A DNA stretch of 64,000 nucleotides from Bolinopsis microptera (Eukaryota; Ctenophora; Tentaculata; Lobata; Bolinopsidae), in NCBI RefSeq assembly GCF_026151205.1, contig NC_087084.1:782312-846311 (forward strand), read 5' to 3'. A model generated the notes under the pieces. That model saw only the letters and a program-made list of their open reading frames with translations, did no database searches and had not been told where the DNA came from. Positions 1 through 64,000 of the stretch are shown here, one piece after another. Numbering within the stretch: position 1 is the stretch's first letter; every line of letters begins with the position of its first letter. Made by a program: the position numbers and the translations under genes.

Positions 1-3000
1 CATTATTAAAATAAGGTGGGTACCCTGAGAGCGTAGTTACAATAACATAGTACATTATTAAAATAAGGTGGGTACCCTGAGAGCGTAGTTACAATAACAC
101 AGTACATTATTAAAATAAGGTAGGTACCCTGAGAGCGTAGTTACAATAACACAGTACATTATTAAAATAAGGTGGGTACCCTGAGAGCGTAGTTACAATA
201 ACACAGTACATTATTAAAATAAGGTGGGTACCCTGAGAGCGTAGTTACAATAACACAGTACATTATTAAAATAAGGCGGGTACCCTGAGAGCGTAGTTAC
301 AATAACATAGTACATTATTAAAATAAGGTGGGTACCCTGAGAGCGTAGTTACAATAACACAGTACATTATTAAAATAAGGTGGGTACCCTGAGAGCGTAG
401 TTACAATAACACAGTACATTATTAAAATAAGGTGGGTACCCTGAGAGCGTAGTTACAATAACACAGTACATTATTAAAATAAGGTGGGTACCCTGAGAGC
501 GTAGTTACAATAACATAGTACATTATTAAAATAAGGTGGGTACCCTGAGAGCGTAGTTACAATAACATAGTACATTATTAAAATAAGGTGGGTACCCTGA
601 GAGCGTAGTTACAATAACACAGTACATTATTAAAATAAGGTGGGTACCCTGAGAGCGTAGTTACAATAACACAGTACATTATTAAAATAAGGTGGGTACC
701 CTGAGAGCGTAGTTACAATAACACAGTACATTATCAAAATAAGGCGGGTACCCTGAGAGCGTAGTTACAATAACATAGTACATTATTAAAATAAGGTAGG
801 TACCCTGAGAGCGTAGTTACAATAACACAGTACATTATTAAAATAAGGCGGGTACCCTGAGAGCGTAGTTACAATAACATGATACATTATTAAAATAAGG
901 TGGGTACCCTGAGAGCGTAGTTACAATAACACAGTACATTATTAAAATAAGGTGGGTACCCTGAGAGCGTAGTTACAATAACACAGTACATTATTAAAAT
1001 AAGGCGGGTACCCTGAGAGCGTAGTTACAATAACACAGTACATTATTAAAATAAGGCGGGTACCCTGAGAGCGTAGTTACAATAACACAGTACATTATTA
1101 AAATAAGGCGGGTACCCTGAGAGCGTAGTTACAATAACACAGTACATTATTAAAATAAGGCGGGTACCCTGAGAGCGTAGTTACAATAACACAGTACATT
1201 ATTAAAATAAGGTGATCACCCTGAGAGCGTAGTTACAATAACACAGTACATTATTAAAATAAGGTGGGTACCCTGAGAGCGTAGTTACAATAACACAGTA
1301 CATTATTAAAATAAGGCGGGTACCCTGAGAGCGTAGTTACAATAACACAGTACATTATTAAAATAAGGTGGGTACCCTGAGAGCGTAGTTACAATAACAT
1401 AGTACATTATTAAAATAAGGTGGGTACCCTGAGAGCGTAGTTACAATAACACAGTACATTATTAAAATAAGGTGGGTACCCTGAGAGCGTAGTTACAATA
1501 ACACAGTACATTATTAAAATAAGGCGGGTACCCTGAGAGCGTAGTTACAATAACACAGTACATTATTAAAATAAGGTGGGTACCCTGAGAGCGTAGTTAC
1601 AATAACACAGTACATTATTAAAATAAGGTGGGTACCCTGAGAGCGTAGTTACAATTACATAGTACATTATTAAAATAAGGTGGGTACCCTGAGAGCGTAG
1701 TTACAATAACACAGTACATTATTAAAATAAGGTGGGTACCCTGAGAGCGTAGTTACAATAACACAGTACATTATTAAAATAAGGTGGGTACCCTGAGAGC
1801 GTAGTTACAATAACACAGTACATTATTAAAATAAGGTGGGTACCCTGAGAGCGTAGTTACAATAACATAGTACATTATTAAAATAAGGTGGGTACCCTGA
1901 GAGCGTAGTTACAATAACACAGTACATTATTAAAATAAGTTGGGTACCCTGAGAGCGTAGTTACAATAACACAGTACATTATTAAAATAAGGCGGGTACC
2001 CTGAGAGCGTAGTTACAATAACACAGTACATTATTAAAATAAGGTGGGTACCCTGAGAGCGTAGTTACAATAACACAGTACATTATTAAAATAAGGTGGG
2101 TACCCTGAGAGCGTAGTTACAATAACACAGTACATTATTAAAATAAGGTGGGTACCCTGAGAGCGTAGTTACAATAACACAGTACATTATTAAAATAAGG
2201 CGGGTACCCTGAGAGCGTAGTTACAATAACACAGTACATTATTAAAATAAGGTGGGTACCCTGAGAGCGTAGTTACAATAACACAGTACATTATTAAAAT
2301 AAGGTGGGTACCCTGAGAGCGTAGTTACAATAACACAGTACATTATTAAAATAAGGTGGGTACCCTGAGAGCGTAGTTACAATAACACAGTACATTATTA
2401 AAATAAGGTGGGTACCCTGAGAGCGTAGTTACAATAACACAGTACATTATTAAAATAAGGTGGGTACCCTGAGAGCGTAGTTACAATAACACAGTACATT
2501 ATTAAAATAAGGTGGGTACCCTGAGAGCGTAGTAACAATAACACAGTACATTATTAAAATAAGGTGGGTACCCTGAGAGCGTAGTTACAATAACACAGTA
2601 CATTATTAAAATAAGGTGGGTACCCTGAGAGCGTAGTTACAATAACACAGTACATTATTAAAATAAGGCGGGTACCCTGAGAGCGTAGTTACAATAACAT
2701 AGTACATTATTAAAATAAGGTAGGTACCCTGAGAGCGTAGTTACAATAACACAGTACATTATTAAAATAAGGTGGGTACCCTGAGAGCGTAGTTACAATA
2801 ACATAGTACATTATTAAAATAAGGTGGGTACCCTGAGAGCGTAGTTACAATAACATAGTACATTATTAAAATAAGGTGGGTACCCTGAGAGCGTAGTTAC
2901 AATAACATAGTACATTATTAAAATGAGGTGGGTACCCTGAGAGCGTAGTTACAATAACACAGTACATTATTAAAATAAGGTGGGTACCCTGAGAGCGTAG

Positions 3001-3018
3001 TTACAATAACATAGTACA
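1..3018. repeat. 52-bp satellite array, left block
   Basis: Head-to-tail 52-bp units, about 58 copies, very homogeneous. Each contains the palindrome GGTACC and a GAGAGCGTAGTTAC segment. Most variation is at two sites (AACACAG/AACATAG and AAGGTGGG/AAGGCGGG). The array is cut by the window edge, so its full length is unknown. Low divergence suggests recent amplification or gene conversion. No ORF runs through it. Confidence 0.97.
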
Positions 3019-3255
3019 TGTTATTCATTGGAAGATTGGGGAGACCTAGAATGAACTTGTTATCGGTTTTAAGAAGTGATTTAAATAGTAGAAGTTTGCA
3101 AATGGACAACTTGTATGAATTGAACGAAATTAAAGATATAGCTGCATGCAACAGATGTTGGGAAAATCTTTTTCAAGGGTACAGTTTACCGCATTAAGGT
3201 ATTTTTAAGAATCATTTTTGTCGGTAAGATCCTGTTTTATAATAATAAAAAAAAA
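3019..3255 (+). pseudogene. LINE 3'-end fragment inserted in the satellite
   Basis: This is the only non-satellite DNA in the first 10.3 kb. On the plus strand it reads about 58 codons ending at the stop near 3195. The peptide has RLGRPRMNLLSVLRSDL, then acidic spacing and CWENLF, which resembles the GRPR...W-x-x-L tail at the C-terminus of many non-LTR reverse transcriptases. An A-rich run (about 3240-3255) follows before the satellite resumes. The satellite unit is interrupted between TACAT and ATTATT, so the insertion is clean. I infer a heavily 5'-truncated LINE copy; the family is not identifiable. Confidence 0.55.
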
Positions 3256-6200
3256 TTATTAAAATAAGGTGGGTACCCTGAGAGCGTAGTTACAATAACA
3301 TAGTACATTATTAAAATAAGGTGGGTACCCTGAGAGCGTAGTTACAATAACACAGTACATTATTAAAATAAGGTAGGTACCCTGAGAGCGTAGTTACAAT
3401 AACACAGTACATTATTAAAATAAGGTGGGTACCCTGAGAGCGTAGTTACAATAACACAGTACATTATTAAAATAAGGTGGGTACCCTGAGAGCGTAGTTA
3501 CAATAACACAGTACATTATTAAAATAAGGTGGGTACCCTGAGAGCGTAGTTACAATAACACAGTACATTATTAAAATAAGGTGGGTACCCTGAGAGCGTA
3601 GTTACAATAACACAGTACATAATTAAAATAAGGTGGGTACCCTGAGAGCGTAGTTACAATAACACAGTACATTATTAAAATAAGGTGGGTACCCTGAGAG
3701 CGTAGTTACAATAACACAGTACATTATTAAAATAAGGTGGGTACCCTGAGAGCGTAGTTACAATAACACAGTACATTATTAAAATAAGGTGGGTACCCTG
3801 AGAGCGTAGTTACAATAACACAGTACATTATTAAAATAAGGTGGGTACCCTGAGAGCGTAGTTACAATAACATAGTACATTATTAAAATAAGGTGGGTAC
3901 CCTGAGAGCGTAGTTACAATAACACAGTACATTATTAAAATAAGGTGGGTACCCTGAGAGCGTAGTTACAATAACACAGTACATTATTAAAATAAGGTGG
4001 GTACCCTGAGAGCGTAGTTACAATAACACAGTACATTATTAAAATAAGGTGGGTACCCTGAGAGCGTAGTTACAATAACATAGTACATTATTAAAATAAG
4101 GTCGGTACCCTGAGAGCGTAGTTACAATAACATAGTACATTATTAAAATAAGGTGGGTACCCTGAGAGCGTAGTTACAATAACATAGTACAATATTAAAA
4201 TAAGGTGGGTACCCTGAGAGCGTAGTTACAATAACATAGTACATTATTAAAATAAGGTGGGTACCCTGAGAGCGTAGTTACAATAACATAGTACATTATT
4301 AAAATAAGGTGGGTACCCTGAGAGCGTAGTTACAATAACACAGTACATTATTAAAATAAGGTGGGTACCCTGAGAGCGTAGTTACAATAACACAGTACAT
4401 TATTAAAATAAGGCGGGTACCCTGAGAGCGTAGTTACAATAACACAGTACATTATTAAAATAAGGTGGGTACCCTGAGAGCGTAGTTACAATAACACAGT
4501 ACATTATTAAAATAAGGTGGGTACCCTGAGAGCGTAGTTACAATAACACAGTACATTATTAAAATAAGGTGGGTACCCTGAGAGCGTAGTTACAATAACA
4601 CAGTACATTATTAAAATAAGGTGGGTACCCTGAGAGCGTAGTTACAATAACACAGTACATTATTAAAATAAGGTGGGTACCCTGAGAGCGTAGTTACAAT
4701 AACAAAGTACATTATTAAAATAAGGCGGGTACCCTGAGAGCGTAGTTACAATAACACAGTACATTATTAAAATAAGGTGGGTACCCTGAGAGCGTAGTTA
4801 CAATAACACAGTACATTATTAAAATAAGGCGGGTACCCTGAGAGCGTAGTTACAATAACACAGTACATTATTAAAATAAGGTGGGTACCCTGAGAGCGTA
4901 GTTACAATAACACAGTACATTATTAAAATAAGGTGGGTACCCTGAGAGCGTAGTTACAATAACATAGTACATTATTAAAATAAGGTGGGTACCCTGAGAG
5001 CGTAGTTACAATAACACAGTACATTATTAAAATAAGGTGGGTACCCTGAGAGCGTAGTTACAATAACACAGTACATTATTAAAATAAGGTGGGTACCCTG
5101 AGAGCGTAGTTACAATAACACAGTACATTATTAAAATAAGGTGGATACCCTGAGAGCGTAGTTACAATAACATAGTACATTATTAAAATAAGGTGGGTAC
5201 CCTGAGAGCGTAGTTACAATAACATAGTACATTATTAAAATAAGGCGGGTACCCTGAGAGCGTAGTTACAATAACATAGTACATTATTAAAATAAGGTAG
5301 GTACCCTGAGAGCGTAGTTACAATAACACAGTACATTATTAAAATAAGGTGGGTACCCTGAGAGCGTAGTTACAATAACACAGTACATTATTAAAATAAG
5401 GCGGGTACCCTGAGAGCGTAGTTACAATAACATAGTACATTATTAAAATAAGGTAGGTACCCTGAGAGCGTAGTTACAATAACACAGTACATTATTAAAA
5501 TAAGGTGGGTACCCTGAGAGCGTAGTTACAATAACACAGTACATTATTAAAATGAGGTGGGTACCCTGAGAGCGTAGTTACAATAACACAGTACATTATT
5601 AAAATAAGGTGGGTACCCTGAGAGCGTAGTTACAATAACATAGTACATTATTAAAATGAGGTGGGTACCCTGAGAGCGTAGTTACAATAACATAGTACAT
5701 TATTAAAATGAGGTGGGTACCCTGAGAGCGTAGTTACAATAACATAGTACATTATTAAAATAAGGTGGGTACCCTGAGAGCGTAGTTACAATAACACAGT
5801 ACATTATTAAAATAAGGTGGGTACCCTGAGAGCGTAGTTACAATAACACAGTACATTATTAAAATAAGGTGGGTACCCTGAGAGCGTAGTTACAATAACA
5901 TAGTACATTATTAAAATAAGTTGGGTACCCTGAGAGCGTAGTTACAATAACACAGTACATTATTAAAATAAGGTGGGTACCCTGAGAGCGTAGTTACAAT
6001 AACACAGTACATTATTAAAATAAGGTGGGTACCCTGAGAGCGTAGTTACAATAACACAGTACATTATTAAAATAAGGTGGGTACCCTGAGAGCGTAGTTA
6101 CAATAACACAGTACATTATTAAAATAAGGTGGGTACCCTGAGAGCGTAGTTACAATAACACAGTACATTATTAAAATAAGGTGGGTACCCTGAGAGCGTA

Positions 6201-9200
6201 GTTACAATAACACAGTACATTATTAAAATAAGGTGGGTACCCTGAGAGCGTAGTTACAATAACACAGTACATTATTAAAATAAGGTGGGTACCCTGAGAG
6301 CGTAGTTACAATAACATAGTACATTATTAAAATAAGGTGGGTACCCTGAGAGCGTAGTTACAATAACACAGTACATTATTAAAATAAGGTGGGTACCCTG
6401 AGAGCGTAGTTACAATAACACAGTACATTATTAAAATAAGGTGGGTACCCTGAGAGCGTAGTTACAATAACACAGTACATTATTAAAATAAGGCGGGTAC
6501 CCTGAGAGCGTAGTTACAATAACACAGTACATTATTAAAATAAGGTGGGTACCCTGAGAGCGTAGTTACAATAACACAGTACATTATTAAAATAAGGTGG
6601 GTACCCTGAGAGCGTAGTTACAATAACATAGTACATTATTAAAATAAGGCGGGTACCCTGAGAGCGTAGTTACAATAACACAGTACATTATTAAAATAAG
6701 GTGGGTACCCTGAGAGCGTAGTTACAATAACACAGTACATTATTAAAATAAGGTGGGTACCCTGAGAGCGTAGTTACAATAACACAGTACATTATTAAAA
6801 TAAGGTGGGTACCCTGAGAGCGTAGTTACAATAACACAGTACATTATTAAAATAAGGTGGGTACCCTGAGAGCGTAGTTACAATAACACAGTACATTATT
6901 AAAATAAGGTGGGTACCCTGAGAGCGTAGTTACAATAACACAGTACATTATTAAAATAAGGTGGGTACCCTGAGAGCGTAGTTACAATAACACAGTACAT
7001 TATTAAAATAAGGTGGGTACCCTGAGAGCGTAGTTACAATAACACAGTACATTATTAAAATAAGGTGGGTACCCTGAGAGCGTAGTTACAATAACACAGT
7101 ACATTATTAAAATAAGGTGGGTACCCTGAGAGCGTAGTTACAATAACACAGTACATTAGTAAAATAAGGTGGGTACCCTGAGAGCGTAGTTACAATAACA
7201 CAGTACATTATTAAAATAAGGTAGGTACCCTGAGAGCGTAGTTACAATAACATAGTACATTATTAAAATAAGGTGGGTACCCTGAGAGCGTAGTTACAAT
7301 AACACAGTACATTATTAAAATAAGGTGGGTACCCTGAGAGCGTAGTTACAATAACACAGTACATTATTAAAATAAGGCGGGTACCCTGAGAGCGTAGTTA
7401 CAATAACACAGTACATTATTAAAATAAGGCGGGTACCCTGAGAGCGTAGTTACAATAACACAGTACATTATTAAAATAAGGTGGGTACCCTGAGAGCGTA
7501 GTTACAATAACACAGTACATTATTAAAATAAGGTGGGTACCCTGAGAGCGTAGTTACAATAACACAGTACATTATTAAAATAAGGCGGGTACCCTGAGAG
7601 CGTAGTTACAATAACACAGTACATTATTAAAATAAGGCGGGTACCCTGAGAGCGTAGTTACAATAACACAGTACATTATTAAAATAAGGTGGGTACCCTG
7701 AGAGCGTAGTTACAATAACACAGTACATTATTAAAATAAGGTGGGTACCCTGAGAGCGTAGTTACAATAACACAGTACATTATTAAAATAAGGTGGGTAC
7801 CCTGAGAGCGTAGTTACAATAACACAGTACATTATTAAAATAAGGCGGGTACCCTGAGAGCGTAGTTACAATAACACAGTACATTATTAAAATAAGGCGG
7901 GTACCCTGAGAGCGTAGTTACAATAACATAGTACATTATTAAAATAAGGTGGGTACCCTGAGAGCGTAGTTACAATAACATAGTACATTATTAAAATAAG
8001 TTGGGTACCCTGAGAGCGTAGTTACAATAACACAGTACATTATTAAAATAAGGCGGGTACCCTGAGAGCGTAGTTACAATAACACAGTACATTATTAAAA
8101 TAAGGTGGGTACCCTGAGAGCGTAGTTACAATAACACAGTACATTATTAAAATAAGGTGGGTACCCTGAGAGCGTAGTTACAATAACACAGTACATTATT
8201 AAAATAAGGTGGGTACCCTGAGAGCGTAGTTACAATAACACAGTACATTATTAAAATAAGGTGGGTACCCTGAGAGCGTAGTTACAATAACACAGTACAT
8301 TATTAAAATAAGGCGGGTACCCTGAGAGCGTAGTTACAATAACACAGTACATTATTAAAATAAGGCGGGTACCCTGAGAGCGTAGTTACAATAACATAGT
8401 ACATTATTAAAATAAGGTGGGTACCCTGAGAGCGTAGTTACAATAACATAGTACATTATTAAAATAAGTTGGGTACCCTGAGAGCGTAGTTACAATAACA
8501 CAGTACATTATTAAAATAAGGCGGGTACCCTGAGAGCGTAGTTACAATAACACAGTACATTATTAAAATAAGGTGGGTACCCTGAGAGCGTAGTTACAAT
8601 AACACAGTACATTATTAAAATAAGGCGGGTACCCTGAGAGCGTAGTTACAATAACACAGTACATTATTAAAATAAGGTGGGTACCCTGAGAGCGTAGTTA
8701 CAATAACATAGTACATTATTAAAATAAGGTGGGTACCCTGAGAGCGTAGTTACAATAACACAGTTCATTATTAAAATAAGGTGGGTACCCTGAGAGCGTA
8801 GTTACAATAACATAGTACATTATTAAAATAAGGTGGGTACCCTGAGAGCGTAGTTACAATAGCACAGTACATTATTAAAATAAGGTGGGTACCCTGAGAG
8901 CGTAGTTACAATAGCACAGTACATTATTAAAATAAGGTGGGTACCCTGAGAGCGTAGTTACAATAACACAGTACATTATTAAAATAAGGTGGGTACCCTG
9001 AGAGCGTAGTTACAATAACACAGTACATTATTAAAATAAGGTGGGTACCCTGAGAGCGTAGTTACAATAACATAGTACATTATTAAAATAAGGTGGGTAC
9101 CCTGAGAGCGTAGTTACAATAACACAGTACATTATTAAATTAAGGTGGGTACCCTGAGAGCGTAGTTACAATAACACAGTACATTATTAAAATAAGGTGG

Positions 9201-10324
9201 GTACCCTGAGAGCGTAGTTACAATAACACAGTACATTATTAAATTAAGGTGGGTACCCTGAGAGCGTAGTTACAATAACACAGTACATTATTAAAATAAG
9301 GTGGGTACCCTGAGAGCGTAGTTACAATAACACAGTACATTATTAAATTAAGGTGGGTACCCTGAGAGCGTAGTTACAATAACACAGTACATTATTAAAA
9401 TAAGGTGGGTACCCTGAGAGCGTAGTTACAATAACACAGTACATTATTAAAATAAGGTGGGTACCCTGAGAGCGTAGTTACAATAACACAGTACATTATT
9501 AAAATAAGGTGGGTACCCTGAGAGCGTAGTTACAATAACACAGTACATTATTAAAATAAGGTGGGTACCCTGAGAGCGTAGTTACAATAACATAGTACAA
9601 TATTAAAATAAGGTGGGTACCCTGAGAGCGTAGTTACAATAACACAGTACATTATTAAAATAAGGTGGGTACCCTGAGAGCGTAGTTACAATAACACAGT
9701 ACATTATTAAAATAAGGTGGGTACCCTGAGAGCGTAGTTACAATAACACAGTTCATTATTAAAATAAGGTGGGTACCCTGAGAGCGTAGTTACAATAACA
9801 TAGTACATTATTAAAATAAGGTGGGTACCCTGAGAGCGTAGTTACAATAACACAGTACATTATTAAAATAAGGTGGGTACCCTGAGAGCGTAGTTACAAT
9901 AACACAGTACATTATTAAAATAAGGTGGGTACCCTGAGAGCGTAGTTACAATAACACAGTACATTATTAAAATAAGGTGGGTACCCTGAGAGCGTAGTTA
10001 CAATAACACAGTACATTATTAAAATAAGGTGGGTACCCTGAGAGCGTAGTTACAATAACACAGTACATTATTAAAATAAGGTGGGTACCCTGAGAGCGTA
10101 GTTACAATAACACAGTACATTATTAAAATAAGGTGGGTACCCTGAGAGCGTAGTTACAATAACACAGTACATTATTAAAATAAGGTGGGTACCCTGAGAG
10201 CGTAGTTACAATAACACAGTACATTATTAAAATAAGGTGGGTACCCTGAGAGCGTAGTTACAATAACACAGTACATTATTAAAATAAGGTGGGTACCCTG
10301 AGAGCGTAGTTACAATAACACAGT
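3256..10324. repeat. 52-bp satellite array, right block
   Basis: Continuation of the same array, about 136 units, in the same orientation and phase as the left block. It includes scattered single-base variants such as AAATTAAGG units near 9140-9350. It stops abruptly at about 10,324, directly against the last visible VPS13B coding exon. On the minus strand each unit contains TTATTGTAACTACG, so a GTAACT donor-like hexamer recurs every 52 bp. Confidence 0.97.
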
Positions 10325-13300
10325 TTAGTGGTGAGCGAGTGTTGTGCTCCTAGTTTGGTAAGCTGTGAGACCCACAGAGGGGCGTGTTGGTCCAGGTCAA
10401 CGCGCGAGCACGTGTAGAACATGCAGACTGGGTGTGTACCGTCTCCCTCTCTGCAGGTGGGGTTATTAGGTAAATAATATTCTTAATCGTAAATAGACGA
10501 TCAATTTTCATTTTATTCAGGTTGGTGTTCAAGTGAATAAAAACTAATACACTTAATAAACAAAGTTACCTTTGTGCAGCTGTACAGATGGCTTAAGTGA
10601 CGTAACAAGTGAAAGAGAAAGTGAAAGAGAAAGTGAAAGAGAAAGTGAAAGAGAAAGTAGCTAACCTAACGTTGCTCCCTGAGAGATACACAGTAGCACC
10701 TAGACAGGTGACACTCAGGTGTGACATGACGTGTAGTCGTGTAGTGGAGACAGCACGTTTAGGGTTGGGTTGGGCGGGCAGACGCTCAAATAGAGCCCAC
10801 ATCGTCTGGGAGAGAGGTTTACAACTTTACAAATATTTACTTTAGGTTAAATAGCACAAAATGTCTGGAAATTCAAAGTTTAACAATTATTAATTTTTAG
10901 TCTCGAATGTGAAGGAGACTGAGTAATCGAGGAGCTGAAAGAGAGAACGAACAAGGAAAAGAAGAGAAAGAGAAAGTGAAAGCAAACCTTGGAGTTAAAG
11001 AAGAGGGAGAGGGAGTTGAGGATGGAGTTATTGAGGAATACAGTAAACTTGTTAGCTACCATCCGTATCTCAAACAGCTCGGTCTCGTTTCTCTCCAATC
11101 TGTCCAGTTCGTCCCTGATTTATAGAGTAATTTATTTAATAACTGTAATTTATTTAATAACTGTAATTTATTTAATAACTGTAATTTATTTAATAACTGT
11201 AATTTATTTAATAACTGTAATTTATTTAATAACTGTAATTTATTTAATAACTGTAATTTATTTAATAACTGTAATTTATTTAATAACTGTAATTTATTTA
11301 ATAACTGTAATTTATTTAATAACTGTAATTATTTATTTAATAACTGTAATTTATTTAATAACTGTAATTTATTTAATAACTGTAATTTATTTAATAACTG
11401 TAATTTATTTAATAACTGTAATTTATTTGATAACTGTAATTTATTTAATAACTGTAATTTATTTAATAACTGTAATTTATTTAAAACTGTAATTTATTTA
11501 ATAACTGTAATTTATTTAAAACTGTAATTTATTTAATAACTGTAATTTATTTAATAACTGTAATTTATTTAATAACTGTAATTTATTTAATAACTGTAAT
11601 TTATTTAAAACTGTAATTTATTTAATAACTGTAATTTATTTAAAACTGTAATTTATTTAATAACTGTAATTTATTTAATAACTGTAATTTATTTAAAACT
11701 GTAATTTATTTAAAAATGTAATTTATTTAATAACTGTAATTTATTTAATAACTGTAATTTATTTAATACCTGTATATATTAAAACTTTAAAACTATGTCT
11801 TCATCAACTGCCTTCACTATTTTCGCTAATAAAGTACAACCAAATTCTGATTAACCATTTCCCCCAAACTTTACGGTAACTCGGGGTTAACTTCACTTAA
11901 TATTAGCATTATTGATTATGGTGTGTTGGTGTACGATATTATGGTGTGTTGGTTTAAATATTCACCACACCATAGTGCAAGATAATTTCAAGTGAAAGTG
12001 ATGATAATAATATAGTAAAGGTATACAGGTATACAGGTATATTAAAGGTTGTGTATATGTACTCACAAAGGGCGCTGTTTGAACTCCGGTATAATGTTTA
12101 ACATACAGAGCCACAGAGCACGGAACTTGGTGAACTTTAGTGTCTCCTCCTCGGTAGCGTGTCTCTTGTCCTGAGTTTTCTTTAATTAACTTAGTTTTAA
12201 TTAATTAATTAGTTAATGTAGCTTTATTTAATTAATTAATTACCATATTATTTACACAGATTATATCACCTCATAGTCTAGTTGAGGCAGCAGGTCGAAC
12301 AGGGAGCCCTCTGTTAATGTACTCATAGTATCTACCTCAACATCTCCGAACACAAACATCTGCTCCTTCTGGTAACCATTATTAACATTGTAAATCAGGG
12401 TTTAATACCATACTTGAAACAGGGTTCATGGCATACCAAACTTGTAAAGGGCAAATTAAATTTTTGTTTTCGGTGGTTGGTTTCTGTAAATGGACTAATT
12501 TTCTGTTAAAGGGCTGGCAACTCATTAAATAACTAACTAATTAACTAATTTTCACTAATTAACTAACATGGTGAGAGAGGTTTGCAGTTAAACTACACAC
12601 TCCCAATGTGAAGTGAGAGTAGTAGTAACCCTTAGCAACGCACTCCATCGCTAAACCTCGTATCTTCATGTTCAAGAACGGAGTGAACTGGTACTTTGCC
12701 GACCTGAGCCACAGAGATAATTTAACTAGATATTATATAATAATATATATAATATATAATAATATAGAGAACATAGTTATTTGCGATAGTTAACCAAGAA
12801 CACACTGGTTACCCTTAGTAGATTATTAACCGACATTAGGCCATTATATTATAAAACCACCAGTACGGTGTTCACTGATGTATCTTGAAAAACAGTTCAT
12901 TCTCCAAGAATCAAACCTAGAATAAAATATTGATCTACACACTGTGACATAAAGCTAACCTCTTTCTGCGCTGAGCTAGAACTTGTGTACATGAGATATT
13001 GAAACTCTTAACAAAGAGGGAGAAGTTGAAGAGCATTTCAGCAGGAGGAGCGGGGGAGACTCCGTAGTCTTCATATGCTGCCATTCCTAGCATACTCCAT
13101 CCCCAACCTATCCAACCTGGGGACATACATAATATATCCTTGTGTTTGACTACAGAACACAAAATATATATCATTGTGTAGGACTACAGAACACAAAATA
13201 TATCATTGTGTAGGACTACAGAACACAAAATATATCATTGTGTTCGACTACACAACACAGAATATATATCATTGTGTTTGACTAAATTACATAAAATATA

Positions 13301-16244
13301 TCTGTGTGTTCGACTACACAACACAGAATATATCCTTGTGTTTGACTATTACCTTCCTCGTCAGCTGACATGACGGGAGGGGGAGCAGGGTGGACTACTT
13401 GTTTAGTTGTGTCTGAAGAGTTGGTCAGGTAGTACAATCTTCTTAGTAGCACTATCAGGGCAGGGAACTGTGGGGGAGCAAGTTATAGTTTCACTAACTA
13501 TATATAATGTATATATATAATATACATAGTTAGTTATAGTAGTGTTACCTATAGTTACTATATATATAATACAGGGTATACAGCAAGTTATAGTTTCACT
13601 AACTAAATTATATATATAATATTGTATATATATATAGTTCCGGTTGTAAATACTAGTCATGTTTGTTATCAAGGGGGCCGGGGGGGGGGTCTTCTTAAGT
13701 TAATTAACCAGAGTAATCTACTTGCAGACCTGTTGATCGGAAATGTTGAGGTTAATATCGTCACACAGCACATGTACGAATATAGCGGAGGGAGAGAAGG
13801 AGTAGACGTTAGGGAAGGTGAACAGAGACCTGCAGTTTATGTGCGCTCTGTAAAGTACTGGCTCTTCGTACACTTCTATTCGACCTGCAAATAGCATACA
13901 TATAAGATACTGGTATAATTTACCTTATCGTTAATCTGAAATGAAGCAAATCTAATATAAGATACTGTTATTAGTTACCATAGTTACTGTTATTAGTTAC
14001 CTGACTATGGTTACTATAGTTACTGTTATTAGTTACCTGACTTTGGTTACCATAGTTACTGTTATTAGTTACCTGACTATGGTTACTATAGTTACTGTTA
14101 TTAGTTACCTGACTATGGTTACTATAGTTACTGTTATTAGTTACCTGACTATGGTTACTATAGTTACTGTTATTAGTTACCTGACTATGGTTACTATAGT
14201 TACTGTTATTAGTTACCTGACTATGGTTACTATAGTTACTGTTATTAGTTACCTGACTATGGTTACTATAGTTACTGTTATTAGTTACCTGACTATGGTT
14301 ACTATAGTTACTGTTATTAGTTACCTGACTATGGTTACTATAGTTACTGTTATTAGTTACCTGACTATGGTTACTATAGTTACTGTTATTAGTTACCTGA
14401 CTATGGTTACTATAGTTACTGTTATTAGTTACCTGACTATGGTTACTATAGTTACTGATATTAGTTACCTGACTATGGTTACTATAGTTACTGTTATTAG
14501 TTACCTGACTATGGTTACTATAGTTACTGTTATTAGTTACCTGACTATGGTTACTATAGTTACTGTTATTAGTTACCTGACTATGGTTACTATAGTTACT
14601 GTTATTAGTTACCTGACTATGGTTACTATAGTTACTGTTATTAGTTACCTGACGCGCTGTTTCTATCCAGACAGATAGTGAGATCTACCAGCTCAATAAC
14701 TCTTCTCAGAGTCAGTTCAGGAGACTGTACATCAGAGAAAGCCTGGCTCCACTCCGAGTTTACAGTGTACATACCTGGCGTGTTTTATCTATTTTTATAC
14801 AATATGTGCATTTGTAACAATACATTTTATAATATAATATTGTCATATCATCATGTCTTTATTGAATGTTATTTGTTTATGCCAGCGGTTTCAACCATCT
14901 GCTTTTATATTTGTTCAAACAAATCTCAATTTTGTAAGATGAAAAATGGTAGATTATGAAAAAATGTGTCGGAAAACTCACAAGCTGATTTGATGTTGAC
15001 TGATAGAACAATGTCATCTTCAATATATTTGAAAATCAGGTTGTTCACGTGAATTTCTACGTTGTTCAGTATCCGCTGCAAAGATAATCTTTCGTAAGCA
15101 AAATTCCACAACTTACAGTAAAACCCTATTCACTGTTTTATTTTCCCCAAATTGTGCACTGAATTAAATACTACATCTCTGTATACAGTGACACAGCTAA
15201 ACAAGAGTTGTTACCTGAGTGAGAAGCTGCACATAGCTGGGTGCAACAGCTTGTTGTCCACTAGCATCAGATATACCACTATCTGATTCCTTGTCTTCTT
15301 CATCTTCTGCTGTACTTGCTGCTTCTAGTTGAGGATGTAATGAGGTTAATGTCTGAACAATTGACATCTTAATGACTCTTTCTATAAAATACATAGATTC
15401 TGTTTAGGTTTATTCAAAGTGTTCAATTTCAATCCAAATCCACATCAAGAAGTAACATAAACATTTAACATATAAGCAGGTAATTGTGCAGCTATAATGA
15501 AACACCTCTTTTAGTTTCCTCTAGAGGTCTATAAGTCAAGGAACACTCCAAAGTGTTGAGCGTGATAACAACTGAATCAGACCCTAGACTAGTCCAGGGA
15601 ATGTGTATCTTTAGCTCGTGTATCCTACCGCTCAGAAACTTGACTGGGAATAGGAACTCCTGATGGGGTAAAGGAGTTGTTAAGTAACAGTATTATTATA
15701 TCGGGTTTGTAGTAGAAGCTTAGGGTTGTCTCAATAATATGCAAAAAAACTAGAGACGAGACTCAAGTTATTCTGCATTCATTCACATATAATTTTGATA
15801 AGCTGAAGATAATTAATAGATCACAATTGGCTAAGAAAATATTAAGAAATTGTAGTGAATAGCAGTATAATGTACATCCACTTCCAAGGTGAACATCATC
15901 AACTTATAATTAAGAATGCAGAATTTAAGATGTTATATTCTGTCACCTGTTCTAAGACGTCAAGTTTGAGCTCCAGATTCTTTAACAACACATCTCCTCC
16001 CCAAAGAGACACACCCAGATCATTTGGGGAGAGGTTCTGAAACATAAATCATGAGCTAACAAAAAATTATTCTGTGTTGACGAGGGATTAACTCATCCTA
16101 AAAATTCCTTGCACAAATACTCAATAAGTGAATTTGAACAGTCCTCTGGAAAGAAACAGTTGACACATTTGGTAGATGTTTGCTAACCTTGATGTACTTG
16201 TCCACATAGGACATCAAGAGAGGAGTAATGTACTTCTCCAACAT
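10325..16244 (-). CDS. VPS13B: VPS13B (COH1) homologue, N-terminal 15 coding exons, partial
   Basis: VPS13 proteins are bridge-like lipid-transfer proteins; VPS13B acts at the Golgi and endosomes. Minus-strand coding exons are: 16188-16244, 15947-16036, 15506-15659, 15215-15381, 14982-15075, 14649-14774, 13730-13884, 13353-13467, 12960-13116, 12568-12703, 12270-12368, 12067-12170, 10988-11114, 10666-10805, and about 10325-10450. All have GT/AG borders and matching phases. Family hallmarks are the start MLEKYITPLLMSYVDKYIK, then NLSPNDLGVSLWGGDV, FLSGRIHELKIHIPW, KYIEDDIVLSVNIKSA, LRRVIELVDLTICLDRN and GWIGWGWS. Exon 4 adds an acidic, Ser-rich linker. The start is chosen because it matches the chorein N-terminus of the family. 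Exons 14-15 are less similar but keep phase. The 3' end of exon 15 meets the satellite and is not resolved; later exons lie left of the window. Confidence 0.9.
10609..10657. repeat. 12-bp minisatellite (GTGAAAGAGAAA)
   Basis: About four tandem copies of GTGAAAGAGAAA lie just downstream, on the minus strand, of the VPS13B exon 14 donor. A related purine-rich stretch sits at 10,935-10,985, after exon 13. The strand bias is purine-rich on plus and pyrimidine-rich on the transcribed VPS13B sense strand. Confidence 0.9.
11119..11770. repeat. 18-bp AT-rich tandem array in VPS13B intron 12
   Basis: About 36 copies of TGTAATTTATTTAATAAC, with several units shortened by losing AT near 11,480-11,720. 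The array starts five bases from the acceptor of exon 13 (10988-11114), so it fills the acceptor side of the intron. The long plus-strand ORF here is only the repeat translated. Confidence 0.95.
13135..13345. repeat. Degenerate tandem repeat in VPS13B intron 8
   Basis: Five or six imperfect copies of a motif with ATATATCATTGTGT followed by GACTACA(G/C)AACACA lie between exons 8 and 9. Unit length varies (about 35-65 bp). No function is suggested. Confidence 0.75.
13970..14648. repeat. 36-bp tandem array abutting the VPS13B exon 6 donor
   Basis: About 18 near-identical 36-bp units (TATAGTTACTGTTATTAG then TTACCTGACTATGGTTAC). The array runs up to the 5' splice site of exon 6 (14649-14774). 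Read on the minus strand, every unit contains TCAGGTAAC, the same nine bases as the true exon 6 end and donor. The intron therefore holds a row of donor look-alikes. The 223-codon plus-strand ORF is repeat-encoded. Confidence 0.95.
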
Positions 16245-16269
16245 TTTGCATCCTAAATAATGGTTCTGT

Positions 16270-16733
16270 CAGTGGCGAAATAAAGGGCCCCTATTCTACT
16301 GAATCTGATATGTGTATCTTTCTTCACACCTTCTATATTATCTTCTTCAAAACAGCATTTTGATACAAAAATATAGTTACATTCAGCAATTCTCTTAGAT
16401 GCAGTGTGACACCCAAATTATCAAAATTAACCTGTAATTTGTGATAATTTGGTCCAACGAAGGGCCCCGCTGACCCCGATGTGCAGGGGGGCGCCGTCTT
16501 AGGGGGCGCCAAATCGTCGTTTGAATGTGGGACAATTTCGAAAACCTAACTAAATTACTAGCAAAACTGCGCGTTTTGCTCTAGATACACACTTTTTTAG
16601 AGATTTTACCGGCGTATCCTCTAAAATCACCTAATTTGATCAATTTTAGGGAGGGGCACCAAAAGGGGAGGGGGCGCCAACAGGGGGGCGCCTTTTTGGG
16701 GGGGGGGCGCCAACAGGCAACGTTACGCCACTG
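16270..16733. mobile_element. Non-autonomous hAT-like DNA transposon
   Basis: The ends are CAGTGGCGAAAT on the left and ACGTTACGCCACTG on the right, an imperfect terminal inverted repeat (TIR) of the CAGTGGCG type common in hAT elements. The 8-bp flanks are GGTTCTGT and GGTACATT, matching at five of eight positions, compatible with a decayed TSD. The interior is G-rich with repeated GGGGCGCC blocks and has no transposase ORF. It lies just upstream of the VPS13B start. Confidence 0.6.
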
Positions 16734-16787
16734 GGTACATTGAAAACTTTGACGAATGTTATTCTCATTCCATGTCAAGTTTAAATA

Positions 16788-17066
16788 CAGGGTGGCCCAG
16801 AAGTAACTGCCCACACGCAACCCTCTAATAACTCACGTAATTCTTCTTAGAATTGCACAGAAATTTCAGAGATTATAGATATGGGTCAAACTTAGATTTC
16901 CTGAAAGTTTCGTCAAATCTAATTAATTACAGTGGATGTGGCACGCCACTCCCTCTTTTCACTATTGTCACCACAAAATGAGAACGCTTTCAGCTAGGAA
17001 CTTCAAAGTTTCTATACATGAGTTATTAAAGGGTTGCGTGTGGGCAGTTACTTTTGGGCCACCCTG
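16788..17066. mobile_element. Mariner-like MITE, 279 bp
   Basis: A long TIR starts CAGGGTGGCCCA and continues through AAGTAACTGCCCACACGCAA on both sides, flanked by TA dinucleotides (16786-16787, 17067-17068). The CAGGGTG end and TA target are typical of Tc1/mariner-group elements. There is no coding capacity. Confidence 0.85.
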
Positions 17067-17542
17067 TATGTAACATTGCACATATATATTGCAAATTGTA
17101 GTCCCTTAAAACGTGTTTAAGGGAAAACACAATTACAGTTTTTGGTTATGCTAATAAAAACTGATTGTCTTCGGTGCATCTACAGTAGTTTAGGAGTGAA
17201 ATTAGTAGTCAAACAGTGGTGGTAAGAAAATCCCTGCTCACTTCCAGTCAGTACGAATTTCGAAAAAGAAATTAGAGTAATTCATGGGATTGAAATAATT
17301 TGTTAGACAGCGGAGTGTTTAATCAGCGGGGAGCCATTTTCCCGAATTATAGGTTTTTGTTATTTGGGGTATAAAATATTTCCGGAGAGCAAAATTTGTT
17401 CACACCTTTTCAATTTATTTTCCTGTAACAAACAACATTAACCAGACAACCCATTCAAGCAGTAATACAAAGAATGTGGTTAGTACCAGTAAAACCAGTT
17501 GACACAGGATAACTTGTAAATTGAGTGTTATCATCTTTGGAT
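17067..17542. other. Intergenic DNA, no feature recognised
   Basis: AT-rich sequence between the mariner-like MITE and the nested transposon stack. I see no coding exon, RNA gene or repeat here. Confidence 0.5.
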
Positions 17543-17730
17543 AATAGGGTTCATTGATATCTGGATATTATCCGGTTGGAAGAGACAAGGACAAGTGAAA
17601 CAAGGAAGTTAGGAGTAAGGGCAAATTTTCGGCGTCAACGCCATCTTCAGGCTCAAATTATTTGTTATATAGTAGTGTTGAAAGTATTTAAAAAAAGTTT
17701 TAATACTTTCAACACTACTATATAACAAAT

Positions 17731-17735
<5 letters not shown>

Positions 17736-17778
<43 letters not shown>

Positions 17779-20700
17779 TTTTTTTTAAATATGCAACCTA
17801 CTAAAACCAATGGAGCCCTCCTCGGGGTCATTCCTCTCGCATTTGCGAAAGTCGTCCCAAAGGTGTAAAAGGAGGTCAGGATTTGTACCCGCCAAGCTCT
17901 TACATCGCTAATTGTTGACCATCGGCCTTCACTGAAGGTAAGTTTCTTTAGAGTGGAGGCCAACCGTCAGCTTGGGATGCAGGGCCAAGCGGGAAACAAC
18001 GTCAAGGCCCCTTTCTACTTAGGCCATGTTGGTTTTGGCAGATACTGTGGTAATAAAATATAAAGTGAATGAGTGAAATGAAGTGAGTGAAAAGGGTGTA
18101 AGAGAGGAGGCTGGAGGAGCTTGTAAGAAATTTAGGAAAGGAAGGAAGCAGGGCATGTACTACAAAAAGACAGCTACTAGTAGTACTGCAAGATTGTAAC
18201 AATAACTGATAAAAATTAAATAACATAGACAGCAATAAAAATGGAGTGGACATATTACCCTAATCGGCCAAGATCGACACAATAGAACTTCTGTGACCTA
18301 TTTTATCTCCTTGAAGTGATAGCTTAAGAAGTTTGATATACCCCTGCCAGATCGGCAAGTCTCCTGCCTGAAATTTTTTGCTAATGTACCATTTGGCAAC
18401 GATATTAAAATAATTTATAATTTGTGAAGTGTGATTACAGACTATAAAATTAATTTTAGTGGGATCTTCGTAATTTCTATCGATTTTCCTTTTAATAAAG
18501 TCTTCAAGTATTGTGATGAAGCTATTTGTGTGAATACAATGGAGGTAAATATGAGGAATAGTTTCTAAATATGTTTTACACAGGCTACACATGGGAGTAT
18601 CTGTAACAATTTTCATCTTATGTCTCATGTATCTACAAGTTGTGATCCTCATTAAAAGTTTGTACTGAAATTGAATCAACTTAAAGTTTTTAGATACTAA
18701 GAAAAACAGGTTGCTTAGAACGACTGCCCAGTCGATGGAATGACTGTTCAAGTCGATAACCCACTGACGTAAGGAGACAGCTCGTTTGGGCAAATAGAAT
18801 CGTACATTTTATCCCGAATTTTGCTTCCCTTCACCTGCCCAGTTGCAGAATGTAAAAATTGAAGTTTTATATTCGGGTCAACAAATTCGATATTCCTTGA
18901 GTTAATCGTGGGACAGTTATATCTCCGTATCCCCATGATAATGTTACAGTAATCAATTTTGGAAATCGTATTCGGAGACAGCTCCCACTTGTTCATGAAC
19001 ATATCGTAGTTAAGGAGTGTACTTTGGTCTATAGAAAGGAAATCTGAGATGTAAAATATTCCCTTATCAATAAGATGATTGTTCCAAAGTTTGGACCCGA
19101 TGTCAGTTATTGCTGGGTTGGACCACACACAGTGATCAATAGAACCCAAGGCTGCATTAGCCGAACTAATCTTCCACTCAGTGTAGCAATCAAGTACGTC
19201 CTGTGTAAAATTACAGTTGATATTTGCGAGACCGTTTTCTACAGAGATGGTGATATGCTCGGGAAATTTCAGTTGCATTATCATAATATCTTTCCAAGTG
19301 TGGTGAAAGGAATCATTTAGTAGCTTTGAAATAAGACTAGTTTTAAGACCTATAATAAAATCAGATAAATAAAATAGTCCCAGGCCTCCATGTTCCTTGT
19401 TTCGGGTTATGATTTCACGTTTTATTTTATCCCGTTTGCAACCCCAAAGAAAATGGAATATATTCGTGTCAAAAGTTCTGATAAAGGAAGCATCTGGTCT
19501 GGGGAGAGGAGGAACCAGGTATGTTAATTGGGAAAAGAGGAGAGTTTTGATAACTGTACATTTACCCATTACCGTCAGATCCCTCTTGTTCCACCTGTTA
19601 ATCCAAGACCGAACCTTAATCAATTTATCATTATAATTACTGTTGACTATATCCATAAGTGAGCAATCATTCCTATAAACTATACCCAAAGCCGTAAAGT
19701 TATTTGTAATAAAATCATCGCCGTAGTCCATTTGAAGGGACGCTAGAAGAGTTGTATTAAGGCGAGCACGACCTAAAGGAATACATCTAGTTTTGTCGAT
19801 GTTAGCTTTACACCCCGAGCACTGAGCAAACGTTCTGAGTTCTACCATAACTGCCTCTACACTCTCTATTGAAGCTTTCAGAAACAGATCAGTGTCGTCT
19901 GCAAAGAGACTCTGTAGAATTTCCACACCCGATATGTTAATACCCATGATATTAGGGTTGATCTGAAGTTTATTCGAGAAAGTTTGAGCCACAAGTAGAA
20001 ATAGAATAGGAGAGAGTGGGCTACCCTGATGAAGACCTCTGAGGAGATAAATAGGTGCGCTTAAAAACCCATTAATATTTGCGTAGCTAAAGCACGCTTG
20101 AAAAGCCACTTTAATCAACTTAATAATATAATCACTGAAACCTAATTTTTCAAGCGTACTGAAGACAAAGTTATGTTCTACCGAGTCAAAACATTTTTCA
20201 AAATCAATCTGTAAAAGGAGACCCTCTTGTTCCGAGTCGTTGTTAAATGATTCCAGAACCATTGACATGAGAATAAGATTATCTGCTGTACTCCTGCCTG
20301 CTTGAAAGCCTGACTGGGTTTTGCTGATTATGCTGGGGATAGCTTTCATAATCCTATTCTTAGCTATATGTGTGAAGATTTTATAGTCAATGTTAAGCAG
20401 AGTAATAGGTCTCCAATTTTTTATGTAGTTAAGTTCCACTGGGCTTTTAGGCTTGGGAATAAGAGTAAGAATACCTATTCTCTGCGAAGGCGACAGGCAT
20501 CCACTGTCAATAGATTCTAGATAGCAGTCGTAAATGATCTGCCTGATATCCAACCAAAAGGTTTTATAAAATTCAGCAGATAACCCGTCCCAACCTGGGG
20601 ATTTATTGTTTGTTAACTTGTTCACAATAGCATCCATTTCGTGTAACGAAATAGGTCCCTCCAGAGTTTCAGTAATTTCCTGTGGGATTTGCTCAAGCTC

Positions 20701-23088
20701 GCTGCTGGTTACATAATTATCTATCTCAGTGGGAGATGGGTTAGTTGAGTTATACAGATTCTGATAAAAGTTAACCACGTGACTAGAGATGTTATCCTGG
20801 TCCGTTAGTTCATTTCCGTCGTTGTCTATCAATTTACTAATACATTTTTTCTTGCCGTTTGATTTTTCAAGTCCAAAAAAGTATTTAGTCGAGCGCTCCC
20901 CCTCCTCTGTCCATTTCACACGTGATCTGGTAATTGCACCTCTCACCTCCTGATCTATAATATGATTTAAATCCGACTCTGCTTCAAATAATTTCTTCTG
21001 TAGTATCGTACAGTTTACTAGATTCGAATCGTTTTTACAGTCTTCAATATCTTTTTTTAACTTTTCTTTTTTCAATGTGATTTCTTTTTTTTTCTTTTTA
21101 CCAAAGGTCATTCCAAACTGTTTTATTTTGATTTTTATAACGTCCCAAAGACCCCTGTAAGAATCAAAGCTATCTTCTTTTGTATTATGAATGATTTTCT
21201 TTATTTCGTTAATAAAATTTTGATCTAGGAGGTGAGAGTTGTTAATTTTCCAATATCCTTTTCCGTGTGCAATAGTAGAGCCCTGGAGGGATAGCGAGAT
21301 GTAGCTGTGATCAGATTTATAGCCATGGCTTATTTCTGTATCACATACAGGTAGATTGACCAGGCTATCTTGGATCAAGAAAAAATCTAATCTAGACTGA
21401 GTTTTGTACTTTTTGTTAAAATGAGTAAAAACCCGTGCCTCAGCACCTCTGTTAAGACGGAAAATATCACTAAACCCATAGTCGTTAATGGAATCATTGA
21501 GAAAATTCTGGCAGCGACTATTTGCATGGGTGGTAGACCCCCCCTGTTTGTCCAACATGTTGTTCAGAACCGTGTTCCAGTCTCCCACAAATATTATATG
21601 ATCATCTCGTGCACGACTGAGTGATTCTAGAAATACGTTTTCGAGAAATGAAACATCGTCATTATTGGGGCAGTAGACATTCACTAAACACAGTTTGAGA
21701 GAGTCGTATTCTAACTCGACAAGGGTCGCACGACCTTGGCTGATGCTACGCTGGTTAATAATATGGAGATTCGGAGCATCAGCTTTAACAAGGAAAGCAA
21801 TACCGGTTGAGTTTGAAGTGCCATGGTTAAAGATTATATCCCCATCCCAAGAATGTTTCCAGTCTCTCTCAACTTGAGGAGTTGAGTGTGTTTCTTGGAG
21901 ACAAATGATTTGCTCAGGTTTATTTTTAAGCCAGTTTAAAACAAGATTACGTTTAATCGGGTTACCCATACCATTGCAGTTAAAAGAACCGATTTTTGGG
22001 CATGCCAACCCACTATTGCTGTTATTTTGCGGAGTCATTGTTAATCTGAAAATGGCCCCGCCCTTCCTTAGTGTAGCTTTTTACCCCCCCTGAATTAAAC
22101 CCCAGAAATGAAGGTGATGGTGTCGTGAAAAAATGAGTATATACAATGGAAATAACACAAAAAACATGAACACGCGACATAGAAACACGGAAAACGATCG
22201 TAGAAAAATAATTTCTACAATAATACAGCCTGTTTGTACTACAACCTACACTGGCCCCGCCCTTATTATAACAGTTATTATTGGAATAATAGTAGAACCA
22301 ATAATCGAAGTGACGAGGTAGCAAGGTGAGAAACACACTGTATCTAGGAAACATGAGTGAACGTGTCGCAAGGAGAAGTTGTGACAGTTTACCCGAAACT
22401 GTAGCAGATAGAAGATCAGAAAATCTAGAACAAAATGAGAATGATAGCAATTATATCATAATGTTTATAGATACCGGTTATACACCGAGCAAGAGTTTTT
22501 TTTGTATGTTTGTTGGCATAGCCTTTATAAAGATTTTTTTAAACTTTTGAATAATGAATAATGCACTGTACAAAAAATCAGTACGAGTCAATCAGACCCT
22601 TTTAAAATACCTATAAAACATAATAAATAGGTGAAATTGATGGTGATAAAGAGGTAACTCACGTGGACAAAAAACTGGTCTCTCGACGTCGGTATTATAC
22701 AGGTGTTATGATGAGAGGGGATAATTTTATAAATACTAAGTTACCTTAACTGGAAAACGACTGCACGGAGCAAGTCAATCAATAATAAATTCAATAGAAT
22801 CAGGCTGACGGATACAATATTATAAGAACTAGCGGATACAATAATATGAGGAGATACGCACGCTGAATAACAGATAAGAATTTGAAGAAGAGCCCTTAAG
22901 CCCTACCACGTAGCTCCCACCCCACGGAACCCGTGAACCACTACTTGAAGAAAAGGCACACGCTGCATAATTGCTATGCGTAAGTTAAGTGTTAAAACTT
23001 GAAGGGGTCTCTCGAAAATCGTACGAGATAATACAATACAATACAGTGAACACACGCTAGAGTGCTGTGATATACTAAAAGTTTATCA
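17736..23088 (-). mobile_element. L1/Tx1-type LINE with poly(A) tail and 19-bp TSD
   Basis: An almost full-length insertion on the minus strand. The poly(A) tail appears as a T-run of roughly 50-60 bases at 17736-17790. A 19-bp TSD, ACTATATAACAAATAATTT, lies at 17717-17735 and 23089-23107. The 3' UTR (17790-18255) reappears as a fragment near 50,100. About 1 kb of 5' sequence (22,039-23,088) has no convincing ORF1. Long TSD plus poly(A) is as expected for target-primed reverse transcription. Confidence 0.9.
18260..22038 (-). pseudogene. L1/Tx1-type ORF2 (endonuclease-reverse transcriptase), one frameshift
   Basis: ORF2 of the LINE above. The first 1,096 codons (22038-18748) contain an AP-type endonuclease: SFNCNGMGN, CLQETHS (catalytic Glu), FVGDWN and SDHSYISL. 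The reverse transcriptase follows: PGWDGLSAEF, RPITLLN, QIDFEKCFDSVEH, GLHQGSPLSPILF and FADDTDLF, all intact. A one-base indel near 18,770 moves the frame, and the reading continues at about 18793-18260. That part carries the L1-like C-terminal zinc-finger region (CSLCKTYLETIPHIYLHC). One lesion in about 1,260 codons implies a young copy. Confidence 0.9.
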
Positions 23089-23127
23089 ACTATATAACAA
23101 ATAATTTGAGCCTGAAGATGGCGTTGA

Positions 23128-23427
23128 TGTTATTACTGTTCACACCTTTCTCTCTCTTTCGTGACAGAATACTTCTAACCGTGTTTACCTTTTCTAGCAA
23201 TGACAAGCAAAGAAGGATAACCGATTGGACTGGGGAGGAGTGGAACATTGGCAGCACACTACCGTCCAATCGGTAAGTATTTATAATGTTTAGTTATTAG
23301 GTATTTATTTGGAATTGGTTTAATTTGGTGGTAAAGTTATTCTATTATGTAATAAAGTATTTTGTTTTACAGGTTTTGTACATACGACAAATACGGGTTT
23401 TATTGTTCAACTAGAGGCCATCTAACA
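23128..23427 (+). mobile_element. Solo LTR, 300 bp, 5-bp TSD
   Basis: It begins TGTTATTACTG and ends GGCCATCTAACA (TG...CA, with TGTTA/TAACA as short inverted ends). It is flanked by GTTGA at 23123-23127 and 23428-23432. AATAAAG at about 23,350 could be the polyadenylation signal. No internal retroelement sequence remains, so it is a recombined solo LTR. The insertion site is the TTGA loop of the CTGAAGATGGCG-TTGA-CGCC motif in the Penelope-like arm. Confidence 0.85.
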
Positions 23428-23573
23428 GTTGACGCCGAAAATTTGCCCTTACTCCTAACTTCCTTGTTTCACATGTCCTTGTCTCTTCCAACCGGATAAT
23501 ATCCAGATATCAGTATTTCAATCATGAGACTAATAAACAGCGAACTACTCCGTTATTTGAAATAGGGTTCATT

Positions 23574-24600
23574 CCTACATTGTTATTTTGGTTCTGAATT
23601 GACTTTTTTCAAAAACTTGCCTTTTCTCTAATATTATTGAATTCATAAATATATGGAAATATTTTTTTGTAATTAAATTCTGTTATGTTTTCTTTACAGG
23701 TTTTCTTTAAATCATCTAAAAACTTATTTTTATAGAATCCGTTTATATTGTTGGAAAAGTAATTGGGCATTAAAACACAAACATTTCCGGGGCGCCAGAA
23801 AAAAGCCTAGCAAGGGCAATCATTTAATTCATTTAGACACTTAAATAGGATTCATTTAAAGGAGGTCGTATCCTCAAAAAATCCTCAAGAGGACTGCAAG
23901 AATATTCGGTTTTTTGATCTACCGTAATTTGTCGTTTTACTTGTACCAGTTGTGTAACGAGATTTTTTCGGTTTTACCGAAATACAGCGAAATACAGCAG
24001 CTCAACAAAATCACCTAATGCGCCATTCTCTCCATGAGAATTTGTATGTTTATAACCTACAGGGCGCGCGCCGAGTTCAGAGTTGGACTAATATATGGAA
24101 CAAATATTTTACGAGTATCACTCGTTAAATTACCCGTTCAATTGTACATAAACCTAAACTTTTTGTTATAGCCCTAATAAATGTTATTTGAATTGTACGT
24201 TTATACAATATTAAGTTGCTTCGTAAAAAGAAATTGAGCAATCCATTAATATTTACGAAATCGTTGATATGCAAAGCTGCAAATTAAAAAAGTTGGGATT
24301 GTTAATCAAAACCTTTGTAGCGCGATGTGTTACTGTGCCGCGTCGTGCACTCAATGAGGCTTCTCATAGCTAAATCGGCGAGATGCGCTGCTGTGCCGCG
24401 CCGAGCTGCGATTAATTGACATCGTCAATTAATCAAAACCTCTTAGCATTTAAATTTTTACTTTATAAACTAATACATTATATTAATTGATTAGCAGTAA
24501 AACTTGCGCTCTGCTGCAATCTTTTGAAAAGCATTATTAAATACGTTGACCATTGTTAATGGTCCGGCCCGGCGAGAAGAAAGCGGCGCGCGCTACTTCG
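23574..24600. other. Intergenic DNA, no gene recognised
   Basis: AT-rich with scattered CpG-rich patches. A short perfect palindrome ATTAATTGAC...GTCAATTAAT sits at about 24,410-24,435. No convincing coding exon. Confidence 0.5.
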
Positions 24601-24606
24601 AAGACC

Positions 24607-25672
24607 CAAAAACCCTTATGCCTTACTGGTAGGGGCCTAACTTCGAAAATAAAAAAGATAGAAACGTCTGGTTTTCAACAAAATGTTCGCCTTGTAAAAA
24701 TAACGTTTCCCCCCAGGGGGAAAATTCAAAACAATGTAGATTTTGAATTATCGCGAAAAGTCTTATTTTGGGCCTTATAAAAGTACACAGCTTTAACTTT
24801 GCGGATTCCTGTACTCTAATTGGCTGAATTGTGTCACGTGCTAGCTGTTTGAACAGTGGAATGCGCCACGCGTGCAAATCATGCTTGATGTCGCGCGCGA
24901 GGTCGAGCCGTCTGTTTAAATCAAACCAATTCTAGTACCACCACCAGCCAGTAACTTTTCCTGGGTACGAATAGTAACCAATTAGGGCTACCAAATGCTG
25001 AACACAAGGATATTTCGTATTCGGATCATATGCCTGCAGGCTGTCCGGTCGCTTAAGACTATGGTCGCTCTTTACTGAGCTCTTAAGTGAACTTAAGTGA
25101 GACCATGAGCACCACTTCTTGTCAAATTGGCTTTTGGATAACGGCCCAATCATGAATTAAAACAGTACAAGTTGTGTTTTAACGGCAAAATACAGCTAAT
25201 TCTAGCCCTTGAAAGTTGTAGGTTTGGAAGATCAATACGGCTGCTTTAATTCTTAAAAGTCTTAAGTTAGAACGGCCAAAACACCCTATTTGGCGTCAGT
25301 CAGCTGCATGCCCAGAAACCCTTACTGGTAGGGGCCTAACTTCGAAAATAAAAAAGATAGAAACGACTGGTTTTCAACAAAATGTTCGCCTTGTAAAAAT
25401 AACGTTTCCCCCCCCCCAGGGGGAAAATTCAAAACAATGTAGATTTTGAATTATCGCGAAAATTCTTATTTTGGGCCTTATCAAAGTACACAGCTTTAAC
25501 TTTGCGGATTCCTGTACTCTGATTGGCTGAATTGTGTCACGTGCTAGCTGTTTGAACAGTGGAATGCGCCACGCGTGCAAATCATGCTTGATGTCGCGCG
25601 CGAGGTCGAGCCGTCTGTTTAAATCAAACCAATTCTAGTAACACCACCAGCCAGTAACTTTTCTTGGGGAAA
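24607..25672. repeat. Direct duplication of a ~350-bp CpG-rich block
   Basis: Bases about 24,607-24,963 are repeated at about 25,315-25,672 with few differences. Shared landmarks are CTTACTGGTAGGGGCCTAAC, CACGTGCTAGCTG, GCCACGCGTGCAAATC and TCGCGCGCGAGGTCGAGC. Both copies contain an ATTGGCTGAATT (reverse CCAAT-like) element and an E-box CACGTG. A unique segment (about 24,964-25,314) separates them. It could be a duplicated promoter or a dispersed repeat; no ORF here is convincing. Confidence 0.7.
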
Positions 25673-26390
25673 TGTAGACGAGTAACATATGTCAATTATA
25701 TACGCTCCGTCCCAGTTAAATAGCGTATTGTTAATTGACAAAGTCCTTTTATTTCATGCAATTTAAACATATTTTAGAAAAAAAACTTTCCATTGTCCAG
25801 GTAGGAGGAGCATTTTTAATGTCATTTTGTATTTATTTAATAAATGTGTGCGCTATACCTCCACCAAAAGCACATCCAATTTAATATGTATTAAATATGT
25901 TTATACTTTATTTGTTCTGACAAGTTTTGGCAACTTTTTTTTTTTTTTAAAAGTTTTGGCAACTTACATTCCTTTCTAAAACCTGTTTTCGGTTCAGCAA
26001 AATGCAGCTAACTGGAAAATACAGTAGTACCGGCAGAATCCGGTCTAGCAGATCAAACACCAGACTGGTCAGTTTCTACTTATGACGAGTTGCTCTGATA
26101 AGCCTCACACATCATGTCTTGGACACAGTCTCGTTTATTTGTTCATCATGATGCAGATCCAAGAAAGTGCGCTAACAAATACATTAAATACAAATCTTAC
26201 CATCATCACACGTTGACATGCCGTATTTTGGATCTTCTTGGCCCTAAATACAGGATTGCAGTAATGCCCTACCTAACGGCTAACATGATGGCCAAAACGA
26301 AATTGCTTTAACTCATGTGATGCCTAAATAAGGTTATAACTTTTTAGTTCCTATCAGCAGTATAATTTATGATTTGATTTACAAACTTTT

Positions 26391-26431
26391 GTTAAGAAAT
26401 ATGTAAACAAACTTTTGTTAAGAAATATGTA
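26391..26431. repeat. Short direct repeat before the F-box gene
   Basis: AAACTTTTGTTAAGAAATAT occurs twice in tandem within 100 bp of the F-box start codon. Confidence 0.8.
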
Positions 26432-26485
26432 AAATAATGCTTCAAAATATCCTACAGCATGTGCTATGAACTGCACTGATTAGAA

Positions 26486-27016
26486 ATGGTTGAAACCTTG
26501 ACTGAGCTTCCGTCAGAACTACTTTACAAAGTCTTGTCGTACTTGGATGTCAAGGACATTCTGCAAGTCTTTGCGTGTTGTTCAGACATTTATGAACAAT
26601 TTTCTACTGATATTCGGCTGTGGAGTTTCCTTTGTTTTCGTGATTATGGCATAAAGCCAGAGTTTGTCGAGCATTCAATGATATTTTATCAAAGTTTGCT
26701 TTTTCCTAACAAGGTTATGATGGGCAACACATTTAGATGTGGTTCAATGATTGTAATAACAAACAAAATGTCGAAGGGGCTATCAGGATTTTATCAAGTT
26801 TGGGGCCCAGATGAAGACAAAAAGCCTCTGTTTGAAATCACCATGAACTCTGTAGGGACTATCATTTCAACTTGTTGTCTAGATTCAGGTGATTTGGATA
26901 CAATAAGTGAACAGGAATCAAATTTTCACTGGGAAGAAAATCACTGTGACTCTCTGCATTACTGTTCTGTTGAAGTTCGCTTATCCCGGAAAGCCCCCAC
27001 AGCCGTCATTGATTGA
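26486..27016 (+). CDS. F-box protein, single exon
   Basis: An intact 176-codon ORF. Residues 5-51 fit an F-box: LTELPSELLYKVLSYLDVKDILQVFACC, then a Trp-containing segment (LWSFLCFRDYG). F-box proteins bind SKP1 and act as substrate receptors of SCF ubiquitin ligases. The remaining ~120 residues match no repeat domain I recognise; they are rich in Ser, Asp and Glu. It has no intron although its neighbours are intron-dense. AATAAA begins four bases after the TGA codon starts, so the 3' UTR would be very short. This could be a retroposed copy or a genuinely compact gene. The first ATG is used as start, but no upstream promoter was recognised. Confidence 0.7.
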   Translation: MVETLTELPSELLYKVLSYLDVKDILQVFACCSDIYEQFSTDIRLWSFLCFRDYGIKPEFVEHSMIFYQSLLFPNKVMMGNTFRCGSMIVITNKMSKGLSGFYQVWGPDEDKKPLFEITMNSVGTIISTCCLDSGDLDTISEQESNFHWEENHCDSLHYCSVEVRLSRKAPTAVID

Positions 27017-27911
27017 AATAAATTTTCGTGCACATACAGAATGAATGGTTAATAATTTAATATATATGTAGACCAAGGTCTGTGCACGGGATGCTTCCTG
27101 GAAGAATCCAGTTCTTTTAGCGGGGCACCCTACCTAAAGCCAAATTGAGATATAATAATCATATTCCTAGAGAAATAATCAGAAATCGAATACCAATCAA
27201 ATAATATGATATATAGGAGTAGTAACCATATTTACTATGCAAAATGCCCCAACCACATAGTGTAAATTTATATAGAATTCAAATTCCATATCATCATTAA
27301 ACCTCAATAGTCAATATAATAGCCCAAGCAAAATTAAATAACTTCTTATATACCTTACTGTCATACTACAAATTAATTAAACATTTGAAATCTGTTAACC
27401 AGAGAATAAATTTCTAAACCTAATGCAAGTGAAATAATTTAGATGCAATAATGAATGCCTAATGTGAGTATCATCTGTCAATGTCCTTGTAAAAAAGTCT
27501 GTAAAAGAGATATGAGTAACTAATATAGAAGAAAAAACAGGAAGTTGTCGTCTGTTGAAAAATAAATAAAATATCTAGAATATAAATTAGAATATAAAAT
27601 AACATTCAGTCAATGTGTCGTCAATAAACTGTACAATTATCAAATGTTAAAACTGGGTGATACAGTCACCAAAAATAAATACTAAGTATAATAAGTAAAT
27701 AAATTAAATGTGGTCTATAAAACTACCACTAGGTATAATAGGTCAATAAATTAAAAGTGGTTTATAAAACTACCACTGTGTGAACCATTTCTCCAGTTAA
27801 AACATGTCAGTCATGTGCAAAATCAATCAAAATGGTAAGGTGGTAAAAAAGGGAAAATCCTTTCGATACATCAATTATATATGCCTCAGATTTAAAAGAA
27901 TTAGAAGATAC

Positions 27912-30887
27912 TTAGTTATCGTCGACTATGATTGCAGTGTAAAATTTGTCATATGAATTGTCGACGGTATAATTAGGGTCTGTTGTTATAGATGAGAGTA
28001 GCTGTTTCTTATACGAATCACTAAAGCTTTTAACATCGGGCAGATTTCGTAGATCTGTTGGAACATTATTCCAACATTTTGCCCCCAAGTATTGAAAGTT
28101 TTTATGTGATGTTGATCTATTAACATATAGGTTGCAGCTTTCGCCGCTCCTACTACCTCCTGATATGTAACTAAATTTGTTCATAAAGTTTGTAGGACAA
28201 TTGTCATGGATGATTCTAAACATATAATTTGACAGATGGAGTTGTCGTCTAAGATGGAGTGGTAACCATTTCATGTCTCTATAAACATTAAGGCTGCTCT
28301 CTGTTTGTGGAACGTTGAGAGCTATTTTGGCTACCTTTTTGTACAGAGTGTCAAGTTCAGCAAGTTTTGTCTTGCCAGCTCTACAATAGATCGTGTCTAA
28401 ATAATCGAATTGTGGCAACATGAGTGCATTGGCAAACATTTTCCTATATTTAATGGGTAGCAGTGCTTTACTTCTATACATGGCACCAATTCTCTTCATG
28501 ACCTTCCTAATAATATAATCTACATGGCTTTTGAAGTTTAATTTACTATCTAGAATGAGGCCAAGATATTTTGTCTCTTTGCACTCCTTGATTGTGAAAG
28601 TTACCTCATTACATTCAATGGTTAATTCATCATGTTGATCAACAGAATCAAACAATAGGAATTCAGTCTTCTTTTCATTGAGTGATAATTTATTTACACT
28701 GAGCCATTTAAAGATTGTCATAAGTTCTATTTTCATGTTTATAAATGTGCTTCTGCAAGTTTGATCAAAGAATAGTGCACCATCATCTGCAAATAGAAAG
28801 GGCTTAGATAGGTTACAGGCATAAATGATGTCATTTATGAAGATACTAAATAATATAGGCCCAATGATGCTTCCTTGTGGTACACCACTCAGAACTTCTA
28901 AAAATGAACTTAGTTTGCCATTGATCCTAGTGCATTGATATCTACAAGATAAGAAGTTCTTAAACCAGGTTAAAGCAATGCCACCAATTCCATAATATGC
29001 CAATTTTTGAAGCAATATTTCATGATTCACTGTGTCAAAGGCCTTCTTAAGATCAAGAAAGATGATTCCTGGTTTATAAGACTTAGATTTACTCATATAT
29101 ATTTCGTCCATCAGATCGTACATCAAATAAGTTGTGGAGTGATTTTTCCGAAAGCCATATTGATGCCGGATGAAAAGTTTGTTCTCTTCCATGTAATCAG
29201 TGAGTTGCTTGCCGACAAAGTATTCTATAAGTTTTCCTACAAGTGGAAGGATGGATATTGGCCTGTAATTATTAGGATCATCTTTCATTCCTGCCTTATG
29301 GATGGGAGTTACTCTAGCTTTTTTACAAAGGGTTGGTACAACACCTGTATTAAGGCTCAAATTGACAATATGGGTCAGTGGCTCAACTATGTGTGGTACA
29401 GCTTGCTTAAGTAAAAATAGAGGCACATCGTCATATGAGGCCTTGTCATTCTTGAGCGTTTCGACATACATTAGGATATCAGTTTCATTTATTTCTTGGA
29501 ATCTATCAAATGAGATGTTAGAAGTTCTAGGAGGTAAAAAATCAGTAAAACTAACTCTTTCAATATTGGGGGCCTGATTTTGTAATCTTGATCCAACATT
29601 TGCAAAATGAAAGTTAAATAGCTCAGGATCATTCTCATTGATAGTTTGACAATTAGTTGTACCAGGGGTCATATTTGATGCCAGTTTGATAGTTTTCCAT
29701 ACCCCTTTAAGATCATTCTTGGCACTTTTAACTTGTAGATCATCGATTACATTAGCCTTTTTGCAGGTTTTAGCTAATTTATTTCTAATATTTCTCTGAA
29801 TCTTGTAGCAATCCCAGGCCTCATTACACTTTATACATTTGCTACATATACCACATTTATTGCAATTTCCATTGTCTCTCTTATCCTTCTTTTTACGGAA
29901 TTTCTTTAGAAGAAAATGTGTATGATTAATGGCATTTAAAAGTTCAGTAGAAGGTTTATGTATGAACTTTTCATGCCTTTCTATGGTCTTGCAAGGGAAG
30001 AAGGTTGCATATGCCTGTTCAATATGATGACAAAGGCTAACAGTGATAGCTTCAACATCTGTACTTTCCAATAGTGGACTGTAATCAGAACAGGTATCTA
30101 GATAGTCTAAGAATTGTTTAACATTACGTTTAGAATGATTTCTAATTTCAACCTTTTCAAATTTAGGAGCTATAGGTACTTTACAATCTATCTCACACAT
30201 AATAGCTTGATGATCCCCAATACGTTCATCAAGAACAGAAGATTGAACAAAATCTGCATAACAGTTAGTGAATATTACATCAATAGTAGTCTGGGTAAAA
30301 TTGTCTCCACGTTTAGCAACTCTAGTTATCCCTTGAATGGTTTGAACTAGATTGTAACATCTCAAGGTCATATCTAATTTTTTGTACTGGGTGGATGAGA
30401 TATTATTCTGGTCAATGTTTATATCCCCAATCCAGATAACCTTTTTCCCGTTCAATTTTTTCATGCAAAAATGAATGTACTCAATAAAGTTATCAACACT
30501 GCAATAATTTCCAGAGCGATAGAAGCAGCAAACATTGATCTTGCTATTCTTAAGCTTCACCCATAATGCTTCAATGTTATCAAGCTTACTATCCATAACT
30601 AATTCTGTGTAAGCTAGTTTTTTGTTTATCATTAAGCCACAACCACCCCTAGAACTGTTTGGCCTGTCGCATCGCATAATGTTGAAGGAGGAAGGAATAT
30701 TTATGGTGTCTGTGTCAATAGTATCATTAAGATTCATCTCATTTAGGGAAAGTATGTCTAGCTTATGATCTCGAATGAGTTGAGTAAGTTCATAACTTTT
30801 AGCTAAATTTAGGAGACCACCTTGAATGTTACAGTGACCAATGCAAAGGTTATGAAATTTGTCAGCTGAGTTGTGAATATTTGTCAT
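27912..30887 (-). CDS. LINE ORF2: endonuclease-reverse transcriptase (CR1/jockey group)
   Basis: 991 codons, intact. An N-terminal AP endonuclease (about residues 12-240) shows IGHCNIQGG, LSLNEMNLND (catalytic Glu), IWIGDINID, TIDVIFTN and GDHQAIMCEI. The reverse transcriptase (about 480-750) shows RPISILPLVGKLIE, FLDLKKAFDTVNH, GVPQGSIIGPILFSIFINDI and LFADDGALFF, with catalytic Asp residues in place. Between them (about 339-361) is a Cys cluster, CNKCGICSKCIKCNEAWDC, unusual at this position. The C-terminal part has the LPQFDYLDTIY, LPLHLRRQLHL and YLGAKCWNNVP landmarks typical of CR1/jockey-group proteins. ORF2 would nick DNA and prime reverse transcription of the element RNA. Confidence 0.93.
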   Translation of the reverse strand: MTNIHNSADKFHNLCIGHCNIQGGLLNLAKSYELTQLIRDHKLDILSLNEMNLNDTIDTDTINIPSSFNIMRCDRPNSSRGGCGLMINKKLAYTELVMDSKLDNIEALWVKLKNSKINVCCFYRSGNYCSVDNFIEYIHFCMKKLNGKKVIWIGDINIDQNNISSTQYKKLDMTLRCYNLVQTIQGITRVAKRGDNFTQTTIDVIFTNCYADFVQSSVLDERIGDHQAIMCEIDCKVPIAPKFEKVEIRNHSKRNVKQFLDYLDTCSDYSPLLESTDVEAITVSLCHHIEQAYATFFPCKTIERHEKFIHKPSTELLNAINHTHFLLKKFRKKKDKRDNGNCNKCGICSKCIKCNEAWDCYKIQRNIRNKLAKTCKKANVIDDLQVKSAKNDLKGVWKTIKLASNMTPGTTNCQTINENDPELFNFHFANVGSRLQNQAPNIERVSFTDFLPPRTSNISFDRFQEINETDILMYVETLKNDKASYDDVPLFLLKQAVPHIVEPLTHIVNLSLNTGVVPTLCKKARVTPIHKAGMKDDPNNYRPISILPLVGKLIEYFVGKQLTDYMEENKLFIRHQYGFRKNHSTTYLMYDLMDEIYMSKSKSYKPGIIFLDLKKAFDTVNHEILLQKLAYYGIGGIALTWFKNFLSCRYQCTRINGKLSSFLEVLSGVPQGSIIGPILFSIFINDIIYACNLSKPFLFADDGALFFDQTCRSTFINMKIELMTIFKWLSVNKLSLNEKKTEFLLFDSVDQHDELTIECNEVTFTIKECKETKYLGLILDSKLNFKSHVDYIIRKVMKRIGAMYRSKALLPIKYRKMFANALMLPQFDYLDTIYCRAGKTKLAELDTLYKKVAKIALNVPQTESSLNVYRDMKWLPLHLRRQLHLSNYMFRIIHDNCPTNFMNKFSYISGGSRSGESCNLYVNRSTSHKNFQYLGAKCWNNVPTDLRNLPDVKSFSDSYKKQLLSSITTDPNYTVDNSYDKFYTAIIVDDN

Positions 30888-31022
30888 TTCACAAAACGTG
30901 TTAGTCGTTGTGTCTGATTAAACTAAAATCAGGTGAAAATTATCCGCCTGTAAATATTTTTAATAGAAAAGTTTTAAACTTGAAATCAAAATAAATATTC
31001 AGGTGGAAATGTCATGTCGATT

Positions 31023-32633
31023 TCAATGGTGAGCATGGTACTTGATGTGCTTTGCTAGTTTAAAGATACCATCGCTGTTTAGATGCACATTGTCTTCCCC
31101 AAATCTACTAAAACAAGATGATTTCCTAAATCCAGATCTATCACTAAACAAAAATCGATTCTTCTCTGTGGGTATAAAGCTAACAAACGAGTATTTGGAA
31201 GGAATCTTAGATAAAAAGGTATTGATGTCATTTATCACTTTATTTCTAGCAAAACTTTCTCTCGGTAAAATGTTTATGATCTTAATTTTTGCAGCTGGAG
31301 CCCACGAGTGAAGTGACTGGATCAGATTATCAATAGAGCGATTGGTGTTATCAAGGGCCTTTGCTTTTCCTGTGAACTCATCGGGTGACAATAATCTATT
31401 CCTCATGTGTCGAGGACTCTCTAGGATTAAGTCCACATCATTAGTTCCACACATGAGTACGATGGTCTTCACATTATTTGCATCAATTGACCTCTTTCTT
31501 TCATCTGAGTGGAAGCGTTCATTGATACCGTTTGCAATGCCACCAGGATAGTGAAATACATGTGCTTCTTGATGAGCAGAGGATAGTTTTGTAGCATCTA
31601 ACTTGGAGAACATGCTTGAGCTAACATACACAGCAAGGGATTTGCTTTTGACTGAAGCAGGGGGTACGGTGCTCTTATGAGTGATTTTGTTGGGTGATGA
31701 TTTCCCTTTGATTGAGGGTTCAGTTTCTCTTACAGTATCGAAAGGCTTACTTGAGGTATCGGGTGGAGCAGACAAGGTTGCACTGCCATCAATCTGGCGC
31801 AGAGTAATGCTAATTCTCATGTCATCAGTATGGTCCTGAATAAGGCTGTGTTCAAAGCTGTCCTGAGATTTTCTGGTCATAATCATTATGTCGCCATGGG
31901 AGAGAGTAAGATTGGCAACGTGGACTTTGCTTTTAGACCTAAAACTGAGGACTCTTGTTGCTCCTAACGATATGGTGGAAATCATGGAGCCTGGTGATAT
32001 GGACCTCTCATCATCTGAATGGAATGGTATTCCTTGCTTGCCATTTTCATACTTAGTGACCATGGCGCTGTTAAATTTCAGACTTGGGAACTGTGAGCGT
32101 AAACGTTCTAAAATAGACTTTAATAAGGGATTGTCATTTAACGGCCTTGTGTTATGGAAGCCTCCATTGTAGGCATATGGGAAATCCCCATAGTATGCTA
32201 CAGTCCTATTGTTAAACGTTTGTGTGTATTGTGTTTCCATATCCAACTTGAGAGTATCAACAAACCTGAATACACCTCGACTCAAATCATGATATGGATT
32301 GATGGACTTACCCACAACGTTAACACTGGTTGAAGATTGTTTGTTAACATCAGAAGAATTCACAAGAGATGGGTTGCTATTAAGTTCAGTCACACTGCTA
32401 ACTTCACAGTTTTGAGTTTCTGATTCATGTTCAGAGATAAGAACATTGTCCCCGCAAGAGAATGGAACCGCAATTTTGTCATGGCCTGAGCCTTGGGTAA
32501 GTTTGGTTAGACGAGCAATTTGTCTCCTCAAATTGTCGTTTTCAAGACTTAGTGATACACAGGTAGAACATTTTGTTTTTGCACTGTTAGCTCTGTCACG
32601 AAGGCTGTAATTTCTGATTGGGATACCGGACAT
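31023..32633 (-). CDS. LINE ORF1 with AlkB-type 2OG-Fe(II) dioxygenase and SGNH esterase-like domains
   Basis: 536 codons, intact, directly upstream of ORF2. Residues 22-47 have CxxC then a leucine-rich, coiled-coil-like segment. Residues about 110-282 match AlkB: NRTVAYYGD, MVTKYENGKQGIPFHSDDE (Fe ligands H205 and D207), SLGATRVLSFR, LSHGDIMIM, EHSLI (third Fe ligand H262) and RISITLR (R273 for 2-oxoglutarate, R279). AlkB enzymes oxidatively remove methyl or related adducts from nucleic-acid bases. After a Ser/Pro/Lys linker, residues about 332-534 resemble SGNH hydrolases: VYVSSSMF (block I position), Gly365, GTND (396-399) and DNVHLN (D514, H517). Esterase domains are known in CR1 ORF1 proteins; an AlkB domain beside one is unexpected. 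The substrate is unknown; protecting or repairing element RNA is inference. Confidence 0.88.
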   Translation of the reverse strand: MSGIPIRNYSLRDRANSAKTKCSTCVSLSLENDNLRRQIARLTKLTQGSGHDKIAVPFSCGDNVLISEHESETQNCEVSSVTELNSNPSLVNSSDVNKQSSTSVNVVGKSINPYHDLSRGVFRFVDTLKLDMETQYTQTFNNRTVAYYGDFPYAYNGGFHNTRPLNDNPLLKSILERLRSQFPSLKFNSAMVTKYENGKQGIPFHSDDERSISPGSMISTISLGATRVLSFRSKSKVHVANLTLSHGDIMIMTRKSQDSFEHSLIQDHTDDMRISITLRQIDGSATLSAPPDTSSKPFDTVRETEPSIKGKSSPNKITHKSTVPPASVKSKSLAVYVSSSMFSKLDATKLSSAHQEAHVFHYPGGIANGINERFHSDERKRSIDANNVKTIVLMCGTNDVDLILESPRHMRNRLLSPDEFTGKAKALDNTNRSIDNLIQSLHSWAPAAKIKIINILPRESFARNKVINDINTFLSKIPSKYSFVSFIPTEKNRFLFSDRSGFRKSSCFSRFGEDNVHLNSDGIFKLAKHIKYHAHH

Positions 32634-32940
32634 AGTTCAAATAAACACAATAATGCAAAGAATTCAGGATAGAGTCTAAAACCGATGCTACTGTTTATAG
32701 TTATTTAGTTGTTGATTACAGTACCTTTGCAGCAATTCAGAAGATGGGAATAAGTGGTGTCTGATATTCTTTAGGTGATAGATGGGTGATAGGTGATAGA
32801 TGGGAGTTAACAGCTCTTAAAAACGATGTCTGATAGTCTTTAGGATGTCTTTAAATAAACTATCATGCAACAACCATTTACATCGACATACAACCTGTAA
32901 TGGTTGCTACATTTGATTGAGGTGTTAATTCCCACTAGGG

Positions 32941-33022
32941 GTCCTCAAATTATTTGTTATATAGTAGTGTTGAAAGTATTAAAATAGTAGTGTTGAATAT
33001 ATAGTAGTGTTGAAAGTATCAT
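32941..33022. repeat. Fragment of the hairpin-family repeat
   Basis: TCAAATTATTTGTTATATAG followed by TAGTGTTGAAAGTATT matches the centre of the Penelope-like hairpin at 17,654-17,690. TATATAGTAGTGTTGAAAGT then recurs within 60 bp. Confidence 0.75.
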
Positions 33023-34123
33023 CCTGAGTACGCAGAAAATCCCTACCATGTGCTACATTTCCTATGTGATAAAGGCTTGTTGTATAGATTTAAAGTCATG
33101 GGGGTTAAAGGAGCCTTTTCTGGAAACACGCACAGCTTTTAACAGTTGCTGATTTATAATTTAAAGTTTTAGTAAAATAGTTTGTCTGGAGGATGGATTT
33201 TAATCTTGACCATTTTGATTATTCACTTTTATGGATCTTCAAACAATAATTTATATTCATTTATTTATTTGATACACTGTTTTTACAGTAAACATATCAT
33301 TAAAGTTTTATATTCATTGCATGAAAGTACTATTTATTTTACGTATAAATTTACCCTCTCGTTATGGTAAAATGGTATAGTTTTTAAGAAAAGTTAATTT
33401 TTCGAGAAAAGAAGTAGTAAATATCTAGTTATAGGATAGATATATGTTTTTAGTGCTGCACTTTATAGATTAAGTAGTTGGTTATTACTTTGCATTATTA
33501 TATGGATAAAGTTTACACACATTGCTCTACAGACAATGCAAAAAAATTATCAAATCAATTTTTAGATAATTAGATACATAAAATGTAAAAATGTAAATAT
33601 TCCATGTAAATATAATTATGTGTTGGTATTGGTTCAAATTTGGAAAAATGTTTTGCTGCTGTATCAATATGCTGTTTCAATTCTGAATTCTACCTATTTG
33701 ATAACACTGTTTAACTCAATATTATAGAATATTTTTGCTTAAATTTACTTCTAATTGCTTCTGATTTTTAAAAGTTATTTTTTCAAATCACTAAATACTG
33801 CTAGAAAAATTTGGCAGTATTAGTAGAGAAGACAATCCATTTCTTTGTATTATGCCTCAATTTGTTTTAGTGATTGATAATGCTATGGATGTGAAAGAAA
33901 TATCTATGATGACGAGGGTGTTTGGCATGTGCTGATCTTACAACTTTTAGTGAGTTCATTGTTATAGCTACCTTAAAATAAGGCTGTGTTGAAAGAAAAT
34001 TACAATCGACTTCTGTAAGCAGGCTACCCTAGCATGTTACCTAACATGACTTAAAGTTAGCGGTGTTACCTAACATGACTTAAAGTTAGCGGTGTTACCT
34101 AACTAACAGGGAATGTTTTTCAG
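33023..34123. other. Upstream region of the VPS13A/C-type gene
   Basis: AT-rich intergenic or 5' intron sequence without a convincing ORF. A direct repeat of about 29 bp (GTTACCTAACATGACTTAAA...) is present twice at about 34,034-34,096. No TATA-type promoter could be assigned. The start exon is preceded by TTTTTCAG at 34,116-34,123, so the first coding exon probably follows a 5' UTR intron. Confidence 0.5.
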
Positions 34124-37100
34124 GAGGTGTTGTCCCATGTTTGAGAGGGTTTTAGAGACTGTTCTAGAAAAAGTACTCGGAGAGTTTGTACAGGATATAA
34201 ACAGCAAGGACCTTAAACTTGCTGTATGGAGTGGTCAGTTAATTTTATAATTATTTTCAAACTTTGAAGAGAGTTTTTCAAATCTCATCATTTGTTTCTC
34301 TCTAATGTGACACTCTGATTTTCCATATTTTCAAAGTTTTACATTTTTTATTTTTCAGGGAATGTCGTCCTCAAGAACTTACGACTCAAAGCTGAGGCAT
34401 TAGTGCGTAATTATAGTTAAATAATATTATCTGATAAGCGTCCAGCATACATATTATGGCATGTCAACATTATAATTATCAAGGAATATCCTAAATCTTC
34501 ATACTGTAACTGGTATTTTGTCACTATACTGCACTATTTACTATCTGATACTGACTATTATTACAGGCTAAGTTTGACCTGCCAGTGTTTGTGTATGCTG
34601 GACTGATAGGGTCTCTAGAACTACAGGTGCCATGGAAAGCACTGTGGACTGCTCCTACCAAAGTGGTTGTTGAGGACCTTGTTTTATTAGTCGTTCCTAA
34701 AGAAGCTGCTCCTTACAAGTTAGTCCAAACCTTGTTCAATTAATTGTTAATATATATAAGCAGTGAAACCAAAATTTGGTTAATTATATTATATTGTATG
34801 TTATAATAATAGCAGCTGAAAATTTTGAAAACCAAAAAGCAAAAGCAAAAGCATCAAATTCTTTTTGTACTAAGCCATTTATGAATGTTCACTTTGTTCC
34901 AGTGAAGAGAAGGCGAAGAAGGAAGAGAGAGCAAGAAAGAAGGCAATGTTACAAGCAGTAGAGGAAGCTCAGACCCGGATGTCTGAAACACAGGGAAAGG
35001 GACAGAAACAGACCTGGGCTGAGAGCCTCATCACTGCTATCATCAAGAATCTGGAGGTAAATTCCTGCTATTTATTTTAACAATTAGTGGTGATAGCAAG
35101 GAGGTGGATTTTGGAAAAACGTGAATTCAGGGCCTAAATATTCTGTAAGCACTGGAGTTAATGTTTGAAACTTGCAAATACCATGTCACAATTTTAGCGA
35201 TGTGATCGATAGTTTCAGGTTTCAGCACTGTTTGATTCAGTTGCTGATACTCTAACCTCTAACCTCTAACCTGTAACCTCTAACCTGTAACCACCCCTCC
35301 CAGCTAAATATAAAGAACATCCATATCCGGTACGAGGACCCGGACTCTGGTTATGCAGCTGGAGTTACACTGGACCACTTGTACGCTACTACTACTGATG
35401 AGATGTGGTCACCTGCTGTTATTAGTAATCAGACAGTTCAGAGGATATTCAAGGTAACTCCTTATATGGGCATCACGTGTCTCTACATCTCCTTATATGG
35501 GCATCACGTGTCTCTACATCTCCTTATATGGGCATCACGTGTCTCTACATCTCCTTATATGGGCAGTGGGCATCACGTGGTTTCTCTTCTTGTATCAGCT
35601 TATTTCTTTTTATTTTCTGTGTTCTAAATACATTTCCTCCCAGCTTGCGAAGATAGAGAACTTCTGTGTATACTGGAACAACCCCAGCTTGGAGTTGTTT
35701 AACCTGCCTCAGCACAAAATAGAAGCAGAGTTGTTGAAACTCATCGTCACCAAGGCGACCCCAAACTCTCAACATAACTTCGGTTAGCATTAAAGGCACC
35801 ATAACATCCATACAAAACTTTATGTGTGGTCTGCAAGAATATTTCCTACTTTAATGTCATACTTTAAGAGAATTCGTATCCTATTTTATTTTATTGGATT
35901 ATCTAATTAGGTATGCATACTATTACTACTGCTGTTACTGCTATGTTACTATGTTCAATGTTCAATATCCCAGTGATCCACCCTATGGGATGTGAAGTGA
36001 AGATGGTGATAGATCCCAGTAACAAGGTTGTCATGGACGTTCCCAAAGCTACAGCCAGTGTTCACTTCTCCTCTCTCACAACCGAGGTAATACTAATCAC
36101 GTGGAAATTATTACTGAACCATAAGTTTTTTGGCGTTATGCCATATATGCCGGTTACAGAATGAGAGGAATGTAATTCCTAGCCAAGAAATAATAACTTT
36201 GGAGTTTAGGTCCCCAAATTTGGACCCCCAAGTGGTGTAAATATTGTTTTATCACCACTTTAGGGTAAGATAATGTGGTTTAACACTAACTGTCCCCAGG
36301 TGCGTAAGACGCAGTACCTTGATACGATGTCCCTGTTAGACTCGATGGAGCGCGGAAAGAAGAAACAACCCTTCGCTAAGTGGCACCCTGGTACCCCTAT
36401 TAAGGGGAACGCTAGGAAATGGTGAGTTACAAAGGGGGGGGGGGGGGGGGGGTGAGTTACAAATGTGGTATCTTTAAAGCCGGGTATCTCCTTCTCTCAC
36501 TAGCAATCTTGTGGAATAGTCTTGAACTATATCCGTATCGGGCCCCCTCTCTTGTGTAAAAGCGACCGTCGCTTTTTTTTAAACAACGTCGACTTTTGGT
36601 CGCTTTTTTCACGTTGAGGCCGCTTTTTGGTCGCTTCTGGTCGCTTTTTAAATTTTGGTCGCTTCTGGTCGCTTTTAGTCGCTTTTGGTCGCTTCTAGTC
36701 GCTTTTTGGTCGCTTCTGGTCGCTTCTAGTCGCTTCTAGTCGCTTTTTGGTCGCTTCCGGTCGCTTTTGGGTCGCTTCTGGTCACCTTTTAGGGTTCATG
36801 TCGCTTTTACACAAGAGAGGGGGCCCCGTATCTTAGATAGTTAGATGCCTCTTATCAGTCTAGATGAAGCTTATAATATGATGCCATTGGAACACCCCCC
36901 CATATGATTGGACCTCCCCTCCCCCCATATTATGATGCGAGCTGTGTTGTTGTAGTAATCGTAGTAATGACACACTACAATACAAATACGCGTGTAAAAC
37001 ATTGTCTAGCTGTCATGAGCAGCTTGCTCTTTTGTACTACTCAATACACTGAGCTAGTTTATAAAGGAGCAAAATGTGATTATATTTTATAATTAATAAT

Positions 37101-37438
37101 TGTAGTTTTACAGAACTATAGTTACATGGAATTTCATTGACGATTGAGAGTAATGTTGTTAAACTTCATTAAAAGTTTATTAAATTATATTATATAATAG
37201 TATATATTTAATACCTTATAAAATAGTTATAGAATAAATAATTCGAGTTTCTCAGAAATAACGGGACTAAGTAGCAGCACACTTTGTAAAGTATTACTTG
37301 CTCCTTTATAATTATATCCAGGTGGCAGTATCTACACCGGTATTGTGTAGAGACGAGAGTAAAGCGCAGGATTATCTCGTGGAGATGGAGCAGTATAAGA
37401 AGACACAGGGAAATGTGCAGAGAGTACACTAACCTCAG
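34124..37438 (+). CDS. VPS13A/C: VPS13A/C-type gene, exons 1-9
   Basis: Coding exons: 34137-34233 (first ATG; exon may start at 34124 after TTTTTCAG), 34359-34402, 34567-34718, 34903-35056, 35304-35453, 35644-35782, 35974-36086, 36300-36421, 37322-37438. All introns are GT-AG and phases agree throughout. Exon 2 uses donor GTGCGT. Exon 9 encodes WQYLHRYCVETRVKRRIISW, recognised only in the frame dictated by the split Trp codon of exon 8. Introns here are short (about 100-900 bp), unlike the 17-kb intron that follows. Confidence 0.9.
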
Positions 37439-40400
37439 GTCAGTTCTGATAGTGATTATTCTTTTACTACTATACTGTCGTAAGATAGTATTAAATCCAG
37501 ATTCACCTGAATTTGTTAAGCAGCATAAAATATAACACATTAAATGAAAAATGTTACTAAAGATCAGACAACTGCCCAGAGTACTACTTGTACACTACTA
37601 CTATACATATATTATATACTGTATCTCCCTTACATAACATGTTACATGATTTGTTGGTTTTTAACAATAATTTTGTGTAAAGTGGCTTACGTAATATTAT
37701 ATAATACTAGTGTAACCCGAGCCTACGGCCGGGATTTCATTATCACAGTTGAAATTTGAAATGCAAAAGTATAAATCCGCCTATTATATTCTACAAAAAC
37801 GCATTACATTTTCGTAGAGAGAGTGGAAGAGAGGGAGAGTAAGTGAGACGCTTTAGCATGGGAGTCTTAGTATACTACTTAGTTCACACTTAATTACTGT
37901 ATAAATATAATACTAATTACTGTAACGTGTAGAAATATGTTAAACTCTAAGGGCATGTATAATATAATGCACATTGCATATAACTATATAATATATAGTG
38001 TATAGTGGTGTAATAAAGCTAATAGCCTCGTCAGTAAACAGTGTTAAACTGTACTATACAGTCCAAATAACGATGTAGTGCCAGTGTAACTAGTGTGTAG
38101 TTGTTGCTGGAGCTGTGTTTATTATTATACTAGTGTAACCCGGCCTACGGCCGGGATTTCACTGCCGCAGTTAAAAAGGGTAGGAGTAATTACCCGCTGA
38201 GTCAAAACCCGCATTAGGTGACCCAATAGTTTCTTAAACAATAATCTCATAATCAGTTATTTCTTGTGGATAATTAAGTCATTATTAGCCATGAGGCACC
38301 ACACTCCATGATCATAAGGTCTGAACACCGAGTATTACACCTCATCACTCCCGTCTTGAACCGCTTTCTATTTTTATTTAAATCGTTATAGAAATTAACC
38401 CTTGTTAACTCTGCACCACACCCGCATATTATATTTGAAAACACGCATAACATTGTCGTATGAACACTCTCTCTCTCTCTCTGCAGTCCAAACAGACCCC
38501 AAACACTAACAGTCCCCCCTCCCCTAATAAGCTTAAGGTATAACATTACAGCGAATCTTCCGGGCTAATCCAATTATGACGCTACTTAAATGCAGCTATA
38601 ACATATTACACAGTAATGAGAGAGAGAGAGCAAGCCCCGTAACTCTTGCCGTTCTGCTCAAGCAATTTTATGTAACATTTGTGGTACAAAACCATCAATT
38701 AAACCACTTACCACCGGCCGATTTTAAAAAAAATTTCCTATGGGCTTCATCAGAGTTTTGTCGGCACTATACCGAAAAAACCAGTCCCGCATATTATATT
38801 TGAAAACACGCATAACATTGTCGTATGAACACTCTCTCTCTCTCTCTCTCTCTGCAGTCCAAACAGACCCCAAACACTAGCAGTCCCCCCTCCCCTAATA
38901 AGCTTAAGGTATAACATTACAGCGAATCTTCCGGGCTAATCCAATTATGACGCTACTTAAATGCAGCTATAACATATTACACAGTAATGAGAGAGAGAGA
39001 GAGCAAGCCCCGTAACTCTTGCCGTTCTGCTCAAGCAATTTTATGTAACATTTGTGGTACAAAACCATCAATTAAACCACTTACCAACGGCCGATTTAAA
39101 AAAAAATTTCCTATGGGCTTCATCAGAGTTTTGTCGGCACTATACCGAAAAAACCAGTCCCGTAACTATTACCGTTTTTTTTGTATAACCGTTCGGAAAT
39201 TACACACACACACAGACACACACACAGACACACAGACACACACACATTCTGGTGTTATTAAGTTGATTAATAATCAAATGAGGTATTATATAATATACTT
39301 GGATAATGTAATTTAGCGTATTATATTATACGTTCAATAAGTCAAGATTTAAATAGAATAAAAGTCTGCGATTTATCAACTATTACCAGTAGCCTCGACG
39401 ATACGAGTCTCGTATTACAATAATTTTAAATATATACAGTTAAATTACTTTATGGCTAGATGCCAGGATAGCCGAGTGGTATAAGACGGCACACTCTAGA
39501 CTATTTGAAGTAATCTGGTGTTATTGGTTCAAACCCCACTGCTAGCAACTTCCTGCTACTACCCTATATTATCTTGGAATGCAAAACTAAAAGTGTTACA
39601 TTACAAAATATCATGATAAGTTCACATTGTTTAACACTACGTAATGTGAGATTTAACACTAATGAGAGATAATATATACTGCTATTTACGCATAAAGAAC
39701 ATGTCAGGATGGCCGAGTGGTCTAAGGCGCCAGACTCAAGAGATAATATCTTGTCTTCACACGAAGGAGCATTCTGGTCCACGAATGTGGGCGTGGGTTC
39801 AAATCCCACTTCTGACACTTTTACGATTATCATCAACATTCGTTTTTATTTCATCAGTTTAAAATTATAATTTAAAAAAATCTCGCTTCATCTGGTATTC
39901 AATTTGTGGTATTCGTTGTTTATTTCTGCGAAATGTATTTATATTATATAACTATATATTACTACAAACTTTTTAAAAATTTGTACGTATTTATTAAAAA
40001 AATACGTACGGGTATCGGCCTTACAAAATGACAGGCCTCACAAAATGACAGCCCACATAGACCATGCTGTAGCTTAGGTTCCCTATACATTGAACCCTAT
40101 TCCTTTTACTGTATGAAAGAAAAAGCATTAATTAACACTTCCCAAGGAATGATAATGACATAGAATCTATATTTCTTACATAAATATGGACGTTTTTGCT
40201 GTTCAGTCATTGCCCCGCCTAACTGTTACCCAGAATGGAGACCAAAGTTTTGAATTTAACCCCAGAAAACCAGGTACTACCATGACTTATGTCAATCAAA
40301 GACTACTCTGGTCAAATAAAAAAACTGATTTAGTGACTTTGGTAGAAGAAATGACAAAAAAATGACCTAGCCTCACAAAATGACAGTGTTATGCCTCACA

Positions 40401-43400
40401 AAATGACAGTTTTATTTTATGATACAAAGATGGCATATTTATATTGGATGCCCCTTACCTAATTATTGGTATTCTTAAACCCAGTAAGCTCATGATGAGC
40501 CTAAATGTGTTTGTTTGATCATCAATTTTGATCAAAATGCCTCACAAAATGACACCGAAAAGCCTTACAAAATGACAATGTTTCAGATTGAATTATTTTC
40601 ATCATCTAAAATGGATCAGAGACAGTCAATACAAGAAGGAGTTAAAAATAATCATAATCTGACAGTTAACAATCAAGTAGCATTAAAAAAGTGCAGTTCT
40701 GATATCAAAACTTTGATTTCAAACTCTTTGATTTCAAACTCTGATTTCAAAACTCAACGAAATAAAGCTTCTATTTTGTGAAAGCAGAGAGTAATAACAA
40801 CTCCTAAAACATGTCAAACGTTAACTAAACACTGAAAAGTGATCTATCCAGTCATAGAAAATATCAAATATAACCAAATACTGTGTTCAAGTATGAAAAC
40901 AAAAAATGATTTTTACGCCTCACAAAATGACATTTTTTAAATTTTTTCAAAGTATAAAAAATGTTCCTTTTTAAATATATTTTGGTAAAAACAGAACTGG
41001 TATAATATAAACAAAATATATATCTAACAGTAAGACACGTGAAAGAATAATGAAAAGGCCTCCCCCAGCCTCGGATCTTAGGATTAGATTTGCAAAAATT
41101 CCTGAGACACAGGTGCAAAAGTTAAGACAGCAGAATAATCCTAAGACAGCAGAATAATCCTAAGACAAAATTTAAGAAATCCTGAGACAGCGAAAAATCC
41201 TGAGACAAAATTTAAGAAATCCCGAGACAGCGAAAAAACCTGAGACAAAATTTAAGAAATCCCGAGACAGCGAAAAAACCTGAGACAAAATTTAAGAAAT
41301 CCCGAGACAGCGAAAAAACCTAAGACAAAATTTAAGAATCCTGAGACGCGCGAAAAAACCTGAGACAAAATTTAAGAAATCCCGAGACAGCGAAAAATCC
41401 TGAGACAAAATTTAAGAAAACCTGAGACAGCGAAAAATCCTGAGACAAAATTTAAGAAAACCTGAGACAGCGAAAAATTTTTAGATACAATTTATACAAT
41501 AGCCACAAGAATATACATGGATATTACATCTTTTAATTTCTTGCAGAGAATATAATAAATACAATATTACTAGGTATAGTAGGAATGTCAATGAGTCAAT
41601 AGAATTTGTCTGAAACCTCTATGTGCCTGCTAATGAAGTGAGTATCCCAGATCATATCTTTACAGGTAGGACTGTATAATGGGGGCCCGATGTTATAGCT
41701 TTATAGCGGACATCATCTCCCCCCCCCCCCCCCCTTACCCCTTCTTACCCCCAGTTCCATAGCGGATATTATGCCAAATTATTGGACGGAGATCGTCAAC
41801 TAATATTTCTTCGGATATTTCTCCGGTTTGCAGTTCCATAACCTTATCCGGAGACCATCTACGGTAATTTTGTTGATTCTCACAGAGCAAAGTGCAAAGA
41901 AACTGCCGCAAACTGCTACAATCTCCGAGAAATATACTTATTGAGTTATTGACTAGCTTGCTAAAATTCATCGTCAAATTACCGCTGCTCGAGTTACCTA
42001 GCCAGGCCCATTTCAGTTTTGAGTACTAGAGTCGGTTATTTAGTCAAAGCCTAGCTTTTTTGTAACTTGCAAGTGCTTTTGCGGATTGTCGTGGATTTCG
42101 GCAAATAGTCGTGGATTTCGGCAATATTTTCAGATTATTCTTCAATGTCCTCAAACCTGAGCACTGGGACTACTTAAGTTTTTGCTACTATCTGAATTAT
42201 TTGCTCAAGCTACTGGCTCGCTAGGTTTAAAGGTTTATTTCCTATTTATCATGAAAAAAAAAAATTGTGCTGGGTAAAAGTTTACATGGTGTTCACGCAG
42301 GTTTGAACTCCCGACCTCGCGCAGAGCTAGCCGATCGCCTGGCCACCAAGCTACTCGGGTGATGTACTCATGAAATTTTTGATGTAATTATATATTTACC
42401 CCTTTTTACCCCCAGTTCCATAGCGGATATTATGCCAAATTATTGGACGGAGATCGTCAACTAATATTTCTTCGGTAATATTTCTCCGGTTTGCAGTTCC
42501 ATAACCTTATCCGGAGACCATCTACGGTAATTTTGTTGATTCTCACAGAGCAAAGTGCAAAGAAACTGCCACAAACTGCTACAATCTCCGAGAAATTCCC
42601 GGAGAGCTTCATCTCCGTATAACTGTATAATACAGTAGACGGAGCCGGAGAATCATCACCGTAGAAATGGACCTCCGTCTAATAATTTGGCATAATATCC
42701 GCTATGGAACTGGGGGGTTAATCTGATTAAAAGCTACAAAAAATTCCAGAAATGAGATGGCTGGTTAACACCTACCTTTGGAAAGCTCTGATGAACCTGC
42801 CTGTGGAGAAATAAACGCACTTAACTTCACCTCAATTGAGCAATAACTATTTATCGCTTATTACTTCATTTATTTTGGATGTACAGTGTGCTTCGTAACT
42901 AATTTATTATTACAAAGTTTACTTTCTAATAAGCTAAAACGACAACTAATCTTTCGTTTTACTCCCTACTGTACAGGTTTACTCGTCAATCCAGGTATAT
43001 GAGAATGTGTGAGAATGGTCTTGAAACTCTGAAAAGAGGGAAGCAGTTTTGGGGACGGGGAGATTGAAGCAGGTGGCCCCCCGGCTTACAATTGACCCCC
43101 CATGCAATTACACTGAGTCAATTGATCTCAGTATAATAACATGGGGGTTAATTGTCGGGGGTCAATTGTCGTACTAAGCCCTAGGCTTGCGTCAAGGCGT
43201 AACAGATTTGCTGGGCACTGCATGAGAGCTTCTGACCAAGTTATCTCCTCTATCCTCCCCTGGCGACTTACCCAGTCCGGCCGTGGAACTGTGGAAGGAG
43301 ACCACTCACCTTCCTGGACGTAGTAGCTCGTGACACTGGGCTCCAGTTGGACGACCTTCGAACTGTTATGTGCGATCAAGACGTGTGGAGGCAGACAGTG

Positions 43401-46400
43401 AATGGGAGTTCGATCGAGGATCGCCGAAAGTAAGTAAGTTGTTCAATCCCCCAGTACCTTTATTATTATAATTACCCTCCTAGGCTCCTACATCCTACCC
43501 GTTTTTGATGCTGTAATCTTCCCGTCCCCAAAACCGCTAATTCCCTCTTTTCATAGTTTCAGGACCGTTCTAATACATACTCCTATACCTGAATTGACGA
43601 GTAATCCAGTACAGTAGGAAAGTTAACTTTGTAGCTTTTCAGAAAGTTAACTTTGTAGCTTTTTAGAAAGTTCGGAGTAATCACTCAGGTATAGTATCTC
43701 ACAACGAAGCCCAATCTACATCCAAAATAAATGAAGTTATAAGCAATAAATTGGCAGTTATTGCTTAATTGAGCTGAAGTTAAGTGTGTTTATTTCTCCA
43801 CGGGCTAGTCCATCGGAGCTTTCCCAAGGTAGGTTTTAACCAATCTCATTTCATGACTGTTTTGTATCCTTTAATCAGATAAGGGAGGGGAAAGTGATGT
43901 CCACTATAACATCAGGGCCCCCATTATACAGTCCTACCTGTGAAGCTATGATCTGGGATATTCACCTCATTAGCAGGTACAATCTAGGGCTTAGTACGAC
44001 AATTAACCCCCATGTTATTATACTGAGATCAATTGACTCAGTGTAATTTTATGGAGGGTCAATTGAAAGCCGGGGGGGTTCATTTGTCGCCCACCCGCTT
44101 CAATCTCCCCGTCCCCAAAACTGCTTCCCTCTTTTCAGAGTTTCAAGACCATTCTCACACATTCTCATATACCTGGATTGACGAGTAAACCAGTACAGTA
44201 GGGAGTAAAACGAAAGATTAGTTGTCGTTTTAGCTTATTAGAAAGTAAACTTTGTAATAATAAATTAGTTACGAAGCACACTGTACATCCAAAATAAATG
44301 AAGTAATAAGCGATAAATAGTTATTGCTCAATTGAGGTGAAGTTAAGTGTGTTTATTTCTCCACGGGCAGGTTTATCAGAGCTTTCCAAAGGTAGGTTTT
44401 AACCAGCCATCTCATTTCTGGAATTTTTTGTAGCTTTTAATCAGATTAACCCCCCAGTTCCATAGCGGATATTATGCCAAATTATTAGACGGAGGTCCAT
44501 TTCTACGGTGATGATTCTCCGGCTCCGTCTACTGTATTATACAGTTATACGGAGATGAAGCTCTCCGGGAATTTCTCGGAGATTGTAGCAGTTTGTGGCA
44601 GTTTCTTTGCACTTTGCTCTGTGAGAATCAACAAAATTACCGTAGATGGTCTCCGGATAAGGTTATGGAACTGCAAACCGGAGAAATATTACCGAAGAAA
44701 TATTAGTTGACGATCTCCGTCCAATAATTTGGCATAATATCCGCTATGGAACTGGGGGTAAAAAGGGGTAAATATATAATTACATCAAAAATTTCATGAG
44801 TACATCACCCGAGTAGCTTAGCGGCCAGGCGATCGGCTAGCTCTGCGCGAGGTCGGGAGTTCAAACCTGCGTGAACACCATGTAAACTTTTACCCAGCAC
44901 AATTTTTTTTTTCATGATAAATAGGAAATAAACCTTTGAACCTAGCGAGCCAGTAGCTTGAGCAAATAATTCAGATAGTAGCAAAAACTTAAGTAGTCCC
45001 AGTGCTCAGGTTTGAGGACATTGAAGAATAATCTGAAAATATCGCCGAAATCCACGACTATTTGCCGAAACCCTCGACAATCCGCAAAAGCACTTGCAAG
45101 TTACAAAAAAGCTAGGCTTTGACTAGATAACCGACTCTAGTACTCAAAACTGAAATGGGCCTGGCTAGGTAACTCGAGCAGCGGTAATTTGACGATGAAT
45201 TGTAGCAAGCTAGTCAATAAATAGATTTCTCGGAGATTGTAGCAGTTTGCGGCAGTTTCTTAGCACTTTGCTCTGTGAGAATCAACAAAATTACCGTAGA
45301 TGGTTTCCGGATAAGGTTATGGAACTGCAAACCGGAGAAATATCCGAAGAAATATTAGTTGACGATCTCCGTCCAATAATTTGGCATAATATCCGCTATG
45401 GAACTGGGGGTAAGAAGGGGTAAGGGGGGGGGGGGGGGGGGATGATGTCCGCTATAACATCGGGCCCCCATTATACAGTCCTACCTGTAAAGATATGATC
45501 TGGGATACTCACTTCATTAGCAGGCACATAGAGGTTTCAGACAAATTCTATTGACTTATTGACATTCCTACTATACCTAGTAATATTGTATTTATTATAT
45601 TCTTTGCAAGAAATTAAAAGATGTAATATCCATGTATATTCTTGTGGTTATTGTATAAATTGTATCTATATGTATTGGTGGCAAGAGATTATTTTTAATC
45701 TCAGGGAATAGTGATCGTGTCACTGATAACCTCTCCTATTCCAATGACCATAGTGCGTGATGAAGAATCACATCCTTTTCGAGGTGCTACTATTAAGCAT
45801 TGTAATCTGTCCTGGGTGACTCCAGTTTAAACAGATGACGTGCAACAAAACACTATGGATCTAGACAGGCAAAGGTCGATAAAAAACCGGGTGCGAGATG
45901 CTGGCAACTTTTCCTCTCTAAACATTTGCTGCAGAAACATCACAAAGTAACAACAAGAAACGGTGTGTGGCTCCCTCTGCAAGGACGGATGATACCAGTA
46001 TGAAGGTGGCGGGGCAAAGCCTAAGGGACCCCCGTGGCCAGATGAGTGTTGGGAGAACACGTCATTGTAGCAGATTTATTTCTCCACAGATCACCCATGT
46101 GGACTCCGACTCTAATAAGAAACAGCCAGCAAATTATTCTAAAACAGGCCTTACATTTGGGACATGGAATGTATTATCTCTGACAAGTAGTTCAAGTCAG
46201 TTGTTCCAGCTATCAGAGAATATCTCTGAGTATAAGTTGGACTTGCTGGGTATAACTGAGACCCATATGCCTGGTAAGGATCAGAGCTACTGGATAATGG
46301 CTCCTTACTTATTTATTCAGGGAGGACGGACGGTATAAGAAGGCGAGGTGTCGGTCTTACCCTTTCAAAGAGGACTAAAAATTCATTAATTTCCTATCTA

Positions 46401-49400
46401 CCAATATCTGACCGTTTGTTGAGTGCAAGGCTGCATAGTCAACACCTGAACATCTCTGTTGTTGTGGCATATGCGCCAACTGAGGGGGCTTCAGATAATG
46501 ATAAGGATGAATTCTACCAGCAGTTGTCAAGTGCATTCGATGAGCTACCCCGACATGATTTAAAATTACTGCTCGGTGATCTTAATGCTAAGGTCACATC
46601 GGACTGCAGTTCTATGTCAGGTGTCATTGGTGGACACTCGCTTCACAGCTCATCAAATGACAATGGTACCCGATTGTTGGACTTTTGCATTGCCCACCAA
46701 CTTACCATCGGGGGCACTATGTTTCAGCAAAAGGATATACATAAAGGTACGTGGAGATCACCTGATGGTCGTACTGTAAACCAAATAGACCACATCTGTA
46801 TCAGTAAGAAGTTTGGAGGCTCCTTGCTAAATGTAAAAGTTTGTAGGGGGGCTGACATTGGGTCTGATCACTATTTGGTAAGAGCACGACTGAGAATGAA
46901 GCTTATGTCAGTGAAAAAGAAGCAGGAACGTAAGCTTGAGATTCCTGCTATTGAGCATCTGCGTGATCATTCACTTGTTTCCGAATACAATATTGTTCTG
47001 AGAAACAAATTTGACTGTTTGGAACCTGAGGTTGACCTGGAATCAATGTGGGACAACTTCAAGACAACTGTCCAACAAGTTTCCATGGAAATCCTTGGGC
47101 AAAGACCTCGAAAAAAGAAGGACAGGCACCAATCTCAGAAGACAAAAGAATTATTGAAGAACCGTAAGGAATTTAAGCGTAAAGACCCTAATTCGAACGC
47201 TAACAGGTCAGAGTATTCTAGATTGAATAAGCTCTTTAAAAAAAGTAGCAAGGTGGACGATAACAACTGGGCACGTAGAATGGCCAATGACTTGGAAGAA
47301 GCTGCGAGAAAAGGTCAGCAACGTGAGGTATGGCAGAAGATCAATGTCATATCTGGAAAGAAGAAGAAGCAGTCAACTGCAGTTAGAGACGTATCTGGCC
47401 AGTTGATTGCCGACCCACATGCCCAGAAAGAAAGGTGGAAAGAGCACTTCTCTAGGCTATTGAACCCTCCCCCGCAAGAGGCCAATATTTCTGACCTAGA
47501 CAACATCCCTCCGCAACCCAGTTTTGACGACCTTTCCGATTCGGATGAAGCTTCTACAAGAAACGAGATTGTTGATGCCCTCAAAAAACTCAAGAATCAC
47601 AAAAGTCCAGGAGTGGATGGTATCACCAACGAGCAACTTAAGTATGGACAGGATGGGTTGGTCGACCAACTAGTTGTGTTGTTCAAGAAAGTGTGGGAAG
47701 ATGAGAAGATTCCTGAGGATTGGTCCAAAGGTGTTATTATCATCGTTGGAAAGAAAGGTGACACCTCTCATTGCGCTAACAACAGAGGCATTACATTAAG
47801 ATCCACAGCCTCGAAGCTCCTGCAGATGATACTCCTGCGGAGACTTAGCAATGGCATGGAAAGATTCCTCCGGGAAAATCAAAGTGGTTTTAGACAGAAT
47901 CGCTCATGTATTGACCAGGTTTATTCACTCCGCTGTATTATACACCAATGCATTGAGTATTATATCCCTCTGTATATTAATTTTGTTGATTTCAAAGCAG
48001 CTTTTGATTCAATTGACAGGCAGTTCATTTGGAGAAGTATGCAGCACTACGGCTTACCTGACAAGTACATTAGAATTATGAAGGCGTTCTTCACTCACAC
48101 AGTTAGTGCTGTTAGGGTCAATGGAGAGGTTACAGGTTGGTTTGATGTCAACTCGGGCACTGGGCAAGGTGATATACAGGGACCACCAGTCTTCAACTTT
48201 TGTTTGAATTTTTCGGCATACCTTATGGAACTGAACAAGGTCATTAGCAAAGGGGCTTTATTACAGCTGCCAGCCCCCGGGGTAGAAGAGAAACATCTTT
48301 TGGACACTGATTACGCTGATGACATGGCTATGTTAGATAACTCAAAAGAGGGGCTGCAGGAAACCACTGACCTTCTCTGCAAATACAGTGCCTATGCGGG
48401 TCTGAAGATTAATGCTGGCAAGACACAGAGCATGGTTGTCAGCAAAAGTGCATCGCAGAGGCCGTATTCTAAAGACGACACTATGGACATCAATGTGGAA
48501 GGTCTCCCAATACAGCAGGTCAGCAATTTCACTTACTTGGGTGCAATCATCAGTGCGAATGGAACAATTGACAAAGAACTTTCAGCTCGAATTCAAAAGG
48601 CCTCTGGGGCATTCTATCAGCTCAGCAGTATATGGTACAGTCGCAACATCAAGACTCCAACTAAAATCAGGATTTACAAAGCGGCTGTTCTCACTATACT
48701 GCTTTATGGAAGTGAGGTATGGAATACCACACAGACGCAGATGAAAAGATTTGAGGTGTTCCATCATAGATGTCTCAGGAGGATCCTGAAAATAAAATGG
48801 TTTTATCATGTATCTAATGCTGATGTACTTAAGCGGGCTAACATCGCCCCTGTTGATACTTTCGTACGAGCAGCTAGACTCCGATGGTTTGGCCATGTGG
48901 TGAGGATGCCAGAAGAAAGAATACCCAACTATCTTCTGCACTGGATCCCAAAGCATGGTAAAAGGTCAAGAGGTAGACCTCGGAAAAACTGGATGTCATG
49001 TGTCCGGGAGGATGCAGCAATCTTCACAGGTGTCGATAACATCACGATAGAAGATGCAGAACAACAAGCTACAGACAGGGTTCACTGGAGAGGTCTAATA
49101 CACCGGAGAAAGGAGTTACTATGTGGTGCAGGCCACTCCAACGACTAGGAGGAGACCTTTTCAAGTACAAGTAAGTATCTAAAAATTTTTCGCTGTCTCA
49201 GGTTTTCTTAAATTTTGTCTCAGGATTTTTCGCTGTCTCGGGATTTCTTAAATTTTGTCTCAGGTTTTTTCGCGCGTCTCAGGATTCTTAAATTTTGTCT
49301 TAGGTTTTTTCGCTGTCTCGGGATTTCTTAAATTTTGTCTCAGGTTTTTTCGCTGTCTCAGGATTTCTTAAATTTTGTCTCAGGATTTTTCGCTGTCTCA

Positions 49401-52400
49401 GGATTTCTTAAATTTTGTCTTAGGATTTTTCGCTGTCTTGGGTTTCCTTAAATTTTGTCTCAGGATTTTCCGCTGTCTTAGGTTTCCTTAAATTTTGTCT
49501 TAAGAATTTTCGCTGTCTTAGCTTATTTTGACATCTCAGGTTCGCTTAAATTTTGTCTCAGCTTTTTTTGCTGTCTTAGCTTTTCTTAAGCAGTTTGTCT
49601 TAGGAATTTTTGCAAATCCAATCCTAAGATCCGAGGCTGGGGGAGGCCTATGAAACTTTTTCCCAAATCGGATTTGAAGTGATGCCGTTTTGGGTTGTCA
49701 TTTTGTAAGGCACTATCTCACGCGAAATTGCCCAACTTTTTTTAATCATCCTTTTTCCTGTAAAAGCTATTCTAATCTTCAATCTATTATATTTATCTAA
49801 CTGTCCTAGGTGAAATCAAATTTCTATAGGCTGCTGTTAAAAAATGACAGCCGTGACGAAATTGTCATTTTGTAAGGCATGTTTTTTTGGAAGATTTCAA
49901 AGATGACAATTTTTATCGCAAAATTTACGGTTTTTCAATCAAATCAACCCCCGGGAAGAAAAATATACCTGTTGAACTACCTATCTGGATAATAAAACAT
50001 GAACAAAACTCATTTTTGTGCATTTCGGAGCCATCTCCTTTTTCGTGTCATTTTGTAAGGCCGATACCCGTATTTATTAAAAAAATAAAATAAAATAAAT
50101 GTGCAACCTACTAAAACCAATGGGGCCCTCCCCGGGGTCATTCCTCTCGCATTTGCTACAAACTAGTATTACTAATAATACTAATAATAGTAGTCCCTTT
50201 TAATAGGGGATCATGTTTTTTGTCCATTTTTGTCCATACGGTACCCTATATTTTCAAGATGGACAAAAAATAAGGTGGACAAAAAATAATAACACTACAC
50301 TTTTTTACACCATACATAAAAAAAGGCAAAAGTGTAGTGTAAAAAAGTGTAATTAAAGGTGTAGTGTAAAATAGCCTAAAATAGCCTAAAAAGCCTTTAA
50401 AAGTGTAAAAAAGTGACATCTTTTTCCTCATCAAAGGTATGTTTTACCTTTGGAAATGTACTATGTGAAGACTGATTGGAAAATAATTACATGAACTGAA
50501 AGTTTTTTCTCGAACATTTAAGATAATCTTAAAATTGTCAGAAGTGGGATTTGAGATGTTGTAACACTACACGAACAATTAAAATTCATAATACAATATT
50601 CAGTAATGTACAGTAATTACCAGCCAATTTTATGAATCTGAGTAGTTTTCATAGAAAAAGTTCAAACTTCGAAAACATGATATACTTTTTAACGAAGATT
50701 TTAATAATGCATTTTAACAATTTATTTTAACAATGCATTTTAACATAATATACAGTTAAATTAATTAGTGGCTTGATGCCATGATAGCCGAGTGGTATAA
50801 GACGGCACACTCTAGACTATCTGTATGGAAGTATTCTGGTGTTATTGGTTCAAACCCCACTGCTAGCAACTTCCTGCTACTAACCTATCTTGGAATGCAA
50901 AACAAAAAGTGTTACATTACAAAATATAATGATAAGTTCACAATGTTTAACACTACGTAATGTGAGATTTAACACTTATGAGAGATAATATATACTGCTA
51001 TTTACGTATAAAGAACATGTCAGGATGGCCGAGTGGTCTAAGGCGCCAGACTCAAGAGATAATATATCTTGTCTTCACACGAAGGAGCATTCTGGTCCAC
51101 GAATGTGGGCGTGGGTTCAAATCCCACTTCTGACACTTTTACGATTATCATCAACATTCGTTTTTATTTTATCAATTTAAAATTATAATTTAAAAAATCT
51201 CGCTTCATCTGGTATTCAATTTGTGGTATTCGTTGTTTATTTCTGCGAAATGTATTTAATTACTACAAACTTTTTAAAATTTTTTATAATAAAAATTTTA
51301 AATAAAATTCCGGTAACTCGGTAATCTGCCGATGCACATCTGGGGCACACCTCGGGCACACCTCGGGCACACCTCGGGCACGAGATGTGCCCCAGGTGGT
51401 TCTGCCCGAAGTGTGCCCGAAGTGTGCTTTGTGCCCCAGGTGTGCCCGAGGTGTGCCCGAGGTGTGCCCGAGTTTGTGCCCCAGGTGTGCCCGAGGTGTG
51501 CCCCAGATGTGCATCGGCAGATTACCGAGTTACCAAAATTCCTCTCGCATTTGCTACAAACTAGTATTACTAATAATACTAATAATAGTAGTCCCTTTTA
51601 ATAGGGGATCATGTTTGATGTTTTTTGTCCAATTTTGTCCATGCGGTACCCTATATTTTCAAGATGGACAAAGAATAAGGTGGACAAAAAATAAGGTGGA
51701 CAAAAATGGACAAATATGGACAAATATGGACAATAATGGACAAAAATTTCAAAATACATGAAATAGTCCGAGATGAAAGGGGAACTTGCTAGCTTTTCGG
51801 GTTAAAGGCAATCACCTGTCTAGATGATGCTCAAAACATTTGGCCTTTATTTCATTTTTGTACTAAATGTAATAATGGTGTTTTGGGCCACACCCTTTTC
51901 TAGAGTTTTGCGATCACTCGAATTTTTGTATTTTTTTAATAGTAAAAAAAGTGTACCTTTTTTACTAGGTACACTTTTTACTACGCCTAAAAATGTAGTT
52001 GAAATTTTTGTCCATTTTTTCCCGATCCATGACTCAAAGTGCCGAAGGCACAAAAGAGTCAAGGACAAGGGTTAGCGATCGAGGTTTTTTTTGATATAGT
52101 AGCTTTGCGACCGTGCGTGCGTGCAAGCGTGCGAGCGAGCGTACGTGCCTGCGCTCCAATATGTCGCCCACGTTCTTAACTAGCGTGCGCAAAGTTATTT
52201 TGCGAGATATTCTGAATTAAATAATTGTTGTCGCGCGGCACTGAACTGACCAAATAAACTGTCAATTTCACCATGATATGTACGTATCCCACTAGGCACT
52301 TATTGATAGCATATTGTTATTATTGTTAGTATTGTTAGTATTACTATTTTGCACAGATCCGTGTCAGGTTGCATAAACAATAAAGTCAAACAATAAACAT

Positions 52401-55400
52401 ACGGTTACACGATTTTCAAATTCAATATGGAATTAAATGGGCGGCGCTCGGCCTGTCACACCGCTATACTGGGGACCCAGGTTATTTTGAATATAATAAA
52501 ATAAGCCATCACGGATCGGGAAATTGAGCGGCCATCCACAAAAGAAAAGCGGCCGCATTTCTTGTTGTCCATGCGGTACCCTATTTTCTGAAGATGGACA
52601 AAATCGTAGGGACAAAAAAACATGATCCCCTTTAATACTAACATCTTCCTGAAACCAATAATACATACACTGATGACTAATATAGACAAACAGAATAATT
52701 AATACACCGGATAATGTACTCGATGATAATACTTGTTCCTGTCGAAATAAAACGGTTACTGATAATCGTAAAAGTGTCAGAAGTGGGATTTGAACCCACG
52801 CCCACATTCGTGGACCAGAATGCTCCTTCGTGTGAAGACAAGATATTATCTCTTGAGTCTGGCGCCTTAGACCACTCGGCCATCCTGACATGTTCTTTAT
52901 AAGTAAATAACAGTATATATTATCTCTCATTAGTGTTAAATCTCACATGACGTAGTGTTAAACAATGTGAACTTATCATGATATTTTGTAATGTAACACT
53001 TTTTGTTTTGCATTCCAAGATAGGTTAGTAGCAGGAAGTTGCTAGCAGTGGGGTTTGAACCAATAACACCAGAATACTTCCATACAGATAGTCTAGAGTG
53101 TGCCGTCTTATACCACTCGGCTATCCTGGCATCTAGCCATAAAGTAATTTAACTGTATATTATGTTAAAATGCATTGTTAAAATAAATTGTTAAAATGCA
53201 TTATTAAAATCTTCTTTAAAAAGTATATCATGTTTGAAGTTTGAACTTTTTCTATGAAAACTACTCAGATTCATAAAATTGGCTGGTAATTACTGTACAT
53301 TACTGAATATTGTATTATGAATTCTTCGTGTAGTGTTACAACATCTCAAATCCCACTTCTGACAAATTTAAGATTATCATAATTGTTCGAGAAAAAACTT
53401 TCAGTTCATGGGCTTATATAATATATAATATGAAATAATTTGGGGATTCATTTGCCCGCTGTGTTGTAAACGGAATGGGGGGGGGGGGGGGGGGGGGACG
53501 GGATATTCTGTTTACAAAATAAATTCAGTTACAATTTTTGTCCATTTTTGTCCATGCGGTACCCTATTTTCTGAGGATGGACAAAATTGTAGGAACAAAA
53601 AACATGATCCCTTTAATACTAACATCTTCCTGAAACCAATAATACATATTACATACACTGATGACTAATATAGACAAACAGATCCGAAATAGTAAATACA
53701 ACGGATAATGTACTCGATGATAATTCTTCTTCCTGTCGAAATAAAACGGTTACTGATAATCGTAAAAGTGTCAGAAGTGGGATTTGAACCCACGCCCACA
53801 TTCGTGGACCAGAATGCTCCTTCGTGTGAAGACAAGATATTATCTCTTGAGTCTGGCGCCTTAGACCACTCGGCCATCCTGACATGTTCTTTACACGTAA
53901 ATAGCAGTTATATTATCTCTCATTAGTGTTAAATCTCACATGACGTAGTGTTAAACAATGTGAACTTATCATGATATTTTGTAATGTAACACTTTTAGTT
54001 TTGCATTCCAAGATAGGGTAGTAGCAGGAAGTTGCTAGCAGTGGGGTTTGAACCAATAATACCAGAATACTTCCATACAGATAGTCTAGAGTGTGCCGTC
54101 TTATACCACTCGGCTATCCTGGCATCAAGCCATAAAGTAATTTAACTGTATATTATGTTAAAATGCATTGTTAAAATAAATTGTTAAAATGCATTATTAA
54201 AATCTTCGTTAAAAAGCATATCATGTATGAAGTTTGAACTTTTTCTATGAAAACTACTCAGATTCATAAAATTGACTGGTAATTACTGTACATTACTGAA
54301 TATTATGAATACTTCGTGTAGTGTTACAACAATTCAAATCCCAATTCTGACAATTTTAAGATTATCATAAATGTTCAAGAAAAAATCTTTCAATTCATGG
54401 GCTTATATTGATGCTTTTTTCATACAAAGCTTATTTGGGGGGATTGCACTCATTGCGGTCTGTTTGGACTGCAGCGAGACTTCATACTTTCATACGAAAA
54501 TGTTATGCGTGTTTTCAAATATAATAGGCGGGTTTATACTATTGCATTTCCACTGCGATAGTGAAGTTACACTAGTAGGTATATGAAATTACGTAAACTT
54601 GGTATGTAAACTTTGGTATTGTGGTAGTGATAATTTAAGACACATTCATTATTAACACTGAACAACAGTTTGGTAGGAAACCTTCCCGAGACCACTCATA
54701 TTATATATTTACATGATATTGTTATTTTACTAATTATTACTAATTATTACAAATTATTACAAATTATTACAAATTATTACAAATTATTACAAATTATTAC
54801 AAATTATTACAAATTATTACTAATTATTACTAATTATTACTAATTATTACTAATTATTACTAATTATAATGTTCTCAGAGTAAAGGAAATGGTAGGTAAG
54901 CCCACACTGAACGAGCTAGCGAGGATAACAGAGATATTTGACACACTTGATATCGTTAATATCACTATTTGCGAACAGAGTGAGTTATTATGATATCGTT
55001 AATATCACTATTTGCGAACAGAGTGAGTTACTATGATATTATTTTAGTGATAATTATAATTAAAATATTATTTATGTGATAATTTATTTCATATACACAT
55101 CGCTTCAACATATTTGCTCTTTTCATGTATCTTTACCTCTATGTTACATTTGCAACTCTATATTATTATAACAGAAAAATAAGCAAATTCCAATTAATTA
55201 TATTCCACCAATTAAAGCATCTAGTTCAGTTGTGATTTACCTTCTTCCTTGTTATCTATTGCTACTCTAAAGTTAACTACTATAAAGTAAACCCCCCCCC
55301 CCCCCCCCCCTCAGGCGCTAAGTTGGAGGCAGATAAGAAGCAGGCGAGCACGTCCTGGTTCGGCGGGTGGTGGGGAGGCGGTACTAGTAGATCTGCAACT

Positions 55401-58400
55401 AGTGTTGTGGACAAGTTCGGGATGAGCACCGAGGAGAAGGATACACTTTATAGCGCTATAGGTAGGTGTTTACTGTAAACTGTATACAGTATACTGTGCA
55501 CTATAGGTAGGTGCAAATAATTAGTAATTATTAAAAAGCCGAAACTAGCGAGTCACAAGCGGGTTGCCTCGAGATACTTCGTTTTCATCAATCACATTCT
55601 GCTACACAGTAACAACCTGCTATTACCCTGCTACTAAAGTATGCCATTACCCTGCACCTGCTATTACTGTATACTGTATACTGTGTACTGTGTACTGTGT
55701 ACTGTGTACTGTGTACTGTGTACTGTGTACTATGTACTGTATACTGTATACAGTATACAGTATACAGTATACAGTATACTGTATACTGTATACAGTGTAT
55801 ACTGTATACTGTATACTGTGTGTTATTCCAATCACCCCATCAATCTGAATGTGTGTTACTACAGTGTACACCCTTTCTCATGAGATGACGTGTGTTAAGT
55901 GCTATAAAGCTATAATTCTGTTCTTACAGATTATTTTAAGCTTCAAGTTCATTTATCATGATTATATTCACATTTAATAAGATTACATTATTTAATATAT
56001 TATACGGGTAACACTGATTACTGTTGTTTGAGTATGAAAGAGAGGGAGAGAGGGAGAGGAACCTTACTTGCAGATTAGTGACTGTTAATCAGCAGAATTA
56101 TTAATTTTACAAGTTGTGTGACACTATTATGTTAATATAATTAATTATGTAACAACATGACATAATGAATGCTATAACCGCAGAACAAAGTGAAGCAGCA
56201 GCCTCCAGTCAGATTTACCCGGAGAAATATGTGAAGTTCAGACTGAAGCTGGACGTAGATAAAGTATCCTTCAAACTGAATGATGATATCAGGGTTATAA
56301 CTGAGGTAGGTGCTCTGGTGCTGATGCTTTAAGGTAGGTACTGATGCTTTAAGGTAGTTACACTAGCCCCTTCCCTCCCCTCCCCCTCCCTCCTCCCCCT
56401 CCCCCTCCCTCCTCCCCTTCCCCCTCCCCCTCCCCCTCCCTCCTCCCCCTCCCCCTCCCTCCTCCCCTCCCCCTCCCCCTCCCCCTCCCCCTCCCCCTCC
56501 CCCTCCCCCTCCCCCTCCCTCCTCCCCCTCCCCCTCCCCCTCCCCCTCCCCCTCCCCCTCCCCCTCCCCCTCCCCCTCCCCCTTACGCAGAACAATACGG
56601 TTATAATACCTTTTGTTCGTGATACAAATATTACAAAAACAATGTGCATTCCACATATATCATATATTATGTGCATACCTTGATACATGTTATAATATAT
56701 GTAATAATATATATATATATAATGACTAATGATATATTATATTATAATGTGTAATGATACCGTGAGAACAGCAGGTATTACACAGGACTAACCCGTGCTT
56801 ACTTGAGATTACTACTTTACTAGTATAGATGGCACATAAGTCAGTGTGCAAATGTTTGGGTTATAACATGTTTGAGACTTGTAAAATTACAAATACTGTT
56901 CCTACTCAAACTTTCAACATTAAATTGCTTATACCCGTTCTGGGAAACAAGCTAGAAGCTCCAATTTTGCATTAGTATCTTGCTGAAATTTTGGGTCGAC
57001 GTCGGACTGTTTTGAATAGCTCATTAATAAATTGTTTTGAAACGAAAGAACCACTACACTCTGCTACTAGAGAACCATATTACACAATAGCATAATATTA
57101 ATTAACTCAACCTTAAGATAGGAAGGTGCCTGTATTATTGCTTTATACCCCCAGGCTGCAGTTAAAGGAATAACGAGTGAAGTGGGTATAATACCTAACA
57201 ATAACGGTATAGTGTTGTCCTATCAGATACACACTGTTTACGTGCTATCAGATAAGGTGGACATTCTCATACCTTCAGATTCTCATGCTATTGGTGAGTA
57301 CACTATACATAGTACACTATACATAGTACACTATACATAGTACATTATACACAGTACACTATACACATTCTCATACCTTCAGATTCTCATGCTATTGGTG
57401 AGTACACTATACATAGTACACTATACATAGTACATTATACACAGTACACTATACACATTCTCATACCTTCAGATTCTCATGCTATTGGTGAGTACACTAT
57501 ACATAGTACACTATACATAGTACATTATACACAGTACACTATACACATTCTCATACCTTCAGATTCTCATGCTATTGGTGAGTACACTATACATAGTACA
57601 CTATACATACTACATTATACACAGTACACTATACACATTCTCATACCTTCAGATTCTCATGCTATTGGTGAGTACACTATACATAGTACACTATACATAC
57701 TACATTATACACAGTATACTATACACATTCTCATACCTTCAAATTCTCATGCTATTGGTGAGTACACTATACATAGTACACTATACATAATACATTATAC
57801 ACAGTACACTATACACATTCTCATACCTTCAGATTCTCATGCTATTGGTGAGGAAGCTTATTATATTATTATTTTATATCAGGGGTACCATTCACTATTC
57901 AGGTGCCTTGAAAATCGTGAATTGTAAATTTATAGATTTTTATTGCAAAATTATACATACAAATTAAGAAAATAAGCGATTAAACTGAATGGTACCCCGG
58001 TATTACTGTAAATCCTTGTTTTTAATTACATATTTTCTAAATATACAGGGTGTTTCAAAAGTTCTGCAAGGACGTACTTTTTGAATAACTTTTAATCCAT
58101 TAATTGCCTTAACCTAATTCTGTAAAAAGTTATTGGTACTTCTAAGGTTTAATGGTACATTGGTATATCATATAATTATTGTTATGTAATATATTTTAGA
58201 TAATATGTAAATTTAATACCAGGTTCGCACCGCACTTCAGAGACTTATAAGTTTCTCCAAGGTTATATTCTGTAGCTGTTGTTTTATCAATACAATGTAG
58301 TACAATGTAGTATAATGTGTACAATGTGTACAATGTAGTACAATGTGTACAATGAGTACACTGATCTTCTAAATCAGAGAAATATTACCAATTTGTAAAG

Positions 58401-61400
58401 CTATTTGTTTTCATTGATTCTTGTCTGCTAGGATAAAAACTTTGATCGGTGTTAAAACAATAAAATGCACTTCTTATTTAAAGAAATTAAGTGATCGAGT
58501 AATTAATAGATTTAATGAGTTAAACTGAAAATATTCACATTTCTTATTTTGTGTTTTGATATTTTCAACTAAATATATACACAGTACACTATACACAGTA
58601 CACTATTCACAGTACACTATACACAGTACACTATACACTCTTATTCCAGTTCCTATATGTGAGGGCAGAGTGCTGATAAACCCTACTGACAACCCGGCTG
58701 ACATTGCCATTCTCTCCAAATTCTCCTCTGTCACTCTACTCTTCGACATGGTAAGTGTTTTAACCAATCAGAACACAGTACTAGTACCACAAGACATAAA
58801 CCAACCAATCAGAACACAGTCCCAGTACCACAAGACATAAACCAACCAATCAGAACACAGTCCCAGTACCACGTGACATAAACCAACCAGTCAGAACACA
58901 GTACTAGTACCACGTGATTCTAATCATAATAAAAAGTGAGATCTCCTGATTTGCTGGTTTGTGTCTTGTCTTACTACGCTTACATTTGGGATATCTGATA
59001 TTCAACTCCACGACCAAAGTAGCACGTGCAATATTAACACTGGAGTAACACGTACAATATTAACACTGGAGTAGCACGTGCAATAGTAACACTGGAGTAA
59101 CACGTACAATATTAACACTGGAGTAACACGTGCAATATTAACACTGGAGTAACACGTACAATATTAACACTGGAGTAACACGTGCAATATTAACAAAGGA
59201 GTAACACGTGCAATATTAACACTGGAGTAACACGTGCGAGTAAAGAATTACATTGTAGAAGGGATGATCCCAGTACCGAGTCAATTACTTTACTTGTGCT
59301 AGAGAACTGCACTGAGAAGTTAGTTTCTAACTCGGACACCTGTTATAATGTAGTAATGTGCACTGTTACATTTCCCCCCCCCCGTACTGTTACATTGCCC
59401 CCCCCCCCGTACTGTTACATTGCCCCCCCCCCGTACTGTTACAATGCCCCCCCCCCCCGTACTGTTACATTGCCCCCCGTACTGTTACATTGCCCCCCCC
59501 CCCCCGTACTGTTACATTGCCCCCCCGTACTGTTACAATGCCCCCCCCCCCCCGTACTGTTACATTGCCCCCCCCCGTACTGTTACATTGCCCCCCCCCC
59601 CCCCCGTACTGTTACAATGCCCCCCCCCCCCCCCGTACTGTTACATTGCCCCCCGTACTGTTACATTGCCCCCCCCCCCGTACTGTTACATTGCCCCCCC
59701 GTACTGTTACAATGCCCCCCCCCCCGTACTGTTACATTGCCCCCCCCCCCCGTACTGTTACATTGCCCCCCCCCCCCGTACTGTTACAATGCCCCCCCCC
59801 CCCGTACTGTTACATTGCCCCCCGTACTGTTACATTGGCCCCCCGTACTGTTACAATGCCCCCCCCCCGTACTGTTACATTGCCCCCCCCCCCCGTACTG
59901 TTACATTGGCCCCCCGTACTGTTACAATGCCTTCCCCCCGTACTGTTACATTGCCCCCCCCCCCCCCCCCCGTACTGTTACATTGCCCCCGTACTGTTAC
60001 ATTGCCCCCCCCCCCCCCCCCCGTACTGTTACATTGCCCCCCGTACTGTTACATTGCCCCCCCCCCCCGTACTGTTACCTGATACTAAGTGAAGAGTGAG
60101 TAAGTGGTAGACTATAAAATTATACTGCAGACACACTCTGTTAGAGTAGACACACTCTGTATATCAAACATTACACACATCTCTCCTTTTGTGTATACTC
60201 AGCTTTTACATATCAAATTTCACAAAACGTTAACACAAGTATTTGTGTAATAACGTTTAATCCACACAGCGGTCACTTGTTATAATAAGTATTATAGTAG
60301 TTTTACTAGAAACCAGTTGTTATAATATAATAGTGGGGGGCCGGGGGGGGGGGGGGCCGGGGGGGGGGAGTATTTCATTGAATTGAATTATGGAACTCTA
60401 TACCACTGTTATCATTCTAATTTAAACCATAATTTTAGTTAATTAGTGTAAATTAATAAGCTTACCATTTCAGAACCTAATAAACTCTATCCTGGATTTC
60501 ACTAAGACAGAGAAAGAGTTAACTGACTTTGCTGAACTGCGTAAGAATATCAACTACTACTCTGATAGGTTGAAAGTGCAGGGCAAGTCGGGGCTGCTGT
60601 ACGCTATAGAGAAACGCAAGGTATGTATTGTCTGTTATTGGATCAATTATGTAAATTATTTTAAGTTAGCAGGAAAAGTGGCACGTGTTCCCTGTCTGCT
60701 GGAATTAGTTAGCAGGATAATTTATAATTAATTAAAGTTAATACATTCAATTCATAGTCTAGCTGGGGCAGGAGGGTCTAGGTTCTGGTTACCACGGTTA
60801 CCACGGTTACCACGGTTACCACAGTTACCACGGTTACCACAGTTACCACGGTTACCACGGTTACCGAATTATGTAATAACTAATAATTAATTCCAATCAG
60901 CCATTACAGTTAATTATGACAATATAATATGTAACTAATAATCATGTCTACCCAGGTAGTGGACGTTAACGTTACCTTATCAGCCCCTAAAGTTATTATA
61001 CCTGAGAGTGGGAAATTAGAGGAGAATGGACCTCTTATTGTAGCGGATCTGGGGCGCCTTATTCTAACTACAGAGGTATGTAGGACACGTGTAACAGCAC
61101 GTGCAAGAACACGTGTAACAGCACGTGCAACAACACGTGCAACAGCACGTGCAACAACACGTGTCCCTTTATAACACGTGATGTTACTGTTTGTAGTCAC
61201 GTGGTAATATTATATAGTTAGAGTTTTTCCATTTCACCCTTTTGTAAAAAGGCATTAGTGAAAGGTTACGAATGGTCGTTTTTGCAGAAAAACAAGGATT
61301 TTGGAGATAGCGGTAGGCAGGTCTGAATATGGTGTCATTCCTTCCGTTAGTTACCACTAGAAGGAACCCGTATAACCCTAAAATGGTGTCAAGACTCAAG

Positions 61401-64000
61401 AGACTAAAATAATTATTATATATATATATTATATATTTTATTATATATATATATTATATATTTAATTCGCGTTTTTGACACCACTTGGGGGTCCAAATTT
61501 GGGGCTCTAAAACTTCTATTTCTTGGCCAATTTTTATTTTTTCATGCTGATTTGAAGGCCATTAAAGCATTTGGCCCAGTCAAAAAAGTTTCAGTTGTAT
61601 ATCTTTTACGGTTTTTGCGGAAAGTAGCGTTAAAGTTCAGTAAAATGGCACGGATAAACATATATCGTCGCGCTTTATATATAGTAAGATGTCAACGGAA
61701 AAGCCACGCGCGTGCGCGAGGATTGCTTGGAATGCGCGGCTCGAGCGTATTTTAATGTATACTATGTTTAATGTATAGTATTAGGTAATAAGCCCAATTT
61801 GTACGTGGCCAATTTTGTACTTGGTACGCGTAGTGAACTGATGTGTTTCAATATTATTATTATGAAGTGAGCTGATTAGAGCTTATACAGTATTTATAGT
61901 TATAGGAAATGGAAATCTAGCGTCCGCCAAAAAGAAACACGGGTGCAATTCTTGTTAAAATGCGATTTGTAATTGTTATTACGTTAAATCTATACTGCAG
62001 CACAGAAAAGTGAAGTTGACCCGTGCTTTCCATTAGTGAAATGTGAAAATACTACGGGGATCCTGAAGGTCTCACAAACAAGAACTATTGTATTACTAAC
62101 TACAAGACATTACTACAACTAACCGTTACTTCAGGTGGGGGAGACTAGATCTCCTAAAGAGTTGTTAGCAATGTCACTAGCTGAGTTAGAAGAAGCTGCC
62201 TACGATAATTACCTGCTCAATCTTGAAAACTTCTACGTTAAAATGTTCAACAATAAGGTACATTAAATAAAACTAAATTTAATATTATTAGTAACTGTTG
62301 TTATACTGATCGCTTGTTTAAACTCAATCTAATAAAATCTTTAACCCTGAATCTTTAACCCCGGTCTAAGAACATGTCTGTCTGCACATTCCCATAGTTA
62401 CTAGTGGTTACTAGTGGTTACCAGTGGTTACTAGTGCGTGGTTACTAGTGGTTACTAGTGGTTACAAGTTGTTACTAGTGGTTACTAGTGGTTACTAGTG
62501 GTTACTAGTGGTTAACATTCCCATGAACAAGAGTAATTATAGGAAGATTGGGAGAACGATCTAGCAATAACACACGACTCCTTTATACTCTACCCTGTAC
62601 GACTCAATATAAATCTGTCTAACTCTATCCTGCCTGACGATAAGAAGCTACCTAAAACCAAGTGCCGGGGACATCTGGACTCTGTTAAAGTTGTAATGTC
62701 AGATGTGAAGATTCAGCATTTGTATAGGTTAGGGTTATTTAGTTTAGAGTCATTGTGTGTAGAATTGCTTTATTTCACATTTTCTCAATTAGAGAATAGT
62801 TAAAGCGATTGAGAAAGTATTATTACAATATTGATAAAAGTAGCAGAAAACTCTTACTCGATAATAGACTGGTGCAGTCCGTAGATTGCGTGATGGTTGT
62901 GAAGATGCCAACTTCTAAACCTCTCAATAGGTTCAATAGGTAGGTAGTATAATTACTAACAGTACACAGTACACAGTACACAGTACACAGTACACAGTAC
63001 ACAGTACACAGTACACAGTACACAGTACACAGTACACAGTACACAGTACACAGTACACAGTACACAGTACACAGTACACAGTATAACAATTGCACTGCCC
63101 AGGATAATAAACAGTTTACCAAAGTCGGAGCCAGCTGAAGTTAAGAGTAAAAACTCAGTGGTAGGACTAGATGATAACTGGGTAGACGCAGCTCAACTAG
63201 CTGCTGTTACTAATATAGTTACAGGTCAGAATGTTATTATAATGCAAGTTATATCAACAATTCCTGTAATGCTAGCACTAAACATCGTGATACCATTTAA
63301 ATTCCTTTATTTCTGGCAGCATTCTAAAGAAGTGAAGTCATTGTGAAGATGATAAACAATATAGCTAGATTATGTAGGTGTGCAAAAGGGTGTTTTCTAA
63401 AGAAACACTTAGCTTGTCCTCCTGTAGATCTGTAGATCTCTAGAAGAGGTATAGCAATTAATAACAAAGCAGAATGTGTTCAATGCGGGCTCAGCTGAGT
63501 TTACTTCCAGCTACCACTAGTTTACGAGACATTTATAAAATGAAAGTAGCGCGCGGCGCAATGTCAGCACCTCATCACGCGAGTAAAAACCGCGCGGCGC
63601 CATGTGTGAAATGAATATTTTCATGAGGCTAGCTTCCGCAACAAGCGCAATTTATTACAGCTTCTGTGAAAATATTCGTATGAAAGGTTTTTCTTAAGGA
63701 ATGTGTCGTCCATATTCCCATGAAACATCGGAAAAAGTTGTCCGATTGAAACTGATCAGGGAGTTAATTCCCAGCTTCTCCTATTATTACCCTGACTGTG
63801 TGGAAATCATGGTTAGCACCTTCACAAAACTTTCACTGAATTTCAGAGTCGCGCAGGAACTACAGACTAAAGAAGTTGAAACCTTGTGTTTCCTTTTCTG
63901 ACAATACCCAATCTTCTGACCGACCGACTACTGACTCCTCGACTCACAAATCTGGGTCTGAGAAGAAACTTGTGAAAGGGATCCTAAAAAGTAACACAAT
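34137..64000 (+). CDS. VPS13A/C: VPS13A/C-type bridge-like lipid-transfer protein, 5' part (21 coding exons), partial
   Basis: Spliced in-frame reading of about 880 codons, still open at the window end. The start MFERVLETVLEKVLGEF and LKLAVWSGNVVLKNLRLKAEAL form the chorein N-terminus. KNIHIRYEDP, an acidic/Lys coiled segment (EEKAKKEERARKKAMLQ) and WQYLHRYCVETRVKRRI follow VPS13A/C order. Family members span organelle contact sites and move bulk phospholipid along a hydrophobic groove. This is the N-terminal end that usually docks on the donor membrane, with the rest of the rod off the right edge. The A/C assignment rests on IPW/VPW spacing and the YED motif; VPS13D is less likely. Exon coordinates are in the two block entries. 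The gene is head to head with VPS13B. Confidence 0.9.
35249..35297. repeat. TAACCTC/TAACCTG short tandem repeat
   Basis: About six copies of a 7-bp unit (TAACCTC or TAACCTG) just before the exon 5 acceptor. It contributes to the pyrimidine tract. It looks telomere-like but is too short and not a known telomere unit. Confidence 0.85.
35459..35574. repeat. 31-bp tandem repeat in intron 5
   Basis: Three full copies and a partial one of CCTTATATGGGCATCACGTG followed by TCTCTACATCT, starting six bases after the exon 5 donor. Each copy contains an E-box-like CACGTG. Confidence 0.9.
36180..36240. repeat. Dispersed repeat, inverted copy at 61,466-61,530
   Basis: GGTCCCCAAATTTGGACCCC followed by CAAGTGGTGT appears in inverse orientation at about 61,466-61,530 within another intron of the same gene. 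It may be the end of an uncharacterised transposon. Confidence 0.6.
36540..36827. mobile_element. MITE packed with GGTCGCTT repeats, 5-bp TSD
   Basis: The TIR is GGGCCCCCTCTCTTGTGTAA followed by AAGCGAC on the left and its complement on the right. It is flanked by GTATC at 36535-36539 and 36828-36832. The interior is nearly all a degenerate 10-12 bp repeat (GGTCGCTTCT / GGTCGCTTTTT). Non-coding. The superfamily is unknown. Confidence 0.75.
37704..38160. repeat. Interspersed repeat with ACTAGTGTAACCC ends
   Basis: ACTAGTGTAACCCG(A)GCCTACGGCCGGGATTTCA occurs at about 37,706 and 38,130. The inverse ACACTAGTA end is seen at about 54,565-54,575. The GGCC palindrome CCGGCCTACGGCCGG can form a small hairpin. 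This looks like the terminus of an unclassified transposable element. Confidence 0.6.
38421..39158. repeat. Two tandem copies of a 365-bp unit
   Basis: The unit runs from CCCGCATATTATATTTGAAA to AAAAAACCAGT and is repeated almost exactly (38421-38785, 38786-39158). CT/GA dinucleotide lengths differ between copies. A diverged inverted fragment lies at about 54,450-54,560. Part of the same family as the ACTAGTGTAAC repeat. Confidence 0.85.
39200..39246. repeat. (CA)n microsatellite with GACA interruptions
   Basis: An ACACACAC/GACAC dinucleotide-type run following the duplicated 365-bp units. Confidence 0.95.
39461..39547 (+). tRNA. tRNA-like gene with CUA anticodon position, copy 1 (probably degenerate)
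   Basis: Aligned with the adjacent tRNA-Leu, it keeps an A box (ATAGCCGAGTGGTATAAGAC) and a B box (GGTTCAAACCC). The anticodon triplet would be CTA, reading UAG. Acceptor and T-stem pairing is poor, so it may be a pseudogene. This copy lacks about 8 bp found in the other three in the intron/anticodon 3' region. Confidence 0.45.
39703..39816 (+). tRNA. tRNA-Leu(CAA) with intron, copy 1
   Basis: A 7-bp acceptor stem (GTCAGGA/TTCTGAC), A box (TGGCCGAGTGGTCTAAGGC), anticodon stem CCAGA/TCTGG, loop CTCAAGA with anticodon CAA and B box GGGTTCAAATCCC. An intron of about 30 nt follows the anticodon, as usual for eukaryotic tRNA-Leu(CAA). A T-run terminator follows (ACTTTTA). Confidence 0.93.
39817..40008. 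other. Shared tRNA-cassette 3' flank and left flank of the foldback element
   Basis: This matches the flank after tRNA-Leu copy 2 (51,135-51,280). The sequence TATTTATTAAAAAAAT at 39988-40003 recurs at 50071-50086, immediately outside the right end of the foldback element. It may be its TSD. Confidence 0.7.
41140..41480. repeat. ~38-bp minisatellite, left arm
   Basis: About eight to nine copies of CCTGAGACAAAATTTAAGAA followed by ATCCCGAGACAGCGAAAAA. An inverted counterpart lies at 49,182-49,590. Confidence 0.92.
42285..42366 (-). pseudogene. tRNA-derived sequence, left palindrome arm
   Basis: On the minus strand it reads TAGCTTGGTGGCCAGGCGAT (A-box-like), then GGTCGGGAGTTCAAACC (B-box-like), at tRNA spacing. 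Stems are incomplete. A mirror copy is at about 44,806-44,888. It could be a tRNA-derived SINE head or a decayed tRNA. Confidence 0.5.
42409..42717. mobile_element. Small inverted-repeat element nested in the left arm
   Basis: Bounded by CCCCAGTTCCATAGCGGATA and its complement TATCCGCTATGGAACTGGGG, with a long near-palindromic TIR rich in CGGAGA/TCTCCG. About 300 bp, non-coding. A mirror copy occurs in the right arm, plus half copies near 41.75 and 45.4 kb. Confidence 0.75.
43175..43432 (+). pseudogene. LINE reverse-transcriptase C-terminal remnant at the palindrome centre
   Basis: Frame 1 reads RRNRFAGHCMRASDQVISSI. After a frameshift near 43,300 it continues PLTFLDVVARDTGLQLDDLR and VWRQTVNGSSIEDRRK-stop, followed by GTAAGTAAG. 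The RFAGHC...L/D...W-R pattern is typical of the C-terminal tail of invertebrate endonuclease-reverse transcriptases. It differs from the other LINEs in this window. It marks the asymmetric spacer between the arms. Confidence 0.6.
43433..43983. repeat. Diverged third copy of the arm sequence
   Basis: It reads in the same direction as the right arm. Landmarks are CCCGTCCCCAAAACCGCTAA, TTGACGAGTAATCCAGTACA, AAGTTAAGTGTGTTTATTTC and GGGCCCCCATTATACAGTCC, each matching the right arm at 44.1-44.4 or 45.46 kb with more mismatches. This suggests an older duplication before the palindrome formed. Confidence 0.65.
44450..44758. mobile_element. Small inverted-repeat element nested in the right arm
   Basis: Mirror copy of the 42,409-42,717 element with the same CCCCAGTTCCATAGCGGATA ends. 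It was probably carried along when the arm was duplicated, not inserted separately. Confidence 0.75.
44806..44888 (+). pseudogene. tRNA-derived sequence, right palindrome arm
   Basis: GAGTAGCTTAGCGGCCAGGC and GGTCGGGAGTTCAAACC as A- and B-box-like blocks, mirror of the left-arm copy. No complete cloverleaf. Confidence 0.5.
45669..49174 (+). mobile_element. RTE-like LINE inserted in the right arm, 7-bp TSD
   Basis: GTATCTA lies on both sides (45662-45668, 49175-49181). Removing 45669-49174 restores continuity with the left arm (TACAATTTATACAAT... and ...CGAAAAATTTTTAGATA). That gives a well-supported 3.5-kb insertion. The 3' end is a short CAAGTACAAGTAA-type repeat rather than poly(A), as in RTE elements. 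There is one ORF with a single frameshift. Confidence 0.88.
45967..49148 (+). pseudogene. RTE-like endonuclease-reverse transcriptase, one frameshift
   Basis: The first segment (45967-46338) carries the endonuclease start: TFGTWNVLSL and LLGITETHMPG. Near 46,325 the frame shifts. The second segment reads on through LLLGDLNAKV, VNQIDHICISKK and GSDHYLVRARL, with all endonuclease catalytic motifs. The reverse transcriptase follows: SPGVDGITNEQLK, FVDFKAAFDSIDR, GTGQGDIQGPPVF and DTDYADDMAML. The C-terminal tail has FEVFHHRCLRRILKIKW, RLRWFGHVVRMPEERIP and SRGRPRKNWMSC, typical of the RTE-related endonuclease-reverse transcriptases common in invertebrates. Assignment to RTE rather than a neighbouring clade is tentative. 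Confidence 0.88.
49182..49590. repeat. ~38-bp minisatellite, right arm
   Basis: Inverted counterpart of 41,140-41,480: TTTTTCGCTGTCTCAGG then TTTCTTAAATTTTGTCTCAG, about ten copies, more variable toward the outer end. Confidence 0.92.
50100..50160 (-). pseudogene. 3'-end fragment of the L1-type LINE
   Basis: GTGCAACCTACTAAAACCAA followed by TGGGGCCCTCCCCGGGGTC matches the 3' end of the 17.7-22 kb LINE (17,791-17,836). Only about 55 bp remain. Confidence 0.75.
50777..50868 (+). tRNA. tRNA-like gene with CUA anticodon position, copy 2 (probably degenerate)
   Basis: Same structure as copy 1 plus the CTGTATGG segment: GATAGCCGAGTGGTATAAGA, CTCTAGA anticodon loop, GGTTCAAACCCC. The spacing to the following tRNA-Leu is conserved (about 150 bp). 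Confidence 0.45.
51019..51134 (+). tRNA. tRNA-Leu(CAA) with intron, copy 2
   Basis: Identical to copy 1 in the mature parts; the intron is 2 nt longer (AT insertion). The terminator is CACTTTTACG. Cloverleaf intact. Confidence 0.93.
51312..51534. mobile_element. MITE, 223 bp, with 8-bp TSD
   Basis: Starts GGTAACTCGGTAATCTGCCG and ends with the exact complement, flanked by AAAATTCC (51304-51311, 51535-51542). The interior is an inverted set of GGGCACACCTC / GAGGTGTGCCC repeats, so both strands read alike. The 8-bp TSD suggests the hAT superfamily, but the ends are not hAT-typical. Confidence 0.85.
52776..52889 (-). tRNA. tRNA-Leu(CAA) with intron, copy 3
   Basis: Minus-strand copy with the same 114-bp structure and intron as copy 1. 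The T-run terminator lies at about 52,771-52,775 (read as CACTTTTACG on the minus strand). Confidence 0.93.
53040..53131 (-). tRNA. tRNA-like gene with CUA anticodon position, copy 3 (probably degenerate)
   Basis: Minus strand, upstream of tRNA-Leu copy 3 in transcription order, with the same A and B boxes as copy 2. Confidence 0.45.
53770..53883 (-). tRNA. tRNA-Leu(CAA) with intron, copy 4
   Basis: Minus-strand copy, same mature sequence and intron length as copy 3. Confidence 0.93.
54033..54124 (-). tRNA. tRNA-like gene with CUA anticodon position, copy 4 (probably degenerate)
   Basis: Minus strand, same A/B boxes and CTA triplet; one base differs from copy 3 before the T arm (ATTATTGG). 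Confidence 0.45.
54721..54868. repeat. 10-bp (AATTATTACW) tandem repeat before exon 10
   Basis: About 15 copies of (A/T)AATTATTAC end ten bases before the acceptor of exon 10. Confidence 0.92.
54879..64000 (+). CDS. VPS13A/C: VPS13A/C-type gene, exons 10-21 (open at window end)
   Basis: Coding exons: 54879-54979, 55315-55461, 56184-56305, 57155-57293, 58650-58750, 60474-60620, 60956-61075, 62135-62257, 62543-62727, 62847-62939, 63103-63224, and 63847 to the edge. Phases agree at every junction. Landmarks are FDTLDIVNITICEQ (exon 10), SWFGGWWGGG and STEEKDTLYSAIG (exon 11), VKFRLKLDVDKVSFKL (12), RVLINPTDNPADIAILSKFS (14), DFAELRKNINYYSDRL (15), and FILYPVRLNINLSNSILPDD (18). Exon 21 encodes a Ser/Thr-rich, charged linker. 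Exon 19 has two possible donors (after 62930 or 62939); the second keeps phase. The first VPS13 repeat region is therefore split by many short introns full of tandem repeats. Confidence 0.88.
54961..55041. repeat. 45-bp duplication across the exon 10 donor
   Basis: GATATCGTTAATATCACTAT followed by TTGCGAACAGAGTGAGTTA occurs twice in tandem (54,949-54,990 and 54,992-55,033). The exon 10 end and its donor are therefore both duplicated. Only the first is joined to the upstream coding frame. Confidence 0.88.
55667..55822. repeat. 7-bp TGTACTG/TATACTG microsatellite
   Basis: A run of TGTACTG, then TATACTG, then inverted CAGTATA units, giving a hairpin-prone block in intron 11. The complementary unit CAGTACA forms the array at 62,962-63,084. 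Confidence 0.93.
56365..56583. repeat. CCCCCT/CCCTCCT polypyrimidine tract in intron 12
   Basis: About 215 bases of nearly pure C/T on the sense strand, mostly CCCCCT. The opposite strand reads as Gly/Arg/Glu ORFs that are only repeat translation. Confidence 0.95.
57262..57860. repeat. 90-bp tandem repeat containing the exon 13 end and 5' splice site
   Basis: Seven copies start at 57262, 57365, 57455, 57545, 57635, 57725 and 57815. Each contains CATTCTCATACCTTCAGATT, CTCATGCTATTG and GTGAGT/GTGAGG, that is, the last ~32 coding bases of exon 13 plus its donor. The first copy is in frame with exon 13 and gives 57293 as the exon end. The other six are intronic duplicates. Confidence 0.93.
58044..58130. 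mobile_element. Mariner-like end fragment
   Basis: TACAGGGTGTTTCAAAAGTT resembles the TA plus CAGGGTGT end of mariner-type MITEs. No matching right end was found, so this is probably truncated. Confidence 0.4.
58770..58916. repeat. ~40-bp tandem repeat in intron 14
   Basis: About four copies of ACCAACCAATCAGAACACAG followed by TCCCAGTACCACAAGACATA. Each contains CCAATCAG, a CCAAT-box look-alike. Confidence 0.9.
59010..59240. repeat. 26-bp tandem repeat with CACGTG
   Basis: Eight to nine copies of AGTAACACGTGCAATATTAA followed by CACTGG; CACGTG and CACGTA alternate. Confidence 0.92.
59365..60078. repeat. GTACTGTTACA(T/A)TG-poly(C) tandem repeat
   Basis: About 30 units of GTACTGTTACATTG plus a C-run of 4 to 16 bases. 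The C-run length varies but the 14-base core is nearly invariant. The opposite strand carries about 30 evenly spaced G-runs. Overlapping Pro-rich ORFs in all three frames are repeat translations. Confidence 0.95.
60330..60370. repeat. G-rich tract
   Basis: GGGGGGCC and long G-runs on the plus strand, opposite in strand bias to the C-run array 300 bp away. Confidence 0.9.
60786..60868. repeat. 9-bp GGTTACCAC repeat in intron 15
   Basis: About nine copies of GGTTACCAC/AGTTACCAC, each containing the GGTTACC palindrome. A related GGTTACTAGT 10-bp array lies at 62,398-62,515. Confidence 0.93.
61076..62134. other. Intron 16 of the VPS13A/C-type gene
   Basis: It starts with ACACGTGTAACAGCACGTGC repeats (61,083-61,168) just after the donor. 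An AT-only stretch follows at about 61,415-61,460, then the dispersed GGGGGTCCAAATTTGGGG repeat at about 61,478 and a CpG-rich stretch at about 61,700. No exon was recognised. Confidence 0.6.
62398..62515. repeat. 10-bp GGTTACTAGT repeat in intron 17
   Basis: About 11 copies of GTGGTTACTA with point variants, 28 bp upstream of the exon 18 acceptor. Confidence 0.93.
62962..63084. repeat. 7-bp CAGTACA microsatellite in intron 19
   Basis: About 17 pure copies of CAGTACA between exons 19 and 20, ending 18 bp before the exon 20 acceptor. It is the complement of the intron 11 microsatellite. Confidence 0.95.

What the first reader, a model, noticed from the sequence alone, without database searches (positions are those of the whole stretch)
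31023..32633. LINE ORF1 fusing an AlkB-type dioxygenase to an SGNH esterase-like domain
Seen: one uninterrupted 536-codon ORF upstream of an intact CR1/jockey-group ORF2. It carries all AlkB signature residues (H205, D207, H262, R273, R279, plus NRTVAYYGD, MVTKYENG and LSHGDIMIM). An SGNH-like region follows with GTND and DNVHLN. Known: esterase domains occur in CR1 ORF1 proteins, and AlkB domains occur in DNA/RNA repair and in some plant RNA viruses. Inference: the element may have captured a nucleic-acid demethylase to repair or demethylate its own RNA or cDNA, or to resist host base methylation. I do not know of this combination as a standard ORF1 architecture.
Basis: partly seen in the sequence, partly recalled or inferred. 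Interest (0 to 1): 0.88.

Follow-up and report, generated by a model that had tools for sequence, protein, structure and literature searches.

The report
Jumping genes carrying RNA/DNA-repair enzyme
A family of self-copying genetic elements in this animal genome encodes a coat-type protein with what looks like an intact base-demethylating enzyme (AlkB type) next to an esterase-like enzyme, and the same two enzymes also turn up in a quite different kind of jumping gene in the same genome, which suggests that some mobile elements carry their own tool for cleaning methyl groups off their RNA or DNA.

The parts
27010..33018 (-). whole non-LTR retrotransposon copy (6009 bp; includes ~34 nt of extra repeated 5' sequence beyond the 5' end at 32984 shared with other copies)
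   Evidence: 5' end from 6 other copies, 3' end from 3 copies, empty site from the paralogous F-box gene
33019..33022 (.). target-site duplication TCAT, 5' side of the element
   Evidence: comparison with the empty site in L061
27006..27009 (.). target-site duplication TCAT, 3' side of the element
32634..33018 (-). 5' untranslated region
31023..32633 (-). ORF1, 536 aa: short Cys motif and coiled coil - AlkB dioxygenase - linker - SGNH hydrolase
32493..32567 (-). predicted long helix, aa 23-47, read as a coiled coil (consensus CxxC...LRRQIAxL)
   Evidence: AlphaFold2 model; conserved columns
31788..32282 (-). AlkB-type Fe(II)/2OG dioxygenase domain, aa 118-282
31026..31643 (-). SGNH/GDSL hydrolase domain, aa 331-536 (S340, G364, N398, D514, H517)
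27912..30887 (-). ORF2, 991 aa: endonuclease (aa 20-207) and reverse transcriptase (aa 531-778)
   Evidence: Pfam RVT_1 1e-35, Exo_endo_phos 3.7e-6; R2 and L1 ORF2 in PDB
27010..27911 (-). 3' untranslated region, ending in TTTATTTCAATCA, no poly(A)

Best explanation
The element is a recently active non-LTR retrotransposon with an esterase-type ORF1 (like type IV of Khazina and Weichenrieder) that has an AlkB dioxygenase between its coiled coil and its SGNH domain. Proposed working: ORF1p oligomerises through the coiled coil, coats the element RNA, and its ALKBH2/3-like domain uses Fe(II), 2-oxoglutarate and O2 to strip base methyl adducts (most likely 1-methyladenine and 3-methylcytosine, which block copying) from the element's single-stranded nucleic acid, i.e. 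the RNA template and perhaps the first cDNA strand, so that target-primed reverse transcription can run to the end. The SGNH domain probably serves RNP assembly or membrane/lipid contact, as proposed for the zebrafish L2 esterase. SHOWN: domains, fold class by prediction, intact metal and 2OG-carboxylate residues, purifying selection, amplification in several families, presence in Helitrons. INFERRED: oligomerisation, RNA coating, catalysis, substrate, action on the element itself, and the benefit. The same pair in Helitrons, whose transposition passes through single-stranded DNA (recalled), fits a single-strand-protection role.
Against: No biochemical data. The position that is usually Asn and contacts 2OG in AlkB (N of N-x-Y; recalled) is Thr in 48 of 51 rows and His in 3, although it is Asn in the Helitron and some other families (read by eye from sequences printed); this could weaken 2OG binding. 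Lower synonymous divergence in AlkB (pS 0.59) than in SGNH (0.76) or the N-terminus (0.77) means that part of AlkB's low divergence could be recombination; dN/dS for SGNH and N-terminus could not be computed (saturated). The Asp of the SGNH DxxH block is not among the invariant columns of the nine ORF1s. The tree used only ALKBH2 and ALKBH3 as cellular references. Substrate class is inferred from kinship.
Confidence: 0.55

Rival explanations
1. The AlkB domain is an m6A eraser that frees element RNA from host m6A-based control, as proposed for the AlkB of orchid Ty3/Gypsy elements.
For: Direct precedent of an AlkB with in-vitro m6A demethylase activity in a retrotransposon (PMC9289625, abstract and discussion read). 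The host has MT-A70-type methyltransferase exons.
Against: Sequence and fold are nearer to ALKBH2/3 than to ALKBH5. MT-A70 genes do not look expanded (7 exon-level matches among 8 candidates). Helitrons, which are DNA elements, carry an AlkB of the same group, which an RNA-only m6A role does not explain.
Confidence: 0.2
2. The domain acts on DNA: it removes 6mA or alkyl lesions from the element's cDNA or from target DNA, or lifts DNA methylation marks from element copies (epigenetic counter-defence).
Against: ORF1 proteins are RNA-binding in studied LINEs (recalled). The search for adenine methyltransferases of the PF01555 type got no answer, so whether the host has such a DNA mark is unknown.
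Confidence: 0.14
3. AlkB and SGNH are kept as binding scaffolds (RNA grip, dimer surface) rather than as enzymes.
For: Thr/His instead of Asn at the 2OG-contact position in the window's group; [quoted passage not shown]
Against: Metal and 2OG-carboxylate residues are kept in 61 of 61 homologues and SGNH Ser, Asn and His across nine much diverged ORF1s, which a scaffold would not need.
Confidence: 0.08
4. Artefact: a chimeric gene or host ALKBH pseudogene next to a LINE.
For: None found.
Against: Many near-identical complete copies with ORF2 downstream; element ends with a TSD against an empty site; separate host ALKBH2-like and ALKBH3-like genes exist.
Confidence: 0.01

Closest known systems
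Type IV (esterase) ORF1 of CR1/L2-lineage LINEs, e.g. zebrafish ZfL2-1 (PMC3905857; PMC4120745)
   Same: N-terminal Cys motif and coiled-coil helix (type IV is sometimes with zinc finger/leucine zipper), C-terminal SGNH hydrolase with the Ser, Gly, Asn, Asp, His set, gag-like position upstream of an EN-RT ORF2
   Different: An AlkB dioxygenase sits between coiled coil and SGNH. The survey of ORF1 domains of 448 Jockey-superfamily elements does not contain the words AlkB, dioxygenase, oxygenase or 2OG and found esterase ORF1s only in two vertebrate groups; PMC3905857 aligns esterases from chordates, cnidarians and sponges (passage)
AlkB-bearing orchid Ty3/Gypsy elements (PMC9289625)
   Same: A retrotransposon that captured an AlkB/2-ODD domain with intact cofactor residues, kept over rounds of replication
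   Different: There it is a separate ORF of giant LTR elements, related to plant m6A demethylases; here it is ALKBH2/3-like, fused into ORF1 of non-LTR elements with an SGNH partner, and found in Helitrons too
AlkB domains of plant alphaflexi-, betaflexi- and closteroviruses
   Same: An RNA-based replicon with its own AlkB, proposed to keep its RNA intact (as told in the discussion of PMC9289625)
   Different: A domain of plant RNA viruses, not of a retrotransposon ORF1; no SGNH partner that I recall
Texim: SGNH hydrolase genes linked to fish Helitrons, related to CR1 esterases (PMC4021074)
   Same: SGNH hydrolases of related kind linked to both CR1 LINEs and Helitrons
   Different: The words AlkB and dioxygenase do not occur in it; texim is a gene close to the Helitron, not a domain in one frame with Rep
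Human ALKBH2 and ALKBH3
   Same: Best sequence and fold matches, same metal and 2OG-carboxylate residues, same HxDxE stretch
   Different: Cellular enzymes; the host has its own ALKBH2-like and two ALKBH3-like genes outside the mobile-element group in the tree

Membership tests
AlkB-type Fe(II)/2OG dioxygenase | Pfam 2OG-FeII_Oxy_2 above the curated cut-off | tested here: met
   67.4 bits against 31.2
AlkB-type Fe(II)/2OG dioxygenase | HxD...H metal triad and RxxxxxR | tested here: met
   H205, D207, H262, R273, R279; 61 of 61 homologues
AlkB-type Fe(II)/2OG dioxygenase | Double-stranded beta-helix fold of the AlkB type | tested here: met
AlkB-type Fe(II)/2OG dioxygenase | Asn of N-x-Y contacting 2OG (recalled; not a strict family rule as far as I know) | tested here: not met
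   T193 in the window; T 48, H 3 of 51 rows; Tyr195 kept in 50 of 51. Called AlkB-type on the other features; lowers confidence in ordinary 2OG binding
AlkB-type Fe(II)/2OG dioxygenase | Oxidative demethylation activity | not testable with these tools
   Needs an enzyme assay
SGNH hydrolase | Ser, Gly, Asn, DxxH of blocks I, II, III, V | tested here: met
   S340 51 of 51; G364 47 of 49; N398 49 of 49; D514 and H517 46 of 47 each (gaps left out). Block I reads SSS instead of GDS. In other families of the genome the Asp is not invariant
SGNH hydrolase | Pfam GDSL model above the curated cut-off | tested here: not met
   18.3 bits against 32.9; met in the Helitron frames L046, L047, L048. A library threshold rather than a defining trait, so SGNH is kept on fold and residues
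SGNH hydrolase | Flavodoxin-like SGNH fold | tested here: met
Non-LTR retrotransposon | EN + RT ORF2, insertion with a short TSD | tested here: met
   4-bp TSD and empty site
CR1/L2/Jockey clade | Placement in an RT tree with reference clades | not tested
   No reference library on hand; short TSD and lack of poly(A) are compatible only
Type IV ORF1 | Esterase domain, sometimes with zinc finger/leucine zipper | tested here: met
   Definition read in PMC4120745; domains. The AlkB is extra to this type

The most novel reading that the evidence does not exclude
AlkB+SGNH is a portable two-enzyme module for mobile elements with a single-stranded stage: captured once from an ALKBH2/3-like enzyme, spread through several LINE lineages with the help of ORF1 exchange, passed to Helitrons with the domain order reversed, and kept because it erases two kinds of nucleic-acid or RNP modification (methyl by AlkB, acyl by SGNH) that damage or host defence puts on the single-stranded intermediate.
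Probability: 0.25. Interest if true: 0.93.

Novelty: new variant of a known kind. Interest (0 to 1): 0.82.

Why it matters
ORF1 proteins are the least understood part of LINEs. Here an ORF1 carries a whole nucleic-acid repair/demethylation-type enzyme that selection has kept through ORF1 exchange and amplification, and the same enzyme pair sits in Helitrons of the same genome. If active, it is an animal transposon's own tool against base methylation or alkylation of its intermediates, testable with a purified domain and a retrotransposition assay. It also makes it possible to ask which modification limits copying of a LINE RNA.

Tried and rejected
Rejected: chance ORF, chimera or host pseudogene. 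Relatives in other collections: two scans of viral contigs (protein; A1) and one of genome contigs (A1) confirmed no relative; these match short patterns only, so distant relatives are not excluded. SGNH tree: branches too long to tell whether LINE and Helitron SGNH domains share a recent origin; nothing is built on it (two of the chosen rows, P0061 and P0091, were left out by the script). AU tests do not settle whether Helitron AlkBs lie inside the LINE AlkBs (LINE-only clade not rejected, p 0.20; Helitron with ALKBH3 not rejected, p 0.10). Whether SGNH-only ORF1 families exist here: one search lists many SGNH stretches in repeated frames of about 478-523 aa which, by eye, do not coincide with the AlkB rows, but both lists are limited to about 150 scored candidates (of 424 and 587) and the sequences could not be fetched. 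Literature: of ten searches nine held an AlkB-, 2OG- or PF13532-type term (one search was on CR1 esterases). I saw listings (titles and starts of abstracts), most of them cut: 0 papers, 4 listed of 5, 18 of 18, 20 of 26, 20 of 77, 10 of 15, 12 of 226, 12 of 34, 12 of 3326 in 74. None listed is on AlkB in a LINE ORF1 or Helitron. The library holds open-licence papers only. A survey of adenine methylation by Iyer and colleagues in BioEssays, recalled as relevant and asked for by a recalled DOI, is not held, so prior mention there is not excluded. Repbase was not on hand.

Full report
OBSERVATION. The ORF is real, 536 codons, on the minus strand at 31023-32633; the + strand in that frame is full of stops. 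It lies upstream of an uninterrupted 991-codon ORF2 (27912-30887, minus) with endonuclease and reverse-transcriptase domains (R2 and human L1 proteins are among the solved structures matched). Pfam gives 2OG-FeII_Oxy_2 at aa 152-279, E=2.6e-18, and only a weak GDSL match, E=0.0036, below its cut-off. Human ALKBH3 and ALKBH2 are the best PDB sequences.

THE ELEMENT. Six other copies share a 5' end at window 32984, three share the 3' end. A paralogue of the neighbouring F-box gene on the same contig, 98% identical over residues 1-172 (L061), shows the empty site: the insertion is 27010-33018, flanked by TCAT on both sides. About 34 nt of extra, repeated sequence precede the shared 5' end. There is no poly(A); the end reads TTTATTTCAATCA.

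COPIES. In the same genome (264.65 Mb, 232 contigs, unnamed) the ORF1 search gave 85 matches (81 of 855 candidates scored), among them 16 full-length copies at 97-100% (family A) and 23 nearly full-length copies at 65-66%, starting at residue 1, 4 or 18 (family B; one has a stop); one further copy at 58% has ten stops, and the rest are partial. The ORF2 search scored 46 of 6563 candidates. Matching the two tables, 11 of the 16 A copies and 16 of the 23 B copies have a listed ORF2 downstream on the same strand, 10 and 16 of them within 500 bp; in the eleventh a second ORF1 fragment lies between. The other 5 and 7 have none in the list; as it is capped these are lower bounds.

ORF1 EXCHANGE. ORF2 of A and B are 98% identical in protein. 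One B copy (L054) aligned to the window copy shows 98.2% nt identity in ORF2 and 97.5% in the 707 aligned nt of 3'UTR, but 68.0% in ORF1 and 76.0% in the 5'UTR, with a sharp change within the first 150 nt of ORF2. So the 5' part with ORF1 was exchanged between lineages, and both versions carry AlkB and SGNH.

SELECTION. Between A and B (one copy each, Nei-Gojobori script) the AlkB part has pN 0.10, pS 0.59, dN/dS 0.09; N-terminus pN 0.42, linker pN 0.35 (dN/dS 0.39), SGNH pN 0.19; dN/dS for N-terminus and SGNH is not computable because synonymous sites are saturated. Among 8 of the 16 full-length A copies pN/pS is 0.15 for AlkB, 0.47 for SGNH and 0.72 for the N-terminus; the linker has no synonymous difference. 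Synonymous divergence between A and B is also lowest in AlkB and the linker (0.59-0.60), so recombination may add to AlkB's likeness. In A1 (window plus 50 of the 61 proteins) H205, D207, E209, H262, R273, R279 and S340 are invariant. In all 61 proteins the metal and 2OG-carboxylate residues and E209 are kept. Against an ordinary enzyme: the position of AlkB's 2OG-contact Asn (recalled) is Thr in 48 and His in 3 of 51.

OTHER LINES. A search of the genome with PF13532 gave 151 matches, 150 of 587 candidates scored; the listed rows are over the cut-off and all but one without stops. Three lie in host-like genes: one ALKBH2-like (E=3.8e-60 to human ALKBH2) and two ALKBH3-like. Of the further families looked at, L039/L050, L040, L041 and L049 are LINEs: ORF1 with AlkB (PHD finger matches in L039, weakly in L040) followed by an ORF2 with RT (Pfam run on L039, L040, L041, L049); L042 has an AlkB ORF1 followed by a 568-aa piece alike to the N-terminal part of L041's ORF2. 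L022 is an AlkB ORF1 with a PHD match, followed by a frame that by eye begins like L040's ORF2. L015 and L031 are AlkB-SGNH ORF1s followed by frames that by eye begin like the window's ORF2. The ORF2s form deep lineages about 26-30% identical to each other (A/B; L039/L040; L041/L049/L042) and 36-48% within the last two. L025/L029 carry AlkB, with weak coiled-coil-type matches and, in L029, a weak SGNH match, in an element not identified. Across nine ORF1s (A2; 20-40% identical to the first) the AlkB H, D, E, H, R, R and the SGNH Ser, Asn, His and GxND-block Gly are invariant; the Asp of DxxH is not.

HELITRONS. Frames of up to 3388 aa are Helitrons. L046 holds GDSL (6.2e-11), AlkB (1.5e-17), DUF6570 (5.3e-11) and Helitron_like_N (1.8e-23) in one frame; L047 holds the same four. 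L051, by its coordinates the downstream part of the 3388-aa frame, holds Helitron_like_N and PIF1 helicase; I did not scan that frame as a whole. In L048 the set is split over two frames. Four public proteins of 2478-3181 aa have GDSL, AlkB, DUF6570, Helitron_like_N and PIF1 together. The order is SGNH-AlkB, the reverse of the LINEs. In a 38-row AlkB tree the LINE and Helitron AlkBs form one side of a branch (97/96) apart from ALKBH2/3 and L025/L029, and Helitrons sit beside L040/L022 (94/92), but AU tests do not exclude other placements. ALKBH2 and ALKBH3 were the only cellular references, and the public proteins counted there as LINE were seen without their neighbours.

HOST. Not named. Twelve contigs of 15-26 Mb appear and C6 reaches past 20.7 Mb, so there are at least 13 chromosome-sized contigs; all 4 public homologues that carry a source's name are from Mnemiopsis leidyi (3; 1, a gene model joining AlkB with an endonuclease). 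This suggests a ctenophore; it is inference.

LITERATURE. Seen: PMC9289625 (outline with abstract, discussion section, passages), PMC4120745 (outline with abstract, one section, passages), PMC3905857 (passages), PMC5408684 (passages), PMC4021074 (passages), PMC4289320 (term search without a hit). The listings of the searches are told under Tried and rejected.

MECHANISM. ALKBH2/3 enzymes reverse m1A and m3C, lesions formed mostly in single strands and blocking for polymerases (established knowledge). A LINE RNA must be copied through ~6 kb, and a Helitron passes through ssDNA (recalled). An element-borne ALKBH2/3-type enzyme fits both. m6A erasure is the main rival, by the orchid precedent. 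SGNH may anchor the RNP to lipids, as proposed in PMC3905857. MT-A70 writers are present but do not look expanded. None of the enzymatic steps is shown.

Noticed in passing
L046:3148-9900 (+), L047:4-6618 (-), L048, L051 (G000 C9, C3, C10): Helitrons with SGNH, AlkB, DUF6570 and Rep (Helitron_like_N) in one frame (L046, L047), PIF1 helicase in the downstream part of another copy (L051); relatives P0062-P0065 in public data hold all five.
   Followed up: partly
window 27010-33018 against L054: Two subfamilies share ORF2 and 3'UTR at ~98% nt but ORF1 and 5'UTR at 68-76%: an exchange of the 5' part between lineages.
   Followed up: partly
window 26486-27016 (+): F-box gene cut off by the element's insertion after about codon 174; a copy without the insertion, 98% identical over residues 1-172, lies on the same contig at G000:C13:738909-739424, its frame running to 215 aa.
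   Followed up: yes
G000, rows: Many repeated frames of about 478-523 aa with SGNH and, by eye, no listed AlkB: possibly AlkB-free sister ORF1s.
   Followed up: no
L025, L028, L029, L034, L035, L036: Frames of 591-884 aa with AlkB; of the two scanned (L025, L029) both have weak coiled-coil-type matches and L029 a weak SGNH match; their AlkB lies apart from the main mobile-element group; element type unknown.
   Followed up: partly
window 18748-22038 (-) and 46416-49148 (+): Two further LINE-like ORF2 frames (1096 and 910 aa), distant from the AlkB element's ORF2 (25-27% identity over parts).
   Followed up: no
window 10989-11492, 14007-14678, 59296-60099: Long open frames that by eye are translated tandem repeats, not genes.
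   Followed up: no
window ORF1, L054 ORF1, P0003, P0004: A groups with B in the AlkB trees but with P0004 in the SGNH tree, where B groups with P0003: possible mosaic ORF1s.
   Followed up: no
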